Source of the DNA: Arcuatula senhousia
Lineage: Eukaryota; Mollusca; Bivalvia; Mytilida; Mytilidae
Reading direction: 5' to 3'
Assembly: GCA_963971305.1 (NCBI GenBank)
Contig: OZ020307.1
Coordinates: 10,677,501-10,741,500 of the forward strand
Length of the DNA stretch: 64,000 nt
In this document: positions 1 through 64,000 of the stretch, piece after piece
How the letters are laid out: the number at the start of each line of letters is the position of its first letter
How positions within the stretch are numbered: position 1 is the stretch's first letter
Position numbers and translations under genes: made by a program
The notes under the pieces: generated by a model
What the model was told of the DNA's origin: nothing
Database searches by the model: none
Seen by the model: the letters and a program-made list of their open reading frames with translations, nothing else

Positions 1-1104
1 AAAGGTGAAAAATAGCATTTTTTCATGTTTTTGGCCTATTGAATGAAAACTATTGCAGATAGAGAGAAGCTGTTGCCTGCTTAAATGTTCAGCTCATTTA
101 GCTCTACAAAAGTCTCCATAAGGTCAAAGTTGTCAGATGACCCCTTATAGGGGTTATGGCCCCTTAAAGGCAAAAAACAGAGTTTTTGGCCTGTAGAATG
201 AAAACTATTGCAGATAGAGAAAAGCTGTAGCTTGCTTAAATGTTCAGCTCCTTTAGCTCTACAATAGCCCCCTAGGGTTGAAGTTGTCAGATGACCCCTT
301 ACAGGGATTACGGCCCCTTAAAGGCAAAAAATAGTGTTTTTGGCCTATAGAATGAAAACTATTGCAGATAGAGAAAAGCTGTTGCTTGCTTAAATGTTCA
401 GCTCATTTAGCTCTACACAAGCCTCCATAGGGTCGAAGTTGTCAGATGACCCCTTATAGGGGTTACGGCCCCTTAAAGGCAAAAAATAGTGTTTTTGGCC
501 TATAGAATGAAAACTATTGCAGATAAAGAAAAGCTGTTGCTTGCTTAAATGTTCAGCTCATTTAGCTCTACACAAGTCTCCATATGGTCGAAGTTGTCAG
601 ATGACCCCTTATAGGGGTTACAGCCCCTTAAAGGCAAAAAATAGTGTTTTTGGCCTATGGAATGAAAACTATTGCAGATAGAGAAAAGTTGTTGCTTGCT
701 TAAATGTTCAGCTCATTTAGCTCTACAAAAGTTTCCATAGGGTCAAAGTTGCCAGATGACCCCTTATAGTGGTTACAGCCCCTTAAAGGCAAAAAAAAGT
801 GTTTTTGGCCTAAAGAAAGAAAACTTTTGCAGATAGAGAAAAGATGTTGCTTGCTTAAATGTTCAGCTTAATTAGCTCTACAAAAGTCTTTTTAGGGTCG
901 AAGTTGTCAGATGACCCCTTTAAGGGGTTATGGCCCTTTAAAGGTGAAAAATAGTGTTTTTTGCTTTGGAATGAAAACTATTGCAGATAGAGAAAAGCTT
1001 TTTATTGCTTAAACATTCAGCTCATTTAGCTATACAAAAGTCTTCAAAGGGTTGACATTAAGACCAGGTGAGCGATTCAGGCTCCTGGGAGCCTCTTGTT
1101 TAAT
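1..1104 (+). repeat. HINE/Helentron-like element, 155-bp tandem array plus right end
   Basis: About seven copies of a ~155-bp unit follow one another (the landmark GAATGAAAACTATTGCAGAT recurs near 41, 196, 350, 505, 660, 815 and 969). The array ends in a conserved terminus at about 1068-1102 that contains the short hairpin AGGCTCCTGGGAGCCT and then CTTGTTTAA. The same terminus closes arrays at about 15437, 40320 and 40836, and the matching left terminus (AGCTCACCTG... hairpin followed by a GTC-rich microsatellite) is seen at 16324, 16888 and 63762. A terminal hairpin, no clear duplication and a central tandem array fit non-autonomous Helentrons described in bivalves. The left end of this copy lies outside the window. 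Family assignment is an inference. Confidence 0.7.
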
Positions 1105-2200
1105 AAATTGATTTGAATGGCGTATGAATTTAGACTGCTGGAGTCATGCCGACAACGCAATACAATTCATGATGTCATAATTGAGTTTGGCCGGAAAGGA
1201 CGCAAGAGTGAAAATATTTTTGTTATTTCACACTGAATTTACCAGATTTTATTTCACTGGGAAATATCGGTATTTCATATGCATCTATGTAATAATCTTT
1301 TTATCATTTCATTTGTTTTAAATAAGACCTATTTGCATTCTGGTTATCTTTCTTTGGGTGCTTTTGAAATCCATTACATAGAAGTAATAATGTTTCAAGC
1401 TTCAAATGAAAATAAAACTTCCTTTGATTATTTGAATACATGTACTTAATATTTAGAAGATCAAGAATTCTTATTATAAGAAATAGAAAGAGCAATGACT
1501 CTGTATTTCTTTGAAAAATATTTCTTTTCCACTATTTGTCTGTCTGTTCTCCAGTTACATATACCTCTGTTTGCTTTAAAATTTCCTACAGGTATAATGT
1601 TACTGTATTCAGTGTCCGATTAGAGATTGTTAAGTTATGCCATCTGTATTTTACTACTTTAGTTCAGGTGATTATATTTCCGATGAACTTATTTGGAGTT
1701 TGGATACACATTTTCTCTGTAAGCCTAAACAAACTAACCTGAAGTTCTTAAATAGCCCATTCTCTGTGCCAAATGTTTTTTATACCCTGCCACACAAAGT
1801 GGCACAGTATTATGTTATACCCTCTGTAACATTTGGTGTCTGTCCCTCTGTCCCCCATTGGTTTCCAGATGATAACTTGAAAACACGTCCAATGATTTGA
1901 ATAATAGTTTGCACAGCTGTTAAGTATAATAAAGTAAAGATCAAGTTCAATTTTCAGAATGAAGCAAAAAATATTACTGAAATTTTGCCACTTTATAAAT
2001 TTTCAAAAAATTGACAATGCTAAAATTTTGTGGTCTAAAAGATAACTTGTTTTTCTCTCTACATATTATAAAAATATAATATTATACCTATTGATATCAT
2101 ATGTATATAGTGGAGGGGAATCATTCAATTTCCCATTACTGCCCTATTTCTTCCTGCCTAGGAAAGTAGAGGGGCATATAGTGTTCCTTTTCCATTTGTC
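1105..2200. other. Non-coding, no gene seen
   Basis: AT-rich sequence with only short, unsupported open frames. Around 1783-1900 and 2160-2210 there are TATACCCTGCC... and GTCTGTCTGTCCC motifs like the left ends of repeat elements, so this is probably old mobile-element sequence. Confidence 0.5.
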
Positions 2201-2815
2201 TGTCTGTCCCAAATCCCTAAATTCCCAAATTCCAACTCACTGACAAGTGCCACAGCGATCATATTAGTATGGTAGACACAGCTTAAGTGATGCTAAGTAC
2301 AAAGGATGCTCCGGATGATGACCTATATGTTCCGCATGGATGACCACTTACAGAAGTCCATTCCCGCTAACTGACGTGTGGCACAGCAACCATATTGGTA
2401 TGGTATGCTTAGCACAATGCATGCTTGGGATTCTGGCTGTGACCTACATGTATATTTTTCCAAAGGATGACAACTTAAAGAAGAATGGTGAAAGTCCATT
2501 ACTGCTTACTGAGAAGTGCCACAGCAACCATATTGGTATGGTAGGTGCACCTAGTGATGCTAAGCACAAAAGAAGCTTTGGATGCTCGTTGTGACCTGTA
2601 TTTTTGGCATGAATGACCACTTACAAAACAATAGTGTAAGTCAATTCCTGCTTACCAATAAGTGCCATAGCACCATATTGATATAGTAGATTTACTTATA
2701 AATGATGCTTAGCACAATTCATGCTTGGGATGCTGGCTGTGAACTATATTTTCCGCATGGATGATTAAAGAAGTATTCCCTTATTACTGACAAGTGTCCC
2801 AGCACTGCTAGAAGG
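2200..2815 (+). repeat. Tandem repeat, ~130-145-bp unit, five degenerate copies
   Basis: The core 'AGTGCCACAGCAACCATATTGG' type sequence, written here in degenerate form, recurs near 2251, 2391, 2520, 2666 and 2798. It follows a GTCTGTCTGTCC stretch, the same layout (microsatellite then tandem array) as the HINE-like elements elsewhere in the window. A short open frame across it has no protein-like features. Confidence 0.7.
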
Positions 2816-2891
2816 TAATTCAAGTATATGGAAAGCCTTACCTATGAAAGAAGATGGGCATTTAGTGTAAGTGTTGATTTGTCTGTCTTAA

Positions 2892-3450
2892 GGTTAGTGA
2901 GGACACCTGTCATGTGACCAAAAACAGCTAAAAATGCAAAAAACAATTGCAAATGTCACAAATACCTTGAAACTTGTGTTAAGTAATTTAATTTAATAAA
3001 ACTTAATCAAAATAAATTAATTTTAATACAAACAAAACAACCATTCCTTCACAAATAAAATTTTCAAATAAAACAAGGGAGATAATCCACTTGAAAAATG
3101 ACCTAAAAATTACAAAGATTTGTATAGTAGAGAGAAAAGTAAGCTGGTGACCCACAGTTTTTATTGTTTTATTTCAAAATATATTGTATTTCATTGATTT
3201 TTATCAAATAAAAATAAAATTTAAATTCGTGGATTTTTTCTGCGACAAGATTTTATGCTAATTATTTGGCTTTTCCTATATAATCTATAGTAATTTGGGA
3301 CAACTTTGAGCCTAAATTTTGGAAAAACAAGCCTGGAAAGGGGGTCCAATATTTTTACACAAGATAAAGTATATACATAATACTAATATATCAAAAAATT
3401 GAACATTTTAAATTCGGCATTATTTTTGGGGTCAGGTGTCCTCACTAACC
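2892..3450. mobile_element. MITE with TTAA target duplication (piggyBac-like)
   Basis: Perfect inverted ends GGTTAGTGAGGACACCTG (2892-2909) and its complement (3433-3450) bound a 559-bp AT-rich non-coding body. TTAA flanks both sides (2888-2891, 3451-3454). A TTAA duplication is typical of piggyBac and Kolobok families. The terminal bases do not match the usual piggyBac CCC/GGG ends, so the superfamily is uncertain. Confidence 0.75.
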
Positions 3451-3454
3451 TTAA

Positions 3455-6400
3455 ACTAACCCTCCTGTATACGTTCATTTTTTATAGATAAAAAGGCGGG
3501 GCACTGTGTCTGTTTGACACATTTTCTTGTTAGTTACGTACAGGTATATGAGTATATAACAATATATTCAAAAGAATTAAATCATCAATAACTGTGTTTT
3601 ATTATTTTAATTGAATATCTATTTTCCAAAAAGAAAAGCATTGGACCTTTCTGAAATCTATTTAACTCATAACTAACTGTCTAATATTATTTTGATTGAA
3701 TATTTATTTCTATTTAAGATAAGAATTGAAACTTCCATAATTTTATAATCTGGTTAGTTCGTCATCATAAATTGTATATATCACTCTTTCATGTTGAAAA
3801 CTAGAAAAACCCCTGATTTAATTTCTCTGTTAATATCTAGGAGTGAAACAAACCATTGCATTTGTAGAAGTAAACTGTAAATGGTAACATCATTTAGGAT
3901 CTTAATATAGGTTTTTAAATAAGTTACCATCCCGGCAGATTGATCTCCAAAGACCTGCTGGTGCTGTCATGTGTTTATTTATGATCATTGTACGTGGGAT
4001 ATAATATTATCAGTATTATATAAGATTTAGTTACAGTTGTATTTTTTTACCATCACAAATGATGATTACACTGGTAAAAGAGTTCTATTTTTGTCAAAGA
4101 TTAATGTTTGTGGAAAGTCTTGAACAAAACTCTGAATGGGCATTAATAAAAAAAAAAGATCCACAGTTAAATAGTATTGGAATTTGGGCGGTGCATATAG
4201 TTTCAGTGTGTAGGTCTGTCCTTTCCTAAGTCACACCCAGTTTTTTCTTTGCATTTCAGTTAATGTCCCCCAAAAGAACAGGTCAGATTTGTATGAATGG
4301 TATGCATTATACATACATATCCAACAACCACAAGAAAAGTAAGAGTCTATAAATAATGTACTGGAACATTTATGATCTCACATTTGTTTTTGTTTGAAAG
4401 TTTCTTTAGAAGAAAGAGTTTAAAGACATGCCTTTAATAACCAAACACAAGCATTGAGGTTTCCTCTATTGGTGTTCTATATTGTGACTTTTGTTCTACT
4501 AAAATTAAAGTACAAAAGTATTTGATGTTCTGGGTGCCATATCATAAAGGGAACACTTATTTAGGTGCTCTTTATCCCATACAAATTAAATGGGCTTACG
4601 TGCACTCAAGGCTAATGCTCACTTTATGAAACGTCACCCTGGTCTCCACTTATAGATATAGGATTTAGATTTTGTTTAGTAATAGGTTTGCTTCAGCTTA
4701 ATCAAACTAGGATGATGGCTGTTGTTTAAAGAGGGTAAAAACTATATAATAAATGTTAGAATGTAATGTTTTATTTGTTAGACTTGAATCATTTTCAGCA
4801 CATTCAAAAAGATTGTTATTTTGTAATTATATTCCATGAAAAACAAATATGATTATTATAGGAATGCATGAAAACCTGAACGTTTGTGTTGGAATTCTGT
4901 TATTCTATTCTGGAATAGTCTCGGATGTTTGGAGCCTTAGAAACGATGAATTATCACTCCAGTCATCACAAATCCATTAGAATCTAATGTTTTCCATACT
5001 TAAGGGTCCTTCTGATCTTATTCTGTTTTTGTAGAAGTGGTTATCGGATCTATCTGACCAGTGTTGTGTTTATTGATCTTTAAGTTTTTCCTCTTGCTAT
5101 ATTAACTCGGCAAATATAATATAAAATCTGTAAATTGAGTTGTCATGATACGCTGAGAGATTGAAGGAAGAATAAAAATTCCTCTGATGGGTACGTCAAT
5201 TGTCATGACAAATTTACAACGGAACTGCAGCAAAGCTCATTATTGTAATTTGTTTAAATTCTAACGGATAACATTTTCATGAAAATTAATTACAGAAATC
5301 CTGATAGAATCTTTGAAAACTGATTTAAGGGAAAAGACAATGAAACTGTAATTATTTCCTAATGTTAAATTGATATAAAAGTTGCATCAGGATAGGAAAC
5401 TCATTAAAATTTGCCTGCATAAAAACATTATATTTTTCATTTTACAAAAAGAACAAAAAATTGCTATTGGAATCTCTGCATGCATACAATGAACCTCATA
5501 ACTCAACTTCAGAACATATGCAGTACATCACATATAAAATGTATGTAAAAATTCATTGCTCTGGACTATTATTCAAAGGTGATAACTGAATTTTATATTT
5601 ACCCCTATTAGAAAAAATCTGTTAGTCTGTCTGTCCAATTGTCCATCTGCTGTTTGCTTTTTAATTTCTTTGCATCTGGTGAAGGGATTGATTTAAATTT
5701 TGGTCCATTTCTGTAGCATGGTGTTTACCTTTCCACCTCTTTCCATGTTAGTCTATCATTTACCTACCGTATTACAAGTCCACTTCAGCTGTTTCTTCAG
5801 AGTAGTGTATAACAGATTTGCAATAACCAATTTGTCAGCGAGATGACTAGGCAAGTAACTGATGTAAACCAAGATCACAAAAAAAACCCCAACATTTCAG
5901 ATTTTATGTTTTTATAAATTTTACAAATTTATTTATCTAAGATTCATTAAATTGCATAGGTGAAATAATCAGTATTTGAACCATGATGAACAATTCAGAA
6001 ATTTTATGTCAATATAAATTATTTCTGAATGGTAAATTGTACAATTTACTTATTTCATAGTCATTTTCATTTTTATGAAACAATAATGGCAATTTCAAAA
6101 GAATTGCAGCATGAAATTTCATATTAGTTCCTGAATTTTTTTTTATGCTTAGCAATTTATACAAGAAAACTAATATGTTTCTTCCTTTATGAAATATTGT
6201 AGGACATAAAGTTAAAGAGATAACAAAAACTCATGTAACTGGAGAGAAGCTTTTAATATTGTGTTAAACTTCATGTCTTAAAATGGTGTTTTTATGACTT
6301 AGAAACCTGAATGCCCTTATTTGGTTGTTAATATTTCTCATTTTCCTTTTTGCTAATATAGGAGAAATGATATTTATAGAGAAAATTGATGGAATTTCTT

Positions 6401-7130
6401 TTCTTTTAAATCGAGTCATGCAATATGACTGTAAGAAACTGTTTCTGTCACGACAACTGGTGTTACCATAGACACATTCCTCATCTCATGGGAGCCCAAA
6501 TATCACCAGGAATTGTCAGTATTAATTGTTCATTGTCTGTAAACTACATAGACACAGAATATTTCATTTATTTTGGGCCATCTCTGAGGAAATATGTAAA
6601 ACTATTGTTTATGAGTTTCTATGGTCAGATTTATGCGTTTTATAAACAATACTAGGCAGTTGAATCTGTCTTTTCTCTTCTTGTCTCTGGACTGCTATAA
6701 ACTGACAAAAACAATGGAGATGAATTACGTTATATCATGTCTCATCTTCTAATAGAGACTGACATAGTGTTTCTGTTTTCGGTTGTTGTTGTTTTTCTGA
6801 CAGTGCCAAAGGAACTTTAAATTTCGGTTTATTCCTATACTTATGTAATGTTTCCTTTGTGGACAATTTTTGCTGTATGAACTCCTTTCTTACATCAGGG
6901 CTCTTGACTATCTTGTATTTCCTCAGACCTTTTTAATGAAAAAGTTTTGACACAACATTCATGCTTAAGGTCATTGCAATAATACTTTCCCCACTCCATT
7001 TTTGTAACAATAAAAAGTTTGACAATGCCAATCTTTTAAATACCTAAGCACGTGAGAAATTTTACTACGACTTTTATTTAATGTCACATCATAACACACC
7101 TGTTGCTATGATGATACTGTACATAGGCAA
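3455..7130. other. Non-coding, no gene seen
   Basis: About 3.7 kb of AT-rich sequence with poly-A/T runs and no long or family-like reading frame. It could be intron of the gene whose last exon lies at 9743, but nothing in it proves this. Confidence 0.5.
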
Positions 7131-7335
7131 ATTTGACTCACATGAGTTTCACCTGAATTTGGCTTCACATGAAATTCATGTGAATCTCCCGTGAATTTCA
7201 CATGAAAATCACGTGAGTTTCACATGAAACTGACTCACATGAAATTGATGTGAACTTTTCATGTGAAATTGTTGTGAAGTGTTTTCATGTGAGATTCACA
7301 TGAATTTCATGTGAAACTCACATGAGATTCATGAA
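7130..7335. repeat. Palindromic CACATGAA/TTCATGTG minisatellite
   Basis: Variants of TTCACATGAAA and its complement TTCATGTGAA recur roughly every 12-20 bp for about 200 bp. Because the motif is itself near-palindromic, the tract can form many alternative hairpins. Confidence 0.75.
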
Positions 7336-7550
7336 CTATTGTTCATTCAAAGGTAGCGTGTGTAAAAAATATTTTGAATATGATTGGTTCGTACTGAGAG
7401 ACTCAGCTTACATGGGGAAGAAATTATTAAAACGACTCTAAATCCTCCAAGTTATCATTGGGTAGGTGGAAGTTCTCTGGTTTTACTTAGATTTGTGTTT
7501 ATATGATAAATTATGCTGTTTAACTATCACTAACAACCTATTTTAAAGTA

Positions 7551-7940
7551 CCAGTCTTTCTAAAAATCATGCAATGGGTGATTCATGGTAAAAAATAACA
7601 CATGGTTTTGAACATGGTTTCTTATTCAGAATGGTCACCTATTAACAAAAACAACAGCCATTTGTTACTATGATGTTGGTCATGAGAGATAAAATTTACC
7701 TAGATTGCATTAAAAATATTGTAAACAAGGGAGATAACTCTTTTCTTGCTATGCATTTCATTGCAATTCAAAACACTGATTTCTCCAATGACCAAGACCT
7801 TTGTGGAAAACAGACTTGATTTTCAACAATAACACTATATCTTGATTCAGAAAATGTAAAGAAACCCATGTGTTATTTTTTACCATAAATCACCATTATC
7901 ATAAACCCTGCAGGATTCTTAGAAAGACAGATACTTAAAT
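7551..7940. mobile_element. MITE with ~60-bp imperfect terminal inverted repeats
   Basis: The left end (AGTACCAGTCTTTCTAAAAATC... ACCATGAA region, key core GGTAAAAAATAACACATGG) is mirrored near 7866-7937, where CCATGTGTTATTTTTTACC precedes GATTCTTAGAAAGACAGATACTT. The ~390-bp body is non-coding. A target duplication could not be decided. Confidence 0.65.
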
Positions 7941-9094
7941 AGAAACCAACATTTGTACCAAAATTAGGTCACAATGATCAATATTTTATGCATGAATGAC
8001 TTGGGTTTAGTTATGGTCCATTTACCTTGAACAATCATTGTCGATTATGATTTCTTCATTTCTTTAATTTGTTTTACTGGAGTATGAAAATTAAACCATC
8101 ATAATGCATTAGCTTCTTATTGTAAATTTACAACATGACAGTGTCTTCTCATCCTGAAATTGTAGCATTAACATTTCACTCTAATCTTAACAGACAGTCA
8201 ACTGTTAATTTATTGTATTAAAAGTGACTTAACGGTGATCTAGGAAGGAAATAAACTGTGATCAATACCCAGTGACCGTAATGAAAAAACAGTAGCACCA
8301 CGGAAATGAAGAGTCTCTTAAAACAATTATTTGGCTGAGATAGTTTTATTTGCTAATTACAAATATCAGAGTCAGAACTCTATCATTGATTTTTCCCATA
8401 CGAATGTCAATTTCAGCATTTATGCCACCCGTAATTGTTGAATTTGAATATAAATGTTTGTATAGAAGGCTTTAAAAGAGTTTAGTTTTTAGATTGAATA
8501 ACAATTAATCTGTTTATAAAACTCCTGTTTTATATTAAACTTATTACTAGAAAGTTTAAAATTTCATTCATGAATTTTGTTCAGACCAAATATGTAATGA
8601 TTTTTTTTTTAATACACAGTGCTATGTATTTTGTCCTTTGTCTTTTCATGAGATTGGGTGAAGAGGGAATTTTAAGTTTACAAACTAAGTAAATGGTTTT
8701 CAGGGCAAAATTTGTGAAAGCCTCCATTTAAAATTTCATTTACTTTACATATGATATTATGATATTAAAGCCTGTGAGACAGAAAAGACAAATTTTGATT
8801 TTCAGTAGATCAATGATCAAGGTAAACATGCATGGAAAAAAAGTTCTGAAATCTTAGCAAGTGGTTTCCACAACATATAACTTTTGAATGCCTTGATAGA
8901 AGACACTGGTGTATGAAAACATGCTTGCAACATGTCAAGGCACAACAAGGGTTTCTCAATGCACAGACAATTGTTTGTTTAGGGTCTGTCTTAATTTTGT
9001 CAATTAAATGATAACCATTGTCAGTACATTGACACTGTTGCCATTAACCAGCATGTAGAACTTCCTGAAACTTACAAACATTGAGATAAGATAA

Positions 9095-9592
9095 ATAGTA
9101 TTCCCGTGCGGGGCCTGGGTGGCAAATAGGCCCGCAGCAGAGCCTAGCTTGTCGTAAGAGGCGACAAGCGGTCTTGGGATTCTGATGTCGGGTCAGTGCT
9201 CAGCCCACAAAGCCAAGTGTGTACCCTAGGTGGCTGAATAGGGTGGCCCTCGTCCGCGGGGGTTGTCAGGTCTATAATACGGAAACCCTGACTGCCCACC
9301 ATAGTGGGCCAACGTGTGTGGAGAGTGCCACGCTTCATGCACGTAAAAGACCCTTTGTGGACCCCAAGTAGTGCACCACATAGGCTAAATTTTCCGCCCC
9401 TATCCACCCCTCCCCTTTTTCTGTGGTTCTTCAAAATTTGCTGTTCCTTTGTTTACCACCCCACCCCCATATTTCATTTATCACCATCATTTCATGTTCA
9501 TTTTATCATCCTTTTCATGTTCATCGCCTGTAAATAACCTATATAGCGTTGCACGGACGCAAAACACCAACTCACTCACTCACTATTTTTAA
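9095..9592 (+). repeat. SINE- or LINE-tail-like dispersed repeat ending in (ACTC)n
   Basis: A GC-richer block (starts near CCCGTGCGGGGCCTGGGTGG) stands out from its AT-rich surroundings. It contains the phrase CACGTAAAAGACCC, common in mollusc interspersed repeats, and ends in CAACTCACTCACTCAC, a simple-repeat tail typical of retroposed elements. I see no good pol-III B box, so tRNA origin is not shown. Short open frames on both strands are not convincing proteins. Confidence 0.5.
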
Positions 9593-9742
9593 ACTTGTCG
9601 TTTTTATTGAAGGTTGTGTCATGTACACTTATTCCACATCTCATTATCTTCTATTTATGATTATGGTCAAAGTTTAATATTACAAGTTACATAAAATGAT
9701 GGCATTTTGTTGACATTTTCTAACTGACAGTTTTATTTGTAG

Positions 9743-10178
9743 GAAGGCAGACAGTGTAAAGTTCCCTGAGACAGTGCCCCTGACATTACCAAACCTTATC
9801 AAGTTCATACTGTACCATGCCACTAATGATCTGCGAATGGATACAGCTGTTGATGTTTGTACCAAACGCTGCATCGAGAGAAATCTACGCAAAGTGTCTC
9901 AGGCCATCGTCTCTAATATCAAAAGACGTCAATTACTGGAAAGACATTTGATGAAGTTAAAAGCTCAATATGAAGCTAGACCAACTTCAGTTCGCTTTAA
10001 ATCAGCTGTCCAGTTAATAAAGCAAAGATTAAAGAAACTTGACAGACAGTATCAGAATGCTTTTATACTACTTAACTTTCTTAAAAGCTCACAGACAGTG
10101 TTAGATAAAGATAGATTGAAAGACTTGATAGATAACCAGCCCTCGCTACCAAAACCTCATTCGCATGATGAATTGTGA
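9743..10178 (+). CDS. Terminal exon of an unidentified protein-coding gene
   Basis: A splice acceptor (polypyrimidine stretch, then TTTTATTTGTAG ending at 9742) opens an uninterrupted frame read from 9744 to the TGA stop at 10176-10178, about 144 residues. The exon begins KADSVKFPETVPLTLPNL and runs into an amphipathic, lysine/arginine- and leucine-rich segment with coiled-coil character (about residues 45-110, with KRRQLLERHLMKLK). Codon use and the absence of stops in an AT-rich setting favour a real exon. The last four residues are HDEL, which matches the ER-retention tetrapeptide, but no signal peptide can be checked because upstream exons are not in reach. I do not recognise the family. 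No upstream exon of the same gene could be supported in this window. Confidence 0.6.
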
Positions 10179-10790
10179 TGGATACCAAATATTAATTAAA
10201 TTACCCAGAAACCTGACCGGACATCTTCAACGACCAATCGAGGTCAGTTTTCATTTGACGATTTTATTTGTTCCATCTCCATCATTTGGCAAAATTTACG
10301 CTGCCAGTTCAAGTTTATTAGTAAATCAATGGGTAAAGTGAACGTGTAATTGTGAAGCGTGCAAGAGATCGGTATGATTTTATTAGACGTGAAAGCTGAA
10401 GCAACAACTGTCCATATTAGTTATGGTTTGATGCCTTCCTATAAAGACAGGTTTTTTTTCAGTGGGTGTTTTGTTGCAGTTAATTTTGATTGATCATCAA
10501 TTTAGAATTATACTAATATGACTTTGATCATCGACATTGGTGGGGATGATTTATTATCCTAATATTTAGTTCTGTTTTTGACCAGAGTTATTTATTTATT
10601 AGATTTCCAATAGTACACTACAATTAGAGGTAGACAGTAACTCTAGATGCATTCATATTTGACAAGCATATATCATGTATATCTGCCCACATTGATGGTA
10701 TGATCTTCCTAGTTTTCTCTCATTTCACATTGACTGACTGGGGAAAATTCAGGCTATATAAAAATGTGGAAATTTTCTCCCTTAAATAAG
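10179..10790. other. Probable 3' UTR / intergenic, no gene seen
   Basis: AT-rich sequence after the stop codon of the exon above, without a further open frame of note. No clear AATAAA signal close to the stop was found. Confidence 0.4.
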
Positions 10791-10794
10791 TATT

Positions 10795-10980
10795 AGATAC
10801 AATACATATGTAACAGAAAAACAAGCCGGTAACACCCGTTACCGTACAGTTTTTCCGCTCGAGGAATCAGGTCAAAGTCCGAGGCGCTTGCGCCGAGGAT
10901 TTTGCCTGATTCCGAGGCGGAAAAACTGTTTGGTAATGGGGTTACCGGTTTGTTTTTCTGTTACAAATGTTTTGTATCTG
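10795..10980. mobile_element. Foldback MITE, near-complete palindrome
   Basis: The ~186-bp sequence reads almost the same on both strands: GATACAATACATATGTAACAG at the left is mirrored by CTGTTACAAATGTTTTGTATC at the right, AAACAAGCCGGTAAC by GTTACCGGTTTGTTT, CAGTTTTTCCGC by GCGGAAAAACTG, with a GC-rich centre (GGCGCTTGCGCC). A shorter relative with GGCCGGTAACACCTGTTA lies at about 12700-12730. Confidence 0.75.
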
Positions 10981-11029
10981 ACTTGTACGACGTCGAAAAA
11001 TATATATTAAAATTGTGTAATAATTTATT

Positions 11030-11200
11030 TATTGTATGAATTGATTGCCGTAAAATTTATGTTTATATACATTTAAACCACCAATTTCATTGCTCAGCCA
11101 TTGTGGTCTAGTGGGAAGATGAAAGTATAGAATGACATCGCATGGGGGTTCAAAACCTGTTCGGAATCATTGTTTGATTGTCAGTTTTTTTTAGCCTAAC
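11030..11200 (+). repeat. tRNA-like (SINE-type) dispersed repeat, copy 1
   Basis: Contains an A-box-like TGGTCTAGTGG (about 11103) and a B-box-like GGTTCAAAACC (about 11148), spaced as in a tRNA. It shares its 5' flank (ATTGATTGCCGTAA... TTTAAACCACCAATTT) with copy 2 at 12385-12545. Divergence and the lack of a clean cloverleaf indicate a tRNA-derived repeat, not a functional tRNA. Confidence 0.5.
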
Positions 11201-11299
11201 ATTACCAAATGCTTTAAAGAAACATATTTAGAACATTACCAAATGCTTTAAAGAAACATATTTAGAGTAAGATTTTTTTTTAAATACATATTTAAATGA

Positions 11300-11500
11300 A
11301 TTCTATTTGAAAAAAAAAGCTATAAAAGAAGCAAAAAGGCGCCAATTGGGTATTCCAGCGTCAAAAGTCAAAAAGGGCAACTACAAAACCGGCAAACACG
11401 AACAAGAACAGCACGAGAATTATCAATACACACAAAAAATCCCCACAAATTAAACCGAACAGAAATCAACAACGCGAACGAAATGAAAATATGACTTAGT
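11300..11500 (-). repeat. Retroelement tail fragment (same family as 59815-60070)
   Basis: AAGGCGCCAATTGGGTATTCC, AAAACCGGCAAACACGAACAAG and ATCAACAACGCGAAC recur in the same order at 59825-59970, next to a degenerate reverse-transcriptase gene. This is probably a truncated 3' end of that retroelement. Confidence 0.45.
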
Positions 11501-12380
11501 TTCTGAATGAAAAAAAAAATAATGAATTTTGTCTTCATTTAAAGTTACCGAAAACATACAGCTGGCTATCTATAGCTTTTCCAAATTTTAACAAACTTTC
11601 TAAAATATCGATCGATTTTTTTCTTAAAAGCAAACTTTTGCCGTTAAGGGAAGATATGTAGGACATAAAACATAAAAATGTACTACTGATAAGTTGTTTG
11701 TCGTAATTGAACGGATTGGTTCAGTGTTTTTTTTGTGAAACGTTTCACATTCAACACAATTAAAACCAAAATTTACAAGCGTAAGGTTGTCCTTGTTTTA
11801 CATCATCATCATATCAATTGGTTGTTGTTTTTTACTTAATTGTTAGCAAATGTATCTTTTAACCCGTCATAGTTTTATTTTCAATTGATTATACCCAATC
11901 AAACGTTGTTCAATCCACTTATTTATTCTAAACGCACAACTAACGATATTCAATTTTTGATAAGTATTTATCTCTTTTTTTGTTATCTATTCATGGACAT
12001 AAGTTTAAAAAATCCAATTTTAATATCTTTAATGGATATATACAAATACTTCTTATTTTTGGTAATTCACAGAGAAGTTGTTATGGCATGTATGGCATCA
12101 AGCTCTATATTAGATTTCTTTTTCAACACAAGCAGAAACTTTAAAATTGTGTTTAGTAAAGGAAAGCCTCTGTTATGGGGTGGAATAATTGAAGACAGGA
12201 GTATAGCATGAAGTGGAGTCCCAGAATCAGTTCTTATCTCACCCAGAACTAATTTAAGTTTATTTTTTACTGGCTGACCGTTTTTGGACGTTATTTTTGT
12301 ACAAACTGTATTGTTCACAAGTTCGCAAAATTTACAAATGATCCAGAGGGTGTCTTTTGATGGTCAAATTTATTCACTAT
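11500..12380. other. Non-coding, no gene seen
   Basis: AT-rich sequence. The overlapping frames at 11885-12318 on both strands are low-complexity and show no domain, signal or splice context that supports them. Confidence 0.45.
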
Positions 12381-12384
12381 GATA

Positions 12385-12545
12385 TATGAATTGATTGTCG
12401 TAATAGTTGGTGTTCATATATATTTAAAGGACCAATTTTTATGTAGTCCTCAGTAGTCGTTGGGTAAGATTGAAGTCTAGTACGACAAGGAATGATGGTT
12501 CAAACCCCGCTCAAGACAGGGATTTTTTTCGAGACGATTTTAACT
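12385..12545 (+). repeat. tRNA-like (SINE-type) dispersed repeat, copy 2
   Basis: Same arrangement as copy 1: a shared 5' flank (ATTGATTGTCGTAATAG... TTTAAAGGACCAATTT), then a tRNA-like body with a B-box-like GGTTCAAACCC near 12500. Confidence 0.5.
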
Positions 12546-12549
12546 TAAA

Positions 12550-14180
12550 ATGCATAAGCTAAATGTCTTACAAATTAAAAATCTTAATATGATGAATGAA
12601 TCTACCTTTCATCAAAATTTAACAACTTTGACTTCGTAAAGTACGAATGAACTAAGTTGACCTGTATATAAACAGGCCGTGTAAGTTCTAAAAATAAAGA
12701 GGCCGGTAACACCTGTTAAAGTACTGAAATTGAATAGCTCTGTGGGGGGTTAAGTCGTACAAGGATGTTATCCTCCAATAGTTGTAATGACAAATCATTT
12801 CTGGTAAATTATAAGTTGATTGATTGCTTTGTAGAAAGTGTTTTGCTTATCATGTCAAAATCATCCTGTTTGACTTCGATATGAGCATCCCGTATGTGTA
12901 TTTAGAATCATTTAATCTGAGGTGTGCATTGTCAAATTAATACCATATAGACCAGTTAAACATTTTAATCGTGGAGTTTCTTAATATGATGTCAAAAACA
13001 TCCTATATACTTCTTTTAAAAATGATTTTAATCTGCAAGTCTCATACTTGTTACTTGTCAAAATCTTCCCATATAAGTCTCTAAAATGATTCCAATGTGG
13101 GAGAGATATTACTTGAGTATGACAGCTTATTTTAATTACAGTGAGTTAATAGGCCCCTGTAGAAGGCATATTCTATCTGGTTCAGGCATGTTAGATCTGT
13201 AGAAGATGGAGAAATTATATCATTAATGGTATCAATTTAGACATGCACTTTTCTTTATATCTATTTTCTATGGATCTGACCTGAATTTAAATGTTTAAAA
13301 TTCAAAACATCTTCTTGATTTGAAACAAAATATATTACTTTTATTAAATTATGGATTCTGAAGAAAATATCTGCTTTAAAGAAATCAGTTATCCAAGTTG
13401 TGCAATTGTATACTACCTTTCTATTTAATTTTCAATATTTTACAAATATGTGCAATTGATGTATGAATTAAGTATTTTGATTTATTTTCTAGGAATTTAA
13501 AGTGTTTTTCAAAGATGTTTTAACTCGTTTGTAGTCTAATAATATGAGAAAAAAACAATAAAAAGATGCAGATAATTCAATATTAAATTGAAATTCAGTT
13601 GAACTATACAGGAGTAAAATTCACAATTTCATTACCACCAAACCTTATGCTTTTAACCAAAAAATATGATTATGCTTTTATATAAGAACATTTTTTTTAT
13701 GTTTTAAAATTTTCAATCCAAAAAGTCTTTCATTCTGTTTTGTCCATGTGGTTGGTGTATAGAAATAATTAATCTTTGATAAGCATTTCATTAAGTTGTA
13801 TTTCAGTGGAATTGTATTCTAACATGTCTAAGAGAAAAAAAAACAAACTTTTGGATGATTACAAGCAGCACTGTATATAGGTTTTAGTAAGTGTGGGCAT
13901 TAGGGTATTTCTTTTAGCTTTAGGTCTGTCTCTTGTGTGAAAGTTTGTAAGATGGACATAAAAGTTGACATGTGTGATTTTGCAAGGCAATGTTTATGTG
14001 GCAATATGTGATTGTTTTATTACTGTGTAATTCTTATGATTCCCTCATTTTATTATTGAAGCTAGCATTTGTTTCTGTTTGATAATCCTTGTATTATTAT
14101 TATGCAACTTTTTAAGTTTGAAGTATTTATAGAAATGATAATAAAAATGTATATGCCATAAACTTAAATATGCACCTGGT
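12550..14180. other. Non-coding, no gene seen
   Basis: About 1.6 kb of AT-rich sequence without a supportable gene. A fragment related to the foldback MITE lies near 12700. Confidence 0.5.
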
Positions 14181-14185
14181 CTTAT

Positions 14186-14973
14186 TATACCCCCGCTTCG
14201 AAGAAGAGGGGGGTATACTGTTTTACCCTTGTCCGTCCGTTCGTCCGTCCGTCCGTAACAAACTTCCGTCACAGTTTTCTAAGCAACTACATGAGATAGA
14301 GTTCTGATATTTTGTATACAGCTTTATCCTATAGTACCATATGGTGTATACCGATATTATGCTCCTAGGTAGTCTACTTCCTGTTTACCGAATACTTAGG
14401 TTTTTACACATAATGGACATAAATGCAAAATTTCCGTCACAGTTTCCCAAGCAACTACATGAGATAGAGGTCTGATATTTTGTATACAGCTTTATCCTAT
14501 AGTACCATATGGTGTATAGCGATTTTATGCTCCTAGGTAGTCTAATTCCTGTTTACCGAATACTTAGGTTTTTACACATAATGGACATAAATGCAAAATT
14601 TCCGTCACAGTTTCCCAAGCAACTACATGAGATAGAGGTCTGATATTTTGTGTACAGCTTTATCCTATAGTACCATATGTTGTATACCGATTTAATGCTT
14701 GTAGGTAGTCTACTTCCTGTTTACCGAATACTTAGGTTTTTACAAATAATGGACATAAATGCAAAATTTCTGTCACAGTTTCCAAAGCAACTACATCAGA
14801 TAGGGGTCTGATATTTTGTAAACAGCTTTATTTTATAGTCCCATATGGTGTATAGCGATTTTATGTTCCTAGGTCAACTACTTCCTGTTTACCGAGTATT
14901 TAAACTTGTATGCATGGCTTAGTTTGGGGAGCGGGGGTATCACTAGTGAGCATTAGCTCACAGATTTACTTGT
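14186..14973 (+). mobile_element. HINE-like element, 168-bp internal repeats (family B)
   Basis: The left end is a hairpin (TATACCCCCGCTTC... GGGGGGTATA), followed by a GTCCGTCC microsatellite and about 3.7 copies of a 168-bp unit (landmark TTCCGTCACAGTTT at 14264, 14432, 14600, 14767). The right end carries GCGGGGGTATCACTAG, complementary to the left end, then a small hairpin TGAGCATTAGCTCA. The layout is that of non-autonomous Helentrons. A short degenerate copy lies at 45775-46012. Confidence 0.7.
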
Positions 14974-14999
14974 TTGAATTTGTTGGGATTATTTATTTA

Positions 15000-15440
15000 A
15001 TTGGTCCATTAAGCCTCTGTCATCACTTGGGGTAATTGGTCAATCGTTTTTAAAAAGCATTTCCTCATTACATTAAAAATGTTAACTCCTCTGACACTTT
15101 AAGTCCAATTGAAACCTAACTTGGTATTGTTGTTTATTAGCATTAGGTGTATAGAACTGATGTGGGGATTTTTGATTGGTTGTAAAACATGGCCACTGTG
15201 GCTAAAGATAGAACATTGGGTTAAACTGCATTTTTTTTTGCTAATAACTCAAAAGGGGTGACGGATTTTTGAATTTTGATTGATAACAAAAGTGATCAGC
15301 ACCTTAAGATCCACCATTTTGTCAGATGACCCCCTTATTAAACTTATGACCCTTTCAATGTCAAATCGATTTTGCCTAATAACCTTTTCTTCAGGCACAT
15401 ATGTCAGATGAGCGATTCAGGCTCCTGGGAGCCTCTTGGC
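15000..15440 (+). mobile_element. Degenerate HINE-like element (family A)
   Basis: The interior contains ACATGGCCACTGTGGCTAAA, GTGATCAGCACCTTAAGATC and TCAGATGACCCCC as in the copy at 16888-17800, and it ends with the family-A terminus ATGAGCGATTCAGGCTCCTGG plus hairpin and CTTG at 15437. The left end is worn. Confidence 0.6.
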
Positions 15441-15455
15441 ATTGTTATCTTTTAA

Positions 15456-16322
15456 TAAAACATCTTCTCCTTTGAATCTGCTTCTCAAATTGGAACCAAA
15501 CTTTGTCTGATTGAGAGATTGGTTTGCCATATAGAATGAAAACTATTAGGTACATGTAAACGCTGTTCTTTGCTCTGCCCATAAATTCCAATAGTTTTCA
15601 CTGAAGACCAGGTGAGTGAATCAAGCTCCTTGGAGCCTCTGCTTTAATTTCTTCAAATTCAAGATTTCATGTCTCCGGTCCGTCCATCAGCATACTTCTT
15701 TCCATCTGTTGGTGACAAAGTTTGTCAGCGAAACTCCTCTGAAACTTAAATACTCAACCAATTTCAACAAAACTTGGTATGTAGGAAGGACACCATATGT
15801 AGTTTTGCATATTACCAGGAATATTTTTATCCTCAAATTTTTTAACTTTGCTGAAAATTCTCTTATCACCTTGTCTGCGCAAATCCTCAGAAATTACTGA
15901 ACATGAATCAACAAAATTAGTATGCAGGAAAGCCACCTTATGTAGTTGTGCATGTTACCAGAAAATTTTTATCCTCATTTGCTGAAATTCCTCTTATCAC
16001 ATTGTCAGCATTACTCCTCTGAAACGACTGAACAGAAATCACAAATTAGTATGCAGGAAGGACACCATATGTAGTTGTGTATTTTACCAAGAAATTTTGA
16101 TTTTCATATTTTTGTTGGAGTTATGGCCCTTTGAACTTAGAAATTTGCTGAAATTCCTCTTATCACATTGTCAGCACTACTCCTCTGAAACGACTGAACA
16201 GAATTCAAGGAAACTTGATATTTAGGAAGGTCACCGTGTGTAGTTGTGCATATCACTAGAAAATTTTGATCCTAAAATTTGGTGTTAGAGTTATGGCCCT
16301 TGAACTTTTCTGGAAATCTTTT
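15456..16322 (+). repeat. HINE-related tandem repeats, ~165-190-bp unit
   Basis: A worn family-A terminus sits at about 15606-15640. It is followed by roughly four degenerate copies of a unit containing CTCCTCTGAAAC, GGAAGGACACCATATGTAG and GAAATTCCTCTTATCACATTGTC. Open frames at 15616-15936 fall on these repeats and are not genes. Confidence 0.6.
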
Positions 16323-18039
16323 TAGCTCACCTGTACCGACGGTCCATGTGAGCTATTGCCATCACTTGGCGTCTGTCGTCGTCTGTCGTCGTCTGTTAAC
16401 AATTTTCAAAAATCTTCTCCTCTGAAACTACTGAACAAAATTTAATGAAACTTGGTATGAATGATCCTTAGGGTGTCCTGCACCAAACTTGTGTTTCGAT
16501 TTTTGATCCGCCAAAAAACATGGCCACCGTTACTAAAAATAGACCAGGGGGTCAGATTACTGTTTTTGGCTTGTAAATCAAAAAGTATAAGAGATAGATG
16601 AAATCTGATGCCACCTTACTGCTTCAGCATCAAAAGTTCTACTAATGTCACCATTCGGACGAAGTTGTCAGATGATCCCTTATAGGGGTTACAGCCCCTT
16701 AAAGGTGAAAAAATAGCGTTTTTTCATGATTTTGGCTTATAGAATGAAAACTATTGCAGATAGAGAAAAGCTGTTGCTTGCTTAAATGTTCAGCTCATTT
16801 AGCTCTACCAAAGTCTCCATAGGGTCGAAGTTGTCAGATGACCCCTATAGTGGGTACAGCCCCTTCCAGGCGAAAAATAGTGTTTTTAGCTCACCTGACC
16901 TGAAGGGTCAGGTGAGCTATTGCCATCACTTTGCGTCCGTAGTCCTTCATCCGTCGTCCGTTAGCTTTTTTCAAACATCTTCTCTGAAACTGCTAGGCCA
17001 AATGCAGCCAAACTTGATATGGTTGTTCCTTAGGGTATTGTGCAAAATGTTTGGGTTGGGATTTTTGATACGTCAACAAACATGGCCGCTGTTACTAAAA
17101 ATAGAACAGGGGGGTCAAATACAGTTTTTTGCAAATAACTCAAAAACGGTGACAGATATCAAAATTCAGGCTGTTGGTAAAAGTGATCAGCACCTCAAGA
17201 TCTACCTGCCCCGAAATTTTCAAGAAGATCCAACAACCGATGTAGGAGTTGTTGCCTTTTTTCTGGATTTTTTTCAAAATTTTGCACTTATTTAGCCCTT
17301 TATCTTAAAAACTATTTAAGATATTTTAAAAATTCAAATTGCACATGATTAAGCACATTAAGATCTACATTTCATGTAATTAGGTCAAAGCTGTGGAACC
17401 ATTTCTTTTAGGAGTTATGGCCCTTAAAGCGTCAAAATTTACCATTTTTCATTACTTTTTCCCTGAATTTCTAAGATTAATTTGTCTGACACCATACCTC
17501 CAACTTCAACCAAACTTGGCACAGTTGTTTGATAGCATAAATCCTACAAGTGTATCGTTCGGATTATTGATTCGTCAAAAAATATGGCCGTCATGGCTAA
17601 AAATAGAACATAGGGGTAAATTGCAGTTTTTTGCTAATAACTCAAAAATGGTTAAAGATATAAAAATCATGATTGGAGACAAAAGTGATCAGCATCTCAA
17701 GATCTACCTGCTCTGAAAGTTTTCAAGAAGATCCAACAATTGATGTAGGAGTTATTGCCCTTTTTCTGGATTTTTTCAAAATTTTTCACTTATTTAGCCA
17801 TACATGTATATCCTAAGCGACATCACACGAGAAGTCACGAGATCTATCAATTTAAATCATTCTTCGAAACGCAGTCGGCGAGGACAGACGCTCTCCTGTC
17901 CTCTCCTTTTCGCGGTACTTTTGAGCACGTGCAAGTCGTTGCCTTGTATTACACGGTCTCGGAAATTATCCATTGCTTTTATGTAAGTATATTTTTCTTT
18001 TATTTGCATGCTTGTGAGGACATTATGGTCCTTTTGAGA

Positions 18040-18918
18040 GATTTTATAGTACGGACATGGGTCCGTTTTGTTAATTTTTAATTTTGAAGCACGGACATGG
18101 GTCCGTTTGGTTAACTTTTTTATGATGAAACGGACATGGGTCCGTTTGGTTAATTTTTTAATGATGAATCGGACATGGGTCCGTTTGGTTAACTTTTTAA
18201 TGATGAAACGGACATGGGTCCGTTTGGTTAATTTTTTAATGATGAAGCGGACATGGGTCCGTTTGGTTAATTTTTTAATGATGAAGCGGACATGGGTCCG
18301 TTTGGTTAACTTTTTAATGATGAAACGGACATGGGTCCGTTTGGTTAATTTTTAATGATGAAGCGGACATGGGTCCGTTTGGTTAATTTTTTAATGATGA
18401 AGCGGACATTGGTCCGTTTGGTCAATTTTTAATTTTGAAGCACGGACATGGGTCCGTTTGGTTAATTTTTAATTTTGAAGCAAAGACATGGGTCTGTTTG
18501 GCTAATTTTTCAATTATAAGGCACGGACATGGGTCCGTTATGTTAATTTTTAATTTTGGAGCACGGACATGGGTCCATTTGGTAAATATTTGATTTTGAA
18601 GCCCGAACATGGGTCCATTTGGTAAATATTTGATTTTGGAGCCCGGACATGGGTCCATTTGGTAAATATTTGATTTTGAAGCCCGGACATGGATCCGTTT
18701 GGTTAATTTTTAATTGTGAAGCACGGGCATGGTCCGTTTGGTTAATTATTTAAATTGAAGCACGGGCATAGTGTCTGTATGATTAATTTTTCATTTTGAA
18801 GCACGGGCATGGTGTCCGTGTGGTTAATTTTTTAATTTTATAGCAATTTAAATGACCTGGTGTCCGTTTTGTTGATTTTTAATTTTGAAGCAAGGCCAAG
18901 GACTTAGTGTTCAGTTGG

Positions 18919-18969
<51 letters not shown>

Positions 18970-19139
18970 AAGTACGAGCATGGTGTCTGTATGATTAACT
19001 TTTGATTTTGAAGTACGAGCAATGGTGTCTGCATGATAATTTTTTTGATTTTAAAGTACGAGCAATGGTGTCTGTATGATTAATTTTTGATTTTAAAGTA
19101 CGAGCATGGTGTCTGTATGATTAATTTTTGATTTTGAAG
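18040..19139 (+). repeat. ~41-bp minisatellite array, left part
   Basis: Units of the form ACGGACATGGGTCCGTTTGG followed by TTAATTTTTTAATGATGAAG repeat some 25 times, drifting toward the element to a variant with ACGAGCATGGTGTCTGTATG and TTTTGATTTTGAAGT. A poly-T run of about 49 bases lies at 18920-18968. Frames reading through it (RTWVRLVNFLM repeats on +, DPCPG repeats on -) are products of the repeat, not genes. Confidence 0.9.
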
Positions 19140-19145
19140 TACGAG
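19140..19145 (+). repeat. Target-site duplication, left copy (TACGAG)
   Basis: TACGAG directly precedes the element terminus AGTAGTATAG and is repeated directly after the other terminus at 34701-34706. Six-base duplications are a hallmark of Polinton/Maverick integration. TACGAG also occurs in the minisatellite unit (GAAGTACGAGCATGG), so the pre-insertion site was an ordinary repeat unit. Confidence 0.85.
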
Positions 19146-19368
19146 AGTAGTATAGCGTGCCACTATAGAACACTTTGACCCCGATGACCCCGAGTTCATT
19201 CCCATAGGCTCCATGTTAAATCGTTGCTATTTTTGGTCCTGAATACCCACCCAAGATTTCATACAGTAAAGTCGTGTGCAGTCATGCGGAACGGCGACTC
19301 GTCCCTTTCTTTCGCCCCCTTTTAGTTCGTCACAAGTTTCTATTATCTATTATCAACTCTTATCTTTA
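19146..19368. repeat. Outer terminal region, left
   Basis: Begins AGTAGTATAGCGTGCC and is mirrored at 34479-34700. It is about 220 bp of unique non-coding sequence between the terminus and the telomere-like block, and presumably holds the replication/terminal-protein end. A diverged relative of its inner part (CCATAGGC, TTAAATC, CCCAGATTTCA, AATCATG-GGAA) is visible at 57936-58020. Confidence 0.7.
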
Positions 19369-19369
19369 A

Positions 19370-19509
19370 CGTACCCTAATCCTAACCCTAACCCTAGCCC
19401 TAACCCTAACCCTAATCCTAACCCTAGCCCTAATCCTAACCCTAGCCCTAACCCTAACCCTAATCCTAACCCTAGCCCTAACCCTAATCCTAACCCTAAT
19501 CCTAACCAT
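19370..19509. repeat. Telomere-like (CCCTAA)n block, left arm
   Basis: About 140 bp of CCCTAA units with interspersed CCCTAG and TCCTAA variants, mirrored as TTAGGG units at 34357-34475. The right copy is 18 bp (three units) shorter, which accounts for a shift in the palindrome register. A frame through it encodes only PNPNPS repeats. Confidence 0.85.
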
Positions 19510-19554
19510 TTGTTTTGTTAGTGTCGCCCTGTCATTTCTATGTTTAATATAGTT

Positions 19555-19740
19555 TTACTCCCCCTCCCCCTCCTCCTTCTTTCCTCATTTTTCCCTCCTC
19601 CTCCTCCTCCTCCTCATTTTTTCCTCATTTCCCCTAATTGTCCTCCTCATTGTCCCTCATTTTCCTCATTTCCCTCCTCATTTTCCTCATTTCCCTCCTC
19701 ATTTTCCCTCATTTTCCTCATTTCCCTCCTCATTTTTTCT
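19555..19740. repeat. Pyrimidine-rich CCTCATTTTCC minisatellite, left arm
   Basis: C/T-only runs with the unit TTTCCTCATTTCCCTCCTCA, mirrored as GA-rich sequence at 34131-34310. In the right arm the tract is split from its partner sequence by the HINE-like insertion. Confidence 0.8.
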
Positions 19741-19914
19741 TGTATTTTTCGTCTTTTGAGCTTGTTTTGTTCATGTATGGCTCAACTCTAATTGGTTCTT
19801 TTCTTTTTTTTTGTTTGGTTCGCCCTTTATGGGCTCTTTTTTTTGTCTTTGTTATTGTATTGATTGCTTTTATTTTCTTAAGTTTTCAATAAAAACTCAA
19901 AATCAGGTACAACT

Positions 19915-19938
19915 TTTATTAACATTCTACGTTTTATT
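19915..19938 (-). terminator. Polyadenylation signals of the left polymerase gene
   Basis: On the minus strand two AATAAA hexamers (TTTATT at 19933-19938; second at 19915-19920) lie 20-45 bp after the polymerase stop codon, as in the mirrored right arm (32655-32660 and 32673-32678). Confidence 0.7.
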
Positions 19939-19957
19939 TACATTCTATCTTTCAATT

Positions 19958-22900
19958 TCAATATCCATATGGTCTGGTGGTTAAATCGTTCATGATCACT
20001 CTTTTGTCAAATACAATTCTATAATCTTTCTTTTGTGAAACGGTTAACAGTTTTTGATTGCTTCTTTGGATCTTGTTATCGTCTCTCACTGTCCTGATAT
20101 CGTTTCTGTTGATGGTGACCATCTCCTTGATGGTGTCAAAGTTGATGTCCAAAGCATTCTTATAGTTCAATGTTATTCCACGGACTTTGCACATAGTTCT
20201 GTTTCCTGCTTTCTCTGGGACGGCTAGTTTATACGCATAGTTTTTTGGTCCTCCAGTGACAAACTCCGTAATAGTATTTCCGGGTACTTCGTCCGTCAAA
20301 TCTCCCAAGTAGTCTCCCAGCTTAGGCCTCCATTCTCCAGGTTTGGTGGTAAAAACAATCGAATCTGTATCGCAGTACAATGTTCTTGGTCCCAAATTCT
20401 CCAGATAAGTATATAGTTTAAGTCTGGCCTGGGCGGTAGTATAGGCGGCTATGACGACGTTTGTTTTCTTTTGGGTTTCAATGAATTCTTCTTTATATTT
20501 CCATCGTAATTCCACCATTTCATCGTTAACAAACTGTATTCCGGTCACTTCAATTTTATCGCTGGTTAACATGTCGAAGTATTTCTTTTGTTCTGTAATG
20601 TAGGTGGTCTGTTGCATGTTATTTCTTTGTCCAAACTTGCCCCAAAAGCTGTTCAACATTAGTTTGGCTAGAGACCTGATGCCGGGGTTCTTTTTTATCT
20701 TGTTATAGTCTAACTGTATCCCTTCCTTTTCTTCGTAGTTCTTGATATATTGCTGTTTAGCCTCTTCAGATTGACACCATTCTGGCCAGCCACTAGCTTC
20801 TTGTTTCATTTTCAAGAATGTATTGATGTAGTCCGTGAAGAGTCCTCCAGACTTCCTTCCGGGATCGTACTGTTCTACCTCTTCGAAATGCCATATTTCG
20901 TAGATGGTTAAGATGGAATATCCCTTTTCCAAGGCCTTCTTTAACTCATCTGTCACCCAAGTTCCCGTTATAGCTCTATCTTTTTCAGTATGGTTACAAG
21001 TCTCCTGCTGGTAGGTTTCCGTACAGGTACGACAGAGTGGGAACATCAGTTTGTTGTTGATCTTGGTTGGTAAGACGGGGATGTATAGGTTTTTGGGCGG
21101 TAGTACTTTACATTTCACCAATCCTTCGTACTCGTTGATGTCCCCAAAGTTTTCGGTGATGATCAATGGATGACCTTTGGGTACTTTTCCGGTTTTGTTG
21201 ACAAACGGATAGAGCGATGTAACGTCATAGTAGTTTATATTGTCTTCTCCTGTCTGTTTGTACAAGGTAAAGGCTTCTGTTCTTCCTCCGTAGAAAGCAT
21301 CTCGTGGTTCCAAAGCAGGGATCATCTCTAAGGAATTTACATAGGCACGAAGTGTTGGATCTTGTTCTATCTCTTTATCGAAATCACATTCCCATTTCTC
21401 TACGTAGGAGTATCCTTCTGCTTCCAAATAAGTCTTTTTCTCTAGTGTTCGTTGATGAAGATCGTTCATAAACATGTTGTTGACCGTATTGATGGTCTCT
21501 CTGGAATAGCATCTGGGACAGCCGTGCCAATAACAACCGTGAAATTCATACACAGTTCCATTGTCGTATCCGTCTACTCTGTAGGTTCCAATCTGCTTCT
21601 CTCCTCCGTTTTGGGCGTGTTGAATTCTCGAATCTTTCTTTGCTGATATATGTTTTATCCACTTCATAGCTTTGATGGAGTGCTTATGTTCTGGTTGGTA
21701 GCCTTGCGCTGGGATGAGCCCAATGGTGTTCCACCGTAGAAACTTGGATCGAAAGACTAGGTTGCAGGCGGATGCTATAGTGATACTCTCTTGGAAGGGG
21801 TCGATTGGAGTTCCGTCTAAGGTGTCCATGAATAGTTGTCGGAAGGTTAAACAGGCTTTTCTCAGGATGTCTACGTCTGTGATACAGTACTTCAAGAGAT
21901 CTTCTTGGACTTCAAATGGTTCGTTCCTGTGTTCTTCGTACCATTTCACGAATGTTTCGCGGTCTTCTGTTTTCATACCATTTGGATTGTAATAATTGAT
22001 GTCTGGAAGAGTTTCTAATCGGATGTTTTGGTTTTCCTTTGTGTTAAACAGATGTGGAAAGTATCCTTTGTGGAGTTCCTCGAATCCAAACATTTTCGGG
22101 AGTTTGGCTAAGGCAGTGGGTAGAAAGTTGAGGGAATCTATCATCCGTATGCTGCAGTTTGAAATCGTTACAGACATGTTCTTGGCACCGTTGGGGATTA
22201 TCTTGGGTTGAATTCCACGACGAAACAGGTATTGCAGAACGGGGATAGAGTCATATCCTTTAAAGTTGTGGCAGATAACGGTGGAGTTGTTGTTGTTTCC
22301 GGAAAATAGCCAGTTGCAAAAGTCGTTGTTGGCGTTGGGTCCACTAAAGACCAGTTGGTTCTGTCCACATTTCCCGCAGGTACTCTCTTCAGTTACTTCC
22401 TTCTCCATACAGACGGTACAGACTTTTTGAACCACGCATAAGTTGGGTCGATGTTCCTTGGCTCCGCAGGTACTAGCTTTACAGTGTGCACATCTTCCGT
22501 CGGTGTCAGGTTGGTACCCCATTTCGCATTCTATGAGGTCGTCTTGTGTGCATTCAAAATCAAAGAAGATGTAGGTTTGTATTTCTGGAGGATCTTCGAT
22601 AACTATAGGTGTCATGTAACACTGATGGTCTGTATCGCAGTATCGTTTACAGGATGGACAGTACATCTCACCACATACATGGTTGGTTTTCCTTTTTTCC
22701 ATGTTGACGGTGTGGCCACAGTCTTTACACTTGTAGTACCATTTACATGTTGAGTTGATTTTCTTTGTTTGCTCCAAATGGAGTTGGAAGCACTCTTTTC
22801 CTCTAAAGTTTCGGCCACATTGGCTACAGTTGATCCAATTGTCTTCGCAGGGCTCGTGTATCTTCTTACAAAGGATGCATGGGTTGTTACATACATGTGT

Positions 22901-24013
22901 TTCCTTGTTACTATATCCCTTTTTACACTTGTTGCAATAATAGTTTCTGGTCAAGAATCCTGTTACAGTGGTGATGACATCGTAATGATCGTCGTGGTGG
23001 TAAAGGTAGATCTTCTTCTCTGCATCTGGTCCCTCATAGATAATCCCGTTGAAGTAGTCTTTGGAGAAAACGGTTACTTGATATTCCGGCAGTACAGCTT
23101 GGAATCTTTTAAGTTCTTCAATACCGCATGGGCCTTTTGATACTTTGGCTTTTTCGTGAAGTTTTTCTGCTAATTCCTGTTGAATACATCTTCCTTGGCG
23201 GATAGTGTCCCACATTGAGTGCTTATCGATCCTGGCTTTAGCAGTAACAATGGCTCTAGCACAACACAGTTCGTCTCGGTTCTGTATCCTGACGAAACTT
23301 CTTTTATCTTTCAGCATTCTCTCGAGATCAACGAAGTTGCATCTTTTGCGCCCGGATCCTTTGGGAATAGATACGTGGAGGACATCTAATTCTAAACTTC
23401 CGTCCAATACAAACTCCTCATGAGATTGTAATACTCTCTCTATTTCCTTTAATAATAGTTCTGTAGTCAGGTCCTTGAGTTGTAATATGGGAAGGGCAAT
23501 CGGGAAGTCGAGGGAGTTGGTTTCAATTGTCAGTTTTACGAGGTCGTGTTCTTTCATCTCTTCGCCGATAGTTTGCAGGATGGAATCGAATAATCGATGT
23601 AGTGTTCTTATGATGGAAGGCAGGTCCGTGACTTCAAATGCCTTAAAGGTGACGGTATAATGATTTCTCGAAGTTCCAAACTTGAGTATTCTTTTCTTCT
23701 CCTGCCGTTTGATGGTGTAATAGGATTTCGGATCATTCATGTGAAACGGTTGCCCTGCTCCTCTTTGTCCATGTCTTTGCTGATGTAACTCTAAAAGGCG
23801 TTGGGTGGCAAAGGCCTGGTTGCATTGGGTACATTCGTAACCCATTTGGTGGCGGGTCATGTGAGCTTGTAGATTCTCCCGCCTTGTAAAATTCTTGGTG
23901 CATCTCGTACACGAGTAAGTCTCTCGGTGGTTGGTCCATCGTCTATGACGATGTAGCTGACTCATCTTCTCAAAATTGGCTTCACATTGGTTGCAGGTAA
24001 ATTGCTTAGCCAT
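19958..24013 (-). CDS. Protein-primed-type family-B DNA polymerase with zinc fingers, left copy
   Basis: About 1351 residues, taking the ATG at 24013 that directly follows a 3' splice-site-like stretch (TTTTTATTTCAG). Order of domains: three C2H2 fingers (C7/C10/H23/H29, C35/C38/H51/H55, C61/C64/H77/H81); a region of unknown role; a second cysteine-rich region (about 350-480); 3'-5' exonuclease motifs FFDFECT (D485, E487), HNFKGYD (N583, D588) and YCITD (Y709, D713); a Vsr-like module (about 775-880, GCYWHGC at 826-832, then KWECDF); polymerase motif A DVTSLYP (D930), motif B KLMLNSFWG (K1117, N1121) and motif C YCDTDS (D1215, D1217). All expected catalytic residues are present and the frame is open, so the protein may be active. 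It would copy the element's linear DNA, probably primed by a terminal protein. It differs from the right copy at residue 705 (D here, E there). Antisense frames are shadows. Confidence 0.9.
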   Translation of the reverse strand: MAKQFTCNQCEANFEKMSQLHRHRRWTNHRETYSCTRCTKNFTRRENLQAHMTRHQMGYECTQCNQAFATQRLLELHQQRHGQRGAGQPFHMNDPKSYYTIKRQEKKRILKFGTSRNHYTVTFKAFEVTDLPSIIRTLHRLFDSILQTIGEEMKEHDLVKLTIETNSLDFPIALPILQLKDLTTELLLKEIERVLQSHEEFVLDGSLELDVLHVSIPKGSGRKRCNFVDLERMLKDKRSFVRIQNRDELCCARAIVTAKARIDKHSMWDTIRQGRCIQQELAEKLHEKAKVSKGPCGIEELKRFQAVLPEYQVTVFSKDYFNGIIYEGPDAEKKIYLYHHDDHYDVITTVTGFLTRNYYCNKCKKGYSNKETHVCNNPCILCKKIHEPCEDNWINCSQCGRNFRGKECFQLHLEQTKKINSTCKWYYKCKDCGHTVNMEKRKTNHVCGEMYCPSCKRYCDTDHQCYMTPIVIEDPPEIQTYIFFDFECTQDDLIECEMGYQPDTDGRCAHCKASTCGAKEHRPNLCVVQKVCTVCMEKEVTEESTCGKCGQNQLVFSGPNANNDFCNWLFSGNNNNSTVICHNFKGYDSIPVLQYLFRRGIQPKIIPNGAKNMSVTISNCSIRMIDSLNFLPTALAKLPKMFGFEELHKGYFPHLFNTKENQNIRLETLPDINYYNPNGMKTEDRETFVKWYEEHRNEPFEVQEDLLKYCITDVDILRKACLTFRQLFMDTLDGTPIDPFQESITIASACNLVFRSKFLRWNTIGLIPAQGYQPEHKHSIKAMKWIKHISAKKDSRIQHAQNGGEKQIGTYRVDGYDNGTVYEFHGCYWHGCPRCYSRETINTVNNMFMNDLHQRTLEKKTYLEAEGYSYVEKWECDFDKEIEQDPTLRAYVNSLEMIPALEPRDAFYGGRTEAFTLYKQTGEDNINYYDVTSLYPFVNKTGKVPKGHPLIITENFGDINEYEGLVKCKVLPPKNLYIPVLPTKINNKLMFPLCRTCTETYQQETCNHTEKDRAITGTWVTDELKKALEKGYSILTIYEIWHFEEVEQYDPGRKSGGLFTDYINTFLKMKQEASGWPEWCQSEEAKQQYIKNYEEKEGIQLDYNKIKKNPGIRSLAKLMLNSFWGKFGQRNNMQQTTYITEQKKYFDMLTSDKIEVTGIQFVNDEMVELRWKYKEEFIETQKKTNVVIAAYTTAQARLKLYTYLENLGPRTLYCDTDSIVFTTKPGEWRPKLGDYLGDLTDEVPGNTITEFVTGGPKNYAYKLAVPEKAGNRTMCKVRGITLNYKNALDINFDTIKEMVTINRNDIRTVRDDNKIQRSNQKLLTVSQKKDYRIVFDKRVIMNDLTTRPYGY

Positions 24014-24770
24014 CTGAAATAAAAATAACACAGGTAAGTATAAAGTTGTCTATTGTTTCCTCTTTTTTAATTGTATACGTTTAAAATTATATGTCGTCAA
24101 TTGATTCCTTCTCTTTTAAATTCTATGCCTTTCAAATTATATATTGTCTATTGTTTCCTCCTCTTTTAGTACCTCATTGGTACCTCTGCTTCTTTTAGTA
24201 GTATGCCTTTCAAAGTTAAGTTGGATATGTATGAGTCATACCTTTTCTCTTCGTTAAAACACGACTGAACTCTTTGGTGTCTAATCGTAAAATGAATTCA
24301 TTTCAAATGGTTTACCTGTATAATGGATTGTACCACGTGATCATGTCACGTGACTTCTGGATCAAACCGGTTAGAACTGGTTTGGACTTGATTTTACGTT
24401 TTGTAAGTTTTCATCGAATTGCTTTTTTTGGAATCGGTTCTTTAAATTTTTATGTTTGTTGGTTTTTCATCAACATATTTTCTTAACGGAAAGATTTTGT
24501 AAGTTTGTTTTCGTAGTTTGATGTTTTTTCATCAACAGATTTTCTTAACGGTAAGATTTTGTAAGTTTGTTTTCGTAGTTTGTTGTTTTTTCATCAACAG
24601 ATTTTCTTTTGTGGTAAGATTTTGTGAGTTTCTTTTGTAAGTGGAAGGTTTTTCGTCAATGCATTTTGATTTTGTTTGAATTTGATGTACCGATTTTCGT
24701 TTTTAAGTCAAACGTTTAGATCTCTGTCTTGTATTTTTGTGTCGAAAACGCTTCAATATGTATTTTTAAA
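24014..24770 (-). promoter_or_regulatory. Polymerase leader with probable 5' intron, left arm
   Basis: On the minus strand a donor-like AAAG|GTATGA (near 24243) and the acceptor TTTTTATTTCAG just before the ATG could frame a ~230-bp leader intron; the right arm mirrors this (28350-28579). Further upstream a ~65-bp motif (GTAAGTTTGTTTTCGTAG, TTTTTCATCAACAGATTTTCTT) is repeated three to four times. A C/G difference between the arms lies at 24412/28181. Confidence 0.45.
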
Positions 24771-24953
24771 GAGGGAAAATGGCTTAAATTGGGCATTTTA
24801 GGGTGAAAATGGGTTAAATGGGGCTAAAATGGGTGTTTTGGGGGTAAAATGGGTGAATTGGGGGGGATAATGGGGGGAAATGGGTAAAATGGGGCTAAAA
24901 TGGGTGTTTTGGGGCTAAAATGAGTAAAATGGGGGGGTATTGGGGGATATTGG

Positions 24954-24986
<33 letters not shown>

Positions 24987-24990
24987 GGAG
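24770..24990. repeat. G-rich tract and (CTG)n, left arm
   Basis: GGGTAAAATGGGTG-like units with runs of three to seven G on the plus strand, followed by about eleven CTG triplets (24955-24985). The mirror image is at 27600-27820. The palindrome register shifts by 3 bp between the two genes, so one arm carries an extra triplet's worth of sequence in this part. The G-runs could form quadruplexes. Confidence 0.8.
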
Positions 24991-25154
24991 GGTAAATGGC
25001 TGCTATTGCTGCTCCAGTAGAGGTAGTTTAGGGGGGAGAGGGATTTTGCTGTTCCATGAGAAGAATGAAAACGCGTATACTAGTTCGGATGGTTTATTGA
25101 GTTAAAACATTCTTCTTCAGGTAGTCCTTAAACGATCGCTTCTTCTTTAATGGG

Positions 25155-25676
25155 TCAGTTGGTTTCTTTTGGATGTTCCTTGTTTGTCTTCGGCTTTCTT
25201 CTTCTTGAGGTCTTTGTAGGCTTGTGGTTCATGGGTTTCTTGGTCTTTACACCGTTGAGGTTCTTTACTTCCTTGGACTTTGCTAGTCCTCTTCTTGAGT
25301 TCTTTGTAGGCTTTACTGATTTTCCATTATGGTTCATGGGCTTCTTGGCCTTTACAACGTTAAGGTTCTTTACATCCTTGGTCTTCTCAGACTTAATCGA
25401 TCGCCGTGTCTTCTTTAACTTTGCCATCTGTTCTCTCTTTGAGCCTTGTAGTTTTGTCAAGTGTCTTATTTCCTTGTATATTGCTTTTCCTAAACTTTCA
25501 AGTCTATGTTCCGCACTCTTTGGACGTCTTGAATGTTCTCCCGGTGGTACAACGTGTCCAGTCTTAGTTTGTGTTGCCCTTTTCTCTTCCGAGTCTACAT
25601 GCTTCACCTTCTCGTGGCGTGTAACATCCCCCGGCCATGAAAACCGTCTATTGCATTCGGAGCACTGATAAGCCAT
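25155..25676 (-). CDS. Basic C2H2 zinc-finger protein, left copy
   Basis: 173 residues, identical in sequence to the right-arm copy. One N-terminal C2H2 finger (C5, C8, H21, H26) is followed by a lysine/arginine-rich tail with internal repeats (VKNLN-VK-KKPMNH twice, around 102-116 and 136-151) and several KRRR-type nuclear-localisation-like clusters. The ATG at 25676 lies about 52 bp after a TATAAAG box (25728-25734) and an AATAAA signal follows the stop (25093-25098), so it forms a complete transcription unit. The charge suggests a DNA-binding role (genome-condensing, terminal-protein-like or regulatory). I do not recognise a family, and function is not established. The antisense open frame of 172 residues is a shadow. 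Confidence 0.75.
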   Translation of the reverse strand: MAYQCSECNRRFSWPGDVTRHEKVKHVDSEEKRATQTKTGHVVPPGEHSRRPKSAEHRLESLGKAIYKEIRHLTKLQGSKREQMAKLKKTRRSIKSEKTKDVKNLNVVKAKKPMNHNGKSVKPTKNSRRGLAKSKEVKNLNGVKTKKPMNHKPTKTSRRRKPKTNKEHPKETN

Positions 25677-25727
25677 GTTTCCTCTTCTGTGTCTAACGTA
25701 AAACTAACTCAATCTCTATCTGTTGCT

Positions 25728-25734
25728 CTTTATA
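25728..25734 (-). promoter_or_regulatory. TATA box of left zinc-finger gene
   Basis: CTTTATA on the plus strand is TATAAAG on the coding strand, 52 bp before the ATG; mirrored at 26856-26862. Confidence 0.65.
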
Positions 25735-25893
25735 TCCCTCTTTCCCTTATCCCTAACCATAATCTCTAACCCTAACTCTCCCCTTTTTTCCTTTCACTCA
25801 CCTATTTCACTTTCTTAACCTTATATTCGTTATGTAAAGGTCTTTTAGCTCTTTAACGATATGTAACACATCTACCCTCACTTAAAATGTGGA

Positions 25894-26062
25894 ATTGGTC
25901 ACTTTGTGGTCAAGTCCTGACTGACCACTGACCAATATCATTCTTATCACCCGAGAATCTGTGTCTAGACTTCTTAGGCTATCTAACGATATACAACAAC
26001 TCTATATTAGACTTAATTTAAGGATTGGTCATTTTGTGGTCAAGCCCCTAATGACCACTGAC
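25894..26062. repeat. GGTCAGTGGTCA repeats, left arm
   Basis: Two units, each with TTGGTCA-TTTGTGGTCAAG and TGACCACTGACC, at about 25894-25934 and 26022-26063, are mirrored at 26527-26568 and 26657-26697. The same motif stands in the relic at 48738-48775. Repetition, mirroring and conservation between elements suggest a protein-binding or origin-like site. Short frames crossing here are not genes. Confidence 0.65.
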
Positions 26063-26167
26063 CAAAACACAGTATATCATCGGAAAGTCATTGTTCTAGA
26101 GAAGACAATGCAACAAACCGGAAGGAAATCGGTCAAGGAATAACAAAGTTAGGGCCCGTTAAACACT

Positions 26168-26177
26168 AGTAGTATAG
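26168..26177 (+). repeat. Internal copy of the element terminus (left of loop)
   Basis: AGTAGTATAG, the same ten bases that begin the element at 19146, here followed by ATGCACCGAT. Its inverted partner CTATACTACT is at 26411-26420. A related element end at 48471 also starts AGTAGTATAGATG. Confidence 0.8.
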
Positions 26178-26187
26178 ATGCACCGAT

Positions 26188-26400
26188 CAAGTCCCATTTC
26201 TCGGGACGTCCCCGACGTCCCATAGGCTGCCTGTGACGTCATATCCACTTCCGGTCCGCCATCTTGAAGCACGGTGGCCATCTTGCTTCCGGCTCCGCCA
26301 TTTTGCTTCTGGTCGGCCATCTTGCTTCCGGTGACGCCACATCCGGTCCTTTTGGAATCTCATTTTCCCGCGAAAATTCGAATTCGAGATATCCGAGCTA
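26188..26400. promoter_or_regulatory. Unique central loop with E2F-, CRE-, ETS- and YY1-like sites
   Basis: The only part of the element that is not inverted-repeated. It contains TGACGTCA (CRE/ATF type, 26234-26241), CTTCCGG (ETS type, 26248, 26286, 26325), GCCATCTTG (YY1 type on the other strand, 26258, 26277, 26316; variant GCCATTTTG at 26297) and TTTTCCCGCGAAAA (E2F type, 26363-26376). It lies between two divergent gene pairs, about 500 bp from each zinc-finger start, so it would serve as a shared enhancer or promoter. Site identities rest on consensus match only. Confidence 0.65.
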
Positions 26401-26410
26401 ATCGGTGCAT

Positions 26411-26420
26411 CTATACTACT
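26411..26420 (-). repeat. Internal copy of the element terminus (right of loop)
   Basis: CTATACTACT, inverse of 26168-26177. The two face each other across 253 bp. Just inside them the flanking 20 bp are also similar (TTTCTCGGGA versus ATATCTCGAA on the other strand), as expected of two element ends. Confidence 0.8.
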
Positions 26421-26526
26421 AGTGTTTAACGGGCCCTAACTTTGTTATTCCTTGACCGATTTCCTTCCGGTTTGTTGCATTGTCTTCTCTCTAGAACAAT
26501 GACTTTCCGATGATATACTGTGTTTT

Positions 26527-26697
26527 GGTCAGTGGTCATTAGGGGCTTGACCACAAAATGACCAATCCTTAAATTAAGTCTAATATAGAGTTGTTGTATA
26601 TCGTTAGATAGCCTAAGAAGTCTAGACACAGATTCTCGGGTGATAAGAATGATATTGGTCAGTGGTCAGTCAGGACTTGACCACAAAGTGACCAATT
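26527..26697. repeat. GGTCAGTGGTCA repeats, right arm
   Basis: Mirror of 25894-26062: GGTCAGTGGTCA at 26527-26538 and 26657-26668, each followed by CTTGACCACAAA-TGACC. Confidence 0.65.
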
Positions 26698-26855
26698 CCA
26701 CATTTTAAGTGAGGGTAGATGTGTTACATATCGTTAAAGAGCTAAAAGACCTTTACATAACGAATATAAGGTTAAGAAAGTGAAATAGGTGAGTGAAAGG
26801 AAAAAAGGGGAGAGTTAGGGTTAGAGATTATGGTTAGGGATAAGGGAAAGAGGGA

Positions 26856-26862
26856 TATAAAG
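26856..26862 (+). promoter_or_regulatory. TATA box of right zinc-finger gene
   Basis: TATAAAG within AGGGATATAAAGAGC, 52 bp before the ATG at 26914. A TTAGGG-like stretch (GAGTTAGGGTTAGAG) lies about 40 bp upstream. Confidence 0.65.
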
Positions 26863-26913
26863 AGCAACAGATAGAGATTGAGTTAGTTTTACGTTAGACA
26901 CAGAAGAGGAAAC

Positions 26914-27435
26914 ATGGCTTATCAGTGCTCCGAATGCAATAGACGGTTTTCATGGCCGGGGGATGTTACACGCCACGAGAAGGTGAAGCATGTAGACTCG
27001 GAAGAGAAAAGGGCAACACAAACTAAGACTGGACACGTTGTACCACCGGGAGAACATTCAAGACGTCCAAAGAGTGCGGAACATAGACTTGAAAGTTTAG
27101 GAAAAGCAATATACAAGGAAATAAGACACTTGACAAAACTACAAGGCTCAAAGAGAGAACAGATGGCAAAGTTAAAGAAGACACGGCGATCGATTAAGTC
27201 TGAGAAGACCAAGGATGTAAAGAACCTTAACGTTGTAAAGGCCAAGAAGCCCATGAACCATAATGGAAAATCAGTAAAGCCTACAAAGAACTCAAGAAGA
27301 GGACTAGCAAAGTCCAAGGAAGTAAAGAACCTCAACGGTGTAAAGACCAAGAAACCCATGAACCACAAGCCTACAAAGACCTCAAGAAGAAGAAAGCCGA
27401 AGACAAACAAGGAACATCCAAAAGAAACCAACTGA
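26914..27435 (+). CDS. Basic C2H2 zinc-finger protein, right copy
   Basis: Same 173-residue protein as at 25155-25676: finger residues C5, C8, H21 and H26, then a basic repetitive tail. It has its own TATA box and an AATAAA at 27492-27497. It is transcribed outwards from the loop, ahead of the polymerase gene on the same strand, with about 1.1 kb between them filled by the CTG/G-rich tract and polymerase leader. No change was found between the two copies at the protein level, which means both arms are being kept alike or are young. Confidence 0.75.
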   Translation: MAYQCSECNRRFSWPGDVTRHEKVKHVDSEEKRATQTKTGHVVPPGEHSRRPKSAEHRLESLGKAIYKEIRHLTKLQGSKREQMAKLKKTRRSIKSEKTKDVKNLNVVKAKKPMNHNGKSVKPTKNSRRGLAKSKEVKNLNGVKTKKPMNHKPTKTSRRRKPKTNKEHPKETN

Positions 27436-27491
27436 CCCATTAAAGAAGAAGCGATCGTTTAAGGACTACCTGAAGAAGAATGTTTTAACTC

Positions 27492-27497
27492 AATAAA
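27492..27497 (+). terminator. Polyadenylation signal of right zinc-finger gene
   Basis: AATAAA 57 bp after the stop codon; mirrored at 25093-25098. Confidence 0.65.
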
Positions 27498-27599
27498 CCA
27501 TCCGAACTAGTATACGCGTTTTCATTCTTCTCATGGAACAGCAAAATCCCTCTCCCCCCTAAACTACCTCTACTGGAGCAGCAATAGCAGCCATTTACC

Positions 27600-27603
27600 C
27601 TCC

Positions 27604-27636
<33 letters not shown>

Positions 27637-27820
27637 CCAATATCCCCCAATACCCCCCCCATTTTACTCATTTTAGCCCCAAAACACCCATTTTAGCCCC
27701 ATTTTACCCATTTCCCCCCATTATCCCCCCCCCAATTCACCCATTTTACCCCCAAAACACCCATTTTAGCCCCATTTAACCCATTTTCACCCTAAAATGC
27801 CCAATTTAAGCCATTTTCCC
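27600..27820. repeat. (CAG)n and C-rich tract, right arm
   Basis: Mirror of 24770-24990: about eleven or twelve CAG triplets followed by CCCATTTTA-type units with long C runs. Confidence 0.8.
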
Positions 27821-28349
27821 TCTTTAAAAATACATATTGAAGCGTTTTCGACACAAAAATACAAGACAGAGATCTAAACGTTTGACTTAAAAACGAAAAT
27901 CGGTACATCAAATTCAAACAAAATCAAAATGCATTGACGAAAAACCTTCCACTTACAAAAGAAACTCACAAAATCTTACCACAAAAGAAAATCTGTTGAT
28001 GAAAAAACAACAAACTACGAAAACAAACTTACAAAATCTTACCGTTAAGAAAATCTGTTGATGAAAAAACATCAAACTACGAAAACAAACTTACAAAATC
28101 TTTCCGTTAAGAAAATATGTTGATGAAAAACCAACAAACATAAAAATTTAAAGAACCGATTCCAAAAAAAGCAATTCGATCAAAACTTACAAAACGTAAA
28201 ATCAAGTCCAAACCAGTTCTAACCGGTTTGATCCAGAAGTCACGTGACATGATCACGTGGTACAATCCATTATACAGGTAAACCATTTGAAATGAATTCA
28301 TTTTACGATTAGACACCAAAGAGTTCAGTCGTGTTTTAACGAAGAGAAA

Positions 28350-28579
28350 AGGTATGACTCATACATATCCAACTTAACTTTGAAAGGCATACTACTAAAA
28401 GAAGCAGAGGTACCAATGAGGTACTAAAAGAGGAGGAAACAATAGACAATATATAATTTGAAAGGCATAGAATTTAAAAGAGAAGGAATCAATTGACGAC
28501 ATATAATTTTAAACGTATACAATTAAAAAAGAGGAAACAATAGACAACTTTATACTTACCTGTGTTATTTTTATTTCAG
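28350..28579 (+). promoter_or_regulatory. Probable 5' leader intron of right polymerase gene
   Basis: Donor-like AAAAG|GTATGACT near 28350 and acceptor TTTTTATTTCAG ending at 28579, directly before the ATG. The acceptor is convincing; the donor is a best guess. Confidence 0.4.
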
Positions 28580-31500
28580 ATGGCTAAGCAATTTACCTGC
28601 AACCAATGTGAAGCCAATTTTGAGAAGATGAGTCAGCTACATCGTCATAGACGATGGACCAACCACCGAGAGACTTACTCGTGTACGAGATGCACCAAGA
28701 ATTTTACAAGGCGGGAGAATCTACAAGCTCACATGACCCGCCACCAAATGGGTTACGAATGTACCCAATGCAACCAGGCCTTTGCCACCCAACGCCTTTT
28801 AGAGTTACATCAGCAAAGACATGGACAAAGAGGAGCAGGGCAACCGTTTCACATGAATGATCCGAAATCCTATTACACCATCAAACGGCAGGAGAAGAAA
28901 AGAATACTCAAGTTTGGAACTTCGAGAAATCATTATACCGTCACCTTTAAGGCATTTGAAGTCACGGACCTGCCTTCCATCATAAGAACACTACATCGAT
29001 TATTCGATTCCATCCTGCAAACTATCGGCGAAGAGATGAAAGAACACGACCTCGTAAAACTGACAATTGAAACCAACTCCCTCGACTTCCCGATTGCCCT
29101 TCCCATATTACAACTCAAGGACCTGACTACGGAACTATTATTAAAGGAAATAGAGAGAGTATTACAATCTCATGAGGAGTTTGTATTGGACGGAAGTTTA
29201 GAATTAGATGTCCTCCACGTATCTATTCCCAAAGGATCCGGGCGCAAAAGATGCAACTTCGTTGATCTCGAGAGAATGCTGAAAGATAAAAGAAGTTTCG
29301 TCAGGATACAGAACCGAGACGAACTGTGTTGTGCTAGAGCCATTGTTACTGCTAAAGCCAGGATCGATAAGCACTCAATGTGGGACACTATCCGCCAAGG
29401 AAGATGTATTCAACAGGAATTAGCAGAAAAACTTCACGAAAAAGCCAAAGTATCAAAAGGCCCATGCGGTATTGAAGAACTTAAAAGATTCCAAGCTGTA
29501 CTGCCGGAATATCAAGTAACCGTTTTCTCCAAAGACTACTTCAACGGGATTATCTATGAGGGACCAGATGCAGAGAAGAAGATCTACCTTTACCACCACG
29601 ACGATCATTACGATGTCATCACCACTGTAACAGGATTCTTGACCAGAAACTATTATTGCAACAAGTGTAAAAAGGGATATAGTAACAAGGAAACACATGT
29701 ATGTAACAACCCATGCATCCTTTGTAAGAAGATACACGAGCCCTGCGAAGACAATTGGATCAACTGTAGCCAATGTGGCCGAAACTTTAGAGGAAAAGAG
29801 TGCTTCCAACTCCATTTGGAGCAAACAAAGAAAATCAACTCAACATGTAAATGGTACTACAAGTGTAAAGACTGTGGCCACACCGTCAACATGGAAAAAA
29901 GGAAAACCAACCATGTATGTGGTGAGATGTACTGTCCATCCTGTAAACGATACTGCGATACAGACCATCAGTGTTACATGACACCTATAGTTATCGAAGA
30001 TCCTCCAGAAATACAAACCTACATCTTCTTTGATTTTGAATGCACACAAGACGACCTCATAGAATGCGAAATGGGGTACCAACCTGACACCGACGGAAGA
30101 TGTGCACACTGTAAAGCTAGTACCTGCGGAGCCAAGGAACATCGACCCAACTTATGCGTGGTTCAAAAAGTCTGTACCGTCTGTATGGAGAAGGAAGTAA
30201 CTGAAGAGAGTACCTGCGGGAAATGTGGACAGAACCAACTGGTCTTTAGTGGACCCAACGCCAACAACGACTTTTGCAACTGGCTATTTTCCGGAAACAA
30301 CAACAACTCCACCGTTATCTGCCACAACTTTAAAGGATATGACTCTATCCCCGTTCTGCAATACCTGTTTCGTCGTGGAATTCAACCCAAGATAATCCCC
30401 AACGGTGCCAAGAACATGTCTGTAACGATTTCAAACTGCAGCATACGGATGATAGATTCCCTCAACTTTCTACCCACTGCCTTAGCCAAACTCCCGAAAA
30501 TGTTTGGATTCGAGGAACTCCACAAAGGATACTTTCCACATCTGTTTAACACAAAGGAAAACCAAAACATCCGATTAGAAACTCTTCCAGACATCAATTA
30601 TTACAATCCAAATGGTATGAAAACAGAAGACCGCGAAACATTCGTGAAATGGTACGAAGAACACAGGAACGAACCATTTGAAGTCCAAGAAGAACTCTTG
30701 AAGTACTGTATCACAGACGTAGACATCCTGAGAAAAGCCTGTTTAACCTTCCGACAACTATTCATGGACACCTTAGACGGAACTCCAATCGACCCCTTCC
30801 AAGAGAGTATCACTATAGCATCCGCCTGCAACCTAGTCTTTCGATCCAAGTTTCTACGGTGGAACACCATTGGGCTCATCCCAGCGCAAGGCTACCAACC
30901 AGAACATAAGCACTCCATCAAAGCTATGAAGTGGATAAAACATATATCAGCAAAGAAAGATTCGAGAATTCAACACGCCCAAAACGGAGGAGAGAAGCAG
31001 ATTGGAACCTACAGAGTAGACGGATACGACAATGGAACTGTGTATGAATTTCACGGTTGTTATTGGCACGGCTGTCCCAGATGCTATTCCAGAGAGACCA
31101 TCAATACGGTCAACAACATGTTTATGAACGATCTTCATCAACGAACACTAGAGAAAAAGACTTATTTGGAAGCAGAAGGATACTCCTACGTAGAGAAATG
31201 GGAATGTGATTTCGATAAAGAGATAGAACAAGATCCAACACTTCGTGCCTATGTAAATTCCTTAGAGATGATCCCTGCTTTGGAACCACGAGATGCTTTC
31301 TACGGAGGAAGAACAGAAGCCTTTACCTTGTACAAACAGACAGGAGAAGACAATATAAACTACTATGACGTTACATCGCTCTATCCGTTTGTCAACAAAA
31401 CCGGAAAAGTACCCAAAGGTCATCCATTGATCATCACCGAAAACTTTGGGGACATCAACGAGTACGAAGGATTGGTGAAATGTAAAGTACTACCGCCCAA

Positions 31501-32635
31501 AAACCTATACATCCCCGTCTTACCAACCAAGATCAACAACAAACTGATGTTCCCACTCTGTCGTACCTGTACGGAAACCTACCAGCAGGAGACTTGTAAC
31601 CATACTGAAAAAGATAGAGCTATAACGGGAACTTGGGTGACAGATGAGTTAAAGAAGGCCTTGGAAAAGGGATATTCCATCTTAACCATCTACGAAATAT
31701 GGCATTTCGAAGAGGTAGAACAGTACGATCCCGGAAGGAAGTCTGGAGGACTCTTCACGGACTACATCAATACATTCTTGAAAATGAAACAAGAAGCTAG
31801 TGGCTGGCCAGAATGGTGTCAATCTGAAGAGGCTAAACAGCAATATATCAAGAACTACGAAGAAAAGGAAGGGATACAGTTAGACTATAACAAGATAAAA
31901 AAGAACCCCGGCATCAGGTCTCTAGCCAAACTAATGTTGAACAGCTTTTGGGGCAAGTTTGGACAAAGAAATAACATGCAACAGACCACCTACATTACAG
32001 AACAAAAGAAATACTTCGACATGTTAACCAGCGATAAAATTGAAGTGACCGGAATACAGTTTGTTAACGATGAAATGGTGGAATTACGATGGAAATATAA
32101 AGAAGAATTCATTGAAACCCAAAAGAAAACAAACGTCGTCATAGCCGCCTATACTACCGCCCAGGCCAGACTTAAACTATATACTTATCTGGAGAATTTG
32201 GGACCAAGAACATTGTACTGCGATACAGATTCGATTGTTTTTACCACCAAACCTGGAGAATGGAGGCCTAAGCTGGGAGACTACTTGGGAGATTTGACGG
32301 ACGAAGTACCCGGAAATACTATTACGGAGTTTGTCACTGGAGGACCAAAAAACTATGCGTATAAACTAGCCGTCCCAGAGAAAGCAGGAAACAGAACTAT
32401 GTGCAAAGTCCGTGGAATAACATTGAACTATAAGAATGCTTTGGACATCAACTTTGACACCATCAAGGAGATGGTCACCATCAACAGAAACGATATCAGG
32501 ACAGTGAGAGACGATAACAAGATCCAAAGAAGCAATCAAAAACTGTTAACCGTTTCACAAAAGAAAGATTATAGAATTGTATTTGACAAAAGAGTGATCA
32601 TGAACGATTTAACCACCAGACCATATGGATATTGA
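28580..32635 (+). CDS. Protein-primed-type family-B DNA polymerase with zinc fingers, right copy
   Basis: Second, intact copy of the ~1351-residue polymerase. Key positions in the DNA: exonuclease I motif around 30029 (DFE), exonuclease II around 30323 (HN...D), exonuclease III around 30704 (Y...D), Vsr-like GCYWHGC at 31055-31075, motif A at 31367 (D), motif B at 31928 (K...NS), motif C at 32216-32233 (YCDTDS). The ATG at 28580 is preferred to any upstream start because the bases before it form a splice acceptor. The stretch between motifs A and B is long, as in protein-primed enzymes with a TPR1-like insertion, but this was judged by length only. Two intact copies per element are unusual; Polintons normally carry one. 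Confidence 0.9.
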   Translation: MAKQFTCNQCEANFEKMSQLHRHRRWTNHRETYSCTRCTKNFTRRENLQAHMTRHQMGYECTQCNQAFATQRLLELHQQRHGQRGAGQPFHMNDPKSYYTIKRQEKKRILKFGTSRNHYTVTFKAFEVTDLPSIIRTLHRLFDSILQTIGEEMKEHDLVKLTIETNSLDFPIALPILQLKDLTTELLLKEIERVLQSHEEFVLDGSLELDVLHVSIPKGSGRKRCNFVDLERMLKDKRSFVRIQNRDELCCARAIVTAKARIDKHSMWDTIRQGRCIQQELAEKLHEKAKVSKGPCGIEELKRFQAVLPEYQVTVFSKDYFNGIIYEGPDAEKKIYLYHHDDHYDVITTVTGFLTRNYYCNKCKKGYSNKETHVCNNPCILCKKIHEPCEDNWINCSQCGRNFRGKECFQLHLEQTKKINSTCKWYYKCKDCGHTVNMEKRKTNHVCGEMYCPSCKRYCDTDHQCYMTPIVIEDPPEIQTYIFFDFECTQDDLIECEMGYQPDTDGRCAHCKASTCGAKEHRPNLCVVQKVCTVCMEKEVTEESTCGKCGQNQLVFSGPNANNDFCNWLFSGNNNNSTVICHNFKGYDSIPVLQYLFRRGIQPKIIPNGAKNMSVTISNCSIRMIDSLNFLPTALAKLPKMFGFEELHKGYFPHLFNTKENQNIRLETLPDINYYNPNGMKTEDRETFVKWYEEHRNEPFEVQEELLKYCITDVDILRKACLTFRQLFMDTLDGTPIDPFQESITIASACNLVFRSKFLRWNTIGLIPAQGYQPEHKHSIKAMKWIKHISAKKDSRIQHAQNGGEKQIGTYRVDGYDNGTVYEFHGCYWHGCPRCYSRETINTVNNMFMNDLHQRTLEKKTYLEAEGYSYVEKWECDFDKEIEQDPTLRAYVNSLEMIPALEPRDAFYGGRTEAFTLYKQTGEDNINYYDVTSLYPFVNKTGKVPKGHPLIITENFGDINEYEGLVKCKVLPPKNLYIPVLPTKINNKLMFPLCRTCTETYQQETCNHTEKDRAITGTWVTDELKKALEKGYSILTIYEIWHFEEVEQYDPGRKSGGLFTDYINTFLKMKQEASGWPEWCQSEEAKQQYIKNYEEKEGIQLDYNKIKKNPGIRSLAKLMLNSFWGKFGQRNNMQQTTYITEQKKYFDMLTSDKIEVTGIQFVNDEMVELRWKYKEEFIETQKKTNVVIAAYTTAQARLKLYTYLENLGPRTLYCDTDSIVFTTKPGEWRPKLGDYLGDLTDEVPGNTITEFVTGGPKNYAYKLAVPEKAGNRTMCKVRGITLNYKNALDINFDTIKEMVTINRNDIRTVRDDNKIQRSNQKLLTVSQKKDYRIVFDKRVIMNDLTTRPYGY

Positions 32636-32654
32636 AATTGAAAGATAGAATGTA

Positions 32655-32678
32655 AATAAAACGTAGAATGTTAATAAA
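32655..32678 (+). terminator. Polyadenylation signals of right polymerase gene
   Basis: AATAAA at 32655-32660 and 32673-32678, 20-43 bp after the stop. On the opposite strand TTTTTATTGAAAAC (32697-32710) also contains AATAAA, so a convergent transcript from the outer end could finish here. Confidence 0.7.
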
Positions 32679-32857
32679 AGTTGTACCTGATTTTGAGTTT
32701 TTATTGAAAACTTAAGAAAATAAAAGCAATCAATACAATAACAAAGACAAAAAAAAGAGCCCATAAAGGGCGAACCAAACAAAAAAAAAGAAAAGAACCA
32801 ATTAGAGTTGAGCCATACATGAACAAAACAAGCTCAAAAGACGAAAAATACAAGAAA

Positions 32858-34128
32858 TAAAAAGCTACGCCGAGCGCAGCATGATACGACCGCAACAAGT
32901 TGAACCCTGTACGTTGGAGGCCCAGTATGGATAGTCCATTGCTTTGGTCACATGAAGCCCATGGTGGACTTACAAAGCTTTTTGACACATGCATCCTGTG
33001 GTGGACTTAAAAAGGCATTTTTGACACATTTATATTTACATCAACATCTAATACAAAAAGCCTTATTTATATACATGTATTAATTTACAATTTTGGCCCT
33101 TTGACCCCTAATTTCTCAAAAACAGTAAAAATATTGCAAATCCGATTAATAAATAAGGCAGAAATATTAACAAAGAATCCAATGAAAAAAAGATTTTGAA
33201 AATCGGACCACAAATAAAAAAGTTGATTTTATGGGCGTGGCCTGTCTTTAGCCTCCCTGTAGCAATGTAATGGTGAAATACATATCAAAATCATTGACAC
33301 ATTAAGTAGATAGAATTTAATGATGAATTCAATAAAAAAAGAATTTTCAAAATCGAATGAATGATAAACATTCTACAACAGGTTTATCAATGCACCCGTT
33401 TTAGCCCTTTTTGGCCCTTTTTTCTAACACAGAAGGGGCCACAAACCCCAAATACAAAACCAACATTCCTTTAGTGGATATAATCATCATATTAAAACTT
33501 CATAACAATTAGCAGGCCCACTACAACTTAATTTTTGGTTTAAATGACAAACTTTTAAAAATGCTGTTTTTGGCCCCTTTGACCCCTAAATTCTCGAAAA
33601 CGGTAAGAGATATTGCAAATCTGATTGAAAAACGCAGGCAGGGATTTTCACAAGGATTCCAATGAAAAAAAGATTTTGAAAATCGGACAACAAATAAAAA
33701 AGTCAATTTTTTGGGTGTGGCCCCTTTTTGACCCCCAGTAGCAATGTAACGGTACAAGATACATCAAAGCCATTGATACATTTTGTTGACAGAATTTATT
33801 GAGGAATACAATAAAAAAAGAATGATCAAAATCAGATGAAAATTAACCATTCTAAAGACCTTTTGTCAATATACCCATTTTTGCCCCTTTTGGCCCTTTT
33901 TTCTTAAACGGTAGGGGCCAGAAACCCCAAATGCAATACCAACCTTCTTTTAGTGTTTATAAACATCATATCAAAATTTTATAACAATTGGTCAACCACA
34001 ACTCAAGTTATCGCACGGAAACCAAAGTGTCTACAGACGACGACAACGACAACGACGACGACAACGACGACAACGACAACGACATCGCCATAACATAATA
34101 CGATCGCAAAAATTTTGCGGTCGTATAA
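32858..34128 (-). mobile_element. HINE-like insertion present only in the right arm (family C)
   Basis: The uninterrupted sequence is seen in the left arm (TCCTCATTTTTTCTTGTATTT near 19727). In the right arm it is split after ATACAAGAAA by about 1271 bp beginning AAAGCTACGCCGAGCGCAGC and ending in a GAC-rich microsatellite and the hairpin GATCGCAAAAATTTTGCGGTC. The inside holds two or more ~420-bp degenerate repeats (TTTTGGCCC... TGACCCCTAATTTCTC). The same family, in opposite orientation, occurs at 44055-45552. It is a non-coding element. Confidence 0.85.
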
Positions 34129-34130
34129 AA

Positions 34131-34310
34131 ATGAGGAGGGAAATGAGGAAAATGAGGGAAAATGAGGAGGGAAATGAGGAAAATGAGGAGGGAAATGAGG
34201 AAAATGAGGGACAATGAGGAGGACAATTAGGGGAAATGAGGAAAAAATGAGGAGGAGGAGGAGGAGGAGGGAAAAATGAGGAAAGAAGGAGGAGGGGGAG
34301 GGGGAGTAAA
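34131..34310. repeat. GA-rich minisatellite, right arm
   Basis: Mirror of the pyrimidine-rich tract at 19555-19740. Confidence 0.8.
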
Positions 34311-34356
34311 ACTATATTAAACATAGAAATGACAGGGCGACACTAACAAAACAAAT

Positions 34357-34475
34357 GGTTAGGATTAGGGTTAGGATTAGGGTTAGGGCTAGGGTTAGGA
34401 TTAGGGTTAGGGTTAGGGCTAGGGTTAGGATTAGGGTTAGGGTTAGGGCTAGGGTTAGGGTTAGGATTAGGGTAC
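34357..34475. repeat. Telomere-like (TTAGGG)n block, right arm
   Basis: TTAGGG units with GATTAGG and GGCTAGG variants; mirror of 19370-19509, three units shorter. Confidence 0.85.
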
Positions 34476-34700
34476 GTTAAAGATAAGAGTTGATAATAGA
34501 TAATAGAAACTTGTGACGAACTAAAAGGGGGCGAAAGAAAGGGACGAGTCGCCGTTCCGCATGACTGCACACGACTTTACTGTATGAAATCTTGGGTGGG
34601 TATTCAGGACCAAAAATAGCAACGATTTAACATGGAGCCTATGGGAATGAACTCGGGGTCATCGGGGTCAAAGTGTTCTATAGTGGCACGCTATACTACT

Positions 34701-34706
34701 TACGAG
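34701..34706 (+). repeat. Target-site duplication, right copy (TACGAG)
   Basis: Directly follows CTATACTACT and matches 19140-19145. The minisatellite unit then continues in register (CATGGTGTC). Confidence 0.85.
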
Positions 34707-35640
34707 CATGGTGTCGGATTATTTTTTGATTTTGAAGTACGAGCATGGTGTCTGTATGATTAATTTTGATGTACGAGCATGGTGTCTGTATGATTAATTT
34801 TAGATTTTGAAGTATGAGCGTGGTGTCTGTAAGATTAATTTTTGATTTTGAAGTACGAGCATGGTGTCTGTAGGATTAATTTTTTGATTTTGAAGTACGA
34901 GCATGGTGTCTGTAGGATTAATTTTTGATTTTGAAGTACGAGCATGGTGTCTGTAGGATTAATTTTTGATTTTGAAGTACGAGCATGGTGTCTGTAGGAT
35001 TAATTTTAGATTTTGAAGTACGAGCATGGTGTCTGTAAGATTAATTTTTGATTTTGAAGTACGAGCATGGTGTTTGTAGGATTAATTTTTTATTTTAAAG
35101 TACGAGCATGGTGTTTGTAAGATTAATTTTTGATTTTGAAGTGCGAGCATGGTGTATGATTAATTTTTGATTTTGAAGTACGAGCATGGTGTCGGATTAA
35201 TTTTTGATTTTGAAGTATGAGCATGGTGTCTGTATGATTAATTTTTGATTTTGAAGTACGAGTAATGGTGTCTGTATGATTACTTTTGATGTACGAGCAT
35301 GGTGTCTGTAGGATTAATTTTTTATTTTGACGAGCATGGTGTCTGTAGGATTAAATTTTTATATTGAAGTATGAGCATGGTGTCTGTAGGATTAATTTTT
35401 TATTTTTTGAAGTACGAGCATGGTGTCCGTTTGGTAAATTCAATAATCTTGGTGCAAGGACTTGGTGTGTTTTTGGTGAATTTTTAATTTTGACTAAAGT
35501 AAACACATGGTGTCCGTCTTGGTAATTTTTAATTTCAGAAGCATGGATGGTGTCGTCCGTTTTGTCGATTTTTCCCTTTGAAGTACGAGCATGTTGTCCA
35601 GTTGGATGTACGGATGGTGTTGCTCGTTTGGTTCATATTT
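34707..35640 (+). repeat. ~41-bp minisatellite array, right part
   Basis: About 20 units of GTACGAGCATGGTGTCTGTA plus GGATTAATTTTTGATTTTGAA, more uniform near the insertion and decaying outwards. It continues the left array, showing that the palindromic element landed inside a pre-existing array. Confidence 0.9.
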
Positions 35641-38600
35641 TGATTTTTTTAGTACGGATGGTATAATACGTAGCTAGGCAATTTATATTTTGAAGTGCGG
35701 ATGCTGTCGTCCGTTTGATTATAGAATTTAAAATCATTTAGCGGATAGTGTCGCCTCGGTTGTTGAATTACGTTTCGGAGTATGGACCTCGAAATAAGAG
35801 TGGATTGTGCCACCGCTGTTTGATATGATTGGGGTTTAACCTGGTACAATTTTGTTGTTTTCTTGTGGTCAGAATGGATGCTGATTTTATTGGTTATATT
35901 CTATATGTATATTCCGAAGCGGCTTAAATGTAAAAAAAAAACAACAACAAAAGATGTTCTCGTCCAGTAATATATCGACTCACGACATGCTTGGATCAAT
36001 TATGTTTATGTAGTGTATTTTAATTTACTTGTAGATGGTTGAACATCACCTTGGAAGTTCTTAGCAGTTGGCTCCTTAATGGTTAATTTAGTTGAAGGAT
36101 CGAAAGGGTAAGATTTAGATGCTGTAGAGCAATGCATATTGTGTTTAGAGTGAAGGCTTTTTTTTTAAAGTTTGTAATTAATACTTTAGTTTAAGATATT
36201 GTTGAACACAATCTAGTTTCATGTACGTTTTCTCATCGCGGGAAAAGATAAAGGAAAAAAAAACTGGCTCTTTGAGGGACTTTAAGAACTTTTATGTTCT
36301 AGCTATAGATAGTTCATGTTTTTGCGTCGGGGCATTATCTCGTCCCGAATTGTCATGTATGTCATGTGTGTTGTACAAATTGGAAGTTAAAGTTGAATGT
36401 CTAGTATGTTTAAATGATTTAGTAACAGATACTTGTATGTGACATAGGGTCTGCGTTTCTTATAGATATATTTAGTAGCATATTATGTCATTTTGTAGGC
36501 ATTGAAAGATCGGAGCCAGTTTCGGTTAACAACACAGGTGTAACTATATAACGTCTGCAAGTAATTATAGTATTGGGATCTCGAAGGGAGACATCAGTAA
36601 TTGGAAAATGATTTGGATGATAGGCAGGGACGTAAAAACGTCAGAGCTATGACTGGAAGACCTAAATTGATGCCTGTTTGTGTCCTTGATGCCGCCTTGA
36701 AGGTTCTATAGCTTAGTGCTCGATCATAAAACGAATCATCCGGAAATTGAGTTCTATAGTAAAGCTTTGCAGGCATATAAACAATTTGAAGCGCATGATG
36801 ATACTTGTAACTTGTTTTAACTTTAAGGACCTTGTTGTATACTCAGAAATTTCAAGTGCTACGTTTACTCAAAGAATAATTGACTTGAGATAGTTTTCTA
36901 ATTTCCATTCCAGGGAATCTAATCCTTAGTGGCTTATGTCACGCGGAATGGGGGTTGGAGAGCTTTTTCTCTGTAATTTCCTTTTGAAAATTTTACATTT
37001 ATCTCTTTATACAATGATATATTTATAACATTTTTATTGTAAACTGATCATGCTAAAATTAGTCAATCAATTGAAGTTGAGATTTTCTTTTGATCCTACT
37101 TTTTGTTGACCATGAATTTTTTGTTGAAACTACAGAGGAGAAATTCTTCAACCTCCTAATCGGTTTTACAAAGCAGAGAATGTTTTTGAAAACTATAATT
37201 TTTATGAAGAATAATTTCCTGTGAAAAGTTACAGTATTTGGGAGACAAACGTTCACATTAATCAATTAAATCATTGTTGAAATGTTGAAATTTGGAAACG
37301 CTAAGGAAGAAGCCTTTTAGTTATACCGATTAAAATGTTGCTATACAGGCTAAATCTTTTGTTATGTTATAATGTGCAGGAAATTCTCGGTGAAATTTCG
37401 ATTCTGAATGCCGAAAGTTTGCAAATTTATTTTCATAGATAGGGACAAGCCTTTTCTCAACTTTATTTTGTGGTGGCCATATATTTATAATTAGGGTTTT
37501 GGATTTAGCCTGGGATATCGGTTAATTGCTATCAACGTTTTGGTGATATAAAACTGGGCTTATTTTCAATATTGCGATTGATAACCCGGGGACAAAAAAT
37601 ATTGACTGATAGTTTCGCCGTTTCCTTTGTCAGGTTGTACTGTATATTTGTGAATAAAGTTGTTGCATTATTATTTGTTTTATTTTAAAATTGGATTTAT
37701 GCGTTATGGACATTTAAAGGGTGAGATGAGGTTTAAATAAGTGTAAGCAAATTTTTGATTAGGTCAAAATGATGGTTTACGTTTCATTGAAAGACTCGTT
37801 AGTAGAGCTGTGGCTGAAAATGAGAATAAAGGTGCCACTATCGGGCACAATTTACACATGTTTACTTTATTTCAATCTAATCCTATATTTGTTTCAACTT
37901 TGTGAACAAGTTATGGCGCAACATTGATATTTGGTATGTGGTTGCTTTAGAGTTGGTACAGATAAGTTTTTAAAGCATTTCATCGGTATGCCCCTGCAAC
38001 CACGGTCTACTGATTTTGTGATTTCTTTCTGATTTGGCTTAATGCTATAGTTTGTTCTCAACTATGTTAAACTTGAAGCAGGCATGGTACACCATTGATT
38101 TTATGCAATTGCGTTAGCTTCAGTGCAAATTTAGTTTTTTTCTCACCTGCGACGAATAGTAAGACCTAGGTATTACTTTCCGGCGGTGGTGTCGTAAACT
38201 TTTTGTAAGACTTTTTTGGACAATGAAAACTGCTTGAATTGCTTGAAAAGTATAATTGCTAGGCATCTGATATTGGGTATACAGACAGTTAAGGTTATGG
38301 TCTACGCAACTGTCACAATGCCGTATGATATTGACCCCATTTTCACGCTCCAGTGACTCTCAACTTAGGTCGTTTTTTTCAGGCCGTGAACTTTTTATAA
38401 GGTTTTTTGTGGACAATGAATTACTTGGTGATATAAAAGCTAGGAATCTGATATTGAGTAAACAGACAGTTGAGGTTATGGTCTACCATGCCGTGTGACC
38501 TTGACCCCATTTTCACGCTCTAGTGACTCGATAACCTTAGGTCTTTTTTCAGGCGGAAAACATTTTGAAATGATTTTGTGTACATTGAATGGCTTGAAAA

Positions 38601-39330
38601 GTATAGATATTGGGTATACAGGCAGGTGATATATATATATTGCACGGTCTACTGCTGACTTAGGAATTTTTGTATACTGATTTGGCATACTCTTCTGTCC
38701 GTTTAACAAATAGCGTTGGCGTTTATGACATATCATTGATATTTGGTAGGCTGTTTCATAAGCATCAGTACTGGTCTATTCCAGGAAGATATCTTCTACA
38801 TATACGCCCCTACATGGTCTACTGACTATAAGGGTTCTTGCTCCTTTGGCTATATGTTAATGTTTTTTCTAGTCTATTTATGCGAATAGATAATGGTACA
38901 TTTCATATGTCGTCTGTCTCGGTGATAAATTTTTGCAGTGGTGTTCAACCTTGTGTATAAAATTTTTAGTCTTAGTCGGGCCAACGCAAGACGGCGATCG
39001 GTGACCGGTGATCTGGTAATCTTGGTGACTGCTAGCTGTTTTCCTTTTATGATTTTGTTTTGGGTTGGTTGCGTTGCGTATGCCTATCTCACATCTCTTT
39101 ATCGTCTACAGTGTTGATATTTGGTATACAGTTGCATGTTAATCAAATGAATATACATTGTAGGTCAATTTATGGGTAATTTTCAGGATTGTATTCAAAA
39201 TTTACTTTTGTATATTGGCTAGACATATTTAAGATACAAGTTTGGGTGAGTTTTGAGTTTTGAGTTTTGGGGGTTTTGTGGTGAGTGTGAAATAGTTACT
39301 GATTTCACATAACAAAGGATGATTATTGCG
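35640..39330. other. Non-coding remainder of the TIR element; ~190-bp repeats at 38180-38640
   Basis: No gene is supportable. Between about 38180 and 38640 a unit with ATATTG-GTA-ACAGACAGTT, TTGACCCCATTTTCACGCTC and AGTGACTC is present two to three times, with worn relatives on either side. Small open frames in the region have no recognisable features. Confidence 0.55.
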
Positions 39331-39401
39331 TATCAAATTTTCACCTCCAATACTAATACAATCTAGTTACTTGGAGTGTGATGGCTCTTAGGATAATCAT
39401 T

Positions 39402-39692
39402 TATCCTAAGCGACATCACACGAGAAGTCACGAGATCTATCAATTTAAATCATTCTTCGAAACGCAGTCAGGTTATGGATTGAAAGTGATTCTTTTCTCT
39501 CGATTAAGCTGTGGCTATGACTATGGTTGTGGTTATGAAGGGGTTTAGGTTTATGAATCTGTAATTTTTCCCACCGCCCCACCCTGTTTTATTTGACCAG
39601 TGTTTCACACTCCAGGAACTGGATGCTCCTCAAATTTTCACCTCCAATACTAATACAATCTAGTTACTTGGAGTGTGATGGCTCTTAGGATA
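39402..39692 (+). mobile_element. Short internally deleted copy of the TIR element
   Basis: Shares the first ~62 bp with the long element's left end at 17809 and the last ~70 bp with its right end (CAAATTTTCACCTCC... CTTAGGATA). Only 291 bp long. The same six bases, ATCATT, stand before (39396-39401) and after it (39693-39698), consistent with a 6-bp target duplication. Confidence 0.7.
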
Positions 39693-40836
39693 ATCATTTA
39701 TCTTGAAAACTATACAAGATATTTCAAAAATTTAAATTTCATATGATCAAGCACATCAAGATCTACATTTCATGTATTTAGGTCAAAGCTGTAGGACCAT
39801 TTCTATTAGGAGTTATTGTCCTTAAAACAACAAAATTTACCATTTTTCATTACTTTTCCCCTGAATTTCAAAGATTAACTTGTCTGACACTGTAAGACCA
39901 ACTGCATCTTAACTTGGCACACTTGTTTAATAGCATATATGCTACAACTCTATCGTTCATATTTTTGATTCGTAAAAAACATGGCTGCCATGGCTAAAAA
40001 TAGAACATACGGGGTAATTTTCATTTTTTTGCTAATAACTCAAAAATGGTTTCAGATATCAAAATTGTGCAAGAATCAAAAGTGATCAGCATATTAAGTA
40101 CCTGTCCTGAAATTTCGGAAAAAGATCTGACTGCTGATGTGGGAGTTATTGCCCTTTTTCTATTTTTTGCTAAATTTTGCACTTATTAAGCCCAATAACT
40201 TGAAAACTAACCAAGTTATTTCAGAAATTTAAAACGCATATGGTTAAGCACAATAATATCTACAAAATATATGTATCTGTGTAGTTCAGGTGAGTGATTC
40301 AGGCTCCTGGGAGCCTCTTGTTTCATGTTTTTGGCCTATAGAATGAAAACTACAGCAGATAGAGAAAAGCTGTTGCTTGCCTAAATGATGAGTTCATTTA
40401 GCTCTACAAAAGTCTTTATAGGGTGATATTTGTCAGATGACCCCTTATAGGGGTTACGGCCCTTAAAATAACGTTTTTTCATGTTTTTGGTCTTTAAAAT
40501 GAAAACTATAGCAGATTGAGAAAAGCTGTTGCTTGCTTAAATGTTCAGTTTATTTAGCTCTACAAAAGTTTTCAAAGGGGCGAAGTGTCAGATGACCCCT
40601 TATTGGGGTTATGGCCCCTAAAATAACATTTTTTCATGATTTGGGCCTATGGCTACAGAATGAAACTAAAGTAGATAGAGAAAAGCTGTTACTTGCTTAA
40701 ATGTTCAGCTCATTTAGCTCTAGAAAAGTTTTTATAGGGTTTACTTAGTAGTAGCTTAACTAGTATTTGCCTAATAGCCTATAGATTAGGCACCTAATAT
40801 GTCAGGTAAGTGATTCAGGCTCCTGGGAGCCTCTTG

Positions 40837-42620
40837 TTAACTTTAATTTCAATGTTTTAATCCTATAGGAGTGTAAGAACTATATTTAAAAAAAAATAAT
40901 ATGAGTATTATGAAGGACTGCGAAGTAGATTCAAGTGACCATTTGATAAGTTTTCTCTTACCATCAAAGCAAATGAAACAAAATTGAGTGCATATAGTTA
41001 AGAACTTAAGGGGGCTCGAGAGTCTAAATTTGTAATTATAGGTTTTTCTGTAATTTGGCACATTTGTAGTCCTTTGTGTATGGATCAAAAATATGCAATA
41101 AAAAATGGGGGTCACCGTTCATTTAAGCCCGCTATTGAGGTTCTCAAAATAGGCTATTACCAATCTATTTTATATAGATTATTTAGGGAAAACGATAATT
41201 TAAAGCTTAAAAATAAAATAGAAAAAATCTAAACAACAGAATTTCTTCAAATTTGCAAAGAATGTGTGTTTTAATGCATTCTTCAAATTGAATCAATAAA
41301 AAATTGGGGTCACCGTACAAATAAAAAAATGAAATTAAAAAAACTGTTGAAATTTTGGCATTTTTTACACAAAATATAAAGAAAATGAGGATTTCAATGT
41401 AAAACATGGCATACAGAAAGAACTGAAAAATAGAATTTCTTCAAATTTGAACAGAAACTTTGTTGTTTAATGAAATCAGTGACGATGCTACAGACATTTG
41501 GTGGATTGACCGATACAATACCGCTGCGCAAAAAATATGCGCAAATTTAGACCCGCGAGCCTCCTCAAATTAGCCAATTGATAATTACCCCAAATATTCC
41601 TACTTCATTTCAATAACTGTTTTCTACTTGTCAAAATCTAACCTCATCTTCCCATACTCCTAATATCAGAATCGGAATCCAATTTATAGGATAACTCTTG
41701 CCCAATCAAGGTCTCTCCTAAGAAAAATCATTCCTCAAAATTAAGTGATTTTCTTAAGTGATGATAAAGGTGACATTAGGTCATTCTGAGATTTAGCAAT
41801 TAAATTAATTCGGTAAAATTATCCCCATGGAAATGAAATTTTCCAGTGCATGATGTCTGTAATGAGATTTGAAGAAAATACCCATGTATTTTATAATTGG
41901 GGACACGGGGAATAATTTGATTTTAAGATCTATTAACTGGGTTTAGCAGAATGCATTATCATTTTAATTGATTACATTCTATGTTATTCGTGCTAATGTT
42001 TATACCAAGAAGCTTTGTGTGTAGAGAAACACTCTGTGAACTTAACTACAGGAAGCCAAACGCAAGAAGAGCTTGAGTAATCTGAATTTTCGTGCAGTAA
42101 GCCAACACCGAGAAAGCTAGAATTTAATTATAACATAATATTGGCTAATTAAGTTTTATTTGTATTGTCTGTTCCTACAAAATTTGAAGCTGTAGAATTT
42201 GCTGAATATTAGGTCATTCATGACTTTTTTTTACTCGGGCCGTCGCACTGAGTTGGAAAGACACATTTGTTTTGTCTTGTCCCTCTGTTATATATAGCTG
42301 CTACAACGCAATCGAGTTTATTATGGAATTTCTAACATCAAGGGAAATAAATTTGATTATTTTAATGGCGAGGCTTGCCGAGCGAGGACAAGATATGATA
42401 AGAAGCACAATTTGGCCCCCTTATTTTGGCATATTTTTTTTTTCAAATTTGAAATATTCCATAGTTGGAGTGGGCTTTAGCAGTTAAGAGGTCATAGAAC
42501 TTAGGACAGTCATTGATTTTTGTGAAAGGAACTCTATTGCAAGAATACGCATGTGCAAATATGGCCAATTCAATGCAATATGGCAACATGGCTGATTTAT
42601 GCAGTTTTTGTGAAAAATAA
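40837..42620. other. Non-coding; probable MITE at about 41007-41568
   Basis: No gene seen. Inverted ends AAGGGGGCTCGAGAGTCTAAA (degenerate; from about 41007) and TTTAGACCCGCGAGCCTCCT (to about 41568) suggest a 560-bp MITE. The rest is AT-rich. Confidence 0.45.
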
Positions 42621-42716
42621 ATATGAACGAACCTGTGACCCATAAAGATATTTTCAGAACACATTGATGCTATACCCGTAGTTAAAATATTTTTGTGGGT
42701 CACAGGTTCGTTCATG
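42621..42716. repeat. Long hairpin, ~32-bp arms
   Basis: ATGAACGAACCTGTGACCCA (42621 onward) is inverted at 42697-42716 (TGGGTCACAGGTTCGTTCAT); pairing extends inwards through AAGATATTTT / AAAATATTTT, leaving a ~32-base loop. Confidence 0.8.
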
Positions 42717-42719
42717 CTT

Positions 42720-43220
42720 TTTTCTTTTAATTGAAAACATATGGAAATTTGCCATATTTCGAGCTTTTTGGAGAAAAAGTCGCTTTTCCCACATATTTAG
42801 CCCACCAATGAGAAGAAAACTGATAAATCATACGATTGAAACATACAAATTATTTAAAGATTACCACTTTAGGGTAGTAATATGAACATTTCCAAAACAA
42901 TTGTCAGTTTTGAAAAAGGGGCCAAAAACAGCCCTTATCCCGAGATGTTAGAAATTCCATCATCACCGAGAATTTAGTTATCTACAGGTAAAATCATGTC
43001 AAATGAAGACCATACAAATTTAAGACAAAGTCCAATAATTGTTTCTAGACTTTGTTGTTGAAAAGGAAAACGACCGTAAAGGAAAACCTATGTTAAAGGC
43101 AGAGTAATTTCGGTTTCCGCCAAAACTTTTAACTGGTTATAATATAAAAACTCAATCATGTACCTAGGGATTCTTACAAATATATATACAAAATTTCCTG
43201 AAGATTCAATTATCATAATC
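42720..43220. other. Non-coding, no gene seen
   Basis: AT-rich sequence without supportable features. Confidence 0.4.
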
Positions 43221-43224
43221 TTAT

Positions 43225-43560
43225 TGACACTATTCTCCGTGGCCGAATGTTAGACCAAGGCTACAAGTAAATACCTCTCATACGGTCCCTGAAAAATCCT
43301 TCCTTCGTTATCAGCCACTAGGGGAATAATTCAAAACTATGTACAACGTAAAAGTGATTGTTTTGATAAGTGTTTATGCTGATTGTTCTACTGAGATGAT
43401 AATCTGATTATCCATATTATGTCTTCACAACCCCTTTGCGTTTCTGGTTAGTACTGGACCCTAAGATAGCAATGGAAGAGGGGTGTTTGGCGCGCAATCA
43501 AACCTGGTTTAACCCACCATTTCATTTGAATTGACTGAACCAAGTCAGGTAATTTTGTTA
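43225..43560 (+). pseudogene. 3' fragment of Penelope-like retroelement
   Basis: A worn stretch matching the C-terminal coding end seen at 56480-56580 (CGAATGTTAGACCAAGGCTA; CGTTATCAGCCACTA) is followed by the same 3' tail (CAATGGAAGAGG, CCTGGTTTAACCCACCA, CCAAGTCAGG). Frameshifts and the missing 5' part make it a dead fragment. Confidence 0.6.
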
Positions 43561-43569
43561 TTTATACCG

Positions 43570-44050
43570 GCTTTATTCACTTTCGTAAAATGTTCTATTG
43601 GTTGCCGGTTTCATAGAAAGAAATCATTTTACAAACAATTTTAATCTTGAAAATGATTAAAAAAATAAAATACAATTAGTATAGGCTATATCGAAGAGAT
43701 TTGTATTTTATATTAATAAGCCAAGCAAATAGATTGCACTTTAGCATGTGTGGGTAATATTAATCTCAGAAACAAAATGAATTTCTCTCGTGATGATGCC
43801 GTATATTGTTAACCCGAGCCATTTCTCCTTTTCTGCAAGGAAACAAATTATTTTTACGACATCCCATTTCGGACTTCTTTTTCTAATGTATGGAATTGGT
43901 TTCGGTGTTTTAGTATTTTGTTATCTATAACAATAGGTTAACATGCAAGGACACACTCATTCGGATTGAAACACTGAAGTGTCTTATTAAAATGCAGTCT
44001 AATAAGATTCACGTTACTATTGCTATGTTTTTTCTCTTTTTTTCTCCAAT
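43570..44050. other. Non-coding, no gene seen
   Basis: AT-rich sequence between the retroelement fragment and the next HINE-like element. Confidence 0.4.
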
Positions 44051-44054
44051 TTTT

Positions 44055-45552
44055 ATACGACCGCAAAAAATTTGCGGACGTATTATGGTATGATGCTGTC
44101 GTCGTCGTCGTCGTTGTCGTCGTCGTCGTTGTCGTCGTTGTCTGTTAACTTTTTAGTGTTTCCACAATAACTTTAGTTCCAGTTATCCGATTGCTATGAA
44201 ACTTGACAATGATGTTCCTTACCATAAAAGGATGAATGGGATTGATTTTGGGGGTCCCTCCATTTTTCGTTTAGAAATTAGGGGCCAAAAAAGGGCCAAA
44301 AATACTACTTTTTTGTTTGTTTCCACAGTAACTTTTGTTCTAGTTATCCAATTGCTATGAAATTTGACAGTGATGTTCCTTACCATACAAGGATGAATGG
44401 GATTGATTTTGGGGGTCCCCCCTTTTCTTGTTTCGAAATTAGGGGCCCAAAAGGGGCAAAAAATTCAAATATTTTACTTGTTTCCACCATAACTTTGGTT
44501 CTAGTTGGCCTATTGCTGTGAATTTTGTCAAGAATGTTTCTTACAATAAAAGAATGAACCTGATGAATTTTTGCACCCCCTTTTTCTCCGTTGTGTAATT
44601 AGGGGCCAAAAGGGGCCAAAATAAAAACTTTTTTATTTGTGGTCCGATTTTGAAAATTTTTTTTGCATGTTTGTTCTTGTCAAATAGCAGATACAAAATT
44701 AAGAATTAATTTTTGCGACCCCCCTTTTTTCCCCTATTACATAATTAGGGGCCAAATGGGGCCAAATTGAAACTTTTATTTGTGGTCCGATTTTGAAATT
44801 TTTTTTGCTAGTTTATTTTTGTCAAGTAGCAAATCCAAATTTGAGAATTTATTTTTGCGACCCCCACCCCTTTTTCACCTGTTACGTAATAAGGGGCTAA
44901 AAGGGGCCGAAAGCGAAACTTTTTTAATTCTTGTCCGATTTTGATAATTTTTTTTGCAAGTTTATTCTTGTCATGTAGCAGATTTATTTTTGTGTCCCCT
45001 TTTTTTACTGTTACGTTATTAGGGACCAAAAGGGGCCAAAATTGTAACTTTTTTATTTCTAGTCCGATTTTGAAAATTTTTTTTGCATGTTTGTTTTTGT
45101 CAAATAGCGGATACAAAATTAAGAATTAATTTTTGCGACCCCCCTTTTTTCCCCTATTACGTAATTAGGGGCCAAATGGGGCCAAAATCGAAACTTTATT
45201 ATTTGTGGTCAGATTTTGGAAAATTTTTTTGCAAATTTATTCTTGTCAGGTAGTGATTCTAAATTTAAGAATAAATTTTTGGGGCTGTAATCATAATTTT
45301 AAGAAAATTCTGGTTTGATTTTTAATTTTTTCCCCAAACATTATTCTTTTATAGAGTAGAATACAACATTCAAAATTTATATTTTACCCTCTGGGTGGAA
45401 AGTCCATCAGAGAAGCATGTGTCAAAAACCTTTGTCAGTCCACCATGGGCTTCATGTGTCCAAAACAATAGACTATCCATATTAGGCCTAAAACGTACAG
45501 AGTTCAACATGTTGCGGTCGTATCATGCTGCGCTCGGCGAAGCTTTTTATTA
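44055..45552 (+). mobile_element. HINE-like element, family C, plus orientation
   Basis: Left end TATACGACCGCAAAAAATTTGC (hairpin) plus a GTCGTCGTC microsatellite; interior of ~140-160-bp degenerate units (TTTGTGGTCCGATTTTGAAA, GAATTAATTTTTGCGACC, TTAGGGGCCAAA); right end GCGGTCGTATCATGCTGCGC and TCGGCGAAGC. Frames at 44808-45129 lie on these repeats. Confidence 0.7.
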
Positions 45553-45774
45553 AAAAGGTTTTTAGCTTGCATGCTAAGTTTTATTTTAGCAACTAGATAT
45601 TTGATTGTATTTGTGATAGTCTGTTTCTTCGGTTGACTGATTTTGGACTTTTGACATTGATATCCCCCTCTCTGCTTGTTTGTCTTACGAGTACTAAAGG
45701 CCTTAAACAGAGTCCCTCTACGTTAGTATTAAGGATTATTTTGAATAGCAAATTTGATTGACTATCCATTTTTA

Positions 45775-46012
45775 TTTCCCCTTTTCCTTGTCCGTTCGTC
45801 CGTCCATAACATAATTTCGTCACAGATTTCTAAGCACGTCTTGTAATTTGCAAATAGCATAATCCTACAGTAATATGTGGTGTATAGCGATTTTATGCGC
45901 TTTGATCATCTACTTGTTCTTGTTTACCGAAAGCTTAAGTTTTTCAACACGAGAAATTTTTTGGAGTGGGGATATCACAAGTAAGCATATGCTCACAGGT
46001 TTACTTGTTTAG
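45775..46012 (+). mobile_element. Short degenerate HINE-like element (family B)
   Basis: TTGTCCGTTCGTCCGTCC, then one worn repeat (TCGTCACAGATTTCTAAGCA, TGGTGTATAGCGATTTTATG) and the terminus GGGATATCACAAGTAAGCAT plus TTTACTTGTTT, as in 14186-14973. Confidence 0.6.
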
Positions 46013-46064
46013 CCTCTGTTATATTTCTTTTATTTAAAATTTATCGTGATAATGATTTTGTGGT

Positions 46065-46560
46065 TATATCACTACAGTCAAAGGCCGTGGACGACAGTTC
46101 AAACACCCTATGACAAACCAACATCTTTACTCATCTGAGAGTCAGAAATCCTTATTTTTCTACTAGCACACGATGCCACCACAAAATCTCTTGAGTGACG
46201 ACAACAACCGATGAGCAAAATTGTCCTCTGGTCAGACGTGACGCTCTATAACGTAAATAATAATACTGCCCACTAGCCACAGGCACTTGTGTCATTTTAA
46301 AAATACATCACATACTAGTACTGTAATAAACCACTTTTATTAGAGTATATGATATATTTTTTTAACGAAACAAGTGCCTGTGCTACAAGTCCTGGAATAA
46401 CGAATTGGTTCTGAATATGGATTGAACGGAATATTGCAATTGACGATGGCAAAATTTGTCATCTTGTTTGTCATAGAACTTCAAGCAAAATCTTCCTTGT
46501 GTGTCGATATCGAGAGATAAAACACAATATGAAGCAGACTTTACATGTACTAGAAATGAT
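46065..46560 (-). pseudogene. Degenerate retroelement 3' region
   Basis: Parallels 60085-60430: ACCCTATGACAAACCA-CATCT, ACTCATCTGAGAG, GTTACGCTCT-type, GGAATAACGAATTGG and CACAATATGAAGCAGACTTT occur in the same order. No open frame remains. Confidence 0.5.
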
Positions 46561-46714
46561 AAGATTTGAATGAGGATTTCAGATATAAGTTTTTCTTAGT
46601 GTTTTATAAATTTTTATCAACTCTTTTGTAGTCTAAATCTGGTTTATGCTGAAGTACAAACTAAAAATATGAATGTTATATACACAAGCAACAAACCGAC
46701 ATCACAGCAATGTA

Positions 46715-46935
46715 CATATCACAGCACACCACAGACTGCAATATGTGCAAAGAGCTGAGAATCTTAGTATAAACACTGCACACCACAGACTATGTGCGAG
46801 GAGATGAAAAACTAAGTATAAACACAGCACACCAAAAACTGCAACATGTTCAAGGGTTCAAAATCTTTATATTAACACAGCACACCACAGGCTGCAACAT
46901 GTTCAAGGAGCTGAACATATAAGTATAAACTACCA
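46715..46935 (+). repeat. ~65-bp tandem repeat, four copies
   Basis: CACAGCACACCACAGACTGC and AGTATAAACAC recur about every 65 bp, with scattered changes. Confidence 0.75.
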
Positions 46936-46939
46936 AATC

Positions 46940-48470
46940 GTTTTATTTTGCGTTGACACTGCCAAGTTTAATAATGAGTTTTGTTGACGACAGACAATCT
47001 GACTAATTACAATAATACAGATATCAACAATCATTGAAATGAGGAAATCATTTCAAGATTCTTCGATAAAGAGATCATTTTCATGGCGGTAAATTAAGGA
47101 AATTAAATTACTGAAGAATTATAACAGTTTATGGCCATTCCGCTCAGTCGTACGCTTTCTGCAATGGTCAGATTTTACTCCGCTAATCTAATCATCATTC
47201 GGAACTTCTCTAGATAATGGCTAATTTAGGTATTATTTGATGGCCTACGTAGGGACTTTAATAACATCCATTGATGGAGCTGGGTAATAAGACGGTTTGT
47301 ATCCACATTAAAGGTCACGCCATACCATATAAATACGTCCACTTCTATTCTAATGTTTGTCCGAACCAGACCCGACTGTTTTCTCAGGAGTGCTATTAGT
47401 ATGATAAAATCAAAAGAGCAGCGTCTTTCGAAAGACAACACGATTGATTTACGGCTACTATCTGAAGACTTACCATGACTTTCTAGTAGAATATACGTCC
47501 ATAGTGAAATCAAGCCAACCCAACTAGCAGTCCCCTTGGTACCATAACACGACAGGTGATCATGACTTATTTCAGTTAATGGGATGGGTCTTTATGATTT
47601 TATAAAGTTCTTTTTACTTTAATTCCTCTTTATGTACAGAGATGACAAGAATCGCCACCTCGAGTCTTGTTGTTCATCACCATTCATGTGTGTTGGTGCC
47701 ATCGAACGTATCACTAACAGCATCGTGTTCTTTTCTCTTATTGATTTACTTTGTCTTTTTTGTAGAGCGCGTCTTGCAGCAAGTTTTTTTTTTATAAAAA
47801 GACGAAAACAATTTGGTGCAGATTGTTTGCATTTTTGACTACTTCTACTCTTGATTATTCTTTAATTTAATTGGTTACTTAGTTCAATAACCTGGAATGA
47901 TTTACTTCGCTGGTGATTTTTTGTTTTCAATATAAAAAAAAATATCTTAAATTTTAAAACGATCTATACTAATATTAAACCCGGAGATTCACACTAACTT
48001 TAAGTTTTAGTTTCGGTAAATATTATGGTTCAATTTCTATGCTTATATTCGTTTTTAGGCAAAGTTCAGATAAGCCTTGAATAGGTGTAAGAATTTTGCT
48101 GTTTCAAGTTCGTGGTTATTTAGTCTAGAAGGAGTAACTGCCTGCTATATTCTTTATATTATATATTAATTTTCCAAATATTGTCAAAAATGATAAAATA
48201 AAAAAATCTTTCTTTATATATACATGTATCTCCATTTTTATTAGACCGTTAACAAGCTTTTTATTTATTCCTTTTAGATTTACAAAGCGAACTATTTAAT
48301 GATGGGAGACAGGAACATCTGTTACTTGATTGGTAAATTCACTTTACCTTTAAACATTTCTGTTGATTCATTGGTTTATGCAAGGTTTCTTTAATCCAGT
48401 TCATTCATAAAACTCATTACCCAGTACACCTTTATACGTTATGCTGGACGAGTTCAACTTTATCGACGGG
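46940..48470. other. Non-coding, no gene seen
   Basis: AT-rich. Open frames of 60-95 codons at 47226-47838 have no features that support them. Confidence 0.45.
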
Positions 48471-49830
48471 AGTAGTATAGATGGATTAAAACGGCTATCA
48501 TTTCTCGGGCTGATTAGCCATCTGTGACGTCATATCCACTTCCGGTCCGCCATCTTGCTTCCGGTGCCGCCATTTTGCTTCCGGGCGGCCATCTTGCTTC
48601 CGGTTCCGGTGACGCAACATCCGGTTATAAAGGGGAGGTAATGACCATTTACTATTTCTTATCAAAGGTGGGGTTGTCATATATCGTTGGAAAGGTAGCA
48701 AGGTGTAGTTGCCATTTCTGAGTTGTTTGAGTCGGTAGTGGTCAGTGGTCAGTCAGGGCTTGACCATTAGGTGATCCCTTTTTCTTCTTGTTGTATACTA
48801 AGCGTGTAATATGTCATTGTAAAGCTTGTGAGGTTTAGTTTTATATTCTTTCTTTCGTATCAATCTAAGGGAAGTAACTCTTAGTTTCTACTTGGTTTTT
48901 AAGTCTGGTATTTGATACCGTTTTGTAAGGAATTTGCCGGGCTTTGTGGGGTAGGCTTTAAGTACTGGATTGATCTTTTTTTATAGGGCGTTAGGGATAA
49001 CAAATCGATTTTAAGTTTCGATACATTATTTTGAACACAGTAATAGGTTTCAGTCTTCATCCTCGTCTTCTTCACTCTCCTCGTCAGGCCTGAACTGTTT
49101 TATTTTCTCATCCAGCAAGTACTTTCTCTTCTCAGTAGCGTATTTCCAAGACTCTTCATACTCATAATCTTCATCGTCCCTCAGTCGTTTTGCCGTTTGT
49201 TTGATCTTCTTGTGGAGTGCCATTTCCATTTGCCACATTATGTTATTGACGTAGCGATTTTTTAGAGCTTCTCTTTAGAGCGGGAGCAAATCCAAGTCAG
49301 CCTTTGATATTGCCTCTTTTTCGTGGTGACCTTTTTCCGTGTATTCATCCACTTTCTTTTCGTGTTCGTCTTTGTAGCTGATCATCACTTGTCCAAGAAA
49401 ACCACCCCACGGATTAAACTGTTCTCCGGGGTAAGTTTCTTCGTCTTCAGACAAGTCGTCATTTTTTTCTGATTCCGTATCTTCCTCTTCCTTTTCCTCA
49501 GTTTCCCATTCCGGTTCCTCCATTTTTCTTTGATGCTTCTGTTCTTTGTGTCTCTGTAGATTGAAAAACTTTTGGCTTGTGTATCCGCATTCGTCGCACT
49601 GGTACATCTTTCCTTCTCGACGGCCGGGTTCTATCTGATGATTTTTGTTCCGTCCTTGTAAATTTATCTATCACTTCTGAATAGTATAACATGTTGTTAA
49701 CAGAACCCTCATTGCCGGTGCGGATTTGATCGGATCTTGTTAAATTGTCTTTCCTTCCTTCCCAGACATAGGCAAAGAATGCATTCCTCAATGCTGTTAA
49801 GCTCCTTCTCTTGTATGCAAGCTTCAATGC
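48471..49830 (+). mobile_element. Relic of a related Polinton-like element (one end)
   Basis: Starts AGTAGTATAGATGG and shares with the loop of the palindrome: ATTTCTCGGG, TGACGTCA (48525-48532), ETS/YY1-type pairs CTTCCGG and GCCATCTTG (48541-48605) and the GGTCAGTGGTCAGTCAGG motif (about 48741-48758). A broken zinc-finger gene follows on the minus strand. The far end is missing; retroelement sequence begins at about 49900, so the relic may be truncated there. Confidence 0.65.
49050..49607 (-). pseudogene. Broken C2H2 zinc-finger, acidic protein gene
   Basis: One frame of 186 codons is cut by a single TAA (near 49272-49274). N-terminus: one C2H2 finger (MYQCDECGY; C4, C7, H20, H25), then a strongly acidic, glutamate-rich middle and a segment WGGFLGQVMISYKDEHEKK. 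After the stop the same frame continues with a lysine-rich helix-like stretch and an acidic tail ending DEDED. It resembles the element-encoded zinc-finger protein only in having a single N-terminal finger and similar length. It points toward the element end, opposite to the palindrome's arrangement. The stop could be a disabling mutation or an assembly error. Function unknown. Confidence 0.55.
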
Positions 49831-49916
49831 TTTGAATCTACGCTATTTTTTAAATATTTGCAGGCAGTCTATGCACGGCACAATTAAATTGTGTTTCGAT
49901 TTATAAAACTGATCTT

Positions 49917-50466
49917 TTGGCTTTCTCTCGCCGCATTTACGACAAACACGTTCCCCGTTCTAACTTTCAATGTTCTTTTCCAAAACATCTTTCAAAGATA
50001 AAATTTGTTACACACTGGAACAAGTTTGCAGTATGCTTGATTTCCTCATTGACAACATATTTGTCACCTTCGGAGGAGAGATTTTTCAACAACAAATCGG
50101 CATTCCAATGGGCACAAACTGTGCTCCTCTCCTCGCCGATTTGTTTTTATTATCTTACGAGACTGAATTTCTTCAGGGACTCGTAAAGAACAAGAAGATG
50201 AAAGAGGCAAGGTCATTTAATCTTACATTCAGATATATTGACGATGTCCTTTCTATCAATAACACTTCATTTGGTAGTTGGATTCCTTCAATATATCCTC
50301 CGGAATTGGAGATTAAAGAGACCACCGAATCTAATTGCTTCACGTCTTTCTTGGATTTGCACCTCGAATTTGACCCAGGTGGTCATCTCAGTACAAAAAT
50401 TTACGATAAACGAGACGATTTTAATTTTCAAATTATTAATTTTCCTAATCTACAGAGCAATATACC
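49917..50466 (+). pseudogene. Penelope-like reverse transcriptase, 5' part (copy I)
   Basis: A frame from about 49970 carries RT-type motifs: GIPMGTNCAPLLADLFL, then FRYIDDVLS (catalytic DD at about 50240) and the following YPPELEIKETT and FLDLHLEFD. A frameshift around 50000-50030 separates an upstream piece in another frame. At 50466 coding is cut by a transposon; it resumes at 56398. The family (VPADK and GIPMGT motifs in copy II, no integrase seen) fits Penelope-like elements better than LTR elements, but this is judged by eye. Not functional. Confidence 0.65.
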
Positions 50467-52334
50467 CAGTCCGTTTTCCACCGTTAAAAAATTATCTGCC
50501 CTATTTTTTCGCTCTCCTGTAAAAAGGTTAAAAATAGTACCTTAAAAATACATGACGCTAAGGTGAGATGCACTCTTATACAATGAGCGATTAAAAATCA
50601 TGTGTTGGATTAAGCGCCTTGTAATTTAAAAGGTAAGGTCTAGACATATTTTTGCCTCTATTTATACAATCTAAATTACCATACCTAATGATAGAGATTC
50701 ATTTTTTTAACACAAACACGTCGTTAAGGCCAAGCGGAACTGATACTCTGTTTTTGTTAAAAAATTCCTGTGTATTTATTTCCATGGGTGCCACCAACAC
50801 ATTCGGTTTAGTAATTGCGAATACAAAAAGACACCAAATCAGCTAGTTAGAAAAATTCTATGTACACGGGCAAAAAAGTGTAACACTTTTGAATAGCTCG
50901 TAGTCAAGTAATTTCAGGGGAATTAATGTTATTTTTGACCAAGTACAAGTGGTGCGTTTGATAGGTTTTTATAGATATGTAACATTGGGCAAAAGAAATA
51001 ACAGATGTATAATTTACATAATTTTGAAATGCAGACTTATTACCTCCATTTTAATTCTAATTCATGCATCGTTTATCTTTTAATTTAAACATTTGGATAG
51101 GAAAACTTTTTGTTGCAGGGACAGATCCAGAATTGATTCACAGTGGGGGGGGGGGGGGGGGGGTACCGCTTATAGTCTACCGAGGAAAAGAGGAGAAGAG
51201 GAGGGTTCAGGGTCAATTTCGCAAACTTATTCAATGGAAATTAAGGGGATATAAAACCCCGATAATCCCCCCTCCGGATCCGACCTGCCATGATAATAAA
51301 TAAAATATATTGTTCAGTTTAAATTTGTGCATTTGTGCGACTGTTTTCCTTGAAATTATGAAGATGTTGAGGCTAATTGAAACGACCACTGTTAATCTTG
51401 AAAAGAAAACTTGTTAATATCATGGAAGTTTTGAAATGACTTTGAAAAGGGGGAGGCGTGGAATATACAAAAGCTGTCAAATTTGTACAGCTGAATACAT
51501 TAAAACAAATTAACTTATTTATAATGACTATAATATTACTATCCAATTCATTTATATTTTATATATAAAACAGTTTGTGTTGCTACTCAAGCGATACACA
51601 TTGTTTTTGTTTTCTTAACGGGTACTTATCATTCAATTTGTTTATCAATCTTATATAAAACCGGTTCTCTATTAATTTGTATAAAGCGATCAAAGATCAA
51701 CAAGAATTGGCTTTGTATTTTGATTTGTATTTAAGTAGGTCAAATCCTCACTGTATGGAAAGAGCGAAAGGGAAAAGCGGTTGATTTCTGTGCCCCGATG
51801 TAGTTTATTGCTGCGCTCAAAATGAGGTCGTCTGTTTTTTCTGCCTTTTTACTTAATTATTGAATAATTACAAATCCTGCATTGTCGGTGATTTCAACAT
51901 TAGATAGTAACGATTTAGTTTATTCAAGTTTTACTTGCATTTTTATGTCATAAGCTATTTTGATCACAAAAAGTCATCAATTTATAAATAAAACACGTTT
52001 TTTGGGAAAAATTACATAAATAAAACACTTGCAGATGAAATTAAAGTGAACAAAAACTGTTCATCGTGTATTTAAGTATATATAGAACTCTATTGTTGAT
52101 AAATAAAGTTTAATTATGCAAAGGTTCAAGACACATCGATGAAATAAGAGTAGGTGTTAAAATTTGCACCGCGAATGTATATTTCTGTGCTGATTTTCTA
52201 CATGCGAATGTATATTTCAGAGCCCGCGGAAGTTTATTTGTGTGGCTGCGAATGTTTCGTTCTGAGTTATAAATACTTGGCCATAGAAAATCAGATCAAA
52301 TAATGGAAATATAACTTTAGTTCTAACTCTAAAC

Positions 52335-53147
52335 CAGGGGACAGGTTAATGAAGCTGTCCTAAGCTGCATCCTAAACAATGTCTTATGACTTGAAATGGG
52401 ATGTAGAAATGATCATCCTTAGACGCGTCCAAGGATGTTAAACGAAAACCATCTTAGGATAACCTTAAATAGGACCATCCTTATACGAATTTAAGATAAT
52501 CCTGAATAGCCATATGTCATGCATTTACGCCGATGTGAAGGCATTTGAAAAAAAAACTTGAAGTTTTTTGTTTTACATTTTCAAATGCAAAATAGATTTA
52601 AGCATTTTTATTGCATTGCCTTTGTTTTTTTTTAAACAGAATAAAAATAATGTATTGCAATATCATTGCATTTCTTCATTCATTTTTGTTCTGCGCGTTG
52701 CACTTATCACTAATACCAAAGGTAAATCCCTAGGTTTGGGAAGCAAATATCCACATGAACTGTTAAATGTTAATTTCAAAAGTCTAGTACTACATATATT
52801 AGAATAACTGGTAAAACGCCAATATATGGGTCACTATTGGGAAAATTTAATCAATGGCAAAAATATCTTAGTTTGCTAAATGTAGTAAAATATCAAAAAT
52901 GAGGGTTGGACCACATACAACCCTAATTCAAGGGGATAGAACCTATTTCAGACACTTTTTTTAAATTTAAAGTCACAAGGATGGTCCTAGGAGAACAATT
53001 TTTACAACCTTAATTACGGACCAAATTTTGGACGTGCCATTTTTAGGATGCCTTCAATAACACGACTTAGGACCAAGACATTTCTAAAGACCATCCTTAG
53101 ACATGTCCTAATCCTAGGACACCTTCGTTAACACGGCCCCAGGATAA
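52335..53147. mobile_element. TIR element, ~0.8 kb
   Basis: CCAGGGGACAGGTTAATGAA-GCTGTCCTAAG at the left is inverted at the right (CCTGGGGCCGTGTTAACGAA-GGTGTCCTAGG on the other strand). CCTTAGGA-type motifs are scattered inside. Confidence 0.5.
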
Positions 53148-53675
53148 TTTTAAAACAAGAGTTCATTTACAATTCCTGTCTAAACCATCTAATGTTTTAC
53201 TTATTCTATAACTTTCAAAAATAATATATAAAGCTCTTTTAAACAAAGCACGACAAATTTGATTGGTGATAAAATCTATATTTATACAGAATAGAATAGA
53301 ATAGTATGTATTGAGTTATTTTTGTAGGCTGTAAACCTGGGAATTTTTTTTTCGCACCGTCTTTGCTTTTCCTGGAAGGACTACTGAGTTTAAGTTAACA
53401 CAGTCTTAAATTTGCACCGTAATCGTATTGTCCATTTAGACTAATATCGCGCCGTGTATTTTTTTCAATTTAGGTGCAGCAATGTCAGTGCGAAAATCGC
53501 AAATTAAAACTGTCTCGATAATTTCCTGCTATACAGTATTCGGTTTGTTTATGATTACATTTCAAAATAACATTTCCGAACAATAAAACTAACAGTTTTA
53601 TACCCAAATTCAATAGACAATGGGGGTTACAAAACATCATCAAAAACAACAACGGTTATTGTAAGTTTTTTATTA

Positions 53676-54690
53676 GTCCCCTACCGGCGAAAGCCAAAGG
53701 GGACTATAGGTTTGCGATCTGTCCGTCTGTCTGTCTGTCCGTCCGTCTGTCTGTCCGTCTGTCTGTCACGCCTCAGTTTTCCGCACTTTTTTTTTCTAAA
53801 AGCTTATAGATAATGAATTGATTTTGGTATGTGAGTTAACCTTGACGAGTTACAGATCAAGTATGAGTTTCCTGCCGGTCCACAATTTTTTATGGGAGTT
53901 TTGGCCCTTTGAACTTTGAAAATTCACTAAAATTTCAGTTTTCCGCACTTTTTTGCTAACTGCTTATAAATAATGAACTGATTTTTGGTATGTGAGTTTA
54001 CCTTGATGAGTTACAGATCAAGTTTGAGTTTCGTGCCGGTCCACAATTTTGTATGGGAGTTATTGCCCTTTGAACTTTGAAAATTCACGAAAATTTCAGT
54101 TTTCCGCACTTTTTTCTAAACGCTTATAGATAATGAACTGGTTTTTGGTATGTGAACTAACCATGATGAGTTACAGATCAAGTTTGAGTTTCGTGCCGGT
54201 CCACAATTTTTTATGAGAGTTATGGCCCTTTGAACCTTGAAAATTCACGAAAATTTCAGTTTTCCGCTTTTTTTTCTAAACTCTTATAGATAATGAACTG
54301 GTTTTTGGTATGTGAGTTTACCTTGATTAGTTACAGATCAAGTTTGAGTTTCCTATTGATACACAAATTTTTATTGGAGTTATGGCCCTTTGAACTTTGA
54401 AAATTCACTAAAATATCAGTTTTCCACACTTTTTTTTCTAAACGCTAATAGATAATGAACTGATTTTTTGTTTGTGAGTTTACCTTGATGAGTTACAGAT
54501 CAAGTTTGAGTTTCGTGCCAGTCCACAAACTTTTATGGGAGTTATGGCCTTTTGAAGTTTGAAAATCTATTGCAATTTTCTTTTCTACACTTTTTTAGTG
54601 TTCCTTGTAGATAATAAACTGATCAAGTTTAGGTATTCATTTGTTTGAAAAATTGTTACCAGTGACTGAAATATGAGGCCGAGAGGGGAC
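53676..54690 (+). mobile_element. HINE-like element, ~170-bp internal repeats (family D)
   Basis: Left hairpin AGTCCCCTACCGG... CCAAAGGGGACT, then a GTCTGTCTGTCC microsatellite, about five units of ~170 bp (TCAGTTTTCCGCACTTTTTT, ATAATGAACTGATTTTTGG, GAGTTACAGATCAAG) and the right end CCGAGAGGGGACTAAG. Same architecture as families A-C. Confidence 0.7.
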
Positions 54691-54699
54691 TAAGTATTG

Positions 54700-56390
54700 T
54701 TTTGTAATACTCTCAGAATGCTTGTTCATCTGGTAATTAAAAATTTCATCTTGTGGTCTCAAATCAAATTTTAAATGTTTAAACTTGTTCTTTTTCTCAT
54801 CCACTCTAATTTTGATATTTACTTTTTCCTTGGGATGGTTATGGACAAAATGCAAAATTGTTTCGTTGAATATGCCAGAAAAAAAAATCACAATATTCGC
54901 ATTTTAATTTATCCATATTATGTTTCTGAAATTGAAAAAAAAATATTTCCATTAGTGCCTCTAGCCTGTATTTAAAGCACATTCATGTTATAACATCAAT
55001 TAATACAAAATAATTATAATAAAAATAAATAGCACAGAAATAAACTACAACAATTTTTGCTGCACAGAAATCAACATTCGTGAACTCGGAAATAAACGAC
55101 AGCATTTCTTCAACCCTTTTTATTGAGTGTTTACAAAACAATAAATCAGTTACTTATTGTAGGTTTTTTGTTAACCTTCCATAAAATATTCCATCAAATT
55201 AAGATTAAAAACGCAAACTGCTATTTAGAAATGAGTTTTTCTATAAATTAAAGGCTTTTTCTATTTTGATAAGTTTTATTAGAACACATAAATAAACTTT
55301 CGCTACTTTAAAAACTGCTCTCAAATAAACTACAGCGTGCACAGAACTTAACAGCAGCAGGACACACAATAAACATTCGCCTCATAAGTTAAACACAGCT
55401 GTAAAATCATTTGAGAGGACAATTTCTAATCTTCGACAGTAGAATATGTTCTAAAATATTATAAAGAATATTTACACTTACTAATTGCTTACAGATGTAC
55501 CAAAGAATTATGCGATTTTCAAAACTTTAACTTTTTGTTTTTTCATTGCGATATTTCTTACATTATTTACCTATTTATTTAAAACTTGTTAAAAAACAAT
55601 AGAGTGACAAGTAAGAAACTACAAATGAACCTTAACAACACAAGTATATCTATTTTTCTACCTAAATGACATATTTTCGTCTTCCTGATGTTTACAATCG
55701 TCTGTTTTACCCACAATACAACAATGACACAGGAGTAAACTACACCGGGGCACAGAAATCAACCGTTTTTCCCTTTCGCTCTTTCCATACAGTGATCCTC
55801 GTGACTCAAAACTTTTGATTCTTTTGATGAAAATATGTTTTATTTTTTTAATTTTCATACAAATTTAATGAAATTATTTTTATAAAGTTAACAAAAAATG
55901 TTTTAGTGAATAGATGGCATTTTTCTTTTGTTACTTATCGCAATGTCAAGGACGGGTGTGTTCGTTTGGGTAAATAGTTATAACACAGGCACTAAAAAAG
56001 AACCAACTTTAGAATTACATATCTCTTCAAATGTTTGAGGTGCCACCTTGACTGTAGCATCAATTTATAAGAAAATATTTACTGTGTTATTGGAATTTTT
56101 TGTATATTTTTCCTGTTACGGGCAAAAAAGTGTAACAGTAAGTAACAACACCCCCTATTTGACACAAAAGTTAAAATATTTGTAAACGTAAACCATTTGC
56201 GGTCGTAATATTTCGTATGTAAGTTAAGAAATAAATGTTTAATCCTTATTTAAGAACAATTTTGTCCAAAAGTGTCGTTTAATAGCTTTTTAAAGGTCTT
56301 GACAACAGCGTAAACAACCCAATAGCACTTTTCTACCTCGTTTGATAGAAGAGTTAAATTCTTTTGTTCTCTTTTCGGTGGAAATCGGAC
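54700..56390. other. Non-coding interior of the TIR transposon
   Basis: AT-rich; no gene seen. ACGGGCAAAAAAGTGTAACA at 56118 is a direct repeat of the same 20 bases at about 50866. Confidence 0.45.
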
Positions 56391-56392
56391 TG

Positions 56393-57125
56393 ATACCTAC
56401 TTCTCCTGCATACGGTGTTTATATTTCTCAACTTATTCGATATGCCAGAGCTTGCACACATTTCACAGATTTTTTTATCAGAGACCGGTTTCTTCGTGAC
56501 CGACTTTTGAAGCAGGGCTATAAGAAAATACGTCTCATACGATCACTAAAAAAATTCTTTCTTCGTTATCAGCCACTAGTAGAAAAGTTCAAAATTGAGT
56601 TAAAAGATATGATAGTTAATTGTTTTAATTAGTGTTTGACTGGTGTGCTGTACTGAGATGATCACCTCAATATCCCTATTGTGTCTCACAACTATGTTGT
56701 GTTCTATGGACATTACCGGATCCTTAGATCGCAATGGAAGAGGGAGGTTTGGCGCCATAAAACCTGGTTTAACCCACCACTTCTTTGGAAGTGCCTGTAC
56801 CAAGTCAGGACCATTGCGTTCTTTAATTCTTCTGGTTTTGTGTTTCTCTCAAATAAAATTACAACTAAGTTCCAGACAAAAGCTTCTGTATTTTGTTCAT
56901 GATAATTTTCATATCCCACATGTCCTATTATATTCGTCTTAAAAAACCGATTTCTAAGAAAAATTTTAAAGTGTCATACTATTCTATGTAACTAAAAATA
57001 TTATGGACTTGAAGATCGCAATGGAAGAGGGAGGTTTGGCGCCATAAAACCTGGTTTAACCCACCATTTCGTTTGAAATGCCTGTACCAAGTCAGGACCA
57101 TTGCGATCCACCAGTTCTCCGGTAT
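56393..57125 (+). pseudogene. Penelope-like RT, 3' part and tail (copy I)
   Basis: Resumes the RT frame with PTSPAYGVYISQLIRYARAC and continues to a stop at 56632. The 3' tail contains the segment CGCAATGGAAGAGGGAGGTT ... CCTGGTTTAACCCACCA ... CCAAGTCAGGACCATTGCG twice (about 56730-56820 and 57012-57110); the outer parts CGCAATGG / CCATTGCG are complementary. The fragment at 43225-43560 ends the same way. Confidence 0.65.
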
Positions 57126-57339
57126 GACTGATTCGTTTTTGTCATTTTCTCTGGACTATGAGATTGATCATTCAAGTTCGGTAGTTTTGTTATTACCTTT
57201 ATTTTCTATGATATTTGGAAGATGATCCATTACATTTACATGCGTCTTGTTCGAATACTTTCGAGCCACTGACAAAATTATTCATTTATTTTGCCTTTTC
57301 AAAATTGAATCGTCCAATCATCTCTCAGCATTTTATCAC

Positions 57340-57840
57340 GTGACTTACTCTTTGCTCTTTTGTTTGCGCATTTTGCTCTTTTGCAGCTCATCTTGCTCTT
57401 TTGTTTGCTTATCTTGCTCTTTTGCAGCTCATCTTACTCTTTTGTTTGCTCATCTTGCTCTTTTACAGCTCATATCGCTCTTTTTTTTGCTCATCTTGCT
57501 CCTTTCCTTGCTCATCTTGCGCCTTTCCTTGCTCATCTTGCTCCTTTTCTTGCTCATCTTGCTCTTTTGCAGCTCATTTTGCTCTTTTGCCTTGCTCATC
57601 TTGCTCTTTTGCTGCTTTTGGGGGTTCTTTTAACTATTTAAGTCACTCCAGCAGCAGCAGCAGCAGCCGTTTTATCCCCTACTCCCCCCTTCACTTACGC
57701 AGCAGCAGCAGCCGTTAAACTCTCTTCTCCCCCCTTCACTTACACAGCAGCAGCAGCAGCCGTTAAACTCTCTTTTCCCCCTTTCACTTACGTAGCAGCA
57801 GCAGCAGCTGCAGCCGTTTCCTTACCATCTTCCCTTTTCT
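57340..57840. repeat. Low-complexity repeats: GCTCATCTTGCTCTTTT and CAG clusters
   Basis: At 57350-57620 the unit TTGCTCATCTTGCTCTTTTG repeats about a dozen times; leucine/serine/cysteine-rich frames here are repeat products. At 57650-57830 a ~65-bp unit CAGCAGCAGCAGCCG plus TTTCCCC-TTCACTTACG repeats four times. Similar CAG and C-rich sequence stands in the palindrome arms. Confidence 0.8.
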
Positions 57841-57879
57841 TCTAGTTGTGTTTTTCCTTTCATGTGTTAACTTGTACAC

Positions 57880-58745
57880 CCCCCCTTTTTTTGTCAAGCC
57901 GGGAATCCTGACAACTTTATACTTTTAATTTTCCATAGGCCCTGTGTTAAATCTCGACTCGTGTCACCCCCAGATTTCAGCAATGAATTCCTGTGTAATC
58001 ATGTGGAACTAACTATTCCATTGAGATCATTTTGTACTTGATAATCCAATATCTTCTGACCAGTTCAAACCGGTTTCTTTTCGTTCGGATACTACCCCTT
58101 TGCAGTTCTATTTTAACCCTTACCCTAACCCTAACCCTAGCTATTCTAGTTTGTAATTCTAACCCTAACCTTTTCTCTTTTCAATTCTATTTTTAGCCCT
58201 AACCCCAATTTTAACTCTAACTCTCTTTGATAGTGTTGTCATTGTATTTTTACCCCTTACCCTAACCCTTGCTATTCCAGTTTGATATTCTAACCCTAAC
58301 CCTAAACCCTAACCCTATCCTCTAACCCTAACACTTACCTCTAACCCTAACCCTAACTCTTTCTCTTTTCAATTCTATTTTTTAGCCCTTACCCTAATTC
58401 TAACTCTAAGTCTCTTTGTCTTTGTTGTCATTGTATTTTTAACCCCAACCCTAACTCTCTCTTCTCTAACTCTAACCCTTTCTCTTTACAGTTCTATTTT
58501 TAGCCCTTATCCCCATTCTAACTCTTACTTTATTTGTCTTTGTTGTCATTGTATTTCTAACCCTAACTCTCTCTTCTCTAACCCTAACCCTTTCTCTTTA
58601 CAGTTCTATTTTTAGCCCTTATCCCCATTCTAACTCTAACTCTATTTGCCTTTGTTGTCATTGTATTTCTAACTCAAACCCTAATTTTCTTTTCTCTAAC
58701 CCTAACTCTCTCTTCTCTAACCCTACCCCTTTCTTTTTCCATTTC
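57880..58745 (+). repeat. Relic resembling the palindrome's outer end, with telomere-like repeats
   Basis: 57935-58025 resembles 19195-19305 (TTCCATAGGC, TTAAATC, ACCCCCAGATTTCA, GTAATCATGTGGAAC). As in the element, a (CCCTAA)-type block follows, here about 640 bp long and interrupted by repeats of TTTCTCTTTACAGTTCTATTTTTAGCCC and TTTGTTGTCATTGTATTT. No terminus AGTAGTATAG or polymerase remains. Confidence 0.5.
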
Positions 58746-58749
58746 TATT

Positions 58750-59160
58750 TCTTTACCATTTTCTCTTCTTACATGACACTTCTCTTAAACCATACACTTG
58801 TAATTTTAATTTTTTTTTAAAATTGCATTTTTAACTACTCTAATATTAACTATTGGACACAAAATGATAAAACTTGGAATGTAATTGAAAGGCGTAACAG
58901 TACCAGACAAATAATTAATTTTCCTGACACTTATCACATTTTGGCTCTGTGTGCGTAGCTTCACCTCTGATACTAGACAGTACTTCAACTATGCGTTAGG
59001 TTATGTCCTGAACCCAAAGCATATATATTCAAGATTACTTTCGTTTTTCGACCATGATACATTTTAAAATTGTTTGCCTGGTACTTTGTGGTAATTTTCA
59101 CCCTTATTTATTATCATTTTATTTGATATAGGCAAATCAACATAAAAGGATGGATATTTT
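58750..59160. other. Intergenic, no gene seen
   Basis: AT-rich sequence downstream of the C4-like gene. TTTATT (AATAAA on the minus strand) occurs at 59107-59112 and overlaps the stop codon at 59166-59171, either of which could serve as its polyadenylation signal. Confidence 0.4.
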
Positions 59161-59166
59161 ATTGTT

Positions 59167-62100
59167 TTATTTAGTACAAACTGCACAGCGGACATTAGCG
59201 CCTTCTACATATGGCGGGCATTGTAGTGATCCACACTTCGATACAGCCGGATAAAACAACTTCCCGTTATTATCATCTCGCCGTCCATCTATATAATGTG
59301 GGTCTGAATCTAAGCACGAATACTCTGAAGCGCCATCGTGTCCATAATAATTTGAGCAAAGTAAACCATCGTATTGTTTCCTCCAATCTTTTGGACAAGA
59401 AGATTTCCCAGGAACCATTAGTGACGCAATGGCGCTGTTGTCGATACACACGGCGCACGGTACATCATCATCTAGCTGCACGTTCTTATAGGAGAATTGG
59501 TACTCAGCACCGTAAATGTGTGCAGTACTATCTGATGTTTGTAGTGTAAGTGTTGAAGATAATGTTCCTTGGTCAGGGTCATGTGGAAGGCAAAGATAAT
59601 CGGTTCCCCCTCCTTTTTGATCGTGAGCACCACCGCCTGCTAAACCTTTAATTAGAATGGATCCTTCAATCGAATTTGAAAAAAAAAAATGATATGCACA
59701 ACAAATGTCAAGACCACACCATTGAACACAGGGGGAAATCGAAGCCAGTGTCTTTTTTGCTGATTATTATGTTGTTTTGCATCGATACTTAATGATATTT
59801 TATTTTCTGTAAAGAAGCAGAGGTAGCAATGGGGTATCCGAATGTCAAAAGTCCGAAAGGGCAGAGACAAAACCAGTAAACACCAAAAAGAACGGGACAA
59901 AAACAGACAACATGTAAAACATGGAAACACAAAAATAACTGAATATCAATCAACAACGCGAACTCAAGTCGAAACGAAAGTGAACTCAGGTGCCCCGAAA
60001 GAGTAAGCAGTTCCTGCTTGCTATAGCACACCTGTCGTGTTGCCAACAGTCAAATCAGTGTGTAAAATCCGGTAAAGGAAGGCAAAACAAAACCCTATGA
60101 CAAACCACCATCTGCACTCATCTGAGAGATCGAAATCGAAAGTGCATGATGTCATTTCTGTAAAATATTTTGATTGAAGACAGCAACCGAGGAGCAACAT
60201 AACCCTGTGTGAGCATTTTTTGCGTTAGACGTTACGCTCTGCTAAGGAAATCGGTGTAAGTCACGCACGCTCCGGAGTAACGAATCAATTGAGATACGCT
60301 GGAGCGGACGGGATATTGCTATACAAGAAGGGAAAGTTGAAGTCATCACGTTTGTTATAGAATTTTGTTGAAAGTTTTCCTTGAGAGTCAATTTCAAGAT
60401 GTAGATCTCAATATGAAGCAGACTTCCTATAATTCGTAATGTCCTTAATCTCAAGTTCCTGAGGATATATAAGATGGAGAAAATCACCAAATCGAGAATT
60501 GTTCAGCAAAAGGACATCATAAATATAACGGAAAGTGCGATTAAAAGAGAGAGCTAGTCTACGATCTTTTTTGTTTAGAAGTAATTGTAAGAAGTTTGCT
60601 TCATATGAATGAAGAAACAAATCAGCAAGCAAAGGTGGACAATTAGTGCCCATTGGAATCCCTATTGTTTGCTGAAAAACACGTCCACCAAACTGAACAA
60701 ATATGTTGTCAATGAGAAAGTTGAGCATGTCGATTAATTCGTCTTCTGTAAATTTATTCTTTTTCTTAGACTGATTGATGACGTAGTAAATCTTTGTATA
60801 ATCGACTACCAGATATTTGTACCTGCATTTTACATTCTTTTTGAAAAAGCTGCGTTTAATCAGTTGTGCCAATCGCGATTTCAGTGGTTCATGTGGAATA
60901 GAAGTGTAAAGTGTCGAGAAATCAAATGTTTTGATGCTGTTACAAGACGAAACTGATTTGAATTAAGTTAAGAATCTCCGTCATTTCTTGGGAATTCTTC
61001 AGGATCCACATTTGATTGACACCATTTCTAGAATAACAACAATCGTAATATTTCTGGAGGCCGGATTTTATTGCCGTAAGTATTGAAGTCAACAGTACTG
61101 AAAGAGGTTTAGTTGTACATCTGGATGACCCTGCAATGAACCGTTCTAAGTATGGATTTTTATGTAAGTTTAGAAATCCAATACAGGGATGGAATGTCAT
61201 CATTATTGGCACCAACAGAAAGGCCGAAGGAGGAAATGACAGATTTGTGATTGTCAATGATTTCCTCCTTAGACAATGTTGTAGCCGTGTAAGTGATGCA
61301 ATTGCTGGTACAACCAACCTGTCAAACAGTCGATATAGTGTTTCTTGCACACAAAAATGATGTTATTTGGTGCTTTGTCTGCAGGTACAACAAAATATTT
61401 GTCATGTAAGGTGGACAATGTTTTGGCAACATCAGCGTTGCTGAAAATGGATGTTGCCTGAGTGCTCATTGAGCCTTTCAAAGAATTGATTCTTTTCAAA
61501 ACCAATGACATCACAGCTTTCACCCATTCTGACAAAACATCACATTTCTTCTCCTGCCGCAAATCTATTCATGTCAATTTTGTTTTTCTTCAAAATAGTG
61601 TGAGATAAAACAGAATTAAACCACTGCTTTGGAGAAGATTTGTACCTTAAAGTTGAAGGTAGCAAACATAAAATGTTTAGGTTACCTCAACGCGTTACCT
61701 GTCTTTTTAAAATCCATAAAATGTCAAAAACATGTACATGTAAGTTAGAAAATAGAGCTTACCACAGTTAAGGATAAGGATTAATTATTACATTTGTATT
61801 ACTATACACCTGGAAGAAAGTTAAGCACCCCCATGATTTTTTTAAAATCATACATTTTCAAAACACTTTTTAACCATTAACTGATAGTCTTTGTAAATTT
61901 ATATTGCAAACTAAAATATGCACTGTTAAGCAAAATTTAACATGTTTGTAACAAACAAAATGATTTGTTTATGTACAAAACACGACATGGCAAAAAAGAT
62001 GGCTTTTGTGCATAAACATGGTCTTCGAAAAGTATGGTCGCCTGAATCTCAAAATTCTTAATTAATTGTCAAATCGCACTCGAAAAGGTAAATCATAATC

Positions 62101-63237
62101 AAAAGATTGATACTGTGTCGTCAAAGGGTCATTTTCGAGTATGTCTACTTTTAGCACGAATGACTGCTGGAATCCTTGATTTTTTACTACCAGTTTGGCG
62201 TCTTATTTCCTTAAGAGTTATCTCCCGCTTTTTAAGGCAAAAATGTGCTTTTAACTGAAAGCTTACATCCTTCCAGTCACATATTGAAGAATTAAAGCTG
62301 ACCAAACTCATGAAAATTAGAAATTATTTCAAATCATCGAAAAGCACAAAAAGTCTAGGGGTGCTTAACTTTTTTCCAGGTGTATATTTGGGTTTTTTGC
62401 TTTAAACATTAAACAAATGTTCTGTCCTTGTGTAATGTTCACATACCAGAATATACTAAAGCTGTGTTATTATGATTTGGACAGTCTGGTCGTCCCCATC
62501 TTGTATACACAGCACCTATAACAGGTGTAAAAGAAGATCAATAAAAAATAAAAGATAAATATATTGTCAATTTGACTGATAACTCTCTTTTTTTAATCCA
62601 GACTTCAGTACCCACGCAAAAACATATTCCCAGAACACTTTTAAGGCAGATTTCTCCGAAAAGAAATTTCAGCTATCGAAAACTTTTTTAGGAAAAAATC
62701 GTATTGAACGATACTTTATTCCAATCCAAAGACGTCGGGGTAGGGATTTTTGTTTTTGGTCGTTCGTTTGTGGGTTCTTACGTACATGCTATGTTCAAGT
62801 CATATCTGAGCAAGTTAACATTTAATGATCTTGGAGTTATAATCAAACTCAGTTCATGGTGGTATGTAATTATAAGCGACTTTCATTATTGCTTGAGTGG
62901 TTGCAATATTAAAGGAGTGGGTAAGCTTACGCTAAAAATTCTTATGCATATAGAAAGGTTTAAGACATAATCAGTCAAAACCCTTATTACACTATGACAA
63001 CGCTTAAAACAGCGATTACATTTTTTATATCTTTCACTTACCCCCTTTGTTGTTAGCCAGCTGGGTCTTTAAATACGCATTCTCACTTTCGATAGCAGCA
63101 ACTCGTGAACCCAAAGCGTTTAATTGAGCTAATATAGCATCTGGGTCATTTAGTAACAAACGTTTTTCCTTGTTACTTTGTGTACCTCTCGTAAAGATAT
63201 TCCCAAAACATAAGAGTAAAAACGCTAGAAGCATCAC
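59167..63237 (-). CDS. Short-chain collagen C4-like secreted protein (three exons)
   Basis: Exons 63237-63042, 62515-62447 and 59645-59167 join in phase (196+69+479 = 744 nt, 247 residues). Exon 1: signal peptide MMLLAFLLLCFGN, then a short coiled coil (about residues 30-62, ILAQLNALGSRVAAIESENA), donor GGG|GTAAGTG. Exon 2: VYTRWGRPDCP...LVYSG, bounded by ...TTATAG and GTATGTG. Exon 3: LAGGGAHDQKGG, LCLPHDP, IYGAEYQ, DVPCAVC, MVPGKSSCP, GASEYSCLD, then CGSLQCPPYVEGA and CAVCTK. This cysteine pattern is that of proteins annotated 'short-chain collagen C4-like', abundant in bivalves, though no Gly-X-Y collagen run is present here. Likely secreted and disulphide-bonded; exact role unknown (matrix or mucosal lectin-like roles are guesses). 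Intron 2 holds a retroelement relic and a Tc1-like MITE. Confidence 0.85.
59815..61580 (-). pseudogene. Penelope-like reverse transcriptase relic (copy II) in intron 2
   Basis: Read on the minus strand: a segment with DKYFVVPADKAPNNIIFVCK (near 61380), a shifted middle, then NFLIDNIFVQFGG, GIPMGTNCPPLLADLFL, FRYIYDVLL and YPQELEIKD (60872-60430). The catalytic motif reads YIYD where copy I has YIDD, so the active site is lost, and at least two frameshifts are present. The 3' region (60430-59815) contains sequences shared with 46065-46560 and 11300-11500. It points the same way as the host gene. Confidence 0.65.
61805..62384. mobile_element. Tc1/mariner-like MITE in intron 2
   Basis: Inverted ends TACACCTGGAAGAAAGTTAAG with GCACCCC, mirrored to 62384 (GGGGTGCTTAACTTTTTTCC then AGGTGTA), flanked by TA on both sides. 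580 bp. A 60-codon minus-strand frame (62129-62311) with a KKREITLKEIRRQTG stretch may be a leftover of the helix-turn-helix part of a Tc1-type transposase, but too little remains to be sure. Confidence 0.7.
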
Positions 63238-63755
63238 GGCCAGGTCAGAACACTTTTGATCTCAGGGGATGACCTTATCTGAGATAAGAAGAGACATATT
63301 CGTGTCAATCTGAACCAAAGTCTTATCTCTGTAATTTCTGTTAAATCATAATGTTTTGTGTAATTTAAAAATCATATGCAGATATAAGACAAAAGAAAAC
63401 TGATTTTTATTTTTTTTTATTTAAACTTTTATCTTCAATTTATCTTAAGAAAAAATTTCATATTAAAGGCTACTGCATACACAGTTTTGAAAATGTCGGC
63501 TTATGGAGGTCCTGTAACGTACTTAGTATTTTTTTTCTACACTTATTATTTTTGGAACCACAGATTCAACAATTCTACACGTAGTGTTTATCTCCAATGT
63601 TAACCTGCTACAATACTAATTGGGTAATATGAAAAAGCCAAAAACCAACATACATAGAATCATTACAAATACAAACCACACAACAAACAAAATATGATTA
63701 TTTTTGGAGATACATAAAAAAAAAAAACAATTTTCAATGGGAATAACTTCTTAAT
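63238..63755. other. Upstream region of the C4-like gene, no gene seen
   Basis: AT-rich. CTTATCTGAGATAAGA at 63274-63289 is a palindrome containing GATAA sites on both strands about 40 bp before the start codon, a possible GATA-factor site. No clear TATA box was assigned. Confidence 0.4.
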
Positions 63756-63761
63756 TTTTAG

Positions 63762-64000
63762 CTCACCTGGACCGAAGGTCCATGTGAGCTATTACCATCA
63801 CTTGGCGTCCGTCGTCGTCGTCTGTCGTCGTCGTCGTCTGTCGTCGTCGTCGTCTGTCGTCGTCGTCGTCTGTTAACAATTTTTCAAAAATCTTCTCCTC
63901 TGAAACTACCAAACAGAATTTAATGAAACTTGGTATGAATGATCCTTAGGGTGTCCTGCACCAAACTTGTGTTTTGATTTTTGATCCATTAAAAAACATG
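63762..64000 (+). mobile_element. Left end of a HINE-like element (family A), runs off the window
   Basis: AGCTCACCTGGACCGAAGGT hairpin with CCATGTGAGCT, then CATCACTTGGCGTCCGTCGT and a (GTC)n microsatellite, followed by CTTCTCCTCTGAAACTACC as at 16324 onward. Confidence 0.8.

Follow-up and report, generated by a model that had tools for sequence, protein, structure and literature searches.

The locus at 19140–34706 of the window (the whole 64,000-nucleotide stretch analysed) raises the question of how an element with Polinton/Maverick-type features came to be one large palindrome. The answer favoured here, with moderate confidence, is that a shortened Polinton/Maverick-type molecule formed a palindromic, snap-back dimer, which integrated as one unit. 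Structurally, the inverted repeat spans 15,555 bp (19146–34700) and consists of a left arm (19146–26187, forward strand; 7,042 bp, starting AGTAGTATAGCGTGCC) and a right arm (26401–34700, minus strand; 8,300 bp, ending CTATACTACT) connected through a 213-bp loop. The inner arms (19733–26187 and 26401–32861) align at 99.86% identity over 6,461 columns with 3 mismatches and 4 gaps, while the outer arms (19146–19737 and 34127–34700) align with no mismatches and a single 18-bp gap within a telomere-like array. These alignments confirm the palindrome of approximately 7-kb arms and 213-bp loop described in the first-pass annotation and correct the length of the right arm, which reaches 8,300 bp because a 1,265-bp repeat (32862–34126) is nested inside it; the element measures 15.6 kb, or 14.3 kb minus this insert. 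The outer ends are identical and the interior is mirror-symmetric around a short loop, as in a snap-back dimer. With 3 substitutions per approximately 7.0 kb between the arms, a chance origin of the arms is rejected, as are two independent insertions, given mirror copies with 3 differences and one common loop. The near-identity of the arms suggests youth, and arm-to-arm conversion could also maintain it. Telomere-like ACCCTA arrays are present in both outer ends, at 19373–19507 and 34357–34473, and differ in length by 18 bp.

The same near-identity of the inner arms would be expected of an assembly artefact, in which an ordinary element occupies the true locus and the mirror arm is a misjoin, and the crossing of the loop is known from the assembled sequence alone. 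This explanation is very improbable, as the flanks are direct rather than inverted, the loop is element-like rather than adapter-like, and a complete nested repeat is found in the right arm alone, inside an otherwise contiguous arm. Specifically, both ends of the 1,265-bp insert match a related repeat at 44055–45545, and the arm sequence is contiguous on each side of it; on these grounds, a misjoin involving an element of normal layout, with 0.6-kb repeats, is rejected. The copies at 32862–34126 and 44055–45545 belong to one host repeat family with conserved ends.

At its two outer ends, the element directly adjoins the target duplication TACGAG, the left copy at 19140–19145 and the right copy at 34701–34706, both on the forward strand. 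A 6-bp target site duplication of the Polinton/Maverick kind, claimed in the first-pass annotation, is thus exact at the junctions, but that annotation missed its setting, a 41-bp satellite in which most units hold TACGAG. Deleting the element and one TACGAG in silico leaves a continuous array, with neighbouring TACGAG motifs 41 and 37 bp apart at the join. Moreover, comparison of the 5,145-bp flanks on the two sides finds their common satellite sequence in direct orientation and no inverted similarity at E up to 0.001. Both flanks are parts of a single array of one orientation, at odds with a fold-back (palindromic) read artefact, which would give inverted flanks; a simple artefact of this kind is accordingly rejected. 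The position of the duplication outside both arms, together with the non-inverted flanks, supports integration of the whole palindrome as a unit, as had been proposed from the first inspection. The junctions also bear on a chromosomal route, in which the original insertion had a single arm and host replication or repair later converted it to an inverted duplication within the chromosome. Yeast chromosomes offer a precedent: fold-back rearrangements there are caused by single-stranded inverted repeats, and repeats of this kind that are diverged and widely spaced fold back on long single strands, with dicentric rearrangements as the outcome (PMC10164571). After such an event, flank DNA should have been carried along or one junction lost. 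Instead, each outer end terminates precisely at the terminal motif and the two have a single 6-bp duplication in common, making this route decidedly unlikely.

Both genes of each arm begin near the loop side and read toward the outer end. The larger encodes a protein-primed family-B polymerase, at 19958–24031 (minus strand) in the left arm, where a 1,357-codon frame yields 1,351 aa from the first ATG, and at 28562–32635 (plus strand) in the right arm, where the first ATG lies at 28580; the two products differ by a single residue. The frame is intact in each arm, and family and fold searches assign to it C2H2 fingers, an OTU-like domain and a phi29-like polymerase; a protein-primed family-B polymerase is a feature of Polintons/Mavericks. 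The smaller gene encodes a zinc-finger/basic protein of 173 aa, identical between the left (25155–25676, minus strand) and right (26914–27435, plus strand) copies, with 3 relatives among 27 candidates. A profile search of solved structures gave 133 matches, and the 60 listed are all zinc-finger proteins by name or region. For the N-terminal model, Foldseek alone returned no match at E up to 0.001, and the second fold list spans model residues 139–276. Within the right polymerase frame (28562–32635), residues 829–886 show a weak endonuclease-family match (phrog_13076, E 0.022); PMC11071308 mentions polinton polymerases with inserted homing endonuclease domains. By eye, a splice-acceptor-like TTTATTTCAG lies at 28570–28579, just before the first polymerase ATG.

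Pfam scanning covered 10 of the 13 right-arm frames of at least 60 aa (all except 28654–28860 on the plus strand and 28107–28301 and 30947–31138 on the minus strand) and matched no rve-type integrase and no ATPase, protease or capsid gene. A tblastn search with the distant integrase of the related locus L002 likewise gave no match. Capsid-like, protease-like and ATPase-like ORFs of L002 and L004 matched nothing in the element by tblastn, the best other match lying outside it at E 0.38; these queries were named by reading, and only the integrase has an above-cut-off family match. From this modest test with distant queries, the other Polinton genes appear to be absent, and little space is left for them in the arms. 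A Glyco_hydro_2 Pfam match barely over the cut-off, in a 94-aa frame overlapping the polymerase, is taken as chance, and Rfam gave 0 matches.

The element ends AGTAGT...ACTACT, which corresponds to (AGT)2//(ACT)2, a known Maverick end motif (PMC8097293). It resembles Polintons/Mavericks in the family and fold type of its polymerase, in these ends and in the 6-bp duplication, and to this extent its initial designation as a Polinton-type insertion stands; it is not a complete Polinton, as the searches recovered none of the integrase, ATPase, protease and capsid genes. Its total of 15.6 kb falls inside the 12.7–24.6 kb given for intact vertebrate Mavericks in PMC8097293, as do the 14.3 kb without the insert. 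Such a length is what a size limit would predict, although a single case is no evidence of one. The same source gives terminal repeats of 46–1,447 bp for intact vertebrate Mavericks, whereas the arms here measure 7,042 and 8,300 bp and lie outside a range of tens to approximately 1,450 bp, in agreement with the earlier statement that they far exceed known terminal repeats. The polymerase of vertebrate Mavericks is described there as part of an end module, usually reading toward the centre (PMC8097293). Unlike Polintons, the present element has just two kinds of gene, for a polymerase and for a small zinc-finger protein, and carries two copies of each. Judged by its genes it is a defective element of Polinton type, and judged by its anatomy a snap-back dimer.

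At the centre of the palindrome, the loop (26188–26400) is bracketed by a 20-bp inverted repeat composed of the central terminus AGTAGTATAGATGCACCGAT (26168–26187, plus strand) and its inverted copy (26401–26420, minus strand). This repeat is perfect over 20 bp, after which 10 of the next 20 positions agree, a level reached by 0.92% of 10,000 loop shuffles. The motif AGTAGTATAG occurs at 26168 and inverted at 26411–26420, and ACTAGT flanks the central 247 bp on both sides; the first-pass statement that the centre holds no duplication was consequently too strong. The loop aligns with 48522–48625, within the element end at 48471–48640, at 75.6% over 123 columns (E 3.1e-22). At 48522–48625, as at the loop, AGTAGTATAGATG precedes and a 39-bp stretch (87%) follows, the counterpart of which in the palindrome is the arm beyond the loop. 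Because this order is that of the 48471 element, the loop and the adjoining arm are arranged like an element end. The loop motifs CTTCCGG, GCCATCTTG and TGACGTCA resemble ETS, YY1 and CRE sites, and the loop may act as a putative promoter of the genes running outward from it. In its own right, the region 48471–49607 represents the remnant end of a second, decayed Polinton-like element, with AGTAGTATAGATGG, an array of the CTTCCGG/CCATCTTG type and, on the minus strand at 49275–49607, a frame encoding zinc fingers.

Comparison of the outer and central termini counts against the snap-back reading, as the two kinds of end share their first 10 bp only; past these, their similarity (score 36) lies within that of shuffles (mean 27.5; largest of 300, 51). 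The 10-bp terminus occurs 11 times in the window at up to 1 mismatch, against 2.66 expected and with none of 100 shuffles reaching 11, a count that is inflated because 6 of the 11 occurrences are mirror pairs inside the element. The ACTAGT motifs around the central 247 bp count against the snap-back reading as well, since they also fit a late insertion at the centre. By this account, a loop-less palindromic dimer arose by another route, and a miniature Polinton-ended element of 247 bp later hit its centre with a 6-bp ACTAGT duplication, stabilising the palindrome. The centre does begin and end with the terminal motif, and perfect loop-less palindromes are unstable. Such an insertion would nevertheless require a hit on the exact dyad, and the sequence order from the loop into the adjoining arm matches that at the 48471 element end, as expected of a native end; a late central insertion is therefore judged unlikely. 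The hairpin predicted for the centre is strong (z -17), but this follows from the palindrome and lends no independent support to a snap-back origin.

For the snap-back dimer, we infer the following order of events. A linear, protein-primed element would have lost most of its genes, keeping those for the zinc-finger protein and the polymerase, its loop-side end and a different outer end. During strand-displacement copying, the loop-side end of a displaced single strand would have folded on itself through the short inverted repeat now bracketing the 213-bp loop, and self-primed synthesis would have generated a hairpin. A further protein-primed round starting from the outer end would then have opened this hairpin, giving a dimer in which both outer ends are the same and the polymerase gene is present twice, and this dimer would have inserted into the satellite array with a 6-bp duplication. 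Since no integrase gene was found in the element, the integrase would have been supplied in trans by a complete relative.

Linear replicons of other kinds provide parallels for these steps. Deletion plasmids of yeast pGKL1 comprise a hairpin and a palindromic dimer of the polymerase half of the linear plasmid, and in Tetrahymena the rDNA forms a giant palindrome that originates from a short, terminal inverted repeat. A deletion derivative of the Kalilo linear mitochondrial plasmid is said, in the title of Vierula and Bertrand 1992, to form hairpin and duplex DNA; as far as that title indicates, it resembles the present element as a deletion form of a protein-primed linear replicon, while Kalilo is a Neurospora mitochondrial plasmid and the present palindrome is integrated in a chromosome-type locus. 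AAV produces snap-back subgenomes, mirror genomes of reduced length in which one type of end is doubled and which the complete virus carries along, and the element shares this shortened mirror form and doubled end. In contrast to protein priming, AAV copies from a terminal hairpin, and the available part of the source contains no integrated example of an AAV snap-back genome (PMC8235507). A single polymerase and a single type of end would suffice for a hairpin–dimer cycle, and the palindrome could live as a satellite of complete Polintons. That it is such a minimal replicon rather than a dead by-product, borrowing integrase and perhaps capsids (its length being that of an ordinary element) and spreading to new sites as a palindrome, is an extension we consider doubtful.

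Searches for relatives provide a limited view of how widespread this arrangement is. Among genome contigs, query A1 recovered 58 stretches and 5 loci; the matches of L005 and L006 extend over just 33 residues. L002 (CALIZB010000033.1) carries a polymerase 47% alike together with an rve integrase, and L004 (JACCHT010000018.1) is a broken fragment of a mussel-symbiont contig. Among viral contigs, query A1 gave 26 stretches and 1 locus (31% over residues 1103–1231), the protein query gave 1 stretch and no relative, and query A3 gave 82 stretches and no relative. No large palindrome was found in L001–L004, loci that are short, broken or distant and so provide no test of recurrence. No single-arm relative, second palindrome or free molecule was seen in these searches, which counts against the snap-back reading, and a literature search limited to open-licence papers returned no description of a palindromic Polinton. 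The Polinton-type genes of L002 and L004 lie on contigs filed under bacterial genome bins, and probably represent host animal DNA within them.

Mavericks carry virus genes, but particles of them have not been observed (PMC8097293). If the snap-back reading is correct, a mirror dimer with intact ends, a polymerase and a clean duplication would be a genomic trace of a free linear form, and equally of fold-back during protein-primed copying, making the question of a free Maverick form testable. It would further suggest that Polintons, like other linear replicons, yield shortened mirror genomes that may live off them. Elsewhere in the window, a 191-aa frame at 49970–50545 has a reverse-transcriptase match under the cut-off (E 0.022), and one tandem repeat family with units of 155–156 bp occupies two distant places, 26–1052 and 40317–40740.
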